Origin: a virus
IMG/VR virus record: IMGVR_UViG_3300009529_000010
Span: 1-55,204 of that record
Direction: 5' to 3' (one strand)
Length of the DNA: 55,204 nt
In this document: positions 1 through 55,204 of the stretch, piece by piece
Layout of the letters: every line of letters begins with the position of its first letter
Position numbering within the stretch: position 1 is the first letter of the stretch
Translations under genes and position numbers: made by a program
The notes under the pieces: generated by a model
Database searches by the model: none
The model's input: the letters and a program-made list of their open reading frames with translations, nothing else
Told to the model about the DNA's origin: nothing

Positions 1-445
1 ACCGGCTAATTCCAGAGCAGCCTGTCGAACAATTAGGCCGGCTTTCTTGGATTTCTCGTCCGCAGCCTCCATTTGACGCAAAACTTTACGCGCCCAAGAG
101 CGCCCGGGATCGCCTCCCCAAAGTAACCACGAAACATGCCCCTTGTCCTTCCAAGGCTCTCCCTTGTGCTCTGGGGAAATTGACTTGTTTTTCTCATGCC
201 TGGAGAAAAACCCGTTCATTTGCTTTATGACCGCAGGGGATACGTTGCTTCGATTCTTAAGGTTTACCGCACGCTGTACGCCAGATCCAATACCTTCCTT
301 GGAGGCTTCCTCTGGTGTCAATCCCGCTTTGTCCCCTTTTTGCTTTCTGCGGTACTCCAACCCCTTCTCAGCGGCCTCAGCTACAGACTTTGGCGGCCGG
401 AAGTCGATGTGGTCGTACTTTTTGGGGGTGGCAACCCTTCGCATG
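1..445 (-). CDS. phage head-region protein with WGGDPGRSWA motif (3' end beyond window)
   Basis: The reading frame stays open to the left edge, so the C-terminus is missing. The 148 visible residues include FRPPKSVAEAAEKGLEYR near residue 16, a Gly-rich IGSGVQRAVNL stretch, NVSPAVIKQMNGFFSRHEK, and LLWGGDPGRSWARKVLRQM near residue 108. I recognise this order (FRPP, IGxGxxRA, VSPxxxxxMxxFFxRH, WGGDxGxxWA) from phage proteins encoded next to portals, sometimes fused to head-maturation proteases, but no function is established to my knowledge. It follows the portal gene by about 60 nt. I chose the ATG at 445 because GAGG lies 5 nt upstream; a GTG at 489 is in frame and would add VIRFLVYGNPVCEGS. 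What follows beyond the edge may be a prohead protease or capsid gene (inference). Confidence 0.75.
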
Positions 446-504
446 GATCCCTCGCAAACAGGGTTACCATAGACAAGAAACCGTATCACACAGTCCCTGG
501 CCTA

Positions 505-2301
505 TCAGAACCGGCCCGCCTCTTCTTCCTTGGGTGCCACGTACTGGAGGCCAAGGCGCTCGGCAACTTTCTGGACAGCGTCGGTGTTCTCCGCCAGTTG
601 GTCCCCGAGACGACTGTACATGCCTTCCAATACGCGGTTAAACTGCGCATCATTGACCGTCATAGTGTCTCGACGAAGCCGGTCAGCAATCAGGTTTGCG
701 TCCAGCCCAAGCGTATCGTAGATGGTCTCAATATCGAGAGACCCCTTCTGATACAGGTTGAACAGCGCATCAAAGGTCTCCTGGTTGTCTCGCAGAGCCA
801 GCCGGGTGAAGGTGACACGGGGATAGATGACCTGCTCGTTCCCGTACCCATCGGTCTCGATAAATCCCATCCGTCTACACATCGGCTTGAAAATCTGCTC
901 CTGGACAAAGCGCTGGATCTTCTCACGCAACAACATGTACCGGGTGTTGATGACCTCCAGGTTGATCCGGTCTCCCGAATAACTGGATTCCCCAGACAGC
1001 AAGGATTCTGTAACCCCCAAGCCCGCGTAAAGCTGACGAGTCACCAAATCGTACTCTCCTGAAAGCTCCAGGATACGCCCATTGGAGTTCATCTCCTCCC
1101 AGACCACCTGGAAGTTGGTAACAATGGAGTAGTCGGGATCTTGGAGGGCCAAATCGATCTGATCACGGAGAGCTTCCGTGTCCGTCTCATCCATGTTCTC
1201 GGCATACACAAGCCGAATTGGCGTCATGTGCCTAGATGCGATGCTTGTTTGTGCCTGTCGGAGCTTGTCGAAGTATACGATGATCCTCATGCAACGCTGG
1301 AGAATCGAATGGCCTCGCGGCTCATAGCTAGAGCGCTTATTCGCCATGTAGTGGACAAAGCTTCCCGCATCGGGATCTGTGTTCAGGGGGATGTTCTCCC
1401 CCTCTGTAAGGGCTCGAATGATGGTGGGATCCATCGAATCCACAACCCGCTGGGCCCTTGGGTCCCCCGACTGAGCAATTTCAAGCACATGCTTGCTCTT
1501 GGCGTCTGGGATCAGCTCCATGATGACCTCATTCGTGAAGGGAAAGGTCTCAATGTGAACTTGCTCAGGGGGGAGACAGCGAATGCCCGTCCACCCCTTG
1601 TAATGCTTCTCTAGCCAGGCGACGGCCCTTTCATTCGCGTCTGGGCGTTCGACCCACTCTTCCACGAGATCTCCGTTGTCCAAAACCTTGTTGATGACAT
1701 CATGAGTCACTTCTTTGGGCATATCCGGAGACCCGTCCTCACACCAAATGAATGCCTCCCCGATCAGGTGGAACTCATGTACGATCTCCTGGAGTTTTTC
1801 CAGGAGACCGATCCTCTCGGCCCACTGGTCACAGAATTCAAGGGACTGCCGTGATAGCTCCCCGTCCTTTGCAGGCGCGGGGGCCAGACGAATCTTGGAT
1901 AGAGGAAGCTCAGTATGAAGATCGATTGCCTGTCCGACAAAAGGCTCATTTCGGTAGAAGAACCTGTAGTAGTTCCACTGCTCGTTGACGCTCTGAGGAA
2001 GCTCCAGGAAGTCCGTAGAAAGCTCTGGGCTGTAAAAATTACCGGCACTCGCCCCAATGGTATCCCCAACTCCAAAGCCACCTCCGGCGCCGCCCCCGGC
2101 CCCCCCACCAAATCCGCCACCTCCGACCCCACAACCGGCAGCAACCTTGGCTCGATATCCGGCCCCGGCAGTCCGTGCCTGAGCCCGCATAGAACCTAGA
2201 ACCAGTTTCTTTTGGTCCGTGGGCCGTCCGGTCGTCACGTGCGGCCGTAAGGGCATACGCATTACTTCTCGTTCGCCCTGGTTATCTTTCTTCTTTGCCA
2301 T
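505..2301 (-). CDS. portal protein
   Basis: A protein of about 598 residues, of the usual size for a portal, the dodecameric ring through which DNA enters and leaves the capsid. After a Gly-rich N-terminal tail (about residues 55-80) it has ELPQSVNEQWNYYRFFYRNE and FVGQAIDLHTELPLSKIRL, the typical start of the portal core, then EFHLIGEAFIWCEDG and the clip/stem region with SRHMTPIRLVYAEN and GVTESLLSGESSYSGDR. The position two small genes downstream of the large terminase fits. The ATG at 2301 is preferred over an in-frame GTG at 2313 because GAGG lies 6 nt upstream. The family call rests on these segments and synteny and is strong; no catalytic motif is expected. Confidence 0.9.
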   Translation of the reverse strand: MAKKKDNQGEREVMRMPLRPHVTTGRPTDQKKLVLGSMRAQARTAGAGYRAKVAAGCGVGGGGFGGGAGGGAGGGFGVGDTIGASAGNFYSPELSTDFLELPQSVNEQWNYYRFFYRNEPFVGQAIDLHTELPLSKIRLAPAPAKDGELSRQSLEFCDQWAERIGLLEKLQEIVHEFHLIGEAFIWCEDGSPDMPKEVTHDVINKVLDNGDLVEEWVERPDANERAVAWLEKHYKGWTGIRCLPPEQVHIETFPFTNEVIMELIPDAKSKHVLEIAQSGDPRAQRVVDSMDPTIIRALTEGENIPLNTDPDAGSFVHYMANKRSSYEPRGHSILQRCMRIIVYFDKLRQAQTSIASRHMTPIRLVYAENMDETDTEALRDQIDLALQDPDYSIVTNFQVVWEEMNSNGRILELSGEYDLVTRQLYAGLGVTESLLSGESSYSGDRINLEVINTRYMLLREKIQRFVQEQIFKPMCRRMGFIETDGYGNEQVIYPRVTFTRLALRDNQETFDALFNLYQKGSLDIETIYDTLGLDANLIADRLRRDTMTVNDAQFNRVLEGMYSRLGDQLAENTDAVQKVAERLGLQYVAPKEEEAGRF

Positions 2302-2309
2302 GTGGAGCC

Positions 2310-2738
2310 TCACTCACTGATATCAACGTCAGTCTCTGAAACAGAGGATGCCTTCTGGCGACTTGCCATTCGAACAGCCCCCAAAGCCGTTTGAAGGGCC
2401 TTCACCGTTTGGTGGTGCTGTCTCCCCTCCTCTGTATAACGATTCACACGAACAGACTCCGCCGCATTCAGAGCGGCAGTCAGGGAGCGAAGGGCCTGTT
2501 GGATGTTCTGGTCAATCGCGGGAGCAACGGAAGCAACTCGCTCCTTCCGTTGTTGGAGGATCGCCCTTTCCCGACGCTCCCTAGTCTCCGCCGTCGCCTT
2601 TTGACGTGCTTCTCGAATCAGACGCTTCTTTTTCGTCTCCTCATCACGCCGTTCACGCATTTGACGCTTAACTCTCTCCGAAAGGATCTCTTGGATCGTC
2701 TTTCGATTGTAGTCATCGATGTCGTCGCGTACTGACAC
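2310..2738 (-). CDS. small charged coiled-coil protein between terminase and portal
   Basis: A 142-residue protein, very rich in Arg, Lys and Glu. Residues 15-70 are a long run of charged heptads (SERVKRQMRERRDEETKKK and following), predicted helical or coiled coil, followed by an Ala/Gln-rich helix. I do not recognise a family. Its place just upstream of the portal is where phages often carry scaffolding-like or head-associated small proteins, but nothing in the sequence proves that. Its stop lies only a few bases before the portal start, so the two are very likely co-translated. Confidence 0.75.
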   Translation of the reverse strand: MSVRDDIDDYNRKTIQEILSERVKRQMRERRDEETKKKRLIREARQKATAETRERRERAILQQRKERVASVAPAIDQNIQQALRSLTAALNAAESVRVNRYTEEGRQHHQTVKALQTALGAVRMASRQKASSVSETDVDISE

Positions 2739-2748
2739 AGCTTACACT

Positions 2749-3009
2749 CTACCGAAAGGAAGGGGCTTTCTTCATGATTTTGCACTTTGCCGCTACTTTC
2801 AGGATCCTTTTGAGTAGATCCACGTCTGTCCCGGACCCCTTGAATACCCGTTCCCAGGAACCGCCCATCTTATAGAAGACCGCATTCACACGGTCAAACA
2901 GCTCAGGAGTAGCCTGAAACCCCTTCTTCTTGTAGAAGGTGTCCACAAGGTTCAAAAGAAACCGGTGGTCTGCCCGATTCGGGGCCATGAGTGCAAGGGG
3001 TTTTGACAT
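2749..3009 (-). CDS. hypothetical protein, 86 aa
   Basis: A short basic protein with RFLLNLVDTFYKKKGFQATPELFDR near its start and a Lys/Cys-rich C-terminus (KVAAKCKIMKK). Its ATG overlaps the terminase stop as TGATG, a translational-coupling junction, and it lies between the terminase and portal genes. No family recognised. It looks like a small folded helical protein. The operon position argues that it is real and head-related. Confidence 0.7.
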   Translation of the reverse strand: MSKPLALMAPNRADHRFLLNLVDTFYKKKGFQATPELFDRVNAVFYKMGGSWERVFKGSGTDVDLLKRILKVAAKCKIMKKAPSFR

Positions 3010-6000
3010 CAGTAACGTCTCCTACGCTTTGGTGGTTGTCGCTTGGGGTCCGAACCCCCTGCGAGCGCTCTCCGGTGCGCCGCTCGACGCATAGCAGCGC
3101 TCACCCCGGGGACCCCAATCCCGGCAGGGGCGTTCCGTTTTTTCTGGCCAGCAATGTGCCCTCTGCGGCCCATGTTATTGGAAGCCAGCCACACAGAACG
3201 AACAATACAATCCGCCATGTCATCGTGTTTCCCTTCTACCTGGGGGGCTGCCACATTGATAATGTACTTGGACTTGTATTCAGCTTGAAGCTCTAAAAGC
3301 TCTTGGAGGTACGCCATGTGCTCAGGAAGCTCTTCATCCCTCTGTTTCGCTCGGGCCCGATCTTGTGGGGTGTAGTCAAACAACTGCAACCGTTTATCCC
3401 ACATCATCGCCTTGAAGTTCTGATACATCTCCGAGTTCTTCACTGCGGTCATGTGTTCCCCCCGAAGTTGCTGCAACCCTTTTTTGGCAAGAGCCTGCTC
3501 CAAAGGGATGGCGTTCCACTGGTCAAAGATCCCCTCAGCGATGTAGAATCGACGAGAGATCAGGTAAATCCAATCAGCAATGTCATCGAATTCCAGGCGT
3601 TCTTTGTCCGTAAACTCCCCAAACCCTGCTTGGATAGTGTCGATGTAATCAAGAACGATATCCCCCTCTGGGGCCACATGTGTAATCGCTAGAGCACTGG
3701 GGTCTCCCACAAGACCAAGGTCGAAGCCAAGGTAATGGCTAAGACGGGGGGTTCCTCGGGAACGAGGGCGCAGGCCCGGAATCACACAAGCCAACAGATC
3801 CTTGGGATCGTCCAACCAACCCAGGGTTCGGTCGGAGAATCGGCCACCGAACTCTGTAAAGAACACGTTGGCGTCCTTGGCGTAGTTCTCCTTGAACACG
3901 CCGGCAGAGATCGTTGGGTTGACCTCCCAAGTAGGCGCCTGAATACACAGCATGTTTTCGGATCCTGGGGCGTTATCCATCCCCATCCGAAACAGCTTGT
4001 AAAACAATCCCTGCTTACCCAAAGGGCTCGAAATCAAGATGATACGAGCATCCGATTTGGTTTCTGGACCGTCAATTGGGTTCCCCTCATCATCCTTGGG
4101 GGTAAACGCCGCCGCCGAGGGAGCCACAGCATCATAGACAGCCTCCGCAGACCCGCCCCCCTTTTCCACAAAGTGGGCGACCTCATCCATGATGATGACC
4201 ACGTTACCAGAACCACGGATACCTCCGGCATTCGATGCCTTGAAGGTAACCATGATGCTGGCCTTCGCTTTTTCATTCTCAGCGTAGGGGCCGTAAGTGT
4301 CGATGTCATACGGAGTCTGGAACTTCGCATACGACATCGTGTTGTTCGCTGTGTACTGCTTGAAGTACGAACAGCGCTTGAAGTGGGAGGACACCTCATT
4401 ATACAGAAGCGACGCCTGGTCTTTCCCTGTAGCAACTGAGATCAACTGAAGGGTGTTTGATTGGGCGACCCCGTAGTATTTCTGAGGGTTCCCTTTCTTG
4501 ATCAGCTTGTAGACCTCATAGGCAGCAACACAGGAACTCAAAAGGGTGTTGTGGTTTGTAATTCCATTAGCAACAAAGCTCTCCCCGTCCGGAACATTGA
4601 AATCATAAACTTCTGTTTGGCTATCCTTTATGGAGGATACGGGGTCCCAGAAGTAATCTGCTGCCAAAAGATCTTCAAAGTGCCGACACTCCTCGCTATC
4701 CCCTAAGCCCAACTCCCTGGCCAAAGAGAGGGCTTGTCTCATTCTTGGATACGTTAGACGCTCTGAAGAAGATGTCTTGATGGTGTTTCCAAGCGCTCCC
4801 CGCATATGCGTGCGACACCACCCTTGGCCCATCTTCGCCTTGGGCACCAATTCCAAAAGCCTACGACACCATTCCCGTTGGTAAGGAACGGATTCAGAAT
4901 CTTTGCCCTCTCTTGTCGCCAAGGCTAAACTTTGCTCTAAGGGTCCCTGTTTCTTCCGAGAATCGAATCCCACGAGATCGCAAAATGCTTGTCTAGACCT
5001 AAGACCGCGAATGGACAAGATATAGTAATGACGTTGGGTTTTCTCAACCCACTTCAATTTGAGAGATGACACAATCCCTAGGTTTAGCAGGAGGGTCTGA
5101 GTCTCTCGGGCTAACTCATAAGAGGCACTGCTAAAGGAAACGGTTTTTCCGTTGCTTTCAACGCCCCCATCCGTTTCAAACAGGCCACGGAGGTATGCAC
5201 ACACCACCGATTTAGGTGACTTCATAATCACCCAGGGTGTCCTTTTTTCATACCTCCCTGAAGTTTGGGTCCAGCCCAAACTGTCAAAAAAAGATCTCCA
5301 ACCTAAACCGAAAACCGACAAGTTTCCGGTAGTCGCAGTTCGGAGATCCTTCTTAACTTTTGGAGGCTCCCCCAGCAATCGCTCCATGAGTGCAGTCAGT
5401 TCTGCCCAGGTCTCATCATGTGCGACTGTAACGGATATACCGTTTTTCAATGTCCAAGAGCCGTCTCCAACCAGATAGCCTAGAAACCTGCCCCAGTCCT
5501 CAGTCAAAGACTCTGGGAATTGAACCTCTTTGTACCCTCGGTTGTTATGGAAAGCGGTAAGATCAACGTAATTCGAAGCCCAGAGATCGGTTGTTCGATG
5601 GATCCCTACAAAGTCCCCTGCTCGTAGGTCATCCAGGTATTTCCACTGGATCCTTCCATCCGCCCCCATCACCCGGACACGGTGGTTGGGAGTGCCTTCA
5701 AGGGCAAACCCACATCGAGTTTTGAACTTCCGAGTTTCCCGCACCCCCCCTCGATAGAAGTAAGCCGAATGAGATTTCTTCTTACCCTCCTGAGCTACCT
5801 GAATTTGAAAAGGGCTGATCTCTTTATCGGAGCAGGGCTCTGGATCCAAGTCCTTGATCTGCGAAATACCCTCATTGGTCAAAACAAGAGTGTCACCTGA
5901 AACACACTTCCCGGACCTTCTGCCGATAGAAAGAATCATGTTGCGACGCTCCACACCCGGGATAACCTCACGGATGTTGGAGCGCCCGTCATCGTACAAG

Positions 6001-6278
6001 TAGGCCAGGTATTCGGCTTCGGTTAACCATCTTTCGTTCTCACGCTTCCAATCCGTGATCTTGAAGCGGTTATTCGGGTCGTTATCAAGCTCAATACCAT
6101 AGGTGGCTTTGAGGATGACCCGTTGGATTGGGAACAAGCGCATTCCCAGCCCCCACTCAGATTCGATAAAGGTGATGATATCAACGACATCAGAACCTTG
6201 ATTGGCTTTTCCTTGTTTGCCTGAAGTGAGTGCAATGCGGGCGAGATTGGCACCAAACCCTTTGTTCTTTGCGCCCAT
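3009..6278 (-). CDS. terL: terminase large subunit, interrupted by an intein
   Basis: The packaging motor ATPase and nuclease. The precursor is 1089 residues from the ATG at 6278 (which overlaps the upstream stop as TGATG); removing the intein at residues 125-577 leaves about 636, a normal size for TerL. The Walker A motif GRRSGK-T is split exactly by the intein. Walker B NVVIIMDEVAHF lies near residue 698 and a coupling-motif-like ILISSPLGKQG near 747. The RNase H-like nuclease domain begins with HYLGFDLGLVGDP near 849, and KHDDMADCIVRS near the C-terminus supplies late acidic residues. The tail is strongly basic. It should act at the portal on concatemeric DNA. The packaging type (cos or pac) cannot be told from here. 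Without splicing the ATPase would be dead, because the P-loop is interrupted. Confidence 0.95.
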   Translation of the reverse strand: MGAKNKGFGANLARIALTSGKQGKANQGSDVVDIITFIESEWGLGMRLFPIQRVILKATYGIELDNDPNNRFKITDWKRENERWLTEAEYLAYLYDDGRSNIREVIPGVERRNMILSIGRRSGKCVSGDTLVLTNEGISQIKDLDPEPCSDKEISPFQIQVAQEGKKKSHSAYFYRGGVRETRKFKTRCGFALEGTPNHRVRVMGADGRIQWKYLDDLRAGDFVGIHRTTDLWASNYVDLTAFHNNRGYKEVQFPESLTEDWGRFLGYLVGDGSWTLKNGISVTVAHDETWAELTALMERLLGEPPKVKKDLRTATTGNLSVFGLGWRSFFDSLGWTQTSGRYEKRTPWVIMKSPKSVVCAYLRGLFETDGGVESNGKTVSFSSASYELARETQTLLLNLGIVSSLKLKWVEKTQRHYYILSIRGLRSRQAFCDLVGFDSRKKQGPLEQSLALATREGKDSESVPYQREWCRRLLELVPKAKMGQGWCRTHMRGALGNTIKTSSSERLTYPRMRQALSLARELGLGDSEECRHFEDLLAADYFWDPVSSIKDSQTEVYDFNVPDGESFVANGITNHNTLLSSCVAAYEVYKLIKKGNPQKYYGVAQSNTLQLISVATGKDQASLLYNEVSSHFKRCSYFKQYTANNTMSYAKFQTPYDIDTYGPYAENEKAKASIMVTFKASNAGGIRGSGNVVIIMDEVAHFVEKGGGSAEAVYDAVAPSAAAFTPKDDEGNPIDGPETKSDARIILISSPLGKQGLFYKLFRMGMDNAPGSENMLCIQAPTWEVNPTISAGVFKENYAKDANVFFTEFGGRFSDRTLGWLDDPKDLLACVIPGLRPRSRGTPRLSHYLGFDLGLVGDPSALAITHVAPEGDIVLDYIDTIQAGFGEFTDKERLEFDDIADWIYLISRRFYIAEGIFDQWNAIPLEQALAKKGLQQLRGEHMTAVKNSEMYQNFKAMMWDKRLQLFDYTPQDRARAKQRDEELPEHMAYLQELLELQAEYKSKYIINVAAPQVEGKHDDMADCIVRSVWLASNNMGRRGHIAGQKKRNAPAGIGVPGVSAAMRRAAHRRALAGGSDPKRQPPKRRRRY
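4548..5906 (-). mobile_element. TerL intein with LAGLIDADG homing endonuclease motifs
   Basis: A 453-residue in-frame insertion. It starts with Cys (CVSGDTLVLT, splicing block A) right after GRRSGK and ends with VANGITNHN before Thr (block G: His-Asn, then a Thr +1 nucleophile). Block B is GTPNHRV with the expected Thr and His. The endonuclease core has two LAGLIDADG-like motifs, FLGYLVGDGS and YLRGLFETDGG, each with its acidic residue, so the homing endonuclease may be active. Joining the flanks restores GRRSGKTLLSS, a perfect P-loop, which fixes the boundaries. Confidence 0.95.
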
Positions 6279-6967
6279 CAATCACCGCCCTTCATGGCAA
6301 TGCGGGCCTCTTCCTCCCATGTATCATCACTAATGCGTTCGGAGAGTGCAGTCATGATCACCTGGATCTCGTCTGCGGTGACGCCCTCTGTAGCAAGAGC
6401 TTCTCTAAAGGTTTCCACGATGAATGAGAACAGACGGCTGAACGCCGTACTGTTCATATCGATGGTCTTGTTAGCAATCTGGTCCTTGCGCTTTAGCCAA
6501 GTGTCCGCCACCGCCTTCAACGCATTGATTCTCCGCAGACTGATCTGGCTCGTCTCACGACCCCCCATCTCGGCCTGTTGGCGTTCGAACTCCAGCGAGG
6601 CAGCCTCACGAGCAAACCCTTGCATGACAAAGTGCAAGACATCGTCGGACTCAACATCCTTCTCTACCTTGGTAAGGAGATCGTCTCGCTTGAAGAACTC
6701 CCTACGAAGCTGGGCAATCTCCGCAATCTTGGCGTTGGCGGGCTTTTGTGGCTTGGGCTTCTTACGACGGCCTGGATGGTTGTCCATCGTAATCGGAACG
6801 CCATGTGTATCCAATACGATATCGTCAGTGTCCGCTACATTGTCGTGGCCGTTTTCAATATCTCTCCACTGCTCAATGCCTTTTTCATTGCGCACCTTAA
6901 GGCGAACAGCATTCTTTGGAAGACTATCTAAAAGCTCTTGTCTGGTTCTATGGTTTGGGGCCGCCAT
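6278..6967 (-). CDS. hypothetical protein upstream of terL, possible terminase small subunit
   Basis: A protein of 229 residues with AGGAGG just before its ATG and a stop that overlaps the terL start. The N-terminal part has TRQELLDSLPKNAVRLKVRN, then a proline/lysine linker (PGRRKKPKPQKPAN near residue 66). The rest is helical: IAEIAQLRREFFKRDDLL and SLRRINALKAVADTWLKRKDQ. The position and helical make-up would suit a small terminase subunit, but I see no clear helix-turn-helix, so this remains a positional guess. ETFREALATEGVTADEIQVIM near the C-terminus is another predicted helical hairpin. Confidence 0.8.
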   Translation of the reverse strand: MAAPNHRTRQELLDSLPKNAVRLKVRNEKGIEQWRDIENGHDNVADTDDIVLDTHGVPITMDNHPGRRKKPKPQKPANAKIAEIAQLRREFFKRDDLLTKVEKDVESDDVLHFVMQGFAREAASLEFERQQAEMGGRETSQISLRRINALKAVADTWLKRKDQIANKTIDMNSTAFSRLFSFIVETFREALATEGVTADEIQVIMTALSERISDDTWEEEARIAMKGGD

Positions 6968-6991
6968 GCGCCCTCCTTTCTATCTATCCCC

Positions 6992-7594
6992 TCACGGGGG
7001 AAGGATCGTGGGAGGACGAAGCGGACTCAAGTTTGAAGCGTAGTCCAATTTCTCATCCTCGCTCACAAAGGTGAACGTGAAGTTTTTTGCCCCTCCCCGA
7101 TATGCGGCCCGGAAGCGAAGACGGTCTCCAACCGCGCCTTCTGGGCCCTCAACGGTAATCACGGCACCCGCCGCTATCGCGTCATAACCAGGAAGATTGC
7201 TGATCGCCGCTGCAATATTCGTGGCCGTCGCTCCGGCCCCACCGCCCACCACATAGTCACGGTTCGATACGATCTCGTAGGGGCCGAGATACAAGCTCGC
7301 AAAGGTCCCCTGAAACCCGTTGTCCGTTACCTCCACGATGCCTGTAGGGCGCTGAGGGGGGTTCGTCAAGAAGGGCTCCAAGTTCTCCTGGAGCGTCGAG
7401 ACCACAACACTACGTGCCATCCCGGATCCCACTAGGGTAGTTGCGAACCCTAGTTGAGGAAGATGACGGAACTCAAACCCCGTTCGGATCTTGACCGGCC
7501 CTACGTTCGCCAACCGACCTCGCAGCAAGCTCGGCATCGGGCTGGAAAAGTTAGCCACCAGAATCTTGAATTTTGGCTGTGAAGAACCTGGCAT
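6992..7594 (-). CDS. hypothetical virion-type protein, 200 aa
   Basis: A beta-rich, low-charge protein. The segment GGGAGATATNIAAAISNLPGY near residue 115, followed by AAGAVITVEGPEGAVGDRLRFRA, is a pattern seen in phage structural proteins (a helix that counts off an Ala-rich Asn-containing repeat before a beta domain). The 533-residue beta-helix protein at 12.9-14.5 kb carries a similar segment, NETAENAAEAIANPGNG. No enzyme motif. Likely a minor tail or baseplate component, by composition and neighbours only. Confidence 0.75.
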   Translation of the reverse strand: MPGSSQPKFKILVANFSSPMPSLLRGRLANVGPVKIRTGFEFRHLPQLGFATTLVGSGMARSVVVSTLQENLEPFLTNPPQRPTGIVEVTDNGFQGTFASLYLGPYEIVSNRDYVVGGGAGATATNIAAAISNLPGYDAIAAGAVITVEGPEGAVGDRLRFRAAYRGGAKNFTFTFVSEDEKLDYASNLSPLRPPTILPP

Positions 7595-7599
7595 AGCTG

Positions 7600-8115
7600 T
7601 TACTCCCCCGGGGGCCTAAGCACCTGCTGAATAAGGTACATGTTGACTTCGTGACGATCGGCCAGATCTTCAAGAAGGTTTTTCAACCCAATCGTCATAC
7701 GCCCATCCTTTTCTAGAGCCTTGATTGAGTACGCGATGACCTTCTGAAAATCGGCTTCCGAAACCAGAGCGCGACGATGATGGCACGAAACCTTGCACCA
7801 CCTATCACACCAAGCCATCATCTTGGGCATCAGACGATCGATATCTACTGAGGGGGTGCCAAACAAACCGACCAAGCGCTCGGCAAGGGCATCGATATCC
7901 CCTTGGATCCCCTCATCGCTGTCGTTCTCTTCGTCCCCCTCGTAAAGACGTTGGAACAGGAGATGATTGCCGTAGTAGCCGTCTCCTGACGCTTGCCAAT
8001 GGGCGTTTTGGTACATCATGTACTGTTGACGCAAACACGCCAATAGCCATTGAAGTGACTCAACGCAGCTAGAGGATTGATCCGACATGAAGGACCACTT
8101 GTCAAAGACGCTCAT
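7600..8115 (-). CDS. Dps-like ferritin-fold protein
   Basis: A protein of 171 residues that fits the Dps family (about 150-180). The ferroxidase-type residues are in place: NAHWQASGDGYYGNHLLF gives His39 and His51, spaced 12 as in known Dps proteins, and DALAERL gives Asp75 and Glu79, spaced 4. The stretch between His51 and Asp75 is about 9 residues longer than in cellular Dps and very acidic (YEGDEENDSDEG). The C-terminal LEDLADRHEVNMYLIQQVLR matches the last Dps helix. Dps proteins oxidise iron with peroxide and can bind DNA. Whether this one sits in the virion or protects phage DNA in the cell is unknown. It overlaps the next upstream gene by 4 nt. An internal ATG at 8088 is an alternative start. 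Confidence 0.85.
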   Translation of the reverse strand: MSVFDKWSFMSDQSSSCVESLQWLLACLRQQYMMYQNAHWQASGDGYYGNHLLFQRLYEGDEENDSDEGIQGDIDALAERLVGLFGTPSVDIDRLMPKMMAWCDRWCKVSCHHRRALVSEADFQKVIAYSIKALEKDGRMTIGLKNLLEDLADRHEVNMYLIQQVLRPPGE

Positions 8116-10127
8116 ACCTCAAACCCCCCAAAAGACACGTCCTTCAACGTCGAAGGAAGAAGCTCGTCCTCAACTTCTACATCGTCTAGGGACGCGTTGT
8201 GCAGCCCAAACTCATCGACAATGTTCAAGTCCCGCTGTATGTCGTTACCCTGAAACAGACCCGCGGTTTCCTCTTGGTCCGTCTCGTTCTTTGCCGCAAT
8301 CATCGCACGCTGGTAAGCTTCGGGATCTGGGTGCGGGACCACATCGGTCAAGGTCTTATTGTACTTCTGGCACTTGTTATTTGCGTTACGGAACACGCAG
8401 GATCCACAACGGTCCATCGAGAGGACAAACTTTAGGTTGTTGGCCCGGTGCTTGAGAGCACCCTCTTCACATCCGGTAGTCCCTGTCTTTGACGCATACG
8501 CTGAAGCGTCCACATACAGGTGCCCTGCCAAGCCCTCATGCTTCTTGCGGATCTGCACCAGATTCCCTGATACCTCAGAGGCAACACGGGACATGAACTT
8601 CCGGTCAATGAGCTGGTCCAACTCGTGACCCGCAAAGCCCTCGTTCATAGCCTGCTTGACCCACCGCTCTGCAACACGCTGACGATCGTTTTTCAGCGTA
8701 TCAGCCCTCTTGGTAGAGGCCAAGACTGCTCGGGCTTCTTCGTATCCCACCTCCGGGATCGTGTTGAGCCGGCCCTCGCCGTCCCCCTGATACTTGGCTT
8801 TCTTGACCCTCTGCACGATCAGCGTCGCCGAGGACTTGAGTAGGTCTGCGGGCTCCAACCGTTTCGACACAAGTGTCTTGATCTCGGATTCTGAAAGAAG
8901 GCCAGCCTTCTTCCACGCAAGCACCTGCTTTTGCACATGCTTACGCTCATTCGCCCGGATTTTCTCCTCACGCGAGACCACTTCACGAGGAGAAGGTTGA
9001 TGCTCCCGAAGGGCCTTCTCCGCTTCCTTTTTGGTCACAAGGTCTGCCGGCATTGTGTGCCGAACCTTGGTGGTCTCAATGTGTCGTTTGGGCAAGCGTA
9101 CTTCCGCCAGGAAGGCTTGACGAAGCAACTCTCGCTTGTCAGATGCCTTCTTTGACGAAGGGTCCAAACGTCCAGTGTGAATCAGATCAGGAGCATACTT
9201 GGCGTACACCCAATCCCAGTCGATCTCCTGGGGGGAAGAAACCTCTTTCAGACCCGTCGAGCAGGCACATCCAGAGCAGTCCTCTCCAGGACACGCGACC
9301 AGATACCGGGCCTTCTTCGCGGCCTTAGCAAACTGCTTTGACCATTTCCCTCGATGCAATCCAGGGAAGGCAGAAGCCCGAATGTACACGTTGCCCACCA
9401 AACCATGTTCCGCCTTGATTGCCTGAACGGCCTTCGCAATATGCTTGGCCTCCTTGGGTCGAATTTGGCTACCCAGATCCTTCAAAATCTTGTCTAAGGG
9501 CGATCCCGCTGTCGACTGGCGCATGGCCGAACGGACAAGGCTCGCCAGTTTCTCTGCATGTAGCTTGTCGTCGTCCTCGGGGCCGTCTACCTCCTCAAGA
9601 TAGAGAAGATCCTCTCGGTCCTTCAAATCGATACGGTAGATGCCATCCGTCCGGTCCCCCCAACATTCCTGAAGCTCCGTGATCATGCCGTCCGTGGGAT
9701 CGTCCGGAAGGCGCTCGGGGTCCTGATATGCGCCGGAAAGCCACGTAAGATCGACAATCCCAGTGTTCTCCCAGTCCTCTCGTGGTACAGAGACTACATT
9801 TGCTTGGCGGACCACCTCGGCCAGAGAAGGCAGGTTCGGGTCGGCCTCCTCCACATCGGTAATCCCGATGTCAGCTAGATCGAATAGAGCCTCATCGTCA
9901 GAAATGACCGTATCCGAGAAGTCGATATCATCACACTCGCCGACAATCAAACCGTCAGGAAGCTTGGCAAACCCAGACTGAGGAGGCTGGGGGAGCCCCT
10001 CTTTACCTGAAGGATCACGGACCCCATGACCGTAATCCATATCAAAGTCGAACCCGTCCATAAGGTAGTTCGAGCCCCAGTTCTCATTGAGTTCGCTGGG
10101 GAGTTTGGATTTGGCCTTCTTAGACAT
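8112..10127 (-). CDS. large unknown protein with two cysteine clusters
   Basis: A 671-residue protein with an acidic N-terminal third (FDFDMDYGHG, DDIDFSDTVISDDEALFDLADIG) and basic middle. Two related segments stand out. VYIRASAFPGLHRGKW... leads to CPGEDCSGCACSTG near residue 280. LYVDASAYASKTGTTGCEEG leads to CGSCVFRNANNKCQKYNK near residue 585. Each couples an Y-(I/V)-x-A-S-A-(F/Y) strand to a Cys-rich site that could hold zinc or an iron-sulfur cluster, so an ancient internal duplication is plausible. No family recognised. It lies in the structural module, between the Dps-like gene and a DUF5661-like gene, and overlaps both. Confidence 0.8.
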   Translation of the reverse strand: MSKKAKSKLPSELNENWGSNYLMDGFDFDMDYGHGVRDPSGKEGLPQPPQSGFAKLPDGLIVGECDDIDFSDTVISDDEALFDLADIGITDVEEADPNLPSLAEVVRQANVVSVPREDWENTGIVDLTWLSGAYQDPERLPDDPTDGMITELQECWGDRTDGIYRIDLKDREDLLYLEEVDGPEDDDKLHAEKLASLVRSAMRQSTAGSPLDKILKDLGSQIRPKEAKHIAKAVQAIKAEHGLVGNVYIRASAFPGLHRGKWSKQFAKAAKKARYLVACPGEDCSGCACSTGLKEVSSPQEIDWDWVYAKYAPDLIHTGRLDPSSKKASDKRELLRQAFLAEVRLPKRHIETTKVRHTMPADLVTKKEAEKALREHQPSPREVVSREEKIRANERKHVQKQVLAWKKAGLLSESEIKTLVSKRLEPADLLKSSATLIVQRVKKAKYQGDGEGRLNTIPEVGYEEARAVLASTKRADTLKNDRQRVAERWVKQAMNEGFAGHELDQLIDRKFMSRVASEVSGNLVQIRKKHEGLAGHLYVDASAYASKTGTTGCEEGALKHRANNLKFVLSMDRCGSCVFRNANNKCQKYNKTLTDVVPHPDPEAYQRAMIAAKNETDQEETAGLFQGNDIQRDLNIVDEFGLHNASLDDVEVEDELLPSTLKDVSFGGFEV

Positions 10128-10915
10128 CAGTGTTTTCCTCCTTCGACCATCTCCAACTTTTCATAGTAATCCGGGTCTTCGGTAAGGTGGTCCATAGCGA
10201 TCTCCATGGCGACAAAGAAATCATCCGTGTGTTCGGTCTCAACCTGCACACCTTTCGCCAAAGAGTGTGGTTCGAACTGGTCCGGGGATCGCTTGTCAGC
10301 CAGTCCTCCTGGGAGGCGATCCATCCACCTCTTTGCAACTCTTGAAGCGGTCTTGGACGAACCCTCAGACTCGTCAAATTCCTCTTCCATTTGTTCTTCA
10401 GCCCATTCCTGGGGATCTTCACGGATCTCCTCCGCATCCTGAATCAGATCCACAATCTCGGCACGATCCTCGTCGTCCTCTTGGCGGGAAATCGCCGCCC
10501 AGTGGGGTGCGTTCGTCTCATCGTAAAGGGTGTCAGAAAGAGCAGACAAGGCTTCCACAACATTCATGTATTGCTTCCGCATGTCTTGAATCTTCATGAT
10601 GTAGCCTTTGCCACCGAGGTTCCCGTCCGGGGATACCTTGGCTGACTTGATTTTGGCAAAGGTCTGATAAGCCGAAAGGGTGTGCCCTAAAGCTGCTAAG
10701 GTTGCTCGCAGCACCTTCGCCAAAGGCTTCATGTTCTTCGGCGAGTAGTTGAAATCATTGATGATTTTCCGCTCGGAGGGCCCTACGCCACCAAATGCCC
10801 ACGCACTGGCGTCGTTGGACATATCCTTACGGAAGATAACTTCTCCAGCTACCTTCGATCGCCCTTTACGGGCGAGATACGCCTCTGCAACGCGGTTTGG
10901 ATTGGGTCGTGACAC
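10127..10915 (-). CDS. protein with C-terminal DUF5661-like domain and basic terminal segments
   Basis: A 262-residue protein starting at GTG, with AAGGGA 6 nt upstream. It begins with NRVAEAYLARKGRSK, one of the short basic/hydrophobic segments shared by several proteins here, and has a second, ASRVAKRWMDRL, near residue 192. Residues 200-262 (PGGLADKRSPDQFEPHSLAK, then VQVETEHTDD, AMEIAMDHLTEDPDYYEKL) match what I know of DUF5661, a family found in phages and with no known function. The central region is helical and acidic. Its neighbours are structural. Confidence 0.8.
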   Translation of the reverse strand: MSRPNPNRVAEAYLARKGRSKVAGEVIFRKDMSNDASAWAFGGVGPSERKIINDFNYSPKNMKPLAKVLRATLAALGHTLSAYQTFAKIKSAKVSPDGNLGGKGYIMKIQDMRKQYMNVVEALSALSDTLYDETNAPHWAAISRQEDDEDRAEIVDLIQDAEEIREDPQEWAEEQMEEEFDESEGSSKTASRVAKRWMDRLPGGLADKRSPDQFEPHSLAKGVQVETEHTDDFFVAMEIAMDHLTEDPDYYEKLEMVEGGKH

Positions 10916-10962
10916 GAAAAGTCCCTTACACCAGGTGTAGCTATAGGAAAAATCTCAATACT

Positions 10963-11820
10963 TTAGACGGCTGGGACCATTTCCGGAGGCATTCTTTCCC
11001 CCGTAATCCGATCCCATCGCACTTTGAGCCCCTTCCCGGGAACCCACTCCAGGTAATTCTGAGCAACCAGCCACAAGATCCGAGCGACGAGCATGACCGG
11101 GAGCAAGTGAAACCCCACCCCCAGGGATGCCAGCACCGCTCCAATTGCACTCTCAGGAAGGGACCCAAACAGCTCCCCCAAAGAGATCCCACCCGTGAAT
11201 CCAGCTATCAACGATGAAAAGTCCCAAGAGATCTCGGCAACGTTTAACCAGATCCAGATGAAGATCGCCGCCTTGAGCGGACGTGAGAGGTTCGGTAGGT
11301 ACTTCTGGAGGATCCGGTCTAGGGGCTGCACGATGCTATCATTCACCCGAGACAGTGCTTTTTTGAGTGCCGGGCTCGCATCGACAATCCTCTGAAGCAA
11401 GTCGGTAAGCCCTGGGAGCTTGCCCTTGGGCACAAAGTACATCGAGAACGGGAACACGTTTTTGAGCTTGGAAATGACCTTCCCAAGCGCCTTGATCCCC
11501 TCCTTCGCCATTTGCTTGATTTTCCCAGGGAGTTCGGACACATCCTTCACCCCGAGGTGCTTTTTGAGGGTCTCCCAAGCCTTGGGGGCTCGCTTCAAGA
11601 AATCCCAGACCTTCTGAAGCCGCCTCTTGATGTTGCCAAAGAACGCTTCCTTGGCCGAACCTTGCATCAAGAACCCTTCTCCAAAGGCCGTCAAAACCTC
11701 TGGGGTGACATCTCGCAATGAGGCGGTTCGCGTCTGGAACGAATGCCCCGACGCAATTTCGTGAGCCGCTCGTCTTATTTCATAGCGTAAAGCAACTCGA
11801 TATGTAACATCATCATGCAC
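10963..11820 (-). CDS. putative membrane-interacting virion protein
   Basis: A protein of 285 residues that starts at GTG with the segment YRVALRYEIRRAAHEIA. A basic helical middle (IKRRLQKVWDFLKRAPKAWE, then IKQMAKEGIKALGKVISKLK) is followed by two long hydrophobic stretches, AAIFIWIWLNVAEISWDF (about residue 185) and AIGAVLASLGVGFHLLPVML (about 225-245), enough for two membrane spans. Such a mix of amphipathic helix and membrane spans would suit an internal virion protein that inserts into the host membrane during DNA entry, or a tape-measure-associated protein. That is inference; no family recognised. Confidence 0.75.
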   Translation of the reverse strand: MHDDVTYRVALRYEIRRAAHEIASGHSFQTRTASLRDVTPEVLTAFGEGFLMQGSAKEAFFGNIKRRLQKVWDFLKRAPKAWETLKKHLGVKDVSELPGKIKQMAKEGIKALGKVISKLKNVFPFSMYFVPKGKLPGLTDLLQRIVDASPALKKALSRVNDSIVQPLDRILQKYLPNLSRPLKAAIFIWIWLNVAEISWDFSSLIAGFTGGISLGELFGSLPESAIGAVLASLGVGFHLLPVMLVARILWLVAQNYLEWVPGKGLKVRWDRITGERMPPEMVPAV

Positions 11821-11845
11821 TAAGCGTCCGACTTCAATTTGGCAA

Positions 11846-12406
11846 TCACACCTTCAAAGGCTCACCGGTTTCGGAAAACAGACGGGAGATTACTAGCTCT
11901 CCACTCTCATCCTTCTCCATGGACCACAAATCTTGGGTCGCCTTGTGGATCAAGTCATCCCCGTTGGACGACGATAGGAAATCCGTCAAATCCCCCAAAC
12001 TAGAAACTCGCTTCACGAAGCTCGAAGCCCGCTTTGTGTTCGATGGAGCGCGTCGAAGGTGCTCCCGGTGAGAAGCCATGAATCGACCGTCATCCCACTT
12101 GACGAACACCATGTCACCCTGATGGGTTGCATCTCCATCCGCAGTCCTGGTCATCACAATCGTGCCCTCAGTATGCGGAGCCGGAGGATCTTGGTAGCTC
12201 AATACCGATCCGATATTGGTAATGAAAGCCACGCGCGTACCCGCCTCCAAGGCGTATTCCGGCAATGCTGCGGCTTCACGCCCCTTGTCGGTCAACACCA
12301 TAAGCTCACTCAACTGCTTTGACGACAGGTAGTCATCAAGAGGGGATGCACTCTTGTGCTGTCCCAGAGTGAAGTCATTCCAAAAATCGTCGTCTTCGTG
12401 TGCCAT
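11846..12406 (-). CDS. hypothetical protein with C-terminal phage domain (LIHKATQDLWS)
   Basis: A protein of 186 residues from the ATG at 12406, three bases after the upstream stop. The middle holds a small beta-barrel-like segment, TEGTIVMTRTADGD...VFVKWDDG, resembling a KOW/SH3-type fold. It is followed by KRASSFVKRVSSLGDLTDFL, a basic helix, and by DDLIHKATQDLWSMEKDESG with VISRLFSETGEPLKV. I have seen this last block (L.HK.T.DLWS then I.RLF...G.PL) at the end of many large-phage proteins; no function is known to me. Confidence 0.75.
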   Translation of the reverse strand: MAHEDDDFWNDFTLGQHKSASPLDDYLSSKQLSELMVLTDKGREAAALPEYALEAGTRVAFITNIGSVLSYQDPPAPHTEGTIVMTRTADGDATHQGDMVFVKWDDGRFMASHREHLRRAPSNTKRASSFVKRVSSLGDLTDFLSSSNGDDLIHKATQDLWSMEKDESGELVISRLFSETGEPLKV

Positions 12407-12408
12407 AC

Positions 12409-12900
12409 TTAGTCCCAAAGATAGTGTTGGTTGAGATGCTTCATCATATTCTGAGTGAGAGTATCAACCTGTTTGACAAGCTTGGCGAACTGGGCATCCC
12501 CCTTGAGATCTGCGCTTCGCTGAGCCGCCTTCAAATCAAAACTGGCATCCGCCAAAGCATTGAATGCTCGCCGAACCGCTTTGGTCTTTTTCTTGTCTGC
12601 ACCCTTCTTCTTCGCCCCAGGGAGGACGTCGATACGTCCGGTAAACTCGGTCTCCAAGAGTCTAAGGACATCCTTGTCTCCCTTAGATGCCTTCTCAAAG
12701 TCCTTTTGAGAGAAGACATGTCTCTCAGGGTCCTTGCCTAACTTCTTGGCGATCTCTCGCATCACCTTGCGAGCCGCCTCCATCTTCGCCTTGGGGGGAG
12801 CTGCTTCCTTGAGAAGCTCTGCAACGAGGGCACGGCGGAACTCAGGGTTCTCCTGAGCCAACTTCAGAGCTACTTTCTTTACAGTCGACATGGTTGACAT
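12409..12900 (-). CDS. hypothetical protein with N-terminal KLAQENPEFR segment
   Basis: A 163-residue, Lys-rich helical protein. Residues 7-33 (VKKVALKLAQENPEFRRALV, then AELLKEA) are almost the same as the N-terminus of the protein at 14.5-15.6 kb, while the rest of the two proteins differs. The body is helical, with a KKKGADKKKTKAVRR basic patch near residue 96. The C-terminal DTLTQNMMKHLNQHYLWD could be an exposed helix. The start at 12900 was chosen because it abuts the upstream stop; an ATG at 12891 is also possible. A role in the virion is suggested by context only. Confidence 0.75.
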   Translation of the reverse strand: MSTMSTVKKVALKLAQENPEFRRALVAELLKEAAPPKAKMEAARKVMREIAKKLGKDPERHVFSQKDFEKASKGDKDVLRLLETEFTGRIDVLPGAKKKGADKKKTKAVRRAFNALADASFDLKAAQRSADLKGDAQFAKLVKQVDTLTQNMMKHLNQHYLWD

Positions 12901-14502
12901 TCACAAGAGGGGGTTACGCTGAACGACAAACCTAATGGTGGTCGTTTGCAGCGTTGCTGCGGGGAAAGCAATCTCGAACCCCGTCAGGGTTCGGTTACGA
13001 ACAAAGGGGATATCCGTGACCGCTACTGGCTCCAACTCCGACTCCAACAGCACCTGATAGTTCAAGTTAGGTTGCGGAGCGTCAAAGGACACAGCCACGA
13101 AATCAACGTTGGCAAACACCACTTCCCCCTGGAAGAAGTCCTCGCTAACGGTAGGCGCCCCCGCAAAGACAAGTTGATCTCGTGTGCATCTCTCCAAGAT
13201 CAACTGCGATGTTCCTGTGATCGTCACGACCCCAAAAGACGACGACGAGAATCGGAAAGGTACATTCTCAGCCACTCCCATCGTGGTGAAAGAACAATCA
13301 CGTCCCCGAACAGATCCGGCACCCTGCACCAACATCTCAAGGTTAGCCCCTACCACGTTGGTCAAAAACAGCCCCGAGGCCGGGTTCGTAGGCAACTCCG
13401 GGGCGGCGCTGTCATACAAAAACCGCACTCCCTGTGCATCCAAAATGTTTGTCAAACGGAGACGCGCACAGTTGCTTACCAGCACCTCACTGCCAGGCAA
13501 GGACCCCTCAAAAGAGCAGTTTCGAACCTCGATGTTGTTCACCGCAACCGCTTGAACCTGCTTCCCCAGTCCCGAATCCGGAACCAGAGTGCAGTTCTCA
13601 ATCACGAAGCTGTTCGACGCAACGGGGCTATTTGTCGCCGAGTTCATCCCGTTCGTAAAGGTCGGGCCCGAGATCACGATCACCAAAGCAACACTCGTGT
13701 TGAGTGTGATCGCATTACCCGCAACTCCGGGATTTCGGGCTCTCAAAGTCACAATCGGACCAGAAACGGTAGGGAGCACAAGGTTCACGAGACCATTGCC
13801 CGGATTGGCAATCGCCTCCGCTGCGTTCTCCGCAGTCTCATTGACATCCGCACCAATCTCGAATTCAAAGGGCCCCGGTGCCATCCCAGCGGCTACAGCC
13901 GTAAGCGTAGTCCCGTTGATGTCAAAGGAATCTCCGGGGAGGGGTACGCCGGCAAAGGTCAAAGATCCCGATGCGAACTGCGCCGTCAAAAAGTCAACGC
14001 AGGCGTTGACCCCCACCTGCTCTAGCGTGAGGTTGGAGATTCGACCAATCTGCGGCACCGTAAAAAGACCGCGCACAACCCGCACCGTACTTTGTACGGT
14101 TAGGTTGCGGATTCGCACCCCTGTGCGAGATAGTCCCCGAAGCTCGACCCCGTCCTTGACCCAGAGGATGTCCTCCGCATAGAGCCCAGGAGCCACCAGG
14201 ACAAGCCAAGGGTTGTCCACGTCTGCCCCATCGGGCACCGCGTCCAAGCCCCCCTGGATGGTCGTGATAGGGTCTCCGTCCTCATTTTTACTTGCAGCGA
14301 TCCCGGATTGAGAGACCACGATCACGTTCTGAGCCCGCTGAAGCCCCGCCAGCTCCGCCAGGTTCACCCCCAAAGGCACACGAGGGTCCGTAAAACGAAT
14401 CGACCCGTCCAGTAGATCCGCCTCAACGAGGCGCGGGCCTACTGGTGCATCGGCGTTTTCGACTTGAAAAGCGTCGCTACGGAATGGCGGTTGTACAGGC
14501 AT
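12901..14502 (-). CDS. right-handed beta-helix protein, likely tail spike or adhesin
   Basis: 533 residues without charge clusters. The N-terminal part has GGLDAVPDGADVDNPWLVLVAPGLYAEDI (the repeat-entry pattern of pectate-lyase-like beta-helix proteins), then GVELRGLSRTGVRI and regularly spaced short strands: FVIENCTL, IEVRNCSFEG, LRLTNI, VRGRDCSF, LILERCTRD. This ladder (V.I.nC.f) is the signature of a parallel beta-helix. An inserted domain at about 195-290 (GDSFDINGTTLTAV through NPGVAGNAITLNTS) resembles modules in other phage structural proteins. I see no clear catalytic residues, so it may be a receptor-binding spike rather than an enzyme. Confidence 0.8.
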   Translation of the reverse strand: MPVQPPFRSDAFQVENADAPVGPRLVEADLLDGSIRFTDPRVPLGVNLAELAGLQRAQNVIVVSQSGIAASKNEDGDPITTIQGGLDAVPDGADVDNPWLVLVAPGLYAEDILWVKDGVELRGLSRTGVRIRNLTVQSTVRVVRGLFTVPQIGRISNLTLEQVGVNACVDFLTAQFASGSLTFAGVPLPGDSFDINGTTLTAVAAGMAPGPFEFEIGADVNETAENAAEAIANPGNGLVNLVLPTVSGPIVTLRARNPGVAGNAITLNTSVALVIVISGPTFTNGMNSATNSPVASNSFVIENCTLVPDSGLGKQVQAVAVNNIEVRNCSFEGSLPGSEVLVSNCARLRLTNILDAQGVRFLYDSAAPELPTNPASGLFLTNVVGANLEMLVQGAGSVRGRDCSFTTMGVAENVPFRFSSSSFGVVTITGTSQLILERCTRDQLVFAGAPTVSEDFFQGEVVFANVDFVAVSFDAPQPNLNYQVLLESELEPVAVTDIPFVRNRTLTGFEIAFPAATLQTTTIRFVVQRNPLL

Positions 14503-14503
14503 A

Positions 14504-15577
14504 TTAGCTCAGGTATCCGATAATTTCGTACCCGTTCCCGACGTCTGTGAAGTCCAAACGAAGGACAGAGTTGGAAATGGACTCAGGAGAAAAAGGGTCT
14601 TCCGGGTTAGAGAAGGCAAGGTCCACGATCACCCTTCCTTGAGGCCCGCGAAAAAGGTGAGGGCTGACTACCTCATCCAGCTCGATATCGAACTTGGACA
14701 AGACTTCTAGGGCCTTGGCGTACCCCCGATCCGGCTTGCGCCAACGGCCACGGCCACCAAACCCTTCACGGACCAGCTCAGCATTGATCTTCTGCCGCAA
14801 GGACGGGATAAGCCGAGCCGAGCCGGTTTTCAAGGAAAACCTCCCGTCAGAACGAGCCTTGACGATCTCTTTGGAGACCTTGTCTGTAAGCACTTTGGCC
14901 ACGTTCAGCAGAGTCCTTTCCGCTCTCTCCGTACGCCCTCCGGGAGGGATATCAATCCAGACTTGGGTTACCTTATCTGTAGCCTTGAAGCTCACACGAC
15001 CCAGTTTACGGATGATGGGGGAGCTTTGAAAGCGTCGCAAGAGATCTTGAAGATCTGAATAGAGCGGTCCCCAATCTTCCCAAGTGGCACCCCGTGGGAG
15101 CATGGGGGACCAAACACTAAAGTATGCGTTGCTTTCTCTTGGGAATGATTGCGTCCCAAACTGGAGGTACATCCCGTGCCCCACATCGCGCGGGAGCGAG
15201 GCCGTAGATGCCCAGTAATCGTGAGTTGTGCCATTCCGAAGGACGGAAGCGGCGATCTTGGCCATCTTCTGGTGGATCTTGTCCCACGCCTCCTCAGACA
15301 TCTCAGAGGCCGTCTTAGAAGCTCGTACCTGCTTGTAAAAGCGCATAAGCTCCGATCCAGGGACCACCTTTGAATGATGACGCCCCCGTTTCTCCAAATA
15401 TACCACCCACATGTCTGTGGTTCCCCGGTGTAGCTCCACGACAATCCAGGTCCCGTGCTCATCCTCAAACTTCATTCCAGGTTTGATCGGAGAACGCATT
15501 GCGGCCAAGAGCGCTTTCCGGAACTCAGGGTTGTCTTGAGCCAATTTGACGGCTGCTTTCTTCAAGTTATTTGCCAT
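14504..15577 (-). CDS. hypothetical protein with N-terminal KLAQDNPEFR segment
   Basis: A protein of 357 residues from the ATG at 15577 (AGGAG lies 5 nt upstream; a GTG at 15583 is possible). Residues 5-28 read LKKAAVKLAQDNPEFRKALL AAMRS, the same segment as in the 163-residue protein at 12.4-12.9 kb. Then comes a small beta domain, KPGMKFEDEHGTWIVVELHRG. Further on are ASKTASEMSEEAWDKIHQKMAKIA, a long mixed region and an Asp-rich end. No enzyme motif seen. The body is unlike its tag-sharing neighbour, so the segment looks like a shared signal rather than a shared fold. Confidence 0.75.
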   Translation of the reverse strand: MANNLKKAAVKLAQDNPEFRKALLAAMRSPIKPGMKFEDEHGTWIVVELHRGTTDMWVVYLEKRGRHHSKVVPGSELMRFYKQVRASKTASEMSEEAWDKIHQKMAKIAASVLRNGTTHDYWASTASLPRDVGHGMYLQFGTQSFPRESNAYFSVWSPMLPRGATWEDWGPLYSDLQDLLRRFQSSPIIRKLGRVSFKATDKVTQVWIDIPPGGRTERAERTLLNVAKVLTDKVSKEIVKARSDGRFSLKTGSARLIPSLRQKINAELVREGFGGRGRWRKPDRGYAKALEVLSKFDIELDEVVSPHLFRGPQGRVIVDLAFSNPEDPFSPESISNSVLRLDFTDVGNGYEIIGYLS

Positions 15578-15585
15578 GTCCACTC

Positions 15586-16038
15586 CTACACAAAAACGTC
15601 GTATTGAACCGGACCCGTGTAGGTCACATTCAACTCAATATCAAAACCTGTTGTTGTCTTATTGATGATGCGATAGTCGATAAAGTCTTCCAGAGTGACG
15701 TACACCCGGTAACTCGTATCCGTAAAGGGCGTCGCAAACACAACCGATTGCCCTGTTTGATCGACAAAGTTCAAAGTCCCATTGATTGTGCTTGTCTGTG
15801 CCACGATGTTCTGAACCTGATTCTTTGCCATCCCGATCGCGTCAAGGACGCTTTGAGGGATCTGTGTACCGCTATCGCAAATGGATCCTGTGGGGCTTTT
15901 GATGTTTCGAACGCCAATCTTTCCATTTTGATTGAGGACAAGCGTAAAGCACCACGACCCCTTACATGGGTCCCCGGATGAGACTTGGTAGGAGAACGTG
16001 CTTTCCTTGAGGATCAAAAGCGAGGGGTGAAGAGCCAT
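15586..16038 (-). CDS. tail-fibre-like protein with C-terminal beta domain
   Basis: A 150-residue beta-rich protein with three cysteines near the start (Cys25, Cys30, Cys54). The second half, VVFATPFTDTSYRVYVTLED followed by DYRIINKTTTGFDIELNVTY, matches the C-terminal beta-sandwich pattern seen in many phage fibres and H-type-lectin-like domains (F..PF..TSY.V.v...., nkT..GF.i). It probably forms part of a fibre tip or baseplate, trimeric in known relatives. Its ATG follows the upstream stop directly (TAAATG). Confidence 0.75.
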   Translation of the reverse strand: MALHPSLLILKESTFSYQVSSGDPCKGSWCFTLVLNQNGKIGVRNIKSPTGSICDSGTQIPQSVLDAIGMAKNQVQNIVAQTSTINGTLNFVDQTGQSVVFATPFTDTSYRVYVTLEDFIDYRIINKTTTGFDIELNVTYTGPVQYDVFV

Positions 16039-16341
16039 TTACCAAATCCAAGAAGTGTCCATTCCCCGCTTTTCGAAGAACTCTTTGAGAGTCTCCAAAT
16101 TTACGGGATCGGAGGACCAGACGTAAAAACCCCCGAACTCTTCCTTGATGCCAAGATCGTTGATCGGCTTTACGTTAGCGATCTTGGCTTTGCCGTCCCT
16201 GAAAGCTCTCAGGAGGCCAGGGTAGTCCTTCGCATGGGGGTTGAACACGCGAAAGCGGTACTCAGGGCGTGCCTGTTTAAGGAGCCACTTCGTGGCTACC
16301 TCCTTGGTCATCACAACCCGTTTTGAGGAAGCTAATCCCAT
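16039..16341 (-). CDS. hypothetical protein, 100 aa, with VATKWLLKQ segment
   Basis: A small basic protein. After KRVVMTKEVATKWLLKQARPEYRFRV (a variant of the shared basic/hydrophobic segment) it has a compact alpha/beta end with FGGFYVWSSDPVNLETLKEFFE. The AAGGTG ahead of the ATG at 16341 is a fair ribosome site. It is translationally coupled to the fibre-like gene. No family recognised. Confidence 0.7.
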   Translation of the reverse strand: MGLASSKRVVMTKEVATKWLLKQARPEYRFRVFNPHAKDYPGLLRAFRDGKAKIANVKPINDLGIKEEFGGFYVWSSDPVNLETLKEFFEKRGMDTSWIW

Positions 16342-16353
16342 TCACACACCTTT

Positions 16354-16938
16354 CTACTGATCTGAAGCCTCCTCTTGGCATTCAGAGATAGAAATACGAA
16401 CACCCGGGGCGGAAAACATCCCGTCCGGAATAGAAATCTCATCGGCAATCGGCTTTACGAGCCCCTGGAGGTAAGCTACGGCCCCCAAAACAGCAGTGCC
16501 CTTACGGCAGTCTGCTTGCTTCAAGCGCAGCCCATAGTGCTCCACAGCGCTCAGGGCAACACCACTGAACGCCTCCATGTAAGTTGCGATGACCTCACGG
16601 TCTTGAGGACGCGGGCCCGGGGAAAAAGCCATACAGTCACTCAGATCAATGTCGACCGGAGGGATAACTACGTCCCCACTCGGACGCTTTGAGAGCGTCT
16701 CACTCACCCCTACAGACACCTCCCCAAGGATCTCGCCTGTCACACAGGCGGGGAAGTTCTTGGACCGGATGGCCTCGTTTCGGCCGATCATGGCCCCTAG
16801 CCACACCCCATCTAGAGAGGACCGGGCCAGGAAGATGTAGTCCTCGGGGCTCACAGTCCCCTTTTGCAAGTCGCATCCGGACAACACAAAGGAGGCCAAA
16901 AGTGCCGTAAATGAAGCCTTAATCGGAAAACGAGACAT
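16354..16938 (-). CDS. phage-encoded lipoprotein
   Basis: From the ATG at 16938 (AGAGG 4 nt upstream) the protein is 194 residues and starts MSRFPIKASFTALLASFVLS followed by GC. This is a classical lipoprotein signal peptide: a short basic start, a hydrophobic core and a lipobox (Leu-Ser-Gly-Cys22). The mature part has three or four more cysteines (for example FPACVTGE, DLSDCMAF, KQADCRKG) that could form disulfides in the periplasm. Phage lipoproteins can block receptors or DNA entry of rival phages, or act in lysis; nothing here decides. The longer frame upstream to 17016 has no signal sense and overlaps the neighbour, so I reject it. Confidence 0.75.
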   Translation of the reverse strand: MSRFPIKASFTALLASFVLSGCDLQKGTVSPEDYIFLARSSLDGVWLGAMIGRNEAIRSKNFPACVTGEILGEVSVGVSETLSKRPSGDVVIPPVDIDLSDCMAFSPGPRPQDREVIATYMEAFSGVALSAVEHYGLRLKQADCRKGTAVLGAVAYLQGLVKPIADEISIPDGMFSAPGVRISISECQEEASDQ

Positions 16939-16982
16939 GGGTCCTCTACCCACGTCCCGGGAATAAAGTAAATAACGTGCGG

Positions 16983-17594
16983 TCAGTCGATCACGAAAGA
17001 GACCTTTGCGTCCCAAGACGGGCGCTGGACTTCCCTCCGAATGTTCAGTTTCCCCTCAATGGCTTGGAAGATCTGGGTGTACTTCTCCATCTTAGGGTTC
17101 TCAGACATCCTTTTAATCGACCGCTTGAAACGGTGCCGGACCTTCCCCTGAGTCATACTGAGCTGTTTGGCCACATCCGACTGACAGGTGGTCTCAAACA
17201 TCAGCACCATGATCCTCACATCTTGGGGGTCATCCAAGAACCCCGCCATCGCCTCTTCGATCTCTTCCTTTGAAACATCCGGAAGGGAGAGGTTGAACTT
17301 GATACGCTTCGTAGCCCGTTGGAGGCGATAATGGACCGTAGGTTGGCTGACCTTGAAAATCTGGGCAATGCTGGTCTGAGTCATGTGCCTAAAGAAGTAC
17401 AGCTCAAAAAAGTCCGCTTCCATGTCTGGAAGATCCTCCATAAGCTCATGGACCCGATCTAGCTGAGCCTGTGATTCTTCTGTAGGTTCCTCAGATAAGA
17501 TCGACTCGATGAACAGCATCGAGTCGTCGGTGCTGAATCGAGCCTCAAGCTCTGAGGGATCGATGCTTCTAATGTCACTCCACGATGAGCCCAT
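16983..17594 (-). CDS. transcription factor with two sigma-region-4-like helix-turn-helix units
   Basis: A 203-residue protein. The first unit, about residues 58-100, is ADFFELYFFRHMTQTSIAQI followed by FKVSQPTVHYRLQRATKRIK: the acidic helix, the HTH and the basic recognition helix of sigma-70 region 4. The second unit, about residues 120-165, is VRIMVLMFETTCQSDVAKQL followed by SMTQGKVRHRFKRSIKRM, which has the same layout. I see no region 2, so it may not melt promoters; it may recruit or divert RNA polymerase as a DNA-binding adaptor. A GAGGT ribosome site lies 6 nt before the ATG. It follows the NusG-like gene, forming a transcription-control pair. Confidence 0.8.
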   Translation of the reverse strand: MGSSWSDIRSIDPSELEARFSTDDSMLFIESILSEEPTEESQAQLDRVHELMEDLPDMEADFFELYFFRHMTQTSIAQIFKVSQPTVHYRLQRATKRIKFNLSLPDVSKEEIEEAMAGFLDDPQDVRIMVLMFETTCQSDVAKQLSMTQGKVRHRFKRSIKRMSENPKMEKYTQIFQAIEGKLNIRREVQRPSWDAKVSFVID

Positions 17595-17603
17595 AGTTCT
17601 ACC

Positions 17604-18134
17604 TCATATCGTTTCCAAAAACACCTTGGGTGTCTTGAAAATAAGTTTCAGCGAACGCAGCTCAACGTAAACAATGGCGTACTCGCCATCTAGATCCTCA
17701 ACAACACCCTCTAACTTAGCATAGTCCCCTTCAGTAATCAAGACATTCATCCCCGGAACGATATCATTCGCCACTTCTTCCGAAAGCTGGCGCCTCATAC
17801 CATTGATTTCCTCATCAGGAATGGCGGAGAGCACCCGCATACCACGGGCACTTTCCTGGGTCATCACCTTTTCAATGTATTTCGTACCCTCTAAGCGGAA
17901 GAACACAACCTCGTCCAGCCCAGTGGCCACAAACACGTAACCCTCCATCAGGTGGATGGTTACTCTTTTTCCGCGCTTTTCGTAGATCTTTGAAGGGATG
18001 AACACGGGCCAATGGTCATCAACCCCCAGCATCTTGCGAATCTCACCCGCAATGTCCCCATCCTCGACAAGCTTCTCACCTTGTCGAGTTAGCTCAAGAG
18101 CTACCCATGTCGTTCCATCGCGTCGATCGGCCAC
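17604..18134 (-). CDS. NusG-like transcription elongation or antitermination factor
   Basis: A 176-residue protein, the size of bacterial NusG. The N-terminal part, WPVFIPSKIYEKRGKRVTIHLMEGYVFVATG, matches the NGN domain (the pattern from P...-E..R.G.. to the GYVFV strand). The C-terminal GMNVLITEGDYAKLEGVVED followed by YAIVYVELRS is a KOW domain. NusG binds the RNA polymerase clamp and its KOW domain contacts Rho or ribosome. A phage version may let polymerase read through terminators in the long operons. It starts at GTG and overlaps the end of the clamp-loader gene by 41 nt. The call rests on fold-level patterns and is good but not certain. Confidence 0.8.
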   Translation of the reverse strand: MADRRDGTTWVALELTRQGEKLVEDGDIAGEIRKMLGVDDHWPVFIPSKIYEKRGKRVTIHLMEGYVFVATGLDEVVFFRLEGTKYIEKVMTQESARGMRVLSAIPDEEINGMRRQLSEEVANDIVPGMNVLITEGDYAKLEGVVEDLDGEYAIVYVELRSLKLIFKTPKVFLETI

Positions 18135-19503
18135 CGGACATTTCCTCCGTTAGTTCATCGACGCGGCGTTTGAGGAACGCCACAAAATCACTTGTGGGTA
18201 ATGAAGGCAGCCTGGAACTCGTAGAAATCGTTGCATGCCGGGGACCAGAATTCTGACCGCGGGGATCAACGTACACCCCAAGATCAGTAACTACTGGTTC
18301 CATTGTACCACTATTCAGTGGAATTGGTTTCCCAGAAAAGTCAGTTTCTTTGATCCCCGGTGGTGGATCAGTCTTATCGGAGGTTGCCAATGATGGCACA
18401 ACCACCTCTTGACTCTGGGCCCGGACTACAATTCCCGCACGCTTTTGATGCAGATTGGAAACATCACACAAGAAAGCCGATCGATTCGCATGTGCAGGGC
18501 GACTCCCAAACACCTGGGCAAACTCAATCAGAAACTCTTGGTGGGTTTCCCCAATGCGTACAATGCGCTCTCTCTCCCAAAAGGAAGGCACGATCGCCTT
18601 TCCTACCTTAGCTAATCTGTAGGACAGCATGCAAATTTCTGCCATCCTCTCGTAGCAGACCGCTGGGCTTACACGCTGCATCGCCTCCATTGCCGCCTCC
18701 AGGGCCTTCGATACATCCGTCCCGATGCTCTCCAACACGTCCAGGTAAAACGAGTTGGCATCAAGCTGGAGGTAGGACCGGACATTCTCCGACGAGACCT
18801 TGCCCATCGTAGAGACGCCCTCGATCGCCTTCAGGCAATCCCGGATGTGGCACTCGGTCACCTCCGCCACAAGCGTGAGCGCCTCACGATCATACTCAAA
18901 CCCCTCTGCCTCACAGATCTCTGCCAACCGGGCGGCAATCACATCCGGCGAGTTGACTTGGATCTTGAAGACCGGGGCGCACCGGCTAAGAATGGCCGGT
19001 CGCATCTTCGCAGGCTCCGTAGTGCAGAAAATACACACGAGCTGCTTATCCGAGGAACCTGCCCGAGTGTTTTCCAAAGGCAGCAGAAGGGCGTCCATCG
19101 CCGACTTGGACAGCTCGTGGGACTCGTCAAACAGGTATACCTTCTGTTTCCCAGAGAAGGACCCGAACTGGATATCCTCGACAATTTTGGCGATGTCCTC
19201 CTTTTTGGAGTGATTCGCCGCATCCACCTCTACAAAGTCATCGTGGGATCGGTCCGCATCGAGCATTGTCTTGCACGAAACGCACTGGTCACAAGGTTCA
19301 CCGTTCACCGGCGACTCACAAAGCAAGGCTCTGGCAAGAATACGAGCTTGTGTAGTCTTGCCAGAGCCGTACTGGCCCGCAAAAACGTAAGACTGACGGA
19401 ACCCCCGGCCTTGCCGAACAAGCTCCTTTAGGATCTGAATGGTGCCGTCCTGTCCTAGAACGTCCGCATAGACCCGGGGACGGTATTTGTCGTCGAGACT
19501 CAC
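18094..19503 (-). CDS. dnaX: clamp-loader ATPase, DNA polymerase III gamma/tau-like
   Basis: A 469-residue AAA+ protein. It has KYRPRVYADVLGQ at the start, Walker A FAGQYGSGKTT (Lys49), a four-Cys zinc module (Cys62, and CDQCVSC giving Cys71, 74 and 77), Walker B VYLFDESHEL (Asp126-Glu127), sensor 1 VCIFCTTEP and the SRC motif ILSRCAPV (Arg174). All belong to DnaX, which loads the beta clamp with delta and delta-prime; the window also encodes candidates for those (41.2-43.0 kb) and for the clamp (22.4 kb). It starts at GTG with GGAAG upstream. The C-terminal 100 residues are low-complexity and may be a linker like tau's. Confidence 0.92.
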   Translation of the reverse strand: MSLDDKYRPRVYADVLGQDGTIQILKELVRQGRGFRQSYVFAGQYGSGKTTQARILARALLCESPVNGEPCDQCVSCKTMLDADRSHDDFVEVDAANHSKKEDIAKIVEDIQFGSFSGKQKVYLFDESHELSKSAMDALLLPLENTRAGSSDKQLVCIFCTTEPAKMRPAILSRCAPVFKIQVNSPDVIAARLAEICEAEGFEYDREALTLVAEVTECHIRDCLKAIEGVSTMGKVSSENVRSYLQLDANSFYLDVLESIGTDVSKALEAAMEAMQRVSPAVCYERMAEICMLSYRLAKVGKAIVPSFWERERIVRIGETHQEFLIEFAQVFGSRPAHANRSAFLCDVSNLHQKRAGIVVRAQSQEVVVPSLATSDKTDPPPGIKETDFSGKPIPLNSGTMEPVVTDLGVYVDPRGQNSGPRHATISTSSRLPSLPTSDFVAFLKRRVDELTEEMSGGRSTRWNDMGSS

Positions 19504-19515
19504 GATTCTTCCAGG

Positions 19516-20031
19516 TTAGTCGTCGATAATGTCCGACACGTCGGTCTTGGCAGCGCGCTTCTGTGGCTTGTTCGCGTTGTCCTTGAACATCTTCTCCACT
19601 GCCGAAGCAGTGTCGTCATCCATCGGACGCCACATCCCGTGACGTGCAACCTCGTCCCTGTAACCGACGAAGTCAGGGGGACGAATACCACACTTGATTT
19701 CCCCGCTCTGGGCGTCTTCCTCGACCGCCATCGAACACAGGTGGTGGTCGATCAAAGCCACCCTCTGCTCATCCGTAAGCTGGTTCCACTCGTCAGCCCC
19801 CAGCTCAATGATGTAGCGGTAGTCGTACTTCTTGTCCGTCAAAACGGGGAGGATCGGCGGAGACTTCTTGGTCTTCCCAAGAATCGTCACACCATTGGTG
19901 ACGCTCGCCTTTTCCTTGAAAAGGACAACGATCTCCTCTTGGATGATCGCCAGGTCCGGGTGATACTGATTGATAAGACCCACCATCATCTTGATGGTCT
20001 CCGGGCCCGCTTTCCACATGTCTTGTGCCAT
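19516..20031 (-). CDS. putative phage metallopeptidase-fold protein
   Basis: A 171-residue protein that resembles the phage metallopeptidase domain family: INQYHPDLAIIQEEIVVLFK, a hydrophobic middle, YRYIIELGADEWNQLTDEQR and VALIDHHLCSM, where relatives carry the metal-binding HxxxH-type site. Here it reads Asp-His-His-Leu-Cys with a Glu-Glu nearby (AVEED); the second zinc ligand is not obvious, so activity is uncertain. Cellular targets are unknown. The C-terminus is Lys-rich and then Asp-rich. It sits between dnaX and the primase-like gene. Confidence 0.65.
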   Translation of the reverse strand: MAQDMWKAGPETIKMMVGLINQYHPDLAIIQEEIVVLFKEKASVTNGVTILGKTKKSPPILPVLTDKKYDYRYIIELGADEWNQLTDEQRVALIDHHLCSMAVEEDAQSGEIKCGIRPPDFVGYRDEVARHGMWRPMDDDTASAVEKMFKDNANKPQKRAAKTDVSDIIDD

Positions 20032-20040
20032 TGTTTCCTT

Positions 20041-20727
20041 TCAAATGAAACGTGAGAATGCCTCACGGACAGCTACTGCTCCACCTCGATCCCACAGATC
20101 CCCAGGGTCAACCCCGGGACCTCCATAAGGGATCTCCCTGCATGATACCCGAAACCGGGTGAGATCTTGAACGGCCTTCTTAGACCCCCTACGCCCCGCC
20201 TCATCCATGTCAAAACACATGTTAACCATGGGGGGCTTCCATCGTCGAAAGAACTCAAGGTGCTTGAAGTTCAAGTGCGCAGGGCCCGACCCCAGGATCG
20301 CACCCTGGTCTTCAACCGCGTGCTCTAAAGCAAACATGTCAAAAGCACCCTCGACCACCCATACGGGCTTACCTTCCCAAATCCGTCTCATGCCCCAGGG
20401 CATGCCAATCCATGATACAGTCCAGTTCGCTTCCGGAAGAAGGAATCGAGAGACGTCTTTGCGCTCTACACTTCGGGAGTCAAAGCCTAAAAGCTTCCCC
20501 CTAGGAGAGCAGATCGGTAAGATCGTTTTGCCCTCAAAAAAGTCAAGGCTTTGGCCATATCTCTCGGCCAAAGCCTTATCCGGGATCGGGTCCGTGAGAG
20601 GTTCAAAGGTCGTGGCCCCCATCTCCTGGAGTGTCTGAGCCTTCGCCCCCCGAGCCATCAGGTAATCCCTTGCTTCCTCGCTCAGGGTGCTGTTCCTCAG
20701 ACAGGTCTCCAACCAACTCCGCACCAT
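20041..20727 (-). CDS. DnaG-like primase TOPRIM core
   Basis: From the ATG at 20727 it is 228 residues. The part before TOPRIM has ARDYLMARGAKAQTLQEMG and FFEGKTILPICSPRGKLLGF, as in the RNA-polymerase part of bacterial primase. The TOPRIM fold shows VVEGAFDMFAL (catalytic Glu) and NMCFDMDEAGRRGSKKA (the Asp-x-Asp pair). The N-terminal zinc finger and the C-terminal helicase-binding domain of full DnaG are missing, so it is a minimal primase or a TOPRIM nuclease-like enzyme. A start at 20799 would overlap the upstream gene further. Its first 125 nt still overlap that gene's end in another frame. It sits among replication genes. Confidence 0.8.
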   Translation of the reverse strand: MVRSWLETCLRNSTLSEEARDYLMARGAKAQTLQEMGATTFEPLTDPIPDKALAERYGQSLDFFEGKTILPICSPRGKLLGFDSRSVERKDVSRFLLPEANWTVSWIGMPWGMRRIWEGKPVWVVEGAFDMFALEHAVEDQGAILGSGPAHLNFKHLEFFRRWKPPMVNMCFDMDEAGRRGSKKAVQDLTRFRVSCREIPYGGPGVDPGDLWDRGGAVAVREAFSRFI

Positions 20728-21253
20728 CAAATGCGATGGCGATAGCTTTGGAGGCGTTGTGGACGACGGCGACGGCAATGTTATTTCCAAAGGCACCAAA
20801 AGTTCCTAGATAGCTACGGTCTTTGGGGAGAAAAATCACCGTCCCCGCAGGTACCCAACGAGACCATACTACGTTCCAAGTGGGATCCAGAAGCTCTGGA
20901 GCCACAGTTGGGGAGGCGATAACTTCAAGCTCTTCCAACCCCTTGTCAATCAAAAACTCCAAGCAAGATTCGAGCCCAGAGGATGTCAAGGGTTGGACGT
21001 TTCCCCACCCATCCAGGATGGAGCGCTCTACAATCGTGGCAACGATCTCCTCCGAGAGCCCTTGGATGGGCCGCGTAGCGGCTCGTAGGAACCCTTCGGA
21101 GCTGGGGGAGTCTACCCACAGGACCGAGCGACTCGACGACACCAGATAGGGTACATGGCGATCCTCGAAGGGGAACTCCAACATCGCTGGGATCCCCTCG
21201 TTTTTCTGAACCAGATCTCGAAATGAGACCATGTCAAGTAAAATATCACTCAT
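20603..21253 (-). CDS. hypothetical protein upstream of primase, long overlap
   Basis: A 216-residue protein. Residues 1-180 look like a real globular protein: VPYLVSSSRSVLWVDSPSSE, VIASPTVAPELLDPTWNVVW, SRWVPAGTVIFLPKDRSYLG and AVAVVHNASKAIAIAFD. The last 35 residues (ERGSKGLPDGSGGEGSDTPGD) are low-complexity and lie where the primase frame is convincing, so the C-terminus is probably just read-through of a shared segment, or the site of a frameshift. No family recognised. It overlaps the upstream zinc-type gene by 8 nt (ATGAGTGA). Confidence 0.65.
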   Translation of the reverse strand: MSDILLDMVSFRDLVQKNEGIPAMLEFPFEDRHVPYLVSSSRSVLWVDSPSSEGFLRAATRPIQGLSEEIVATIVERSILDGWGNVQPLTSSGLESCLEFLIDKGLEELEVIASPTVAPELLDPTWNVVWSRWVPAGTVIFLPKDRSYLGTFGAFGNNIAVAVVHNASKAIAIAFDGAELVGDLSEEQHPERGSKGLPDGSGGEGSDTPGDGGHDL

Positions 21254-21752
21254 CGGATTCCTCCAAAAACGGGTCGTCGGGCAAGTCCTCCGGCTCCTCC
21301 GTCCCCGAGGGCATCAAAACCACCAGACTGGAGTTTTTCACGAGGGGAGTCTCCGGGTCCTTCTCATTCTTCTGAGAACCTAACACCCACATCAAGGCCA
21401 CCACGTCGGGGAAGTCCCTTGCCAGGTCCCCCAAGGAGATGGGGGACCCGTCCAAGCCCAAACGAGCGGCAAACTGCCGCTTCAATGCCTCGGCAGTATG
21501 CTTGTGCTCGAAATAAGGGCACTTTTGAGCTAGCTCTAAACCCCCCAGGTTCCGGTCACAAACCAGGGTGTTCTGTTCCTTGTGCGAACAGCGCCGAATA
21601 ATGTGAAGCCCGGAAGAGGGGGTTTTTAGCTTCACTTCCTCATTGTACTTGCAGTTGCAAGGATGTCGTTTGAGGCTTTTTTCGACGAACTTCTTACGGT
21701 GTCGAAAGACGACTTGCTTGACTTTCTGTCGGATCTGGCTTTCGCTCTTCAC
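21246..21752 (-). CDS. cysteine-rich protein, putative zinc-binding
   Basis: A protein of 168 residues starting at GTG (GGAGGA 5 nt upstream). The first third is basic, VVFRHRKKFVEKSLKRH, followed by HPCNCKYN, IIRRCSHKEQNTLVCDR and LAQKCPYFEHKH. That gives six Cys/His-rich positions, enough for one or two zinc sites. This order (HPCNC...C...C...KCP.F) occurs in other phage proteins near primase and clamp genes. The second half is acidic. Function unknown; DNA binding in replication is a reasonable guess. Confidence 0.75.
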   Translation of the reverse strand: MKSESQIRQKVKQVVFRHRKKFVEKSLKRHPCNCKYNEEVKLKTPSSGLHIIRRCSHKEQNTLVCDRNLGGLELAQKCPYFEHKHTAEALKRQFAARLGLDGSPISLGDLARDFPDVVALMWVLGSQKNEKDPETPLVKNSSLVVLMPSGTEEPEDLPDDPFLEESDE

Positions 21753-21753
21753 G

Positions 21754-22401
21754 TCATTCCTCCGAACCGCGGGCTTTGAACACGGCCTTGTTCCCTACCT
21801 TCGAAACAAGGTACGCCTGATCTGCCGCTCCGACGACCGCATCATCATGAGACACTAGGAGGATATCCAAGTTCAAGCGCTTGGCCAACGTTGCCAAGAA
21901 CCCCGAAGCCCGATCCACGTATTTATCCGCGACAGCCCCCAACGTCTCATCCAAAAGAAGGAGGGGGCGCAGACCCCTCCTGAAGACCACCGAGATGCGC
22001 ATAAACACCTCTTCCATGGTCATCACAGCACCTCCGAACAGATCATCGGACAGCCCCTCGATCTCTGTCCCATCGGGTCGTTTCTCCACTGTAAGGAGAG
22101 ACACCGTGACCTTGCCGCGTTCTTCCTTGACTACCGCCTTGACGGAAAGCTCCTGGTCGTGAAAGATCTCCTGGAGACCTTCCGTCTGAAGTTTCTCGAT
22201 CGCAGCAACTCCAGACATCACCTCATTGTCAATAAGGCGCCGGAGAAGGCCCCCCACAAGTTCCAAGAGCTGCTCTTCGTTCTCCAGGGCTTTGATCTTG
22301 GCCGTATTCGCGTCGATCTGATCAACCACAGCATCGCGCAGGGCTACTGCGCGGTCTGCCATCGTCTTGACGGAATCAATATTGGGAGGGGCCGGAAGCA
22401 T
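21754..22401 (-). CDS. C-terminal half of a split Rad50/SbcC-like ATPase
   Basis: About 215 residues from the ATG at 22401, which overlaps the clamp gene stop. It starts with a coiled-coil stretch (IDANTAKIKALENEEQLLEL), then a mixed domain, then FGGAVMTMEEVFMRISVVFR in the place of the ABC signature, Walker B RPLLLLDETLGAV and an H-loop LNLDILLVSHDD. These are the C-terminal ATPase parts of Rad50, SbcC or RecF-type proteins. There is no Walker A. The matching N-terminal half, with Walker A and a zinc hook at its very end, is the gene at 27.0-28.1 kb. Together they would make one complete ATPase that should act with the SbcD/Mre11-like nuclease at 24.8-25.8 kb. Confidence 0.85.
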   Translation of the reverse strand: MLPAPPNIDSVKTMADRAVALRDAVVDQIDANTAKIKALENEEQLLELVGGLLRRLIDNEVMSGVAAIEKLQTEGLQEIFHDQELSVKAVVKEERGKVTVSLLTVEKRPDGTEIEGLSDDLFGGAVMTMEEVFMRISVVFRRGLRPLLLLDETLGAVADKYVDRASGFLATLAKRLNLDILLVSHDDAVVGAADQAYLVSKVGNKAVFKARGSEE

Positions 22402-23570
22402 CACATCATCCAGACCAATATGACAAGGTAATCATCCTTGTCTCGGCTTTCCTGAAAGCGAGAGAACCCACCGGCCACTTTTCCGGCGGGGTTCTTCTTC
22501 AGGTTCAAGCCCATCGTGATCTCGTCTCCCTTGTACTGGGAAAGCACACGCATCAAATGCGGAGCAGGGAGATCAAACCCCTCCTCCGGGAAGGCGGCTG
22601 TCTGTGCCTCGTCGGCGTCGAACTTGGAGCCGGCTTCCATTTCCAAGTGGTAGATGTTCCGCGACCCCGAAGCCGAGGCCATACTGACCATCACCTGACC
22701 CCGATCCGCCTTGAAGTTCACGCGGATATCTTCCTTCGAGGCTCCGGCCTCAAGTGCTTGAATCGAGGACTTCAGATCAGCGGTTTTGAGGTTCCAGGCA
22801 AACTGGTCATCATCCGTGCCGACCGTGAGATCGGGAAAGGCGTGGGAGGGGCGCCCAACGTTGAGAAGGCTACTATCGTTTCGGATAATGAACATCCGGT
22901 TATCGGTCTCTCGGATCTCCACCTCCTCATCCCCGGCAGCCGTCAAAAACCCGATCACCGACCCCAGGTCTTTGCCATGGACCCGGAACGCCCCGTTACC
23001 CTGCAACGCATCCAACTTGACCACCCCCAGGGAAGCCTTGTCTGTCGCTTCCAAAAGCCGCTCTCCGTTATACTCCTTGACCTCCGTCACCGAAAGACGC
23101 GGGTTCTTGGTGTCCTTGTCGGAAATGAACAGCTTGACATGAGAAAAGGCCGAGGCCAGGCTTTTGGCCCCAATACGGTAACCCTCTTCAGAGGAGGAAA
23201 ATTGGTCGTCCCAGTAAGGGAACAACTCGGGATCAAGGGAGTTGAGACGAATCGAGCCCTTCGGACTCTTGGCAACGATCTTCTTGTCTGAGGTGACCTC
23301 CAGCGACAAGACCGAGTTCTCGACTGCTGCGATCCACGACTTGAGGCGCTTGGCCTCTACCGTGAATGATGTAGCGGCTTCGCTCACCGTCGCATTGCAG
23401 ATCAATGGAGCCGATACCCCAACCCTCCCGTTATTGGCCAACACCTCAGTATGGCCGTCAACATGGCGAAACACAAAGTGAGTCGTCATATCAGCTCCAG
23501 TACCGGCTACTCCAACGGCAGCCACCGAAAGGGTGGCCTCTAAATCTCGTTTCGTGACTTCAATTTTCAT
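22401..23570 (-). CDS. DNA polymerase sliding clamp (beta-clamp-like)
   Basis: A 389-residue protein, close to the 366-residue E. coli beta clamp. It begins MKIEVTKRDLEATLSVAAVG, as DnaN proteins do. The repeated clamp features are visible: SFTVEAKRLKSWIAAVENSV, SIRLNSLDPELFPYWDD, HAFPDLTVG and a C-terminal DDYLVILVW, where beta clamps end with a VVMP-type strand. The sequence is divergent. The clamp ring would be loaded by the DnaX-, delta- and delta-prime-like proteins. The start overlaps the small coiled-coil gene by 11 nt. A viral PCNA-like clamp is the alternative, but the length and domain pattern favour the bacterial type. Confidence 0.82.
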   Translation of the reverse strand: MKIEVTKRDLEATLSVAAVGVAGTGADMTTHFVFRHVDGHTEVLANNGRVGVSAPLICNATVSEAATSFTVEAKRLKSWIAAVENSVLSLEVTSDKKIVAKSPKGSIRLNSLDPELFPYWDDQFSSSEEGYRIGAKSLASAFSHVKLFISDKDTKNPRLSVTEVKEYNGERLLEATDKASLGVVKLDALQGNGAFRVHGKDLGSVIGFLTAAGDEEVEIRETDNRMFIIRNDSSLLNVGRPSHAFPDLTVGTDDDQFAWNLKTADLKSSIQALEAGASKEDIRVNFKADRGQVMVSMASASGSRNIYHLEMEAGSKFDADEAQTAAFPEEGFDLPAPHLMRVLSQYKGDEITMGLNLKKNPAGKVAGGFSRFQESRDKDDYLVILVWMM

Positions 23571-23835
23571 TCTTGACTCCCAGGTACGGTCGGAGCTTCT
23601 GCTCCGTTTCAGTGTTGTCTTTTTCCAGTGCTTCCACTGCTGTCTTGTAGCGTTGCTCTAGCTGCTCCAAAACCCCATCAATCTGTTCTGGCTCGAACTT
23701 TTTCTGTCGACACTCTTCCTCGACAGCTTTGAGGTTCTTCAAAGCCTCTTCCCAACGACCCTTGAGGCGCTCCACCTCTCGGGAGAGCTGGTTCCGCTTC
23801 TTTACGGCCTGATCAAAACGGTCATCTAATTCCAT
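23560..23835 (-). CDS. small coiled-coil protein, possible third piece of the Rad50-like complex
   Basis: A protein of 91 residues, almost wholly coiled coil: KRNQLSREVERLKGRWEEAL, KNLKAVEEECRQKKFEPEQI, LEQLEQRYKTAVEALEKD. The make-up and the short linker KKFEPEQIDGV resemble an internal stretch of an SbcC/Rad50 arm. It lies in the operon that contains both halves of the split ATPase and the SbcD-like nuclease. Whether it belongs to that complex is inference. A free-standing structural coiled coil is the alternative. Confidence 0.75.
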   Translation of the reverse strand: MELDDRFDQAVKKRNQLSREVERLKGRWEEALKNLKAVEEECRQKKFEPEQIDGVLEQLEQRYKTAVEALEKDNTETEQKLRPYLGVKNEN

Positions 23836-23853
23836 AAGGACACCTGTGGTCTA

Positions 23854-24780
23854 CTACTCCAAAATGTCCCCAAGGAAACCCACGTCGACCGGTCCATTCG
23901 ATGCGTCAATCGTTGGCAAAGATTTTGACCCCCGACGCCGGCTCCGATTGATCTCCTTCGCCGCTTGACGCTCAGGGCACACTTCCTCAAAGTCGCACAA
24001 ACGGCAATGTTTTGCCACTGTTCGAGCCGGAAACTCCTCACGAATCATACCCCGCTTGGCGACCACGGCTCGATCCGCAAGGGCTCTTAGGTCTCGCCTG
24101 GTAAAGTCTACCCACTCCACGCCAGTTTCCCCCTCTTCTTCATCGTGAGGGTACCGAAACCACACAAAAGCTAAGCGATCAGGCAAACTCCCATACTCCA
24201 GAGAGTATGCCAAGGCGTAGTATCGAAGCTGGTCTGGGTTGACATACTTCATCTTCGTGGCGGAGTTCTTTCCGTCCAAGATGGTGACCCCTGTATCGTC
24301 CCTTCGGATCAGGAAGTCGACTTTACCCGCAATCTTGATGTCCCCCAACATGCCGGAAACCTTCACCTCAGATTTCGCATAGGGGCCCAAGAATTTGTGG
24401 GCTTTCATCGTCCGAAGATACCCGATTACCCCAGACTCACACGTCTCCAATAGCTCTTCCCACGAGGGGGAGAAGTGCCAATCGATGTACATGGTTGGGT
24501 AAGTCTCGGCAAACCTGTCACGAGTCATCTGGATAAGTCGGTCTTCTACATCCCCGCTTTCTTTCCAAAGAAAGCCGTTGTAAAAATCCTCCAACACCCC
24601 TTGAATGACAATGCCCATAAGGGCATGGTGCTTAGACTTATCGTCAGGCCGCTGTTTGGGCTTCCCCGGGCCACGTCCTAAATCAATACCATCCCAGCCC
24701 GAATACCACAGGAACTTCTGCGGGCACGTTTCGTAATTGAAAAGCTGGGTGGGGTACAGAGCGCTTTTTGGTCCAGCCAT
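23854..24780 (-). CDS. Cas4/RecB-type PD-(D/E)XK exonuclease with four-cysteine cluster
   Basis: A 308-residue nuclease. FNYETCPQKFLWYSG gives the first Cys (Cys19), and AKHCRLCDFEEVCPE gives Cys259, Cys262 and Cys268; this 1+3 arrangement holds an iron-sulfur cluster in Cas4, AddB and similar enzymes. The catalytic core shows HHALMGIVIQGVLEDF, GKVDFLIRRDD (motif II Asp), VTILDGKNSA (the D-G-K form of the DxK motif) and QLRYYALAYSLEY (motif with Gln and Tyr). It should degrade or resect DNA ends. It sits directly before the SbcD-like gene in a recombination operon. No CRISPR array or cas genes are in the window, so a Cas role is not supported. Confidence 0.88.
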   Translation of the reverse strand: MAGPKSALYPTQLFNYETCPQKFLWYSGWDGIDLGRGPGKPKQRPDDKSKHHALMGIVIQGVLEDFYNGFLWKESGDVEDRLIQMTRDRFAETYPTMYIDWHFSPSWEELLETCESGVIGYLRTMKAHKFLGPYAKSEVKVSGMLGDIKIAGKVDFLIRRDDTGVTILDGKNSATKMKYVNPDQLRYYALAYSLEYGSLPDRLAFVWFRYPHDEEEGETGVEWVDFTRRDLRALADRAVVAKRGMIREEFPARTVAKHCRLCDFEEVCPERQAAKEINRSRRRGSKSLPTIDASNGPVDVGFLGDILE

Positions 24781-24792
24781 GCTGCCCCCACA

Positions 24793-25800
24793 CTACCGCT
24801 TCGTCGCCCTCTCCATGTAATCCAATGCCCGGTCTTTTACCTTGCCCGGAATCCCGTCAAGATTCTCGATCGTCTGCTCCAATGTCGAGGAAACCGTCCC
24901 CTCCAGGGACTTGGCCACCTCATCAACAAAGGCATCCATAGTCATGGATCGGGATTCTTCACGGACCCGTTTCTCCATATCGAAGACTTCCGACGAGGGG
25001 CGCACCTTGAGACGCTGAACTTCGATCTTGGGTTGCGACTTGCCTTCGAAGGTCAGGATTGCCACCCCAGGCTTTCGGTCAACGTTGTCTTGACTCAACG
25101 ATCCTCGGGTAAGCGACCCGATGTTCACCACCCACTTACCCGGGGCGATTTCGGTAACTCCCTGGTCCTTATGCCAGTGGCCAAAAAGCCAAACCGAAAC
25201 CTCCGGGTTCAAATCTACCAGGTCCGAATACTTGATGATGTCTTCACCGGCGAACATGGAGCCCCCATGTGGAGAAGCCAGAACATGTGCCATGACGACC
25301 AAATGGTCCGCCTCCCCCTTCTCGATATCTCGAAAATGGTCCAGATCATATCTCGGCCCGTGGTAGGGGATCCCAGCGACTTTCACCCTACAGGTGCTGT
25401 CTGAGAACTCCTGCTCATACCGTTGCGTTACCTGCCCCTCTTCGCGCACGGTGTAGCAACGACGAAAAACACCGCTCTCGAATAAGGTCCCAAGAGGGCT
25501 TTCGGGGAGGGCTGAAATTTGACTGTGTCGGCAGTCATGATTGCCCACGTTAGCAAAAACGGGACAAGGGTAGGCGGCATGAACCCCTACAATCCGCTGA
25601 ACCAGGCTGTGCGTTGTTCTTGAGGGAGTCTTGGGGTTGAAGAAGTCCCCGCCGTCGAGAACAGCAGTTGCGCCTACCTGCTCGGCGATCTGACCTACCT
25701 GGGTGAGTTTGTCCATCACCGTTGTAGCCCAATCGTCCGTGCGACTCGCCGGAGACTGATCGGCACAATGAACGTCTGTTCGCCAAACAAAACGAATCAC
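24793..25800 (-). CDS. sbcD: SbcD/Mre11-like metallophosphoesterase
   Basis: A protein of 335 residues starting at GTG. All five phosphoesterase motifs are present: RTDVHCAD (Asp9, His11), LDGGDFF (Asp52), GNHD (Asn87-His88-Asp89), VVMAHVLASPHGG (His172) and GHWH (His208, His210). These bind two metal ions in SbcD and Mre11, which cut hairpins and trim ends with an SbcC/Rad50 partner. The C-terminal helical part (FDMEKRVREESRSMTMDAFV) resembles the region that docks on the Rad50 coiled coil. The start overlaps the nucleotidyltransferase stop by 4 nt. Confidence 0.93.
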   Translation of the reverse strand: MIRFVWRTDVHCADQSPASRTDDWATTVMDKLTQVGQIAEQVGATAVLDGGDFFNPKTPSRTTHSLVQRIVGVHAAYPCPVFANVGNHDCRHSQISALPESPLGTLFESGVFRRCYTVREEGQVTQRYEQEFSDSTCRVKVAGIPYHGPRYDLDHFRDIEKGEADHLVVMAHVLASPHGGSMFAGEDIIKYSDLVDLNPEVSVWLFGHWHKDQGVTEIAPGKWVVNIGSLTRGSLSQDNVDRKPGVAILTFEGKSQPKIEVQRLKVRPSSEVFDMEKRVREESRSMTMDAFVDEVAKSLEGTVSSTLEQTIENLDGIPGKVKDRALDYMERATKR

Positions 25801-26996
25801 GAAGACACCCCCATATCCAGCATCTGCCGGTACAGATTGTCGATCGCTTCCATGTTTGGTGCCCGTGGGAGCGTCGAGTGTTTCGCAGCTTCCTCCACCT
25901 CCCTTTCGATACTCTCTGCCTGTTCGATCAGCTCGTCATACGACAGCTCTCCTCGACGAATCGACAAAAGCTCTTTAGCGTCTGGACGGCGAACCTGGAC
26001 CTCACCGTCTCGAAGGATTTCGAGCCCCATCCGCATCAGTCGGATAAGGTGGGACCCGTGCTTGCAATCGAAACCAAACTTGGCTTCCAATTCAGCCCGT
26101 GCAGGATTCCGATCCTGTTTCCATTTCTGGAACTGTTGCCACCCCTTGCGAGCCATCCGATAGGAGCGTTCGGCCTTGATCACGGAGAGGGTCTCTGCGG
26201 GGACCCCAATGGATACAGCCGCCTGATGATACATTTGATCCTCGTAGTCATCCGATTGGGTCTTCAGGAGAGACCCATAAAAGTCCCGCACCCGTTCTCG
26301 GAACACGTCTTGAGACGCCCCCGTGATCTCGATATCATCCTCCATCTCCCACTCACGCAAAACCTTCTTGACCGCCTCATCTACGGTGTTTCGGATGTCT
26401 GCCGGTAACACGCTTTCCTCGGGAAGCCCAAAATCTGCCCGCATGGGTTCTTTTTGCGGAGGGTGTAGAAGCCATTCCCGATGGCCTTTGATCCTTCGAA
26501 GCTGCGAATGCGCGTACCCCAGGAAGGTATGCTTGCACTTTTTTGAGAGGAACAGATCCCTTTGTTCCCGAGCCAGCTCCCAAACAGGGGTTCGGAACAG
26601 AACATCTCGCTCCGCCACGAAAAGCAACTCCAGGATGTTCGGGTTCGCATTCGCGGCTAACTTGAGGAACTTCTGGAGTCCGAAAACTACCAGATCGATG
26701 TTCTGGTGCTTCATGTACGACAAAGACGCCGTATCATGAACCGCGAGACGGTTCAGGGCCTGAACAGAGTTCGGGCCCCATGATGCCTCTTGCGTGGCGG
26801 CCGTGTACTGCTCAAAGGTCTTGAAGACAGAATCTCGTATCTCACGTGGGGGGATGCACACTCCCCGAATATCCACGTCAGAATCAGGACCCGCCATGCC
26901 GTAAGCGTGGGAACCGCTAAGCGTCAAAAAGACCGTAGAAGGGTCGAGGTTAAAGTGCATGGGTCTTATACTCTCAAGGCGCAGGGGTCGTGCCAC
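25797..26996 (-). CDS. nucleotidyltransferase, RlaP-like family
   Basis: A 399-residue protein. LTLSGSHAYGMAGPDSDVDI followed by RGVCIPP is the polymerase-beta-type active-site motif in the form GSxAYG...DSDxDxRGV, typical of the predicted nucleotidyltransferases of the RNA-repair-associated RlaP type (PF10127 to my knowledge). The NIDLVVFGLQKFLKLAANAN segment and a C-terminal helical region complete the family's layout. Members are thought to transfer nucleotides to RNA or other substrates, but no substrate is proven. It starts at GTG with AGGAGG 6 nt upstream and lies inside the Rad50-SbcD operon, where its purpose is unclear. Confidence 0.85.
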   Translation of the reverse strand: MARPLRLESIRPMHFNLDPSTVFLTLSGSHAYGMAGPDSDVDIRGVCIPPREIRDSVFKTFEQYTAATQEASWGPNSVQALNRLAVHDTASLSYMKHQNIDLVVFGLQKFLKLAANANPNILELLFVAERDVLFRTPVWELAREQRDLFLSKKCKHTFLGYAHSQLRRIKGHREWLLHPPQKEPMRADFGLPEESVLPADIRNTVDEAVKKVLREWEMEDDIEITGASQDVFRERVRDFYGSLLKTQSDDYEDQMYHQAAVSIGVPAETLSVIKAERSYRMARKGWQQFQKWKQDRNPARAELEAKFGFDCKHGSHLIRLMRMGLEILRDGEVQVRRPDAKELLSIRRGELSYDELIEQAESIEREVEEAAKHSTLPRAPNMEAIDNLYRQMLDMGVSS

Positions 26997-27011
26997 GGAG
27001 AACCTCCTGGC

Positions 27012-28094
27012 TCACACACTCTTACCGCACGCGGGGCATTCCTCCATGCCCCCGAGTAGCTCATGGACTAGATCGTGGGCCTTCCGGTGCTGGTCGGCAG
27101 CGTCAGTTACTTGACGGTCAAGGTCGTTGCACGTCTTTTGAGCGGCGAGCAAGCGACGCTTGATCCCTCGAACCTCCGCCATCACGGCTCGGATTTTCTC
27201 TAGCTTGGAGACCTGGGCCTCCTCGAACGAAATCTGGTCAAGATCAGACTTCAACTTCTCGGCCGAAGTCAGGTCTCTCTGTGCCGCAAGCAACCGACCT
27301 TTGATCCTCTGGGTTGCCTCCCGATTGGTCTTGAGCGTCCGAAGTCGTTCAATGTGGTCATCCGGAGAAACCGACAGCTTTTCAACGCCAGAAAGTGACT
27401 CCACTGCCGCAGTAGCATCAGCCCACTGCGCCCTCAAGGTTTCAAGTAGGGCATGGGCGTCCCTCATCTTGACGGCCTTCGTTCGCCGTGCGGCCATTTG
27501 TTCGACGATGTCGACCACATCCTCCAGCCCCTGATAGTGGGCCAGTTTGTTCGCCAGGTCCTCGGCGTCCGACCTTCTCACTCGAAGGTCGGCTCGCGCC
27601 TTCTTTCGGTCCGACTCGCAAAACTTCAGAGCACGATTGAGCTGGTTAACACGCTCAACGTCTGCGACGGCCTCCGCCAAAACAGACCCAGGCTTATCCA
27701 GCAAGAAGTTCACCCCTCGGATTTGAGGGGCGATCTGAGGCCAATATTTATCATCATTCAGCGTGACTGCCGTAACACCAAATGCAGCAACCTCGGGAGC
27801 TACTCCGTGCCCTACGTTATCGAACACCTTCCCGTTGACGACATATCGATTGACCTTGGAACCCTTTTCCCATGTCAATGTCTGCCCGTCATCGAAGGTC
27901 AAATCTACAGTGCAGTGCTTTGCCCCATGCCGGACAAAGTTGGTCCCGGTTCGATTCGTAAAAACGCCCTGAATTGCACGAAACAACGCGGACTTCCCCG
28001 CGTTGTTCGTGCCTGTCACGACGGTAAACCCGTCAATAGTAAGGGTTACGTCCTCTAGGGACTGGAAGTTCCTTACTCGGACTTGGAGCGCCAT
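27012..28094 (-). CDS. N-terminal half of a split Rad50/SbcC-like ATPase ending at the zinc hook
   Basis: 360 residues. MALQVRVRNFQSLEDVTLTI opens the ATPase head, followed by Walker A VVTGTNNAGKSALFRAI (Lys near residue 35). The Q-loop region follows, and from about residue 150 onward a long coiled coil with several heptad runs. The protein stops right after EECPACGKSV, where CPAC (Cys353, Cys356) is a zinc-hook motif as found at the tip of the Rad50 coiled coil. Walker B and the H-loop are missing; they are in the gene at 21.8-22.4 kb. A break exactly at the hook makes this look like a genuine fission, not random decay. Confidence 0.9.
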   Translation of the reverse strand: MALQVRVRNFQSLEDVTLTIDGFTVVTGTNNAGKSALFRAIQGVFTNRTGTNFVRHGAKHCTVDLTFDDGQTLTWEKGSKVNRYVVNGKVFDNVGHGVAPEVAAFGVTAVTLNDDKYWPQIAPQIRGVNFLLDKPGSVLAEAVADVERVNQLNRALKFCESDRKKARADLRVRRSDAEDLANKLAHYQGLEDVVDIVEQMAARRTKAVKMRDAHALLETLRAQWADATAAVESLSGVEKLSVSPDDHIERLRTLKTNREATQRIKGRLLAAQRDLTSAEKLKSDLDQISFEEAQVSKLEKIRAVMAEVRGIKRRLLAAQKTCNDLDRQVTDAADQHRKAHDLVHELLGGMEECPACGKSV

Positions 28095-28099
28095 GCTCC

Positions 28100-29320
28100 T
28101 TATACGCCTTCGATGATCGCCTGGATATCAGCGTCCAGATCGGCATCCTCAAGGTCCCCCTCAGCGTCGGAGTAGTCATCGTCGTCATCCCCCGCATCGT
28201 CGCTCTTGGACGCCATGTGAGGCTTGATCTGGTCATGGAGCATCCGAACCAACGACGGGTCCTTTGCAAGCAAGGTTCTGAGCTTTTCTGTACCTTGAAG
28301 CCGCACCTGCTCCCCATCCGGGCGACTCCATTCCAACCATGATCCCGCCTTCTTGATCAGGTTGTACGAGATGGCGATCTCCAGAATGGACCGGATATCG
28401 TCAATTCCCTCGCCAAACCGGATGTAGAACTTCTCCTCATTGCCCTGAGAGGGGGCTACTTTGCACTTGTCAAGCTTGGCCTTGACGATGATCCCAAACA
28501 CGGAATCCTCGGTCTTGTTTGAGATCGCGGAGTAGTCCGTTGTTTTCTCGGTCTTGATCTTCTGGAGCTTCATCCGGAGCGCAGAATAGAACTTCCACGC
28601 TTTACCGCCCTGGACCGTAAAGGTGTCCCCATACCCCATCGTGTTGATGGAGTCTCGAATCTGAGAGATTCCGATGATGGTGGAGTTGGTCTTCTGCGTC
28701 CGATTTCGCAACTTGGGGAGGAACTGAGACCAGGCAGCAGCGTTTGCACCCACCCGACCTTGATCCCCGGTCTCTTTGATCGATTTCTCAAAGTAAGCCT
28801 TGGGGACACCCGCACCAACCGAATCCAGTACAATCAGTGTGACTCCAGAGGAGGCCATGGTCCAAAGGATTGCCAACCCCTCCTCAAGGGTCTCCGGCTG
28901 TGCCAGCATGAACTTGCTTTGATCCTCAACCGGGACTCCAAGGGTCTTGGCATAGCCCGGAACGATCTCGTTCTCCCAGTCGATATAACACACCGTCCCA
29001 CCATCACGGATCGTCTGTGCCGCAATTGTCAGAGCCAAGGTGGTCTTTCCGGACGACTCGTGACCGTAGAGGTTCATGATCCTCCCTCGGGGGATGCCCG
29101 GACACGGGGACACCCCAATGCTATTGGGCTTCCCTCCAATAAGATAGTCAATGACCATCGATCCGGAAGGAAGATGGGGGACAGACTCGGTCAGCGACTT
29201 GGAGTCTAGGTTTACAAGCCAATCGTCCTTCTTGAGGGACGCTTTGATTGCTGCCGCGGCGGCCATCAGGGGGTTGTTGGCATCTGCCTTGGCGGTCTTT
29301 TTTGTGGTCTTTTTAGCCAT
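28100..29320 (-). CDS. recA: RecA/UvsX-type recombinase
   Basis: A 406-residue protein. The core has GIPRGRIMNLYGHESSGKTT (Walker A), YIDWENEIVPGY (catalytic Glu region), LIVLDSVGAG (Walker B) and a DNA-binding loop followed by STIIGISQIRDSI. A phage-type insertion precedes the C-terminal domain. The last 45 residues are very acidic (DDAGDDDDDYSDAEGD), as in RecA tails that modulate DNA binding. It should pair homologous strands during recombination-dependent replication. The neighbours (RuvC-like, SSB-like, Rad50-like, SbcD-like) make a full repair set. The N-terminal Lys/Thr-rich tail is unusual but common in phage RecA. Confidence 0.95.
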   Translation of the reverse strand: MAKKTTKKTAKADANNPLMAAAAAIKASLKKDDWLVNLDSKSLTESVPHLPSGSMVIDYLIGGKPNSIGVSPCPGIPRGRIMNLYGHESSGKTTLALTIAAQTIRDGGTVCYIDWENEIVPGYAKTLGVPVEDQSKFMLAQPETLEEGLAILWTMASSGVTLIVLDSVGAGVPKAYFEKSIKETGDQGRVGANAAAWSQFLPKLRNRTQKTNSTIIGISQIRDSINTMGYGDTFTVQGGKAWKFYSALRMKLQKIKTEKTTDYSAISNKTEDSVFGIIVKAKLDKCKVAPSQGNEEKFYIRFGEGIDDIRSILEIAISYNLIKKAGSWLEWSRPDGEQVRLQGTEKLRTLLAKDPSLVRMLHDQIKPHMASKSDDAGDDDDDYSDAEGDLEDADLDADIQAIIEGV

Positions 29321-29972
29321 CGTCGTTTTCCTTCGAGAAGATGAAGAACTTTTCGTTCTCCTTGTGTATGATTCCTGTCTTCTTGGTTTGGCCGGCTTTC
29401 CGACCCCGCTTCCACGTCTTCACAAACGTGAAGGCCCTGCTCTCGTACTCACTCAAGGCTTCCTCTTCAAGGCGCCCATCGTAGAAGTCCCAGAACCTAC
29501 CGGCTGCTCGCGCTACATGGTATGCGTCAGCCTCGTTATGGTCCCAGCGTCCTTTACCCCCCGTGTCGTCTTTCGCTGCCTCGACCATATCGGGCTTCAT
29601 CATCTTCCACCCCTTGGGGCGTTGAAGGATGTCATTGGCGAACTTCTTGACTTGTGGGGGCAAGAAAAGGACCACGTCCTGTCTGCAAGACTTGATCGCA
29701 TCCAGACTGAAAAGATACAGCCCGTACATTCCCTCTGAATACGATTCCCCGAAGACCGGATGCTCAATACCCATCCGATCCGGTTCCAGACGTTGGATCA
29801 AAGCTTTAAGCGAGTCACGCAAATAGGTGTATCGATCAATCTCATACACGTAGTTTTTGCGTTTGGTTTGAAACCGGCCCCGCTCAATCACACGATCACG
29901 CCCTTCCGCTTCGGGGTCGTGTAAGGCCCAGCCGTAATTGCCAAGGGAGGGGTCTAGGCCAAGTATTCTCAT
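29313..29972 (-). CDS. RuvC-like Holliday-junction resolvase
   Basis: A 219-residue protein. The start MRILGLDPSLGNYGWAL carries the first catalytic Asp (Asp7) of the RNase H fold. MGIEHPVFGES gives the catalytic Glu70. WDHNEADAYHVARAA (residues 143-157) has the closing Asp149, with His145 and Glu147 nearby. This pattern is RuvC-like, and phage members such as the recombination resolvases are about this size. The C-terminus is a Lys-rich tail that could bind DNA. It overlaps the recA gene by 8 nt. Confidence 0.88.
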   Translation of the reverse strand: MRILGLDPSLGNYGWALHDPEAEGRDRVIERGRFQTKRKNYVYEIDRYTYLRDSLKALIQRLEPDRMGIEHPVFGESYSEGMYGLYLFSLDAIKSCRQDVVLFLPPQVKKFANDILQRPKGWKMMKPDMVEAAKDDTGGKGRWDHNEADAYHVARAAGRFWDFYDGRLEEEALSEYESRAFTFVKTWKRGRKAGQTKKTGIIHKENEKFFIFSKENDDG

Positions 29973-30008
29973 ACGCCTAGGCCCCTCCCTTCACAGCACA
30001 ACCGAGTT

Positions 30009-30803
30009 TCAGTCGTCGAGCATGTCTCCGAGCAAGTTGCCCACATCTGCGCCGTCAACAGAGGATCCGCCTCCGAAGTCTACCGTGGTAGAAGAACCCC
30101 CCACACCCAACGCCTCGCGCAAGGTATCAGGAGTGTACCGGCGCCCCAGCTCCGTCTCCAGGTTGGGGAGAAGATCTCGGGTCGAGTCTACAACAAACTT
30201 GGCGATCTTTGCCGCATCCTCGTTGTCACTTGCCTTGGTAAGCATCTGCTTGAAGATGCTTCCCTGAGCGGGAAAGAACTGAAACGACTGGAAATCTTCG
30301 GGCTTCCCCTGCTCCAGCTCAATGTTCATGTCGTTCGAGTGAAGGGGGAATCCCTTCATATGGAACTTCTTCAGGGTGTTGTACTTGTCCATCCCGAAGA
30401 TCCAAGGGAGCACCTCCGGCTTCCGCTCGAACAGGCTCTTGGCCGTAGGCATCCCTGTGTCATGATCCAACGGCCATGATACAAGGGCCGTAGCCACGTA
30501 GGTGCCAATCTTCTTCCCCGGGGCGTACTTATTGCAAAGCTCCTCGATTTCCGGGGAGTCCACAATCACGTATCCGGCCTTGTCTACATAGACCCGCTTT
30601 GCAGACTTGAAGATGGGGGTTAGCAAATGCGACTCCACGCCTTGGGTCTCGGGATCAAGGTTCTTCGCGGTGAACTCACCGGATTCGATCCCCTTGAACC
30701 AAGTCAAGCCGATGCGGTAAGACTTGCCCTTTTGTGCCTTGAACTTCTTGGCGCGCCCCCGAAGGTGGTCATCGCCTACACCAAAACCGAATTCATCACT
30801 CAT
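30009..30803 (-). CDS. single-stranded DNA-binding-like protein
   Basis: A 264-residue protein with a basic beginning (HLRGRAKKFKAQKGKSYRIG), beta-rich middle and a Gly/Ser linker leading to a very acidic end, GGSSVDGADVGNLLGDMLDD. An acidic hydrophobic tip after a flexible linker is the hallmark of SSB proteins such as those of phages T4 and T7, which recruit partners through it. Residues 80-150 could form the OB fold. The gene has AGGAGA 9 nt before the ATG and a TATAAG box within the 70-nt gap upstream, so it may have its own promoter. The family call is moderate because SSB sequences diverge. Confidence 0.6.
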   Translation of the reverse strand: MSDEFGFGVGDDHLRGRAKKFKAQKGKSYRIGLTWFKGIESGEFTAKNLDPETQGVESHLLTPIFKSAKRVYVDKAGYVIVDSPEIEELCNKYAPGKKIGTYVATALVSWPLDHDTGMPTAKSLFERKPEVLPWIFGMDKYNTLKKFHMKGFPLHSNDMNIELEQGKPEDFQSFQFFPAQGSIFKQMLTKASDNEDAAKIAKFVVDSTRDLLPNLETELGRRYTPDTLREALGVGGSSTTVDFGGGSSVDGADVGNLLGDMLDD

Positions 30804-30873
30804 TGTTTGTTTTCTCCTAGTTGAAGGCTAGCCACTGCGGCGAGCCAATCCTTATACCCCACACTGACGAGAA

Positions 30874-31755
30874 TTAATCCACAAGTGCATCAATTAATCC
30901 CTCGATGCCCACATCTTGCGGAATCGAGCTTTTTTTCTGGGCGGGCTCCAGATTTGATAGAAAGCTGTCGGCATCCTCCTGCGATGCCTCACTCTCAGGC
31001 TGTGAGCCTTTGACCCCTTCTGAGGGGATGAAAGAGTCCAGATCAAAGGCCGTATCCTCTACGGGAGGACTTACAGGCTCCTTGGTAGAGGTCTCAACTG
31101 TTTCCTCTACGAGAGGCTCTGACACCTCCTTGTTTGATCCCTGGGGGGGATCAAGGGCATCATCCTCCTCGGAATCGGTGAATCCAGAATCTGAGTCCAG
31201 GTTAGAGAGCATCGTGTCGATGTCCGAGACAGACCCCACATAGGAAGGCGCTGCCTTGGTGCCCCATCGAGCACCCATCGACAAGTCATGGTCAATGAGC
31301 TTCATCTGGTCTCGCATCCGACCTTGCTTATCTTTCAAGTCCGTGCGTTTGGCCTTGATCACCACCATCAACTGCTCCAGATCGTAAACCCGAGACTCCA
31401 AGAGCCGTATCTTTTCTAGGTACTTCCGAAGCTTGGTATCCGCTTTGCCCTCACGCTCTTTCTGAGAGCGTTCAGATCGAACTTCCATGTCGTTGAACAG
31501 AAGGTGGTTCTTCTCCAGTTCGTAGAGAGCCGTGTTCTCATTTAGCTCCCGTTTGTACACATGAAGGTCCTGGCTCACCTGAAGGAAAATCTGTTCCACA
31601 CGGTCAAGCTGGGATCGAACCTTAGCAATGTGGGCGTTCATACGCCGAGGGCCAAACTCGATTGGGTTGGAGTCGAGCTTGATCTGCATGCCCTTAAGCT
31701 CCTCATAGACAGAGGCGACTCGGGCAGCATCTACAACAGGAAGATCGTCACTCAT
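30874..31755 (-). CDS. coiled-coil protein with acidic low-complexity tail
   Basis: About 293 residues from the ATG at 31755, which overlaps the upstream stop (ATGAGTGA). Residues 30-175 are a long coiled coil (IAKVRSQLDRVEQIFLQVSQ, NTALYELEKNHLLFNDMEVR, LRKYLEKIRLLESRVYDLEQ). The last 120 residues are Ser/Glu/Asp-rich and disordered in look, ending in GIEGLIDALVD, which resembles a short partner-binding peptide like an SSB tail. Function unknown; a recombination or scaffold role fits the neighbours. Confidence 0.75.
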   Translation of the reverse strand: MSDDLPVVDAARVASVYEELKGMQIKLDSNPIEFGPRRMNAHIAKVRSQLDRVEQIFLQVSQDLHVYKRELNENTALYELEKNHLLFNDMEVRSERSQKEREGKADTKLRKYLEKIRLLESRVYDLEQLMVVIKAKRTDLKDKQGRMRDQMKLIDHDLSMGARWGTKAAPSYVGSVSDIDTMLSNLDSDSGFTDSEEDDALDPPQGSNKEVSEPLVEETVETSTKEPVSPPVEDTAFDLDSFIPSEGVKGSQPESEASQEDADSFLSNLEPAQKKSSIPQDVGIEGLIDALVD

Positions 31756-32155
31756 CTGCGGCAACCCTCTTTGCAGAATCTTCAATCAGGCGTGAGAACC
31801 GCGCCTTCACAGCGTCCCTCTGATCTTTGTAAAGGTCACTCCCGATAGTACCGTTGGCATAAGCCGCGTCTAACGCTACCATCGCAACTCGCAGGTTGAC
31901 CAAGTGCGCGGCCAAAATGGCCTCGTTCATGGTCATCCCCTGGTGAACAGCGGTCCTCTCCTCCTCTGGATCAGGGACAAGGTCTGCCCCGGGGCCCCCA
32001 CAATCGTCTTGAACGGACTCCCAACCTGCGGAGAACCCCGCAAAGGTGTCACCGCGCCCCCCCTTAACCGACCGTGTGCCAACCACCTTGGTCACTCGAA
32101 TCTTGGAGGTCACGTCAGAAACGATTTTACGAATGTTGTTTGGATCATCAGACAT
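31748..32155 (-). CDS. hypothetical protein, 135 aa
   Basis: Helical C-terminal half (MTMNEAILAAHLVNLRVAMV, ALDAAYANGTIGSDLYKDQR, AVKARFSRLIEDSAKRVAAD) after a Gly-rich, partly disordered start. No motif recognised. It lies between the helicase and the coiled-coil gene and is coupled to the latter. Confidence 0.65.
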   Translation of the reverse strand: MSDDPNNIRKIVSDVTSKIRVTKVVGTRSVKGGRGDTFAGFSAGWESVQDDCGGPGADLVPDPEEERTAVHQGMTMNEAILAAHLVNLRVAMVALDAAYANGTIGSDLYKDQRDAVKARFSRLIEDSAKRVAADE

Positions 32156-32204
32156 GACTTATTTCCTGTGTGTCTTTAGCACCCGACAAGAGTGATACGC
32201 CAAA

Positions 32205-35200
32205 TCAGTCGCCTTTGAACGCCGCTTGGATTCGCTCAGGGAACAGAGTGTTCCGGGCATCCGCATTTGCATTCTCTATCGCAGTTTTGAGGGCAGAGGT
32301 GTGGCCCACAACGATGACCTTCTTCCGAGCCCGGGTAATTGCCGTGTAGATCAAGTTTCGCTGCAACTGCCTACGGAAGGAGTTTACCCACGGAATGACA
32401 ATAACGTCGTACTCTTGCCCTTGTGAGTTCCAGCCGCAAAAGCCATTTTGAAGAAAGTGGTGCCCTTCAGGCACCTCCACACAATAGGACTCTCCCTCAA
32501 CTTCCGAAATGCTTGTTACGGGGCTATGGTGGTAACTCAACTGGTCTCTCACCCATTCGGAGTCCACGCCCTCAAAGGGAGCCACCAACTTCGCTTGGTG
32601 CCTTGAAATACGGGACCGATTCACCCCATTTTGGTATGCGGAAGTAGAAAATCCCTGGCCAAGTGCTTTACGAATACGCTTAACTCGCTCCGGGGAAATC
32701 GGAATCACATACCGGGTTTCCTTGCCACAAGGGAGGCTTACTCGTCTCTGCTTCTCAGGAGAGATGAACCCCACTTCTTGGCCAAACAAGGTCGCGTTCG
32801 CACCATAGATCTGTAGAGCCTTTCCACCATCCCCAGATAACCCCCCACACACCACACCTATACGCAGAAGCATGGTTCGGACCAATTGAACCACATCAGG
32901 ATCCCGATTCGACCACTCCACGTGATCAAGTAAATCCGGGTGTGGTGTCCTCACATGAACAGACCCGTCTTCAAATAGCCCTCGAAGAAAACGTTTCTGG
33001 AAGGGGGTGGGGGATTGAAGGATACAGGCAGGGACATGTTTTTTGTTGGGAAGAAGTCCCTCAAATTGTTGAAGCCATGAAGCCAACTGTGTGGAGCATA
33101 CCTCCACATGATGGGCATTATTGGTAAAGAACCTTTTGGGAGTCGCTTCAAAAAGAATTCGAGATAGTTCCTCAAATCGGTCCGCTACCTCAACATGACG
33201 TTTGGCCAGACGAAACCCCCTCGAATACAAAGTCCCATCCCCGACCATAAGACCAAGGAACTCGGCAAGCTCCAAGGACATTTGCGTCGGAATTCGGTGA
33301 GCCTTTGCTCTAATGTCCTTGGTCGGAGGTGGCGGAAGGCTTGGGGTTGCTTTCGGCTCGACGCCGACCCCAAGCTTCAGGCGCAAGAAGTCGCCAAGGG
33401 TAACCTCTTTCGCTTCTTTGCGAAGATATTCCCCCGAGTGCGAGTCCCACACATCAATCCCATGTTCAGGGGTAACCGTGATTTGGTAACCATCCCTGGT
33501 ACGGATTTCCAACATCTTTGACGGGGGGTTGTGTACTCTGTTGCAAAACTCCCTTGGCCCTTCTCGGGTACCAATCAGGCCCGACTCTGGGATGTCACGG
33601 ATCCTTTGGAGACCCTCTCCGGTCTCGACCCAAGTGTCTCCATGCAAACACTTATGGCACGTAATGCAGTAGGCCATTCGAAGATGGGCCGGGGCTTCCT
33701 TGAAAGGAAGGTTGACTTGCACTACAGGAGGCCCGTGGATCTTGATTGTCACTTCCTTCAACTTGGGGTTCAAGTTCACAACTTTCCCCACGTCCCCGTT
33801 GAAGATCTCATATCGGTAGTTGTTTTTCGCTACCATGACTCGATCTCCCTCTCGGATAGTCTCGGGCCCTAGCCGCATTTCTTTGAGCCCAGGAGACTTC
33901 GGGTTGAGAAGCTCTCGGATATGTAAGTTGAGATTGGTGACTCCCAGCTCCCCGGAGTGTCGGGGGGAGAGAACCTGGAAATTGATCCGACGATCATAAA
34001 GCGTCTTCACTGTCGCCAGGATGGTGTCTCTAATTCTCCCCTCATCTTGAATCTCCACAAAGGTAAAATCCTTGGAGGGGGTGCTGAACTCTGGAACCTT
34101 CCCGGCATGGATCGCATGAGCTGCGATCACAATGTCGCTAGTGTCTTTTTGACGGAAAATCTCATGCAAAGAGGTTGTAGGGAACATCCCTGAGCCGATC
34201 AGATCTCGAAGCACGTTTCCCGGGCCCACGCTGGGCAACTGTGCGGCGTCTCCCACGAAGACCAAACGAGTGTTGTCTGCCGTACAGGAGAGCAGTCGAA
34301 ACAGCAAGTGCTGATCGACCATAGAAGACTCGTCGATAATCACAACCTTAGCGGGGTGTGGCTTGGCTTCAGAGAAGGACCAAAACTCTGTTGAGCCATC
34401 AGCACCTACCTGGTCCGTAGAGTCTCCAACCACACCCGCATAAGTGGCCTCCCGCTCCTCTTCAGTCGCCCCCTTTGCCCCAAAAGCCCGATGGATAGTC
34501 GATGCTTCAGCACCAGTGACGGATTGAAGACGTTTTGCAGCGATACCTGTCGGAGCCACAAGGAGGAACGGGATCCCCGCATCTTGCAGCACTTTCACGA
34601 CCACACGAAGGGTGGTCGTTTTGCCCGTGCCCGGAAGGCCCGTCAATACAGACACCGGGCATGTCAGTGCATTCACTGCCCCCTTTCGTTGCTGTTCCGA
34701 AAGTTGCACCTTACTGGTTTCTGCCCACTCATCGAGGGCAATTCCCGCTACCACCTCCAGCGGCTTGCCTTCCTTTACCGCCTCCTCAGTGTGAACCCCA
34801 ACGGTCGCCAACAAGGTCATGTATTCTTTGAGGGCCTCCCCTTCCAACGCGGCCGTTTGGTACCTCTGCCGCAAGCGCACTGCTGCATCACACTCAATGC
34901 GGTGATACCAAGGCTCATAAATTGCTACCGTCCCTGGTTTGGTCTTTCTGTCTAGAACTAGGAGCTTCTCATCATGACTCTCTTTGAGAGCTTGAGCGAT
35001 GGCTTGGTTACTCACCCCCGGGACAAGCCGTTTGACTCCAGCAGTCATATCCTCTGGCGAGAGATACAGGTGCCCCATTCCGCGTTGGGACTTGGAGACG
35101 TAAAGAACGGCTCCCCGCACTCGTAAGGGTGACCCAAGATCTAGGTTTAGCTTCCTGGCTACTTCATCGGCTTGCTCAAATGTGATCCCATCAATCTGAA

Positions 35201-35750
35201 CTAGAGCCCATGGGTTATCCGACAAGATAACCTCCGCTTCGTCCCCAAAGGTCGCCCAAATCTGGTCTACCTTTACCTTCGGAAGATCGAAGGCCGACAG
35301 AAAGTCCAAGGTCTGAAACATGACCTTGGAGGCTTTCCAACGAGATACGATATGGAGGGCCGTGAATTCAGTGATACCCGACACATCTTGGAGCTTCTCC
35401 GCATCCCCAAGCGCTTCGATCATCTCCGACCCGTATAACAAATGAATCCGACCAAGGATAGATTCGGACACCCCTTGCGACGACAACACACGCATCGCCG
35501 TTTCAGGTGTCCACCCTCCCCGCATGACGGGGGCCTTGTCGATCCGTAACTGCATCCCGTATTGGGAGTGCTTCTCCCAGGTTCCGTCAAAGCCAAACCA
35601 GGTGCCGATTTTAACCCCAATCCCTGGAACGTTGCCTCGAACCGTTACGAGCTTGCCATCTTCATCCATCATCATCCGCATGATGAAGAAGTTTTGGGCA
35701 TCGTTTTGGAACACGATGCTATGAACACGTCCTGAGAAATAACTAGACAT
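32205..35750 (-). CDS. recD2: RecD2-like SF1B helicase, interrupted by an intein
   Basis: The precursor is 1181 residues; without the intein (residues 701-1108) it is 773, the size of RecD2. The N-terminal part begins MSSYFSGRVHSIVFQNDAQN, as in RecD2 OB-like domains, then helix-hairpin-helix-like SGITEFTALHIVSRWK. Motif I is VLTGLPGTGKTTT (residues 371-379), motif II VVIIDESSMVD (Asp473-Glu474), motif III FVGDAAQLPSVGPG, and the late motifs are HK-SQGQEYDVIVIP (split by the intein) and IYTAITRARKKVIVVG. RecD2 unwinds DNA 5' to 3' in repair and recombination. It overlaps the next upstream gene's stop. The missing RecBC partners suggest it works alone. Confidence 0.93.
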   Translation of the reverse strand: MSSYFSGRVHSIVFQNDAQNFFIMRMMMDEDGKLVTVRGNVPGIGVKIGTWFGFDGTWEKHSQYGMQLRIDKAPVMRGGWTPETAMRVLSSQGVSESILGRIHLLYGSEMIEALGDAEKLQDVSGITEFTALHIVSRWKASKVMFQTLDFLSAFDLPKVKVDQIWATFGDEAEVILSDNPWALVQIDGITFEQADEVARKLNLDLGSPLRVRGAVLYVSKSQRGMGHLYLSPEDMTAGVKRLVPGVSNQAIAQALKESHDEKLLVLDRKTKPGTVAIYEPWYHRIECDAAVRLRQRYQTAALEGEALKEYMTLLATVGVHTEEAVKEGKPLEVVAGIALDEWAETSKVQLSEQQRKGAVNALTCPVSVLTGLPGTGKTTTLRVVVKVLQDAGIPFLLVAPTGIAAKRLQSVTGAEASTIHRAFGAKGATEEEREATYAGVVGDSTDQVGADGSTEFWSFSEAKPHPAKVVIIDESSMVDQHLLFRLLSCTADNTRLVFVGDAAQLPSVGPGNVLRDLIGSGMFPTTSLHEIFRQKDTSDIVIAAHAIHAGKVPEFSTPSKDFTFVEIQDEGRIRDTILATVKTLYDRRINFQVLSPRHSGELGVTNLNLHIRELLNPKSPGLKEMRLGPETIREGDRVMVAKNNYRYEIFNGDVGKVVNLNPKLKEVTIKIHGPPVVQVNLPFKEAPAHLRMAYCITCHKCLHGDTWVETGEGLQRIRDIPESGLIGTREGPREFCNRVHNPPSKMLEIRTRDGYQITVTPEHGIDVWDSHSGEYLRKEAKEVTLGDFLRLKLGVGVEPKATPSLPPPPTKDIRAKAHRIPTQMSLELAEFLGLMVGDGTLYSRGFRLAKRHVEVADRFEELSRILFEATPKRFFTNNAHHVEVCSTQLASWLQQFEGLLPNKKHVPACILQSPTPFQKRFLRGLFEDGSVHVRTPHPDLLDHVEWSNRDPDVVQLVRTMLLRIGVVCGGLSGDGGKALQIYGANATLFGQEVGFISPEKQRRVSLPCGKETRYVIPISPERVKRIRKALGQGFSTSAYQNGVNRSRISRHQAKLVAPFEGVDSEWVRDQLSYHHSPVTSISEVEGESYCVEVPEGHHFLQNGFCGWNSQGQEYDVIVIPWVNSFRRQLQRNLIYTAITRARKKVIVVGHTSALKTAIENANADARNTLFPERIQAAFKGD
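32427..33650 (-). mobile_element. RecD2 intein with LAGLIDADG motifs and non-standard C-terminus
   Basis: A 408-residue insertion. It starts at Cys (CLHGDTWVETGEG) after AYCITCHK and ends at Asn (FLQNGFCGWN) before Ser. Rejoining the flanks gives TCHKSQGQE, the conserved late helicase motif. Block B is TVTPEHGID. LAGLIDADG-like motifs are LAEFLGLMVGDGTLYS and FLRGLFEDGSVHV. The residue before the last Asn is Trp, where nearly all inteins have His. Splicing may still work through the block F histidines (EGHHFLQNG), but this is an odd intein. Confidence 0.92.
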
Positions 35751-36294
35751 CTACATCCTTGGCTGCGGACTGCAACTCGACCAGAAAATCCCGCAGGTCT
35801 GAGGCTTTGCGGATAAGATCCTCAACGGAATCCCCCTCCATGTTACCGGGGTCAAACCCCTTTACCTTGGCCTCAATGTCAGCAAGATCGGGCATGTTGA
35901 TCAGCGTGATCTGGGACCGATGCCCCACCAACTGAGAAAGGTCAAGCTCCTTTTGCCCCTTCTCAGTATGGACTACCCACCCTGAATCCGAAAAAGTCAA
36001 GAGACCCACCGCACTGAAGGTGTAGAGGTAGTGGGGGTCAGCATGGTGCCCAGCAGGGCATCTCCCGCTACCCTCGAACAAACAACACCCACCCCCCCAT
36101 CGATCCTTCAAGACCGGTTCGCGGGGTCGGTGGTGGGCCAAGACCCGTAACGTCTGTCCTGCGAAGGGGGCCAGGCGATCTTGGACACTTTGGGTCCCGT
36201 CGAACTCGTCCGCGACCATAAATGCGCCCTCTGCGCCTTCTTGGTAGAACACCCCCAGGAGGTCAAGAATTTTGAGCTTTTCAAGCTGGGGCAT
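35743..36294 (-). CDS. hypothetical phage protein with WGGGCC-C-GHH motif
   Basis: A 183-residue protein. The central AHHRPREPVLKDRWGGGCCLF, then GSGRCPAGHHADP, is a Cys/His-rich site (at least three Cys and five His) that could bind metal. This block (H-P...WGGG-C....G.CP.GH) recurs in uncharacterised phage proteins I have seen next to helicase or replication genes. The rest is beta-rich, with a helical acidic end. Function unknown. It forms a divergent junction with the plus-strand gene at 36347. Confidence 0.75.
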   Translation of the reverse strand: MPQLEKLKILDLLGVFYQEGAEGAFMVADEFDGTQSVQDRLAPFAGQTLRVLAHHRPREPVLKDRWGGGCCLFEGSGRCPAGHHADPHYLYTFSAVGLLTFSDSGWVVHTEKGQKELDLSQLVGHRSQITLINMPDLADIEAKVKGFDPGNMEGDSVEDLIRKASDLRDFLVELQSAAKDVDV

Positions 36295-36346
36295 AATTAT
36301 GTTACGCCACCCGGAAGAAAATCAGGACCGTTTCTGTTTAGGAGGC

Positions 36347-36955
36347 ATGGCAGTGACCAAGTGGAACAACTCAGATCCCTCCGTTCGGACCGTCTCTTAC
36401 GAGGGTCGCGTGCTCAACACGGGATCTCGTGAGAGGAAGTACATGTCCGACGTGTACGCCATCGAATACTACGCGGTTGTCTGGGACGACAAGACGCAGG
36501 CTCCCATGAGCATCCCGGTATCAAGCAACTTCGAGCTGGTCCGCGAGAATGGGACCGCGGTCGTAGACGCCGACGAAGCAACCCTCGCCGCCTACCGGGC
36601 TTGGCAAGCTGAGAAGCAAGCTGCTGAGGAGAAGCTGCTCAGGGAGCTGCTCAGGGAGCGTACCGTGAAGGGGCTTATCCAGCAGCACAACAAAGCAGAT
36701 ATCGGCAAGAAGGTCGTTGTCCTCCGCGGTCGAAAAGTCCCCAAGGGGACTGTTGGGATCGTGTTCTGGCTCCGCGACGGCCGAGCCGGGGTGCGCACTT
36801 CCGATCGCAAGGAAGGGAGAAACTGGGCGGACGTGGTGTGGGTCGATGTCGACTACCTCGGGAACATCGACGGGTTCAACCTTCGAGATCACATGGATCC
36901 CTCAGAACCTCATTTCCAGGAGATGGAAGCCTACGCTCAGTCCCTCATCTCTTGA
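36347..36955 (+). CDS. KOW-like protein on the plus strand
   Basis: About 202 residues. AGGAGG lies just ahead: only 1 nt before an ATG at 36347 and 7 nt before an in-frame GTG at 36353, so the GTG (MTKWNNSDP) may be the true start. A middle charged helix (AAEEKLLRELLRERTVKGLI) is followed by GKKVVVLRGRKVPKGTVGIV FWLRDG, a KOW/SH3-like element of the kind that binds RNA or protein in NusG and ribosomal proteins. WVDVDYLGNIDGF ends the domain. Function unknown. It is one of three plus-strand genes and faces the reductase operon, with a terminator between them. Confidence 0.75.
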   Translation: MAVTKWNNSDPSVRTVSYEGRVLNTGSRERKYMSDVYAIEYYAVVWDDKTQAPMSIPVSSNFELVRENGTAVVDADEATLAAYRAWQAEKQAAEEKLLRELLRERTVKGLIQQHNKADIGKKVVVLRGRKVPKGTVGIVFWLRDGRAGVRTSDRKEGRNWADVVWVDVDYLGNIDGFNLRDHMDPSEPHFQEMEAYAQSLIS

Positions 36956-37044
36956 CCGACAACCTCGCTGTCTTAGGTTCCCACAATGCCTACGCCTCAA
37001 CTCCAGTTGCCTTTGACGGTTCCTTTACCGCCTCCCTCAAAGCC

Positions 37045-37092
37045 CCCAAAGAAAAATCCACGGAAGGAGGCAAAAGACCCTTCCGTGGATTT
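37045..37092. terminator. Rho-independent terminator between convergent genes
   Basis: A perfect 14-bp stem (37054-37067 pairing with 37079-37092, 11-nt loop). On the minus strand the stem is followed by a T-rich tract (TTTTTCTTT), so it should stop transcription of the reductase operon. Reading plus, only ATTTC follows, so it is a weaker stop for the 36.3-kb gene. Two more hairpins lie just inside the minus gene's 3' end: 37093-37118 (10-bp perfect stem) and 37128-37163 (14 bp, one wobble). Confidence 0.85.
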
Positions 37093-37096
37093 CAGC

Positions 37097-37390
37097 TTAG
37101 ACTTCTACGTCTAAGCTGGAGATGGGAGTTCTTCCACTGGGCGGGAATACCCAGTGGAGGAACTTCTCAGTTTTGATTTCAACGCCCCGCAGGAAGTTTT
37201 GGAGCATGGTCACGGGAAACACGTGAATCACCGACCCTTCCTGGGTCAATGCCGAAAAGACAAACATGCCCTCTCTCGGGGGTTGAGCCCCGATCCACTT
37301 TTCCGAGATGCTGAAAAGGAAGATCACGTTCTCATCCGTGAACTCCGCTTGGTCGCCCCGAACTTGGGTGATTTTCCCCCTCAGCCGCAT
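37097..37390 (-). CDS. small hypothetical protein coupled to the ribonucleotide reductase
   Basis: A 97-residue protein whose ATG at 37390 overlaps the end of the reductase gene (ATGCGGCTGA), with GGGAG 6 nt upstream. It is beta-rich with VIFLFSISEKWIG, FVFSALTQEGSVIHVFPVTM and a C-terminal WVFPPSGRTPISSLDVEV that is encoded within two strong hairpins. No family recognised. Coupling suggests a role in nucleotide metabolism, or simple operon packing. Confidence 0.7.
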   Translation of the reverse strand: MRLRGKITQVRGDQAEFTDENVIFLFSISEKWIGAQPPREGMFVFSALTQEGSVIHVFPVTMLQNFLRGVEIKTEKFLHWVFPPSGRTPISSLDVEV

Positions 37391-40300
37391 TTTGAACTCC
37401 CACACGCTGTGCAAGTCACACAGCCTTCGGTGTAGATCATCGTACCCTCGGCCCCACAATCCGGGCAAGTGCGCCCGGCTTGTGTCCCGTCCTCAATGTA
37501 CTTCTTGAGGACCCGACACATCACCTTGGCGAAGCTGAACATGTCGGCCTCTCGGTCCCGCTGAAGCTGCTCCACGACATGGTGGACAGCGGCCCCATGA
37601 CGCAAACTAAGGCTCAGCATCCGGGTGAAGCTCCCCTGGTTTGGGTTATCGAAGGTTCGGACGATGTCCAGAATCTTCGAGGGATCCTCTGCCTCCCCGT
37701 AACAGAAATCGTACTTGCCTCCAGACTTGAAGGACCGCTTCACGATCCAACCCGAAGTGACCTTCTTGGGAAGCTCGATATTCTCCGAGTGCCCTCCAAA
37801 AATCTCATAGGGTTTTCCGTCCAGCAAGCCTACAAAGATCGTCCAATCAACGTAGTCATCCCCCTGCTTCATACGACTACGGTGAACATCGCACGTCAAC
37901 GACTCGGGTCGTTTAGGGGCGTCGTGGCCCGAGAATGTGATCTGGTGGTCGTCGTTGGAGACGAGCACGCCAGAGCGACACCCGTCTCGATAGACCGTGA
38001 TCCCCTTGAGCCCCTTCTTCCAGGATCTCTCGTAGATGGTTTTGACCGTCTCATACGAAACGTCCGCAGGAAGATTGATCGTCGAGCTAATAGAATGGTC
38101 TACCCAAATCCCCGCGGCAGCTTGGACATCGACCCGTGCTTCCCAGTCGATCTCTTCTGCCTGTGCCCCGGCATAGGGCGACTTGTCAAAGTCCTCATCC
38201 ATGTGCCCGGTCACCCGCATCCACTCAGCAAGGCCGTGATGGTTGACGTAGAACTCAGACCACTTGTCCCCGTTCGCGTCCACATAATCCACAGTTGCCT
38301 GCTCGTCCGTAGGGTTGATCTTCTTACGACGCTTGTACTGCGCCATGAAAACAGGCTCAATCCCTCCCGTGGTTTGAGTCAGGATAGAGACAGATCCCGT
38401 AGGAGCGGTTGTCAAGTTCGCAATCTGGCGTCGACCGTATTTCTCATAGTCTCCACGGATCCCCGCCGCATCAATGACACGGTTTAGATAGGAGTGGTCT
38501 TTCTCCTTCGAGAGATCGAATACCGGAAAAGACCCCCGCTCCTTGGCAAGGTTGACTGATTCGGTATAGCTCGCCACTGCCAAGTGTCGGTAAAACTCCC
38601 CGACCATCTCCACGGATTCCGGAGACCCGTACTTAATGCCTAACATCGCTAAGACATCCCCTACGGCGGTAACCCCCAATCCAGTTCGACGGCCGTTCTG
38701 GCAAGCCTTGCGGATGTTTTCCCATAGGTCCTGCTCCACCCTTTTGACTTCAATCGGCTCCGGGTCACGGTCGATTTTGCTCAAGACCTTGTCAATCTGC
38801 TCAAGCTCCAGGTCTACAAGATCGTCCATTAAACGTTGCGCCGACCTCGACGCTTCACGAAAAAGGTCGAAATCAAACTTTGCCTTGTCAGTAAAAGGGT
38901 TCTTTACAAACTTAGAAAGGTTTACCAGCAACAGTCTGCACGAATCCCCTACAGACAAGGGCAGTTCTGCACAAGGATTTGTACATACCGTTCTAAATCC
39001 ATTCTCAGCATAGCAATCCGCGGGAGATCCTTGCAAGATGTTGTCCCAGAACAGGAGCCCTGGTTCTGCCGAATCACGGGCATGCTTAACACACTCTTCC
39101 CACAGACTGGAAGCATCTACCATTTGTGACACTTCGGGCGTTGTCGAGTCTACAGGCCAGCGAAGTTCCACCTGCTCGTTTTTCTCGACGGCTTCCAAAA
39201 ACTCATTGGTCAGCCGGATGGAGACGTTCGCCCCGGTAACTTTAGTTCGTTCACCATGGGCATTCAGCTCGTTTTTGATCCGCATGAAGGTGTAAATGTC
39301 AGGGTGGTGAACACTCACCGTCAGCATCAAAGCCCCCCGGCGACCACTGTTATGCGCGTACAACCCATTTGCAAAGAACAAATGGACATCATCCAAAACA
39401 AGATCATAGGTGTCTTCAACCTCATAAGGCTCAAGGGTAAGGACTTCATCATGGACCAATCGTCCCGAGGACGGGGGGAGTGGAACCCCCTCCGCGATCA
39501 ACCGGTCCACGGTATTTCGAGACATGAGATGCGAAGGATCAGGGCAAAAAGCAAACTTGTTGTATTTCACTCCCAGGTCTTTCGAGGTGAAAATTGACAA
39601 CAGGCTATCTCGCTTGGCCACAAAGCCTAACGACGAGACCTTCACGCTCTCACCTCCCAGGAACTCAATAAATCGACGTTGACTCGACGTACCTACAACC
39701 GACAAGGAATACAGGTCTTGCCACCCTTTGTTAGAACGGTCTTCCCGATATAGCGAAGTGGCAATCCCGTGAGCTGCAAGAACGGTCTTAAGAACCTGAA
39801 GGAAGGAAGAGGACGCCGAACTGAACACGTAGCCCTTTTTCGGACCTGACGCATAACCGTCCGCATCGAAGTACCCCGCAATGAAAGACCGCACGATTTC
39901 TTGCGAAGCCTGTAAAAGACGGCTCGGGAAGCGGAGGTCCCCAGACTTTTCTTTACTGAATCCGTTGATCTTGAGGAACTGCACAACCTGCTCAGATTGG
40001 ATACGCAACCGCTCGCAGTTACCGTCTCCAGGGGAGACTCGTGGCTCCATCCCCCCAAAAGACGACCGTACGCATGCCTTCACTTTTTCTGTGATTTGTG
40101 GCCAATCGTTTGATAGAGCAATCGACCACGCATGGTTCACGGTTGAAGCTTTAGGGATCTCGCAAATCGAGCCGTCCCCGTAGCTTTGACCGATAAGGTA
40201 TGCAAGATCCTCAGTAAGGACCGTTGGAAGATCATAAGCCTTTAGTCTATTTCCAGCGCCTTCCATATCTGGAATTTCCAATGAAACAGGGCTTCCTTCC

Positions 40301-41148
40301 CAACCCTCTCCCAACACATTTGTGATCGCGGTTCCTACAGAGAACTGGCTAACAGGAATTTCACCGTGAATCGTGTGAAACACATGATCGGCTGAAGCGC
40401 GGATTTCCCAACCTTTTCGAGTTGTAATTTTTTGAGTGAGCTTTGTGCTTTTGAGCACATCCCGTACCGTTCGCCAACCCTCGGCTGTCCAAACTCGGGC
40501 CCCCGCTCTAATCTTTTCGATCGGAAAAATCCCTCTGTCCGACAACACAAGAGTGTCGGCCGCTAAGCATTGAGCCACCTCACGGGTGGTGTTTGAAAAG
40601 CGCTCCATAAACACGCCAATGCCGTCCGTGGTCTTAGCAGCGTTGGCGGTTGGTAGTCCCCGAGGACGCAGCGTGGAGAGGTCCACACCGACGCCACCAC
40701 GGCGCTTCATAATCTGCGTAAGTTGTTGGTCTGTTCGAAGGATTCCACCATAACTATCATATGGAGATTTCACAACGTAACAGTTTGAAAAAGTTTGAAC
40801 ACGATAGGGGTTGCCAACTCCTGACATAGGAGACCCTTGGGGAACAACGCTCCAATCAGAGAGCATGTCAAAGATCTCACCCTCCGTTAGAGGGTTGGGA
40901 TACCTCGCTTCAATGCGTGCAAACTCCCGAGCAAGGCGTCGGTGCATGTCTACCGGAGTAGATTCCAAGTACCGGCCTTCCTCATCCTGAAGGGCGTACT
41001 TGGTCACAAACACATTGGCCGCAAGAGCATCCCCTTGGAAGTATTCCAAGGAGGCTTCAATTGCTTCGTCAAAGGAGTATGTCACCGATGCAGCATCATT
41101 CAAAGAGGGGGTAATGGATGCTTTGGAGAAAGAAGAGTTGTCTGTCAT
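37381..41148 (-). CDS. nrdJ: class II (B12-dependent) ribonucleotide reductase, interrupted by an intein
   Basis: Reduces ribonucleotides to deoxyribonucleotides using adenosylcobalamin. From the ATG at 41148 (GAGG 5 nt upstream) the precursor is 1255 residues; without the intein (194-600) it is 848. The core shows FSNCYVVKSPYDSYGGI (first active-site Cys), KRRGGVGVDLSTLR, CTNPCAELPLS (radical Cys and Glu), TTAPTGSVSILTQTTGGIEP and TVYRDGCRSGVL, a class II hallmark. The C-terminus has the zinc/redox motif CPDCGAEG...CVTCTACG. No nrdB-like or nrdD gene is present. A longer frame from 41229 (MGVRDLIG) exists, but it would translate through a strong hairpin and lacks a good ribosome site. Confidence 0.95.
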   Translation of the reverse strand: MTDNSSFSKASITPSLNDAASVTYSFDEAIEASLEYFQGDALAANVFVTKYALQDEEGRYLESTPVDMHRRLAREFARIEARYPNPLTEGEIFDMLSDWSVVPQGSPMSGVGNPYRVQTFSNCYVVKSPYDSYGGILRTDQQLTQIMKRRGGVGVDLSTLRPRGLPTANAAKTTDGIGVFMERFSNTTREVAQCLAADTLVLSDRGIFPIEKIRAGARVWTAEGWRTVRDVLKSTKLTQKITTRKGWEIRASADHVFHTIHGEIPVSQFSVGTAITNVLGEGWEGSPVSLEIPDMEGAGNRLKAYDLPTVLTEDLAYLIGQSYGDGSICEIPKASTVNHAWSIALSNDWPQITEKVKACVRSSFGGMEPRVSPGDGNCERLRIQSEQVVQFLKINGFSKEKSGDLRFPSRLLQASQEIVRSFIAGYFDADGYASGPKKGYVFSSASSSFLQVLKTVLAAHGIATSLYREDRSNKGWQDLYSLSVVGTSSQRRFIEFLGGESVKVSSLGFVAKRDSLLSIFTSKDLGVKYNKFAFCPDPSHLMSRNTVDRLIAEGVPLPPSSGRLVHDEVLTLEPYEVEDTYDLVLDDVHLFFANGLYAHNSGRRGALMLTVSVHHPDIYTFMRIKNELNAHGERTKVTGANVSIRLTNEFLEAVEKNEQVELRWPVDSTTPEVSQMVDASSLWEECVKHARDSAEPGLLFWDNILQGSPADCYAENGFRTVCTNPCAELPLSVGDSCRLLLVNLSKFVKNPFTDKAKFDFDLFREASRSAQRLMDDLVDLELEQIDKVLSKIDRDPEPIEVKRVEQDLWENIRKACQNGRRTGLGVTAVGDVLAMLGIKYGSPESVEMVGEFYRHLAVASYTESVNLAKERGSFPVFDLSKEKDHSYLNRVIDAAGIRGDYEKYGRRQIANLTTAPTGSVSILTQTTGGIEPVFMAQYKRRKKINPTDEQATVDYVDANGDKWSEFYVNHHGLAEWMRVTGHMDEDFDKSPYAGAQAEEIDWEARVDVQAAAGIWVDHSISSTINLPADVSYETVKTIYERSWKKGLKGITVYRDGCRSGVLVSNDDHQITFSGHDAPKRPESLTCDVHRSRMKQGDDYVDWTIFVGLLDGKPYEIFGGHSENIELPKKVTSGWIVKRSFKSGGKYDFCYGEAEDPSKILDIVRTFDNPNQGSFTRMLSLSLRHGAAVHHVVEQLQRDREADMFSFAKVMCRVLKKYIEDGTQAGRTCPDCGAEGTMIYTEGCVTCTACGSSKCG
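39349..40569 (-). mobile_element. ribonucleotide reductase intein with LAGLIDADG motifs
   Basis: A 407-residue insertion between REVAQ and SGRRGALM. It starts CLAADTLVLSDRG and ends FFANGLYAHN before Ser, so the His-Asn and Ser nucleophile are intact. Block B is ASADHVFHT. LAGLIDADG motifs are LAYLIGQSYGDGSI and FIAGYFDADGYAS. Removing it restores REVAQSGRRGALM, a conserved reductase stretch. By eye the region is less GC-rich than its surroundings, in line with a separate history. Confidence 0.95.
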
Positions 41149-41167
41149 TTGTGCCTCAATCAAACGA

Positions 41168-41196
41168 GTGCGTTCGTGTCGGGCAGACACGCGCAC
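41168..41196. promoter_or_regulatory. stem-loop in the reductase leader
   Basis: Minus-strand pairing of CGTGTC with GACACG (5-nt loop), extended by GTGCG and CGCAC across a 2-nt bulge. It sits about 20 nt before the reductase ribosome site, together with a palindrome AGGGATCCCT near 41205-41215. The gap of 93 nt is too short for a B12 riboswitch. It may control translation or mRNA stability; no known element recognised. Confidence 0.45.
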
Positions 41197-41241
41197 AGGA
41201 GGGATCCCTATAAGATCCCTAACGCCCATCCTGCTAAGGAT

Positions 41242-42231
41242 CTACCTTACCGCTTCGAAAAGCGTTGCTTCAAACACGGACCAAGAGTCTACCCAGCCGG
41301 AGCGGATCCCACGTTCGATCCGGGACAACCCGGACAAAAGGGAGACAAGGCTCCCTTGATCCCACTTCCGCACGACCGGCAGGATGTTTTTCTTCAGCAC
41401 GTACTCATTCAAACCAGTTTGAATTGCGACCCCCGAGGGGTTTTCTCCTTGGTCCAGCAGCGCCTTCACCTCAAGCCACTTGACAACGTTGAAATTGACC
41501 AACGCCATCGTTTTGAGCACAGCGCCGCTCTTAGGCCCTCCAGTGGTCTGCCGCACTCGATAAAGCGCAGAAGAGAGCCTGTTCAACTGCTTCTCCCCCA
41601 AGGCGTCTACCACCGGTAGAACACTCGCCTCCGAAAAAGAGGTCAACGTGCGCCTTACCAAGTCCGGGGTGACTTCCTTCACCCCCTCGGACTCAGCGAG
41701 CAAGGCAATTTTCTCTACCTCAAAAGAGAGAATGCCAAGATCGGTTCCTGCGGTGGTCACGATCCCATTAGCAATGGAGATATCGATGGAGAACCCCTTG
41801 TCTCGAACCCAATCCAGCACGTACTTTGCCGCCCAAGCGTCTCGCTCCCAAGGCTTTGGGGAAGAGAACTTGGCCACCAAGTTCTGCGGCAAGAATTTGG
41901 CAATCTTCCCAGGAGCAGATTTAGCCTTGATCTCCCCATCTACGTGGATAACCAGCGCCAAAGAAGAGTCGCCTCGTTCGTAGTGGTCCTGGACTACCTG
42001 AACGTCCATCTTCTCCGGGTCGTCTACAATGACCAGATACTTTTCATCGAAGAGCACGCCGGTGGTAGACATCAAGTCTACGAGCCCCTCTTTGTCGGTA
42101 CCCGAAATACGCTCTACAATACGCCCAGTTGCTTCTGCCCCCTGGATTGCTTTCGCAATCTCATTACGGACCAAGTAATCCTCGGCTCCCGAAAGCATAC
42201 ATACAGGAGGCGGCTTTTTCCACATGCTCAT
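41242..42231 (-). CDS. holA: clamp-loader delta subunit-like protein
   Basis: A 329-residue protein, the size of HolA. It starts PPPVCMLSGAEDYLVRNEIA, matching the HolA opening (G.E.yL..e). The middle has YLVIVDDPEKMDVQVVQDHY and SLALVIHVDGEIKAKS, as in the collapsed AAA+ domain without Walker A. IANGIVTTAGTDLGILSFEVEKIALLAE is the typical helical middle domain and the C-terminal collar helices follow. Delta opens the clamp ring. It overlaps the delta-prime-like gene by 4 nt. Confidence 0.85.
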   Translation of the reverse strand: MSMWKKPPPVCMLSGAEDYLVRNEIAKAIQGAEATGRIVERISGTDKEGLVDLMSTTGVLFDEKYLVIVDDPEKMDVQVVQDHYERGDSSLALVIHVDGEIKAKSAPGKIAKFLPQNLVAKFSSPKPWERDAWAAKYVLDWVRDKGFSIDISIANGIVTTAGTDLGILSFEVEKIALLAESEGVKEVTPDLVRRTLTSFSEASVLPVVDALGEKQLNRLSSALYRVRQTTGGPKSGAVLKTMALVNFNVVKWLEVKALLDQGENPSGVAIQTGLNEYVLKKNILPVVRKWDQGSLVSLLSGLSRIERGIRSGWVDSWSVFEATLFEAVR

Positions 42232-42956
42232 AGAAACATCACCAGCATTTCGTACTTGGTCGGATTGGAGTGCGTCAACCCCTCTCTAACCCTCTCCCAC
42301 AGTTTAGAGGTCTCCTTGTCTAAGGGGAGTCGGCTCTCCAACACCTTCGCAACGGCAGTAAGGACTTGACCATGATCAAGATCCTTCCAAACCGAAATCA
42401 CTTTAGCCCGGTCACCTGCCAAGGAAGCGTCAATCAAATCCCTCGCCTCGTCGAGAACATGGTCTTCGTAGGGCTCCTCACCGGGACACCATACCTGTCG
42501 ACATCGAGAGCGGATGGTCGGGCTTACGTCTCCGGCATCCACAGCCCAGAGCACGGGACGAAACACTGCCGAATCGAACTCCTCAATGGTCTTTAGCAAC
42601 GCGTCGGTAGCCGCTTGACGGGCTCGATCAAGAGGGCCGATGACCAGGGTGTTGATCCCATCTCCCACGGACACCTGACCGGATAGCTCCACGATCTTAC
42701 GGGCGTCGTCAATCTTGAGCCCATCATCCCCGATGGGGTCTTCAATCATACGACCCAGATCCCGCGCCTTCTGTAGCGCCTTATCGCGGGCCCCGGGCCC
42801 ATGATAGAGATATGCAGTTGTGTATCTCACGCAGCGTACCTTACAGGGAGACACCGTCACATCACCTTCGTTCTTTGGAGTCGAACTGTAGTCACTTATA
42901 CCCACGTCGGGAATAGAGGGATCTTCGTCACAGGGAGACACCAAAGCCTTTGCCAC
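42228..42956 (-). CDS. holB: clamp-loader delta-prime subunit-like protein
   Basis: A 242-residue protein starting at GTG. YLYHGPGARDKALQKARDLG replaces the P-loop (no GKT, as in many delta-prime proteins). VIGPLDRARQAATDALLKTI followed by EEFDSAVFRPVLWAVDAGDV matches the sensor region. SPTIRSRCRQVWCPG contains the SRC arginine finger motif. Only the AAA+ module and a short helical end are present, so it is shorter than cellular HolB (about 330). The N-terminal 50 residues before CVRYTTAYLY look disordered, and the true start could be later. Confidence 0.78.
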   Translation of the reverse strand: MAKALVSPCDEDPSIPDVGISDYSSTPKNEGDVTVSPCKVRCVRYTTAYLYHGPGARDKALQKARDLGRMIEDPIGDDGLKIDDARKIVELSGQVSVGDGINTLVIGPLDRARQAATDALLKTIEEFDSAVFRPVLWAVDAGDVSPTIRSRCRQVWCPGEEPYEDHVLDEARDLIDASLAGDRAKVISVWKDLDHGQVLTAVAKVLESRLPLDKETSKLWERVREGLTHSNPTKYEMLVMFL

Positions 42957-43140
42957 AAGTCAGACATTTGTATTTGAGGTAGGTCCCTCCCATGGGGAGC
43001 TTCCGCTTCATCTCTACCTTCGCCATCTTGCCAGGGCATCCTTGGGTGGCTCGGCACGAAACCCACACTTCCTCATTCTCAGGGAACTCAAACCCCGGTG
43101 TGGTTTGATTAGGGTTCGGAGGCTTCACATTGCTCGGCAT
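42928..43140 (-). CDS. small zinc-ribbon protein
   Basis: 70 residues. Two Cys pairs, VSCRATQGCPGKM and KYKCLTCGKGF, form a likely zinc ribbon. It overlaps the start of the delta-prime gene by 29 nt. Such ribbons bind nucleic acid or protein. Function unknown. Confidence 0.7.
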   Translation of the reverse strand: MPSNVKPPNPNQTTPGFEFPENEEVWVSCRATQGCPGKMAKVEMKRKLPMGGTYLKYKCLTCGKGFGVSL

Positions 43141-43153
43141 CGTTGGACTCTAC

Positions 43154-43573
43154 CTACGAGGGTAGGGGACCGTACCCAGCCTCATGAAAACTCAGGGCCA
43201 GGGCCTCTCCAATGATCCTCGCCAGTTCTGGGGCGTTACCCTTCCAGAGTAACAAGAACCCCTCATTCGGGGTGGAGGGGTCCCATCGAGGATCTTCCAA
43301 GACCGGACGGACTGCTCTCTCCCACTGCCTCTCATTCACCGTCACAGGAAACCCCGGGACCGTTACGGCAGGCAGGATGTTAGGAGTGAACCCCGGTAGG
43401 GGTCGGATGTCTACCAGGGAAGACCAGGCTGCTCTGCTGGTCCCTCTGTAGATAGGGACTGCCAACCTCAACAGGATAAAGAGCACAGGGACTGCCAACT
43501 TATCCCTGGCTTCCGTAGGAGTCAGGTTTTGACCTACTCCAAACCTTCTCCTTGCTAACCCTACGCCCATCAC
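43154..43573 (-). CDS. hypothetical protein, 139 aa
   Basis: A possible gene with no recognised family. The last half looks like a folded domain: WERAVRPVLEDPRWDPSTPN followed by GFLLLWKGNAPELARIIGEA. The first 40 residues are less convincing, and a short direct repeat (AGGGACTGCCAA, at 43456 and 43488) falls inside it. It may be the first gene downstream of the control region that follows. Confidence 0.5.
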   Translation of the reverse strand: MMGVGLARRRFGVGQNLTPTEARDKLAVPVLFILLRLAVPIYRGTSRAAWSSLVDIRPLPGFTPNILPAVTVPGFPVTVNERQWERAVRPVLEDPRWDPSTPNEGFLLLWKGNAPELARIIGEALALSFHEAGYGPLPS

Positions 43574-44390
43574 TCTCGTGAATTGATAACAGGATTACCA
43601 CTGGATCAGTCTATAGGCACACCTCACCCACTACCTCAAACCATCCCTTGATGGGGGGTTGAAGTGCTCTATTCTCTAGTTTTTGAGGGTTCCCAGGCCC
43701 TCTGGGCCTTCGGAGGCCAGGAGTGGATCGAAGTCAGTGTTGTCTGTTGGTGTACGGAGTGTAGTAGGACTATGGTTAGTATCTGTATTTGAAGTAGAAG
43801 TATTTGTAGTGAAAGTAGTAGTATTGAAAGTTGGAGTAGTGAGTGAGATTAGAACAGAAGAAACACTCTCTCTAAATTCTCTTAACTAGTTAATTACTAG
43901 AGAGGGAAGAATCCCTACACCGTCAACCAGATGGCATAGGGTTTCTAGAACCTCTAAAAGAGAACGAGAGGTCTCTTGAGAGTGTCCATAGACAGACATC
44001 CCCTGAAAGGGGATACCCGGGACTAGGAGTCCTAGGTGATCAGTCATGGTCATCTTGGAGATCATCTTGACAAAGGGTTTGAAGGAAGATCAACCTGTTC
44101 AGTGCAACCTTGAGGGTCTCTCGATCCCTACTGTCTTGGAGGCTTCGTTGTCCCTCCAGGGTTTCCCCTGCTTCCCCACTGCTCTGTGCTCAATACCGAA
44201 AACCCTGTATGGTGGTCATGGGAAGACACGACCCTTTCAGGGTCTGGTTGTCCGGCGTTAGATTCAGAGCGAGCGTTCCGCTCGACCCTCCTGAGACTTC
44301 CATGGAGGGCTCTGTCCCCTCAAAAAAGAAGGGCGAAGACAGCGCCTTCACATTACCCACCTGAGAGGAAAACGACTGCTTAAAAGGAAA
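43574..44390. other. gene-poor, hairpin-rich region
   Basis: No convincing gene on either strand. It contains short perfect hairpins: 43998-44014 (7 bp, loop GAA), 44023-44035, 44230-44244 (GACCCT and AGGGTC), 44270-44284 (CGAGCG and CGCTCG) and 44286-44309 (CCCTCC and GGAGGG). There is a C-less tract at 43784-43854 and a nested palindrome at 43868-43904. It may hold an origin, promoters or a structured RNA. See the findings. Confidence 0.6.
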
Positions 44391-44408
44391 AGCCCCCTCC
44401 TGGGGGCT
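44391..44408 (-). terminator. Rho-independent terminator of the kinase gene
   Basis: Minus-strand hairpin AGCCCCC and GGGGGCT with a 4-nt loop, followed by TTTCCTTTT. It lies 27 nt after the stop of the kinase gene and closes the operon. Confidence 0.8.
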
Positions 44409-44434
44409 AGGAAGGTCCCTGAGACCGGGAGCAC

Positions 44435-44968
44435 CTACCGGACAACCTGGAGGCTATCCCACCCCTCCCCCGATTCTGGGGGGGTCTCTGAGAGCCTGAG
44501 AGCCATGGACTCCAAGACGTGCTCGGGCACCTGTCGATCGGGAGTGCGACTCGCGTTGCGCGACTTGCACACTTCTAGTGGGGTGTCGATCCAAACGGCC
44601 TCGACCCGGAGGTCCTTGCGGACTTGGGCCTGAGCGGCCCGGATAGCCGCCAAGAGGCGTCTTCGGTCCCGAGGGGATGCCAGGGTGGCGTCGAAGTACA
44701 CAACACCCTCCTGGCGGTTCTGAGAGAGCCAGGTGGACTTGCCTGCGCCGGGGACTCCGACCAGGGCTACGACCGTATGCGTCGTTGGGAGTTTGACCAG
44801 CGCGCGCAAGAGATCGTATGACGCGCCCCAAATGGGACCCTGTTCTTCGGGGCGATGCACATACCGCCCGTTTTCGACCCGGAAGTCATCCGGGGACACC
44901 ACCTTGGTGGTCAGGGCTTGTTTCCAAGTGGACGCAATCCGCGTCTCCAGAGTGTCTTGCTTACTCAT
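44435..44968 (-). CDS. P-loop kinase, polynucleotide-kinase-like
   Basis: About 177 residues from the ATG at 44968 (AGAGGA 5 nt upstream). Walker A is VALVGVPGAGKSTWL, followed by QEGVVYFDATLASPRDRRRL and VEAVWIDTPLEVCKSRNASR, where the Arg-rich stretch corresponds to the lid (LxxxxxRNxxR) of PNK and similar kinases. This pattern is that of 5'-hydroxyl polynucleotide kinases or adenylylsulfate-kinase-like enzymes; the substrate cannot be told. The gene overlaps the tiny acidic gene by 8 nt (ATGAGTAA). Confidence 0.8.
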   Translation of the reverse strand: MSKQDTLETRIASTWKQALTTKVVSPDDFRVENGRYVHRPEEQGPIWGASYDLLRALVKLPTTHTVVALVGVPGAGKSTWLSQNRQEGVVYFDATLASPRDRRRLLAAIRAAQAQVRKDLRVEAVWIDTPLEVCKSRNASRTPDRQVPEHVLESMALRLSETPPESGEGWDSLQVVR

Positions 44969-45131
44969 CGGTATCCTCTCGCATGGAGGGTGGAACAAAG
45001 AACAGAGCCGCCTCATCGGCGAGAAGTCGACGCATGTGTTCGCGTTGCTCGCGCAGCTCTTCCTCGGAGGGGAAATCCAGGTCTTGGTCGTCCATAAGGA
45101 CGAAACCGGGGAGATGCGTGTTTTCTTCCAC
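44961..45131 (-). CDS. small acidic protein, 56 aa
   Basis: Begins at GTG with GAGG 4 nt upstream (MEENTHLPGFVLMDDQDLDF), or at an in-frame ATG (MDDQDLDF). It is Glu/Asp-rich with a helix EEELREQREHMRRLLADEAA. Its stop overlaps the kinase start, so both are translated together. Function unknown. It is short but well placed between a terminator and a coupled gene. Confidence 0.65.
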   Translation of the reverse strand: MEENTHLPGFVLMDDQDLDFPSEEELREQREHMRRLLADEAALFFVPPSMREDTDE

Positions 45132-45139
45132 GTCGCCTC

Positions 45140-45172
45140 AAAAAAGGCGGTTAGGGAACTTCCCTAACCGCC
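45140..45172 (-). terminator. strong Rho-independent terminator
   Basis: A perfect 13-bp inverted repeat, 45146-45158 with 45160-45172, with a TTTTTT tract at its 3' side on the minus strand. It separates the tiny gene at 45183 from the kinase operon, so the kinase operon needs its own promoter or read-through. Confidence 0.88.
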
Positions 45173-45182
45173 TGTGAAAGGT

Positions 45183-45344
45183 TTAGAACGAAAGGCCATC
45201 GTCGCCGTAGAGTTCCTCCAAGGAGGGGTCTCCGGAAGCCTTCATGAAGGCCACGTCCTCGTCGGACAGGGTCTCCTGAAAGTCATCGCGGATGTCGTCG
45301 AGCGCGTCGGCCAGGATTTCGGGATCGATGTAGAACGGGTCCAT
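45183..45344 (-). CDS. small acidic protein, 53 aa
   Basis: MDPFYIDPEILADALDDIRD is followed by a Glu/Asp-rich remainder ending YGDDGLSF. The frame is complete, with a strong terminator right after it. The GTGAGG just ahead of the ATG is closer than ideal (1 nt). No family recognised. Acidic small proteins like this often inhibit host enzymes, but nothing here proves it. Confidence 0.6.
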   Translation of the reverse strand: MDPFYIDPEILADALDDIRDDFQETLSDEDVAFMKASGDPSLEELYGDDGLSF

Positions 45345-45383
45345 GCCTCACAAACAAGGCACCGGACAAAAATCTTCCAACCG

Positions 45384-46649
45384 TTATCGTAAAAGCCAGC
45401 GCTGCGCAACACGCGCAGCCATGTGGGACCGAGGCTCCCCCATCACGTCATCTTGCTCCATCAAGTCGAAGTTCATGTATTCGTTAGGTTCGGTATCTGA
45501 GAAGGAAAACCAAGGTTCCAGAGGAATTTGATCCTCTGGGAGATCGGGGGCGTACTTGGGCTGGCGGTAGAACAGCTCCACCACATCCTCGTCAGACTTC
45601 TTGCCGACCCGGGCACCGAAGGCAAACTCCGTGGAGAACTCCAGATCGTCGAGAATCTTGTCCACGACCTTTTGGATCGCGGGGTTTCGCGCAACATGAT
45701 CCTCGATGAACTTCTCGACGTTTTTACCTCCCGAGCCAAAGGTTTTGGTGACTACACCAGTGTCGTTCGAGATCCCCAGGTTTCGCGCAGCCTGGTTCCC
45801 CACCTGCTTCATCACCACGCGGTAGAAGTAGCTGGGGTCCTTGTTGAGGGCGGAAAGTTGGGACTTGTTCGGCAGTCGGTACTTGGTCTTGCCCTTGCCA
45901 AGCTCGCGGAAGAACTCCTTCATCAACTCTGCCTTCTCAGGCTTGCGCCCGAAGACACGATCAATAGCGTTATCCAAAATAGCTCGAATCTTAGTCCCTC
46001 CTGGGAAGCTCTGGGGGGAGTTTAGGGCCATCAGGAGGATGTTTTCACGAACATTCGGGTCGTCCACTGACACAGTAGGTTGCTGCTGGATAAAGCTGTC
46101 CCTCTCACCTTCCTGAGAAGGGACGCCGACTTCCATCTTCTCCCGCAGACGCTTCTTTTCGTTCAATGCGAGCCTCTTTGCTCCAGTTGCGGCGATGCCG
46201 CGTACTTGAGCTGGGGTCAGGTCACCTTCCAAAAGGGCCTGAACTTTGGGACGGTCCTTGCCGATTGCTTGGCCGGCGGAGTAGAACTGTCTGCGATTTG
46301 CCCGTCCACCTGGAAGGCTAGATTCTGAGACGATCTCCTGGGCCAGATCCTCCGGATCAATGCCGGAAACCCCCCGCAGGATCGAGGCGACGGCCTTGGC
46401 CGCCTCATCGTACATTCCCGTGTTCCGGTTCGTACTCCAGTTCGGGTGAAGTCCTCCGTCTTTGGACGCGGCCCACTCATCGGCATCTCCAAAACCTTGA
46501 GCCTTCCGGCGGATCCAAGTTCCTGGAGGAACCCCAGCCACTCCCTCCAAGAAGCTCAAACGGGCCAAGGCGTCCATCGAGAAGGCTGCTAGGACGTGAC
46601 GGGCTGCGAGCCGCAGCGTAACTTTTTGGAGCAAATCTTCGGAAGCCAT
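45384..46649 (-). CDS. hypothetical protein with shared segments at both ends
   Basis: 421 residues. The N-terminus has LLQKVTLRLAARHVLAAFSM and the C-terminus ends HMAARVAQRWLLR, both of the shared basic/hydrophobic type. Between them the protein is helical, with PEDLAQEIVSESSLPGGRAN and ENILLMALNSPQSFPGGTKI, later VGNQAARNLGISNDTG. No motif or fold recognised. Such paired terminal segments would suit attachment to or packaging into a virion (inference). Confidence 0.75.
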   Translation of the reverse strand: MASEDLLQKVTLRLAARHVLAAFSMDALARLSFLEGVAGVPPGTWIRRKAQGFGDADEWAASKDGGLHPNWSTNRNTGMYDEAAKAVASILRGVSGIDPEDLAQEIVSESSLPGGRANRRQFYSAGQAIGKDRPKVQALLEGDLTPAQVRGIAATGAKRLALNEKKRLREKMEVGVPSQEGERDSFIQQQPTVSVDDPNVRENILLMALNSPQSFPGGTKIRAILDNAIDRVFGRKPEKAELMKEFFRELGKGKTKYRLPNKSQLSALNKDPSYFYRVVMKQVGNQAARNLGISNDTGVVTKTFGSGGKNVEKFIEDHVARNPAIQKVVDKILDDLEFSTEFAFGARVGKKSDEDVVELFYRQPKYAPDLPEDQIPLEPWFSFSDTEPNEYMNFDLMEQDDVMGEPRSHMAARVAQRWLLR

Positions 46650-46719
46650 GGGAGAAAGTCTCTAACAAAGCCCAGGATATAAGAAAATCACCATGTTAGG
46701 CGATCCTGGCTCTTTTTTC

Positions 46720-46748
46720 TTGACATGAACTTTGGCTTGGAGTAAAAG
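46720..46748 (+). promoter_or_regulatory. sigma-70-type promoter for the sigma factor gene
   Basis: A perfect TTGACA box, a 17-nt spacer and TAAAAG as a weak minus-10. It points toward the gene at 46848. Just upstream lies an imperfect inverted repeat (GCCCAGGAT and ATCCTGG, 46676-46710) followed by TTTTTT. Confidence 0.5.
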
Positions 46749-46847
46749 AGGGTCGCTCTCGCCGTATGGCACGAGCTTCATTTCAAGAACCCAGAACCCT
46801 TAGCTGAGTTGCTACGCAACCAAGCACCCCGGAGAAGAAGCTGACGC

Positions 46848-48044
46848 ATGACTGAAAGTAAGAGCCGTCTTACGGCTAAAGACCTTTTTGAGCCCCTCCT
46901 GTACGTCCTCGGCAAGCACACGGGATTTGATCCTCAAATCTCGGTCCCGCATGAGGCTTTGATGAACGAAGTTCTCGAAGTGGCAGGAATTGATCCAACC
47001 TCTAGTGTGCTCACTGGTCGAGATGGCCTGTATCGGCGCGTCCACTTTGCCTGGAGAAATCAGTGTAAGGGATACACGGGTGTGTCCCGTGTCCCGTACT
47101 GCACCAAGGGTGCGCAGAGGGGGCACTGGGGGCTGACGGAAGCGGGGGTCTCCCGAGCACGGGAGCTGGTCTCGGTCTTCGATCAAGATCCGTCTCAGGA
47201 GATCCTCACTACTCTCAGTCAGGAGGCTCTTCGGCTTTCTATCGAAGAGGTGGAAAACACTCCCGATGAGCCCGATCCCGGGCTACTCCCTGCGCCGCGC
47301 GTTGCGGCGCGCCGTAACGAAACGGCACAGTGGATCGAAGAAAAGGGGCCCAAGTTGATGGCTCGGCTTCGGCAGCATCTCTCCCTCAAGATGCCCCGGT
47401 CCCTGGTCATGGATAAGGTAGACGACCATATCCAGACTTTCCTGACCAACCTCATCAGGCGCGATGCTCTCGCCCGTTACATCGCGGAGGGCAAGTCGAT
47501 CCCCCTCTCGCGCGTATGTGCCTGGTGTCGACGGTCGGCCTACTCGGACATTCGAGACGAGGGGCGCGATCCGGTGACTCGTACCCTTCACGGTGCCCTG
47601 ACCCGAGATGAGTGGACGCAACGGAACGAGTCCAACTGGACCACCGAGGTAATCCCCACCACGATCAACCAGAGTGACAGGCTCTCCCTGGGATCCAGTT
47701 ACGGTATGGGGTCTTACGATCCCGAGGCACAGGGGGTCAATGCCATGGATTTCCTGGTGGCGGACTCCGATGTGGAGGTGGAGGTGGCGGACTCCGAGGC
47801 ATTCGAGCACACCTACGACATTGTCGCCCAGGCAATCTCAGATGCACTCCGAGGCAAAGAGCACGATGCTGCTCTCCACCACCAGGTCCTCATGGATCGT
47901 TTCGTGAAGCGGCTCACCGTCGCGGAATTGGCAGAGAAACACAACATCCCCAAGGAGACGGCGACGGCAGTTGTGGGGCGTATCCGAAAGGCAGTACGCA
48001 AAGCCCGAGATCAGGGTGCCTTCAGCGAAGTCCTGAGAGACTAG
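46848..48044 (+). CDS. phage RNA polymerase sigma factor
   Basis: A 398-residue protein on the plus strand. The N-terminal third has a winged-helix look (GLYRRVHFAWRNQCKGYTG, then GHWGLTEAGVSRARELV). The middle matches sigma-70 region 2: SLVMDKVDDHIQTFLTNLIR followed by VCAWCRRSAYSDIRDEGRDP. The C-terminus is region 4: LTVAELAEKHNIPKETATAV followed by VGRIRKAVRKARDQG, an HTH. It should redirect host RNA polymerase to phage promoters. Its ribosome site is weak (GGAGAAGAAG). It overlaps the next minus gene by the stop codons. Confidence 0.83.
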   Translation: MTESKSRLTAKDLFEPLLYVLGKHTGFDPQISVPHEALMNEVLEVAGIDPTSSVLTGRDGLYRRVHFAWRNQCKGYTGVSRVPYCTKGAQRGHWGLTEAGVSRARELVSVFDQDPSQEILTTLSQEALRLSIEEVENTPDEPDPGLLPAPRVAARRNETAQWIEEKGPKLMARLRQHLSLKMPRSLVMDKVDDHIQTFLTNLIRRDALARYIAEGKSIPLSRVCAWCRRSAYSDIRDEGRDPVTRTLHGALTRDEWTQRNESNWTTEVIPTTINQSDRLSLGSSYGMGSYDPEAQGVNAMDFLVADSDVEVEVADSEAFEHTYDIVAQAISDALRGKEHDAALHHQVLMDRFVKRLTVAELAEKHNIPKETATAVVGRIRKAVRKARDQGAFSEVLRD

Positions 48045-49390
48045 GGCTCAGGCTCCCAGGCGAGCCATTCCTCAATCGTAGAGGGTTCTTCTACGATTGA
48101 GGAAGCCCTCTTCCCGAAAAACTGAGCATCGGGATACACCGACAGCAGGAGACGGGCTGAGTTATCTTGGCCCGTTTTGCTATGTGCGCCGAGAAAGCCC
48201 GTGATCTTCTCGTAGAGATCGGACTTTCGCTGGTGAAGATCGGCGGCGATGATGCCGGCCTCCTCTCGAAGCCGGACACAGGCAGACATGCCGTGATTGG
48301 CGGTCCGCTGGAGATACCCGTACATCCCGTAGGTTCGAGCTGCCTTGAGCGAAGCCATCCGCTTGCTCGGGTTCCAAGAAAGGTGCGATCCCCGTTTTTG
48401 AAGGATGTCGTTTGCAAACATCTTCTTGAGAAGAAGATTGACCGTATCCTCCCCGTGGTGTGCAGCAAGATCGGAGGCGATCCTCGAAAGAGTCTCCGGA
48501 CGCATTTGATTCTCAAAGCGAAGAAAGTGCTCTTGAATCTGAGACATGATCACCGGGGCATCTGTGTGAGTACCCAGTGTAGCCAGCTTCGGCATTGAGT
48601 CCCGGTAGGTGGCTACCAGGAGCTTTGCGGGGGTGCTCTTGGCACGCTTGGCGTGCGTAGCCAGGAAGTCCACAACATCCTTGTCCTTCGAAAGAGACGC
48701 GCGGATAATCTTGGAGGCGGATCGGTGCAGTTTTCTAGAAGCCGCTTCGCACATCTTTTGGATGCCCTTGGTATACCCATACAGGCCCCCAGGCACGACC
48801 GCGGCGGCCTTTGACATTTCCTTCTTGGCCATCTCGATGGCCCCTTCCCGTGTCGGATGCCCTCCAAGCACTCCACCAAAACGGTTGAGGATTTTGAACT
48901 GGGGCTTTTGTCCGCGAATAGGGCCTCGGCTTGGCTCCTTGGTTACAAAGAGCGCCGTGCCCGGAATGGGGTCCGCATCCTTCAAGTCATCACGGGAAGC
49001 CGACTTGAGCTGCGTATCCAAGGCTGCCCAAGAGTCCTCGATAGACGACGCCACTCGGGCCAGCCTTTCCCGGGGTGGCGGGACATTCTCAAAATCGACC
49101 TTTGGAAGGATAGCTTCCTTCCACGCATGGGGGAACTCAGGCTCGTAGGTGACCTCATAGGCATACCCGTCAAGGTTTGAGAAATCAGCGTGGCGGATAA
49201 AGTACACGAGACCCTTGCCGGTCATGTCCGTAGCGATACGGAACCCGAGGGGGATCCGTAGAGATGTCGCCGGAAACAAGTTACGGGCAGCGTTGACGAA
49301 ATCCTCGTTGACGAAGATACGTCCAGTCTGCTCAAGAAGTTGAGGGTTCCCCTTTGAGGGGGCATACTCGATTGAAGTTTTGTCAGTCAT
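48041..49390 (-). CDS. unknown protein with internal repeats
   Basis: 449 residues. The C-terminal half holds two related units. LYGYTKGIQKMCEAASRKLH, ending VVDFLATHAKRAKSTPAKLL, at about residues 203-270; and MYGYLQRTANHGMSACVRLR, ending ITGFLGAHSKTGQDNSARLL, at about residues 350-425. The shared pattern is (L/M)YGY...FLaxHxK.....AxxLL. PGTALFVTKEPSRGPIRGQK and FGGVLGGHPTREGAIEMA precede the first unit. Its C-terminal codons lie in a 13-bp palindrome. I have seen this type of unit in uncharacterised large-phage proteins. A virion role is likely by its neighbours. Confidence 0.78.
   Translation of the reverse strand: MTDKTSIEYAPSKGNPQLLEQTGRIFVNEDFVNAARNLFPATSLRIPLGFRIATDMTGKGLVYFIRHADFSNLDGYAYEVTYEPEFPHAWKEAILPKVDFENVPPPRERLARVASSIEDSWAALDTQLKSASRDDLKDADPIPGTALFVTKEPSRGPIRGQKPQFKILNRFGGVLGGHPTREGAIEMAKKEMSKAAAVVPGGLYGYTKGIQKMCEAASRKLHRSASKIIRASLSKDKDVVDFLATHAKRAKSTPAKLLVATYRDSMPKLATLGTHTDAPVIMSQIQEHFLRFENQMRPETLSRIASDLAAHHGEDTVNLLLKKMFANDILQKRGSHLSWNPSKRMASLKAARTYGMYGYLQRTANHGMSACVRLREEAGIIAADLHQRKSDLYEKITGFLGAHSKTGQDNSARLLLSVYPDAQFFGKRASSIVEEPSTIEEWLAWEPEP
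48070..48102. terminator. 13-bp palindromic hairpin at convergent gene ends
   Basis: CCTCAATCGTAGA (48070-48082) pairs perfectly with TCTACGATTGAGG (48090-48102), 7-nt loop. It follows the sigma factor stop by 25 nt and could end that transcript; it has no T-tract, so the mechanism is unclear. It also codes for the end of the minus gene (SIVEEPSTIEE). Confidence 0.55.
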
Positions 49391-49423
49391 CAGCTAGATT
49401 TCCTCGGAACGGCTCTGTTGGTT

Positions 49424-50506
49424 TCATTTACCGGCTTGGAGATGCCGATTCGCCACGCGGGAGGCCATGCGCATCATTGCGATCTCGTCTTGGGTGGATT
49501 CGGTGCTTTGCCTCCATCGGGAGACATCAGAGGCTACAGCCTCAACGTCCTCCATGAAGGGATATTCTTCCATAGGGATGTCTACCCCTAAAGAACGAAG
49601 CTTATTGACGGCGATGACCACATCATCAAATGCGGTTTCCAAGTCGAGTACACTTTGTGAGTAATCCTCGAAGGCTTCTGGAGAAGAAGCCCTCTTATGT
49701 TGAGCGTACCCAAACTTTTGAATCAGGCTAGCTAGTTCCCGACCACGCCGCTGGGCCCCTTTGACCAGAATCTTTTCCGTGAAGCGAGGAGGATCCTTTT
49801 CAAGGGCCCATCCTACAGGACGGACATCCTCAAACCCAGCTTCACGAAGAGTTGTAACCACGCGCTGAACATGCTTATTCAACAGGGGGAGGGCCAACCG
49901 CGAGTCTTTGAGCAAAATGTCACTGGTCACTGGGAGGGCAATCTCGACCCCATCTCGCACAACCTGGACTTGAACTTTGCCCGGCTGGAACCGAGCAAAC
50001 CTTTGCTGCCCATCCTCTGTGATCTCACGTTGGATCGCACAAGCCGGTCTCCTCACCAAGTAATTCGGCCACCGTTCAATCCATTTTTTGTAGAACTCGC
50101 CTTTTGGGACGACCCGGACGGTTTCTTCCGGGTCCGGGATATTGGGATCTGCCACGTAGACGTTCAGATCATCATCCACATCGAATACGAGGCTGGCGTG
50201 TGACCACTCTCTCCCCTCGGGGTTCCAAGCGATCATCACCGGGTCCCCTTGATCCGTCCATTCCTTGAGTTGACGGACGGTAGAGGGGGTGACCAAAGTT
50301 GCCCGGAACCCGTAGTGCTGAGCACAAGCCAACGCATTCTCCCAGGAGGCCCCTTGCATAGCGCGAGCCCCCATCACACGGTTCACCTCATCCTCGGTGC
50401 AGTCCAACCCGTGGGCGCGTAGAGCCATGCACATGGAAGCCGACATACACGAATATTGGCTCCGCTGCCGTACAGGGGTGACGTTAGCTTTGGCTTGCTT
50501 ACGCAC
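49424..50506 (-). CDS. C39-like cysteine peptidase with C-terminal shared segment
   Basis: A 360-residue protein starting at GTG with AGGAAGG upstream. The first 125 residues are papain-like: VRQRSQYSCMSASMCMALRA (Cys20), EWSHASLVFDVDD (His103) and VYVADPN (Asp120), the triad spacing of C39-type domains. ASWENALACAQHYGFRATLV is the typical middle. The rest is an unknown helical domain that ends MMRMASRVANRHLQAGK, the shared basic/hydrophobic type. It may process virion proteins or cut a host target. Known C39 enzymes cleave leader peptides at Gly-Gly sites, which I do not see here. Confidence 0.82.
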   Translation of the reverse strand: MRKQAKANVTPVRQRSQYSCMSASMCMALRAHGLDCTEDEVNRVMGARAMQGASWENALACAQHYGFRATLVTPSTVRQLKEWTDQGDPVMIAWNPEGREWSHASLVFDVDDDLNVYVADPNIPDPEETVRVVPKGEFYKKWIERWPNYLVRRPACAIQREITEDGQQRFARFQPGKVQVQVVRDGVEIALPVTSDILLKDSRLALPLLNKHVQRVVTTLREAGFEDVRPVGWALEKDPPRFTEKILVKGAQRRGRELASLIQKFGYAQHKRASSPEAFEDYSQSVLDLETAFDDVVIAVNKLRSLGVDIPMEEYPFMEDVEAVASDVSRWRQSTESTQDEIAMMRMASRVANRHLQAGK

Positions 50507-50549
50507 AGAAAACCTTCCTACACGGTGCCCAGGAGTCCAGGCGCTTTGT

Positions 50550-50578
50550 TTGACTAGGCATGGGCAATTCTCTATCCA
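50550..50578 (+). promoter_or_regulatory. putative sigma-70-type promoter for the HU-like gene
   Basis: TTGACT, a 17-nt spacer and TATCCA, pointing at the HU-like gene about 80 nt away. Confidence 0.45.
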
Positions 50579-50587
50579 TGGGGCCCG

Positions 50588-50628
50588 GATAGACAGATTA
50601 GCGACGTTTGCTCGATAACCTGTCTATC
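50588..50628. promoter_or_regulatory. inverted repeat in the HU-like gene leader
   Basis: GATAGACAG (50588-50596) and CTGTCTATC (50620-50628) are perfectly complementary, separated by 23 nt. It lies 10 nt after the putative minus-10 box and about 28 nt before the start codon. It could be an operator (for the gene's own product or the sigma factor) or a 5' hairpin. Confidence 0.55.
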
Positions 50629-50655
50629 ACTCCCCCTATGGGAAGGTTTGTTTCC

Positions 50656-50916
50656 ATGGTTTACAGTAAACTCATTGAGAGAGTTGCAGAACTTTCGGGC
50701 GTCCCCGAAGAACAGGTTCGTGCAGTCCTCCAAGAGGTTCCAAAGGCTTTGATGGAAGGGGCTAGGGGAGAGAAAACCCGAACACCACTTGGTGTATTCA
50801 CCATCGTCGAGCGCAAAGAAAAGGCTGTGCGGACTCCTGATGGGAAATGGTCGTCCGCCCCAGCCTTGGTTCTGGCCCGTTTGAAGCCTGGTAAGAAGCT
50901 TCAAAGGAAGATCTAG
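50656..50916 (+). CDS. HU/IHF-like DNA-bending protein
   Basis: 86 residues from the ATG at 50656 (GGAAGG 9 nt upstream). MVYSKLIERVAELSGVPEEQ is the HU N-terminal helix pair, RTPLGVFTIVERKEKAVRTP is the strand that becomes the DNA-binding arm, and LVLARLKPGKKLQRKI gives the basic end. The conserved Pro and Gly of HU (KTRTPLGVF) fit. Phage HU can organise phage DNA or bend DNA in replication. Alternative ATGs at 50608 and 50638 lack a good site. Confidence 0.85.
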   Translation: MVYSKLIERVAELSGVPEEQVRAVLQEVPKALMEGARGEKTRTPLGVFTIVERKEKAVRTPDGKWSSAPALVLARLKPGKKLQRKI

Positions 50917-51140
50917 TTCGGATCCTTGCTCTCCGGTAAAGCCGGCACATCAACGCTGCTGACATCCCGGGCCCCGTTCCAGTAACCCATGCGGAACCCT
51001 TCTAAGAAGGGATCTAGAGGTATCCCCTTTCTGTCGGCATGCTCTTTAGCGGCCTGGAGGGAGGATTCCCATCTCCCCTCCAAAACCTTGCGCATTTGAG
51101 CAAGTAGGGTCTTTAGGTCGTCTTCAGGACGGGAATCCAT
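50913..51140 (-). CDS. hypothetical protein, 75 aa
   Basis: MDSRPEDDLKTLLAQMRKVL and KEHADRKGIPLDPFLEGFRM suggest a short helical protein. Its ATG at 51140 overlaps the upstream gene by 17 nt. It ends opposite the HU gene's stop. No family recognised. Confidence 0.6.
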   Translation of the reverse strand: MDSRPEDDLKTLLAQMRKVLEGRWESSLQAAKEHADRKGIPLDPFLEGFRMGYWNGARDVSSVDVPALPESKDPN

Positions 51141-51534
51141 CTCGAATACGCTTGATTGTATCCTCAGCCGCCGTTTTGACCTGCTTGGCAATGGCCTTGG
51201 CCATTACGTCTTGTACCGCATCGGATACTCGGGTTGAGAGTTCTTCAATATCCCCCTCTCCCAAAACCTGGTTCTTGAAGTCCTCGTCATTGGACATCAA
51301 AATCAACGTTTCAAGGAGAGATTCCTGTCGAAGCGTCGCGGTGAGCAATCCGAATACTGTTTCTTCCATGCCCTGGTTTGGCATGCGTTGAACGGTCTGC
51401 TCATCCTGCTCGTGTTGCAGCTTGTGCAACGAAAAGACTTGATTCTTCTCGTCTTTCGCCACATGCACTTCGATCACGAAGTGAGTGTAGTCCTTGTGAA
51501 AGCCTTTTTTCCACGGCGGTTGAGGTACCGACAT
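51124..51534 (-). CDS. hypothetical protein, 136 aa
   Basis: The sequence has THFVIEVHVAKDEKNQVFSL, FGLLTATLRQESLLETLILM and acidic and basic helices at its end (KQVKTAAEDTIKRIRDGF). It looks like a compact alpha/beta protein. No family recognised. Confidence 0.65.
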   Translation of the reverse strand: MSVPQPPWKKGFHKDYTHFVIEVHVAKDEKNQVFSLHKLQHEQDEQTVQRMPNQGMEETVFGLLTATLRQESLLETLILMSNDEDFKNQVLGEGDIEELSTRVSDAVQDVMAKAIAKQVKTAAEDTIKRIRDGFPS

Positions 51535-51575
51535 GTCTCATCATACCCCACCCGAGGTAGTTGTCCTACAAGGGA

Positions 51576-52730
51576 TCAGCCCGCCGCGCACCTGTAGGTG
51601 ATATCGGCGAGCCCTTGCACCAGCAGATCATCGCATGCCGCGCCACACAATTCGATCTCATCCATTGCAGGGGTCGTGTAGTAAAACCCGTCCCCACAGT
51701 CCCCAGCACCCGATAGGGGAGGCCCGTAGGTGATTCCGTTAACCTCCACCTCAACCAAGGCGGGGAAGTCGGGGGGCGGGTCGAGGGTGACTGTGCAACT
51801 GATTACGTCGCCCAGGATCATGTCAAGGGCATCGAAGAGGGTCTGGGTGTCGCTGGCTGGGATGAAGGCCCCGGTACCGCCCCCGGCGGCCCAGGCATTG
51901 AGCTGAGCAGGGGAAACACTAGATCCTAGGCCGATGACGTAAGTAGTGATCGCATCGTCAGCCAGGGCATTTGCAAGCTCAGTTTGTACGTTTCCGCCTG
52001 CACAACTGTTGTTGGTATCTGCTGCCCCATCCGAGACAATGATCAGCACCCGATCCCCGACCGCTTCATTGCGCAACGCAGCAAGCGAAACATGAACGGC
52101 AGGAGCTGTAGGCGTACCGCCTCCGGGGCTCTGGGCGTTGATCAGATCAATAACCGCCATTCCGTTGTTATCGGCAATGGCCAGATCCACCCCACCGCCA
52201 GGACATGAATTGGAGTTCCCCGAGATAGCGAAAGGAAAGAACCGAGCCCCAAGCCGAGCCTGGTTTCCGTAGTTGTTCGCTAGTGTGGTGATCGAGTTGG
52301 TCAGGGCGTTCCATCCGCAGTTTCCAGTTGAACTTCCAGGACACCAGCCCATGGAACAGGACTTGTCGAGGGCGAGCATGATGTTTGGGGGGACAGGTTC
52401 TCCTGTGATCTCGATGGCATCGCATGAACCCCCACCGCCTACGATGCCATCCCCCACGTCGAACTTGATTCCCCCGTCGCCGTCCCCAGACATTGTGTCG
52501 CCGTCGCCGTCCCCAGACATTGTGTCGCCGTCGCCGTCACCGTCGCCGTCACCATCTCCAGGCCCCGTCTCATCAAGGTCCCCATCCCCGTCCCCAGACA
52601 ACGTCCCACTGTCCCCGTCAAGGCTGCCGATGGAATCAGTGGCCGAGGATTTCCCATCATCCCCACTGTTGCAAGCGACTACGACAAGAAGAACGGACAG
52701 GGCACCAAGCTTGTTTACAACGGTTGACAT
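51576..52730 (-). CDS. von Willebrand factor A lipoprotein with Gly-Asp repeat linker
   Basis: 384 residues. MSTVVNKLGALSVLLVVVAC is a lipoprotein signal with lipobox Val-Val-Ala-Cys20. Residues 37-87 are a Gly/Asp repeat linker (GDGDGDGD-type). A vWA domain follows: IMLALDKSCSM gives the MIDAS site Asp122-x-Ser124-x-Ser126, ALTNSITTLANNYGNQARLG and VLIIVSDGAADTNNSC supply the later MIDAS Thr/Asp region, and VISCTVTLDP begins a C-terminal beta part with several Cys pairs. Such surface lipoproteins are common in Myxococcota. It should be displayed on the cell or virion surface and bind a metal-dependent ligand. The gene has AAAGG 6 nt upstream. Confidence 0.88.
   Translation of the reverse strand: MSTVVNKLGALSVLLVVVACNSGDDGKSSATDSIGSLDGDSGTLSGDGDGDLDETGPGDGDGDGDGDGDTMSGDGDGDTMSGDGDGGIKFDVGDGIVGGGGSCDAIEITGEPVPPNIMLALDKSCSMGWCPGSSTGNCGWNALTNSITTLANNYGNQARLGARFFPFAISGNSNSCPGGGVDLAIADNNGMAVIDLINAQSPGGGTPTAPAVHVSLAALRNEAVGDRVLIIVSDGAADTNNSCAGGNVQTELANALADDAITTYVIGLGSSVSPAQLNAWAAGGGTGAFIPASDTQTLFDALDMILGDVISCTVTLDPPPDFPALVEVEVNGITYGPPLSGAGDCGDGFYYTTPAMDEIELCGAACDDLLVQGLADITYRCAAG
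52474..52527. repeat. 27-nt tandem repeat in the vWA gene
   Basis: Two perfect head-to-tail copies of a 27-nt unit (52474-52500 and 52501-52527), inside a longer CCGTCG-rich tract. They code for the Gly-Asp linker with the insert TMSGDG. Copy number probably varies by slippage. Confidence 0.9.
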
Positions 52731-52749
52731 AGAAGACCTTTAGGATGGA

Positions 52750-54207
52750 TCAAGATTCGGCGTCGTACAACCCCGACGAGTAATAGGAAGGGGACCCTTC
52801 AATACCGTCCCAGCCATACAGGCGCTTGTACTTCTCCCGACGCCTCTCCCAGGAACTTCCGCTCGGCTTACTGCGGCTACTAGCGCTATCCGCTTTGAGC
52901 GTCACAAGCGCCACGGTGTGACCCCCGCTGTAACGATCTTTCCCGCTCCAAAGCTTCTTGTCTAAGGTTACCTTTTTCGACTTACCGGCCTTTGTGGTTA
53001 CAGTAATCGTGGCACCCTTTCGATAATCGGAATCTAGGATTTTCACTCCCCAGGATCCATCTCGAAGCTTGGTGAAGCTCGGTTGGAAAGATGCCTGCTT
53101 CAGCATGGCCGCTTCAAGGAAGGAAACACGGATTTTCTTGAGCCCGGCCTTCTTCATCTTGTCAGCACAGGGAGGGCAAAGAGCCTTTACTTCCTCCAAG
53201 GACAGGAGATCATTTGATGAACCCCCATAATCACGACGGGTCTGGAGGGGTTGAGAAGCTGCACGGTTCCAGACACCACGGCCCCCCTTGGCCTGGTAGG
53301 TACTTCCCCGAAGGACAACCGCACCCATTTCAACCAGTGCGTCGAGGGCTGCCTTCACCTCCGGTAGTGAAACCGACATGGGCTTCCGACTGCTGGGGGG
53401 ACTCGACGTGGCATAGGAATGTAACTCTCTCAAGGTCGAGTGAGGGAAGTCCTGTAGCTCCAGGACCATGCGCTCCATCAGCTTTCGGTCCCCACTGGCT
53501 TTCTTGGGAGCCTTGCCAGCCTCATCAATCAAATCGGCACGGGCTTTCTCAGCTCCTTTGTACTTTTTGACCAGGTAGCCGGTAAAATCCCCGTTCATGA
53601 TTGCACGCAAGTACGCGCGATAGTGGAGATCGTCTTGGCTCTTGCCCTTGTTTGCGTCGTGGAGTCTCTTAGCCAACGCCTTGAAGTAAGGTGACGCATT
53701 CGCCTTGGAGTCCGGTGACGCCTTCTTGGCGCGGTCTTTGGCTGCCTCTTCGCGCCAACCTGGGATCACCCGATCGGCCAGAGAAGCACAGAAAGCTCCA
53801 GGATTGGAGAGCTTCCCATCCATACGCTTGATGCACTCGGTTACCTTGTGTTTCGGGGCCCGTGAAGTCAGTGAATCCCAGAACTTCTTACGAGACTCAT
53901 CCGTCCACCCTTTGGGTAAGGGGCCTTCCCATTTCTTGGCCTGTCGCTCGATCCCTCTTGGGATCCGAGGAGGGGGGAGGGCTTTCTCTTGAGAAAGTTG
54001 AGCTATGTGATGCTCGTATATGTCGTTGAAATAGGATAGCTCCACGGCATTCAACACACCAAACATCTTCTCCAGTTCCCGGTACCACTTTCTGGGGTAC
54101 ACGGTAGAATTTCCTGCGTGGGAACGCTCACCTTTGGAGAAAGCCCTGCTCGCAAAGGAACCTGCGGCGAAGGCTAAGTTGGCGGCTGTAGGACTCGCAA
54201 CACTCAT
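52750..54207 (-). CDS. large unknown phage protein
   Basis: 485 residues. It starts with NLAFAAGSFASRAFSKGERS, a weak relative of the shared terminal segment. LPKGWTDESRKKFWDSLTSR, then KHKVTECIKRMDGKLSNPGA and FCASLADRVIPGWRE, is a block I have seen in other phage proteins (W..eS..kFW.sL......CI..M.gk..dP.AFCAsL). LNAVELSYFNDIYEHHIAQL and a CPPCADKMKKAGLKK Cys pair follow, and a beta-rich end with ATITVTTKAGKSKKVTLDKK. GAGG lies 5 nt before its ATG. Function unknown. Confidence 0.8.
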   Translation of the reverse strand: MSVASPTAANLAFAAGSFASRAFSKGERSHAGNSTVYPRKWYRELEKMFGVLNAVELSYFNDIYEHHIAQLSQEKALPPPRIPRGIERQAKKWEGPLPKGWTDESRKKFWDSLTSRAPKHKVTECIKRMDGKLSNPGAFCASLADRVIPGWREEAAKDRAKKASPDSKANASPYFKALAKRLHDANKGKSQDDLHYRAYLRAIMNGDFTGYLVKKYKGAEKARADLIDEAGKAPKKASGDRKLMERMVLELQDFPHSTLRELHSYATSSPPSSRKPMSVSLPEVKAALDALVEMGAVVLRGSTYQAKGGRGVWNRAASQPLQTRRDYGGSSNDLLSLEEVKALCPPCADKMKKAGLKKIRVSFLEAAMLKQASFQPSFTKLRDGSWGVKILDSDYRKGATITVTTKAGKSKKVTLDKKLWSGKDRYSGGHTVALVTLKADSASSRSKPSGSSWERRREKYKRLYGWDGIEGSPSYYSSGLYDAES

Positions 54208-54238
54208 GAGTACCTCTTAATGTTGGGCTTGATTCGAC

Positions 54239-55204
54239 CTATCCTTTTTGGGAAAACTCGGTTTTCAGGCGCTTAGCCAACATCAAAGCAGCGAGAAGGG
54301 ACTTATCCCCAGACGCCTTGACCTTTGAAATTGCAGCATCGAGCTTGCCCATTGGAATGGTCTCTCCCTTGGAGATCCCCAGATAATCTCGAACGCGACC
54401 CGGTCGCTTGATAGCATCTTGAATCCACTTCTCTGCGCGCTTTGCCGCAAGGGCAACTCGGGTCTTTGAGTTGCTGATCGAGGCAAGCTTCCCGGTGGGG
54501 TTCTCAGCCGCGACCACGTGGATCTGCATGAGGGCTTGCTTGGTCAGGAACTCGTGGACGAAAGACCGGGCACGCCTTGCAGCGGCTTTCTTGTCAAGAT
54601 CCTCAACCTTGCCCTCGAACTGCTCCCACTCGCTAGCAGCTTCGGCATGGCCGTTGTCTTTGAGCCACTTGGCAACATCAACGGACTTGCCCTTCTCAAA
54701 CTTCGCTTCGCGCTCTTCGGACTGCTTGCCCGCCGCCGTTTTCTTGCGCAGCCAGTCGAGCTTCTGCTGCGGAGACTTGCCCTTCGCCCACGGGTTGAAC
54801 TCCACTGCATCTGCCATTGACAGCTTCTTGGCCATCATCTTGACCAGTTTCTCCAGGTCGGCGGCCTTGGTGTGATCCTTGACCCGCAACTTGTCGAAGT
54901 CCTTGGCTGACACCGTGAAGCTCTTCCCTTCAGATGAGGTGCCCATCAGCACCTCATACTTCGGCTTGTTCTTCGCGCTGTCCCAGGTCATATGCTTGGA
55001 TTTGACCTGCTTGAGCATCTGGTCCTTGGTGAGCAGCTTTCCGTCCCCCAGGTCGTAACGAGTCGATGAGGTTTTGTTGACGGTCTGGAGCAAAGCGGCC
55101 TTCTGATTCCCATCCATCTCCCCTTCGTACTGCTCCCACTCGCTAGCAGCTTCCTCAAGGCTCTTGGCCTTCCCCGACTCCCCTTGGGCGCGGTATTCCT
55201 CCGC
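54239..55204 (-). CDS. unknown Lys-rich protein, 5' end beyond window
   Basis: The frame is open from the right edge (AEEYRAQGESGKAKSLEEAA) through an internal ATG at 55117, so the true start lies outside. At least 321 residues are visible. It has two copies of an EAASEWEQ(Y/F)EG unit, about 170 residues apart. SFVHEFLTKQALMQIHVVAA, near residue 215 of the visible part, is of the shared segment type. The rest is helical and basic (VALAAKRAEKWIQDAIKRPG). No family recognised. By neighbours it belongs to the group of putative virion proteins. Confidence 0.75.
   Translation of the reverse strand, partial: AEEYRAQGESGKAKSLEEAASEWEQYEGEMDGNQKAALLQTVNKTSSTRYDLGDGKLLTKDQMLKQVKSKHMTWDSAKNKPKYEVLMGTSSEGKSFTVSAKDFDKLRVKDHTKAADLEKLVKMMAKKLSMADAVEFNPWAKGKSPQQKLDWLRKKTAAGKQSEEREAKFEKGKSVDVAKWLKDNGHAEAASEWEQFEGKVEDLDKKAAARRARSFVHEFLTKQALMQIHVVAAENPTGKLASISNSKTRVALAAKRAEKWIQDAIKRPGRVRDYLGISKGETIPMGKLDAAISKVKASGDKSLLAALMLAKRLKTEFSQKG
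54619..55153 (-). repeat. 25-nt direct repeat inside the right-edge gene
   Basis: An identical 25-nt stretch at 54619-54643 and 55129-55153 (plus coordinates). Both copies code in frame for the core of EAASEWEQ. Conservation at the nucleotide level suggests recent duplication or selection. Confidence 0.85.

Follow-up and report, generated by a model that had tools for sequence, protein, structure and literature searches.

Models of Rad50 and of SMC proteins take it as given that the ATPase head and the hook are linked, within a single chain, by the two strands of the arm. In a viral DNA of 55,204 nucleotides (IMG/VR record IMGVR_UViG_3300009529_000010, referred to here as the window), the parts of such a protein are found in two separate genes, which raises the question of whether these are the halves of one Rad50/SbcC machine and, if so, how its chains would assemble.

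Two genes for one probable ATPase

The sequence-only reading had described one gene with a Walker A motif, an arm and a stop just after CPAC, and another with a coiled coil, Walker B and H-loop but no Walker A, with an SbcD-like nuclease and a small coiled-coil gene between them. The description of the first gene was borne out (the protein ends ...ECPACGKSV), as was the position of the two intervening genes, while for the second gene the motifs stood and the coiled coil was found to be just one helix of the arm. The motifs divide cleanly, with Walker A, Q-loop and hook in the N-half and Walker B and H-loop in the C-half (Table 1). Three further genes sit between the halves, for a nucleotidyltransferase, a PD-(D/E)XK nuclease and a sliding clamp; with five intervening genes, and the same layout recurring elsewhere, a frameshift or sequencing error is ruled out.

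Table 1. Features of the split Rad50/SbcC locus, with positions in the window
Feature	Position	Strand	Remarks
N-half of Rad50/SbcC	27012..28094	-	360 aa; N-lobe, arm of four predicted helices, C-terminal zinc hook
Walker A GTNNAGKS, residues 28-35	27990..28013	-	G28, G33 and K34 invariant (70 sequences)
Q-loop Gln124	27723..27725	-	Q in 69/70 sequences
Zinc-hook CPAC, residues 353-356	27027..27038	-	four residues from protein end; both Cys in 70/70
C-half of Rad50/SbcC	21754..22404	-	216 aa; one long helix and C-lobe
Degenerate ABC signature FGG, residues 123-125	22030..22038	-	GG in 65/66, Ser in 0/66
Walker B Asp152-Glu153	21946..21951	-	D and E in 66/66; LLLLDE
H-loop His186	21847..21849	-	H in 65/66; VSHD
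SbcD/Mre11-like nuclease	24793..25800	-	335 aa; Metallophos 5.6e-10
Small helical protein	23560..23835	-	91 aa; gene flanked by nuclease genes and C-half in almost all relatives
RecA/UvsX-like recombinase	28100..29320	-	RecA 4.4e-46; directly upstream of N-half in nearly all relatives
DnaN-like sliding clamp	22401..23570	-	phrog_947 3.1e-27; conserved, directly upstream of C-half

The N-half gave domain matches to AAA_23 (5.3e-6) and AAA_15 (2e-9) and fold matches to 9a9j_A and 1f2u_A, and a profile of its 70 relatives matched Rad50 N-lobes and, separately, the solved Rad50 zinc hooks 1l8d and 6zff. It has the N-terminal ABC lobe of Rad50/SbcC with Walker A and Q-loop, and the invariant cysteines and the profile match together point to a CxxC zinc hook at the tip of the arm. 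Like the Walker A lysine, the CxxC never varies (70/70), which argues for selection on the split protein. The arm has four predicted helices of 43-56 residues each in the window.

The C-half starts at a GTG (an ATG is next, at 22401) and its start overlaps the stop of the clamp gene (TGATG). A PDB search with the single sequence gave weak ABC matches only; its identity was resolved by a profile of 66 relatives, which matched the Pyrococcus Rad50 C-lobe chain 3qkr_B (2.4e-9). The AF2 model (pLDDT 95) has a long N-terminal helix (residues 9-80) and matched the folds of 1f2u_B and 9a9j_B (TM about 0.75 by target length). The C-terminal ABC lobe with Walker B, D-loop and H-loop is present, and the canonical signature (S)GGE/Q is absent: FGGA stands in place of SGGE, and across the 66 C-halves the serine position is occupied by F, Y or R and the residue after GG is A, G or S. 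The signature serine of Rad50 contacts ATP and, as it is missing here, ATP-driven closure of the head may differ from that in Rad50.

By profile and by fold, the best relatives of both halves were Rad50, and the top fold matches were entries of engineered two-chain Pyrococcus Rad50. In those structures (1f2u, 1ii8, 9a9j chains A and B) the N- and C-lobes likewise form one head as separate crystallised chains; they are laboratory-made with the arms mostly removed, whereas the phage split is natural and keeps the hook.

For the SbcD-like protein a single-sequence search of the PDB was empty, and a profile search returned Mre11/SbcD proteins as the best matches (8.1e-9). Residues D9, H11, D52, N87, H88, H172, H208 and H210 were invariant in 40 sequences, so this neighbouring gene is predicted to encode an Mre11/SbcD partner with an intact active site. 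In the small helical protein Pro49 is invariant (59 sequences), which suggests two helices of ~45 residues joined by a turn; its profile found nothing in the PDB beyond generic coiled coils.

Distribution of the split among phages

A search for the same split in other phages recovered it from 71 distinct IMG/VR genomes (genome groups that carry both halves on a single piece) and from five further phage records, of which four are isolates. In the 71 groups the halves were on the same strand in 70 and always more than 1 kb apart, mostly with SbcD and the ~90-aa helical protein between them, and the order N-half, SbcD, helical protein, C-half was identical in all 62 loci having all four genes. 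Wherever one half was present, the other was too, in every genome with enough flanking sequence. Rad50 is split just after the zinc hook, and this lies well beyond chance, since 96 of 99 distinct N ORFs (312-455 aa in length) have the CxxC 7-25 aa ahead of the stop and no ORF fusing the two lobes into one chain was found among 121 genome groups, each genome having two ORFs. Identity among proteins of the split system is only 23-50%, and the hook cysteines and Walker motifs are nonetheless invariant.

The set of N-half, helical protein and C-half was identified in the isolates vB_BboS-125 (Bacillus), Mvi-JY20 (Microcystis) and Tunturi_5. The helical protein is encoded directly before the C-half in vB_BboS-125 and Mvi-JY20, and directly after the N-half in Tunturi_5, where the C-half is ~107 kb from the N-half. 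In phage Magritte the halves are ~40 kb apart around the linear ends, and the N-half is without CxxC. Matches annotated 'AAA-ATPase' in Aeromonas phage ST4 and Pseudomonas phage Dolphis were rejected as members of the split system (440 aa, with neither a CxxC hook nor a C-half match). A second, complete SbcC gene was not found in the present record (probably a fragment), nor was a one-piece SbcC in the 485-kb LR745208.1, in the circular Tunturi_5 or in 15 further records. No bacterial or prophage carriers were detected by a C-half scan of genome contigs.

Proposed assembly of the chains and alternative explanations

The most probable reading (we put it at roughly 0.8) is a natural multi-chain Rad50/SbcC in which the N- and C-proteins form one ABC-type head and work with SbcD. 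The N-protein would supply Walker A and the Q-loop together with the zinc hook on a modular helical arm, and the C-protein Walker B, the D-loop, the H-loop and a signature-like GG, so that a single head would be reconstituted without a covalent link. The complex may act with the adjacent SbcD and RecA on phage DNA ends in recombination-dependent replication.

The sequence-only reading had proposed a multi-chain Mre11-Rad50 in a phage, with the break placed where two chains could still pair as the usual hairpin. A split module conserved in many phages upholds the former; the pairing is not supported in that form, the C-half having a single helix and the N-arm four. Beyond the head the arm of the C-half measures about 36-50 residues, against ~150-300 residues for the N-arm, which consists of helical repeats of ~43 residues gained or lost about 20 times. 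These steps are independent of the small protein and the C-half, both of near-constant length. A simple antiparallel two-chain hairpin reaching the hook is unlikely given the single helix of the C-half beside the long N-arm, and given that the N-arm changes length alone. Because its length shifts by single helices of ~43 residues while its partners are unchanged, N-arms may pair mainly with each other, two of them dimerising through the zinc hook; the predicted model of the arm (pTM 0.44) is too low in confidence to fix its geometry. The ~90-aa protein is probably a third subunit, and would brace the arm beside the helix of the C-half. We tentatively extend this to a Rad50 of three chains, of which the N-chain alone would extend to the hook: two N-arms would pair as a homotypic rod, the C-lobe would be clipped on by its short helix and the ~90-aa brace, and any ATP signals to the hook would pass through the N-arm alone; a homotypic rod would leave arm length free to evolve in ~43-residue steps.

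It is possible, if rather unlikely, that the head is formed by the N- and C-proteins only, the small helical protein being a neighbour with no part in it, such as a cofactor of the clamp or nuclease. Its profile has weak similarity to those of the N- and C-halves, and in many loci its gene lies between those of the PD-(D/E)XK nuclease and the clamp; however, it occurs together with the split in phages that are very distantly related and whose neighbourhoods otherwise differ (vB_BboS-125, Mvi-JY20, Tunturi_5) and is present in loci that its profile missed. T4 and SPO1 gave no match to this profile, a weak point, as the same profile missed Tunturi_5 and Mvi-JY20. That the halves are separate Rad50-derived enzymes with independent functions fits the wide spacing in Magritte and Tunturi_5, but is very unlikely, as neither half holds a complete nucleotide site and the two co-occur.

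Decay of a gene broken by a mobile element is highly improbable: phages of this group carry inserted elements, and an AP2/HNH-type gene lies between the N-half and the helical protein in vB_BboS-125, but decay would not keep hook and Walker motifs invariant over such deep divergence. Almost no weight can be given to rejoining of the halves by a split intein after translation. Three genes in the window look intein-bearing, yet the halves leave no room for intein parts, the N-half stopping so soon past the hook and the C-half opening directly with a helix.

Comparison with known systems and meaning

The phage system resembles cellular Rad50/SbcC (Pyrococcus, E. coli SbcC) in its lobe folds, Walker A, Q-loop, Walker B, H-loop, CxxC hook and adjacent Mre11/SbcD, and differs in its two polypeptides, the single arm helix of the C-half, the missing signature serine, the tandem ~43-aa modules of the N-arm and the presence of a further conserved helical protein of ~90 aa. 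An SbcCD-type pair near a RecA-like recombinase, clamp and clamp loader also occurs in T4 (gp46/gp47) and SPO1; unlike the split phages, these encode both lobes in one ORF, of 564 codons for T4 gp46 and 642 for its counterpart in SPO1. SMC, condensin and MukB proteins were rejected as the class of these genes, as the arm ends in CxxC and has no hinge domain at its tip. RecF and RecN are single chains without a zinc hook and OLD ATPases have a Toprim nuclease domain; these too were rejected, a hook being present and Toprim being in neither half.

Non-standard gene architecture of this pair in viruses is known from Mre11/Rad50 fusion proteins (Mimivirus R555 and others), which join SbcD to SbcC and do not split SbcC; one NTPase segment of SbcC went unobserved in Bacillus phage 0305phi8-36 and in Anaerostipes (PMC3175470). 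The accessible part of a jumbo-phage survey (PMC7824862) describes split Pol III alpha and RNA polymerase subunits, likewise cellular one-chain enzymes carried in two genes of large phages, and there lists SbcC as an ordinary conserved ATPase with no split mentioned. The halves match the PHROG clusters phrog_16465 (exonuclease; N-half, 1.8e-21) and phrog_15167 (ATPase; C-half, 2e-15), which are listed separately and, in the library searched, are linked neither to each other nor to a split SbcC. No description of a split Rad50/SbcC was found in the open-licence literature (subscription papers and preprints were outside the scope of the search), and it is provisionally regarded as new.

The split would have been missed by gene surveys seeking full-length SbcC, and phage families annotated just as 'exonuclease' or 'ATPase' would be explained as parts of one machine. 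The finding suggests that the usual one-piece Rad50 hairpin is not essential for a machine that processes DNA ends. With a C-lobe that has no covalent link to the hook, the need for such a link in head-to-hook communication becomes directly testable, and related phages, whose tandem-repeat arms vary in length, supply a natural ruler for relating tether length to DNA-end processing.

Two genes for the lobes of a probable single ATPase

The window is an IMG/VR virus record of 55,204 bases, which is probably incomplete. A sequence-only reading had placed a Rad50/SbcC-like ATPase in two ORFs of this record, and both positions were found to be correct (see the table; N-half and C-half denote the ORFs bearing the N- and C-lobe). 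Between them are encoded an RlaP-type nucleotidyltransferase, the Mre11-like nuclease SbcD, a PD-(D/E)XK nuclease, a 91-aa helical protein and a DnaN-like clamp. The stop codon of the clamp gene overlaps the start of the C-half (TGATG), which suggests that the two are translationally coupled.

Features of the window and of two related loci
Feature	Sequence	Position	Strand	Length	Description
N-half	Window	27012-28094	minus	360 aa	AAA_15 and AAA_23 matches across Walker A region; C-terminal end ...ECPACGKSV
C-half	Window	21754-22404	minus	216 aa	PHROG 15167 'ATPase' match (2e-15)
RlaP-family nucleotidyltransferase	Window	25797-26996	minus		RNA repair-type (3.5e-25); between N-half and SbcD here and in some relatives
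RecD2-like helicase	Window	32205-35750	minus	1181 aa	Looks intein-bearing; homing-endonuclease-like stretch (phrog_4645)
Ribonucleotide reductase large subunit	Window	37381-41229	minus	1282 aa	Looks intein-bearing; homing-endonuclease-like stretch (phrog_4645)
Terminase large subunit	Window	3009-6281	minus	1090 aa	Looks intein-bearing; N-terminal non-terminase stretch matches phrog_9666
gp33	L189 (Bacillus phage vB_BboS-125)	5032-5604			AP2/HNH-type gene between N-half and coil; probably mobile
gp155	L009 (Microbacterium phage Magritte)	8001-9053			N-half homologue without any CxxC

A Pfam search with the C-half gave no match. A profile of its relatives best matched the C-lobe of Pyrococcus Rad50 (3qkr_B, 2.4e-9; 1ii8_B, 3.8e-9), and the N-half profile matched several N-lobes (an OLD-family ATPase at the top, then SMC1A, RecN and Rad50) and, in a separate match at the opposite end, the zinc-hook structures 1l8d (1.4e-4) and 6zff (1.6e-4). 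The AlphaFold model of the C-half (pLDDT 95) consists of a single helix (residues 9-80) followed by the C-lobe, and that of the N-half (pLDDT 88, pTM 0.44) runs from the N-lobe through helices 136-186, 190-234, 245-287 and 292-347 to the hook. Fold searches returned Rad50 and SMC C-lobes for the C-half (1f2u_B and 9a9j_B, TM approximately 0.75 by target length) and 9a9j_A and 1f2u_A at the top for the N-half. Judged from these sequence and model matches, the halves are homologous to Rad50/SbcC. The Pyrococcus entries matched by fold are two-chain Rad50 made in the laboratory and contain the chains separately, so an uncoupled head is able to assemble. The C-half fold also matched BFVD entry Q0E500, a 153-aa 'Rad50-like' protein of Spodoptera frugiperda ascovirus 1a in which two lobes would not fit; insect viruses may hold an independent Rad50 split or a fragment. 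The best profile relatives of SbcD were Mre11/SbcD proteins, and its expected metal-binding residues (D9, H11, D52, N87, H88, H172, H208 and H210) are all invariant.

Distribution and conservation of the split

Viral contigs were searched with small alignments (95 C-half and 120 N-half relatives, 80 of each kept) and records with identical protein were grouped, giving 121 genomes; nearly all split-Rad50 relatives are metagenomic, on contigs of up to 618 kb. Both halves were located on one fetched piece in 71 of the 121, on the same strand in 70, at a distance of 1.05-9.35 kb (median 4.4 kb), and no ORF fusing N and C was found among the relatives examined. The same split had been expected in other phages, and these 71 genome groups, together with isolates, bear this out. 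A second complete SbcC gene, which the sequence-only reading had held to count against a split, was found neither in the window record nor in the other split phages searched with AAA_23 and phrog_77, a combination that detected T4, SPO1 and 14/14 control genomes. In T4 and SPO1 both Rad50 lobes lie in a single ORF, whereas the split phages have two.

The order N - SbcD - (PD-(D/E)XK) - coil - (clamp) - C, where coil denotes the small helical protein, was observed in 62/62 loci having N, SbcD, coil and C; the set usually lies downstream of RecA and upstream of DnaX. In seven loci the coil escaped its profile and was recognised on visual inspection. Invariance across 70 distinct N sequences is limited to Q11, four residues within and directly following Walker A, and both cysteines of the hook; in 66 C sequences the D and E of Walker B are invariant, and the H-loop His and GG nearly so. 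The split is general and, judged by sequence conservation, under selection.

The same set is present in the 485-kb LR745208.1; its helicase likewise seems to carry an intein, at a site different from that in the window. Among isolates, all of N, SbcD, coil and C are present in Microcystis phage Mvi-JY20, and in vB_BboS-125 gp32 is N, gp33 an AP2-type gene, gp34 the coil and gp35 C. In Tunturiibacter phage Tunturi_5 N adjoins the coil and C is 107 kb off. The two genes are also far apart in Magritte, where C (gp2) lies near the record's other end, adjoining a clamp-loader-like gene.

Arm length and pairing of the chains

The sequence-only reading had the protein cut at the hook, as the one point where two chains could still pair. 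A plain cut there should leave the C-half a descending arm equal to the N-arm, and this was not observed: for most genomes the C-half measures 199-230 aa, with the single helix supplying only some 36-50 residues of arm past the head. The Walker A-to-hook distance clusters at approximately 322 and 364 residues; small groups occur at approximately 272 and 390-411, and few values fall between (class borders were chosen after the histogram was seen), and length class switches at least about 20 times on the N-lobe tree. Close pairs of loci (L118/L147, L114/L138 and L085/L077) are one clean block of 41-44 residues apart, N-arm self-similarity occurs at lags of 41 and 44 (z-scores ignore relatedness), and prolines are most often spaced 41 residues apart. 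The N-arm (window residues 136-347) appears as tandem helical modules of ~41-47 aa, lost or gained singly ~20 times. Coil and C-half lengths stay nearly constant as arm length varies (Spearman 0.42 and 0.26, uncorrected for relatedness), the coil spanning 84-86 residues in the middle half of loci. With the C-half fixed and the N-arm made of 3 to 6 modules, pairing of the two along the whole length of the N-arm would not be possible.

Pairing of N-arms with each other would fit the length changes, since both partners come from one gene and the gain of a module keeps them paired. Alternatively, the N-arm could fold back on itself, but a single-module step would then shift the hook between base and tip. 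In the proposed mechanism, zinc at the hook would join two N-chains, N and C would together form one head, ATP would be sandwiched as two heads dimerise, and SbcD would bind at the base, where head meets arm. An invariant proline at the centre of the coil suggests two ~45-residue helices, each the size of one N module, and this protein may act as a brace holding the C-half helix to the arm.

Relation to canonical Rad50 and putative role

The ATPase motifs are divided but complete, the hook is retained, and the genes, a nuclease partner included, form a conserved set. The ABC signature serine was found in 0/66 C-halves, F, Y or R preceding GG (window C-half residues 123-126), with Walker B and the H-loop kept. 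In Rad50 this serine touches ATP (title of entry 1us8); as it is missing here, head closure may be regulated differently. Lacking both the one-chain hairpin and the canonical signature, two defining features of Rad50/SbcC, the proteins constitute a split variant and not a canonical member.

Existing libraries keep the halves as families with no link to each other, and no split Rad50 or SbcC was found in open-licence full texts. The closest published cases are fusions of SbcD with SbcC, one NTPase segment being absent from two of them (PMC3175470), phiKZ relatives in which intact SbcC and SbcD genes lie far apart (PMC5105663), and jumbo phages with other enzymes that are split (PMC7824862).

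The split protein probably works like canonical Rad50/SbcC. In T4, gp46/47 carry out end processing for recombination-dependent replication, and from this and the gene neighbourhood the most likely pathway here would be the same processing of DNA ends.
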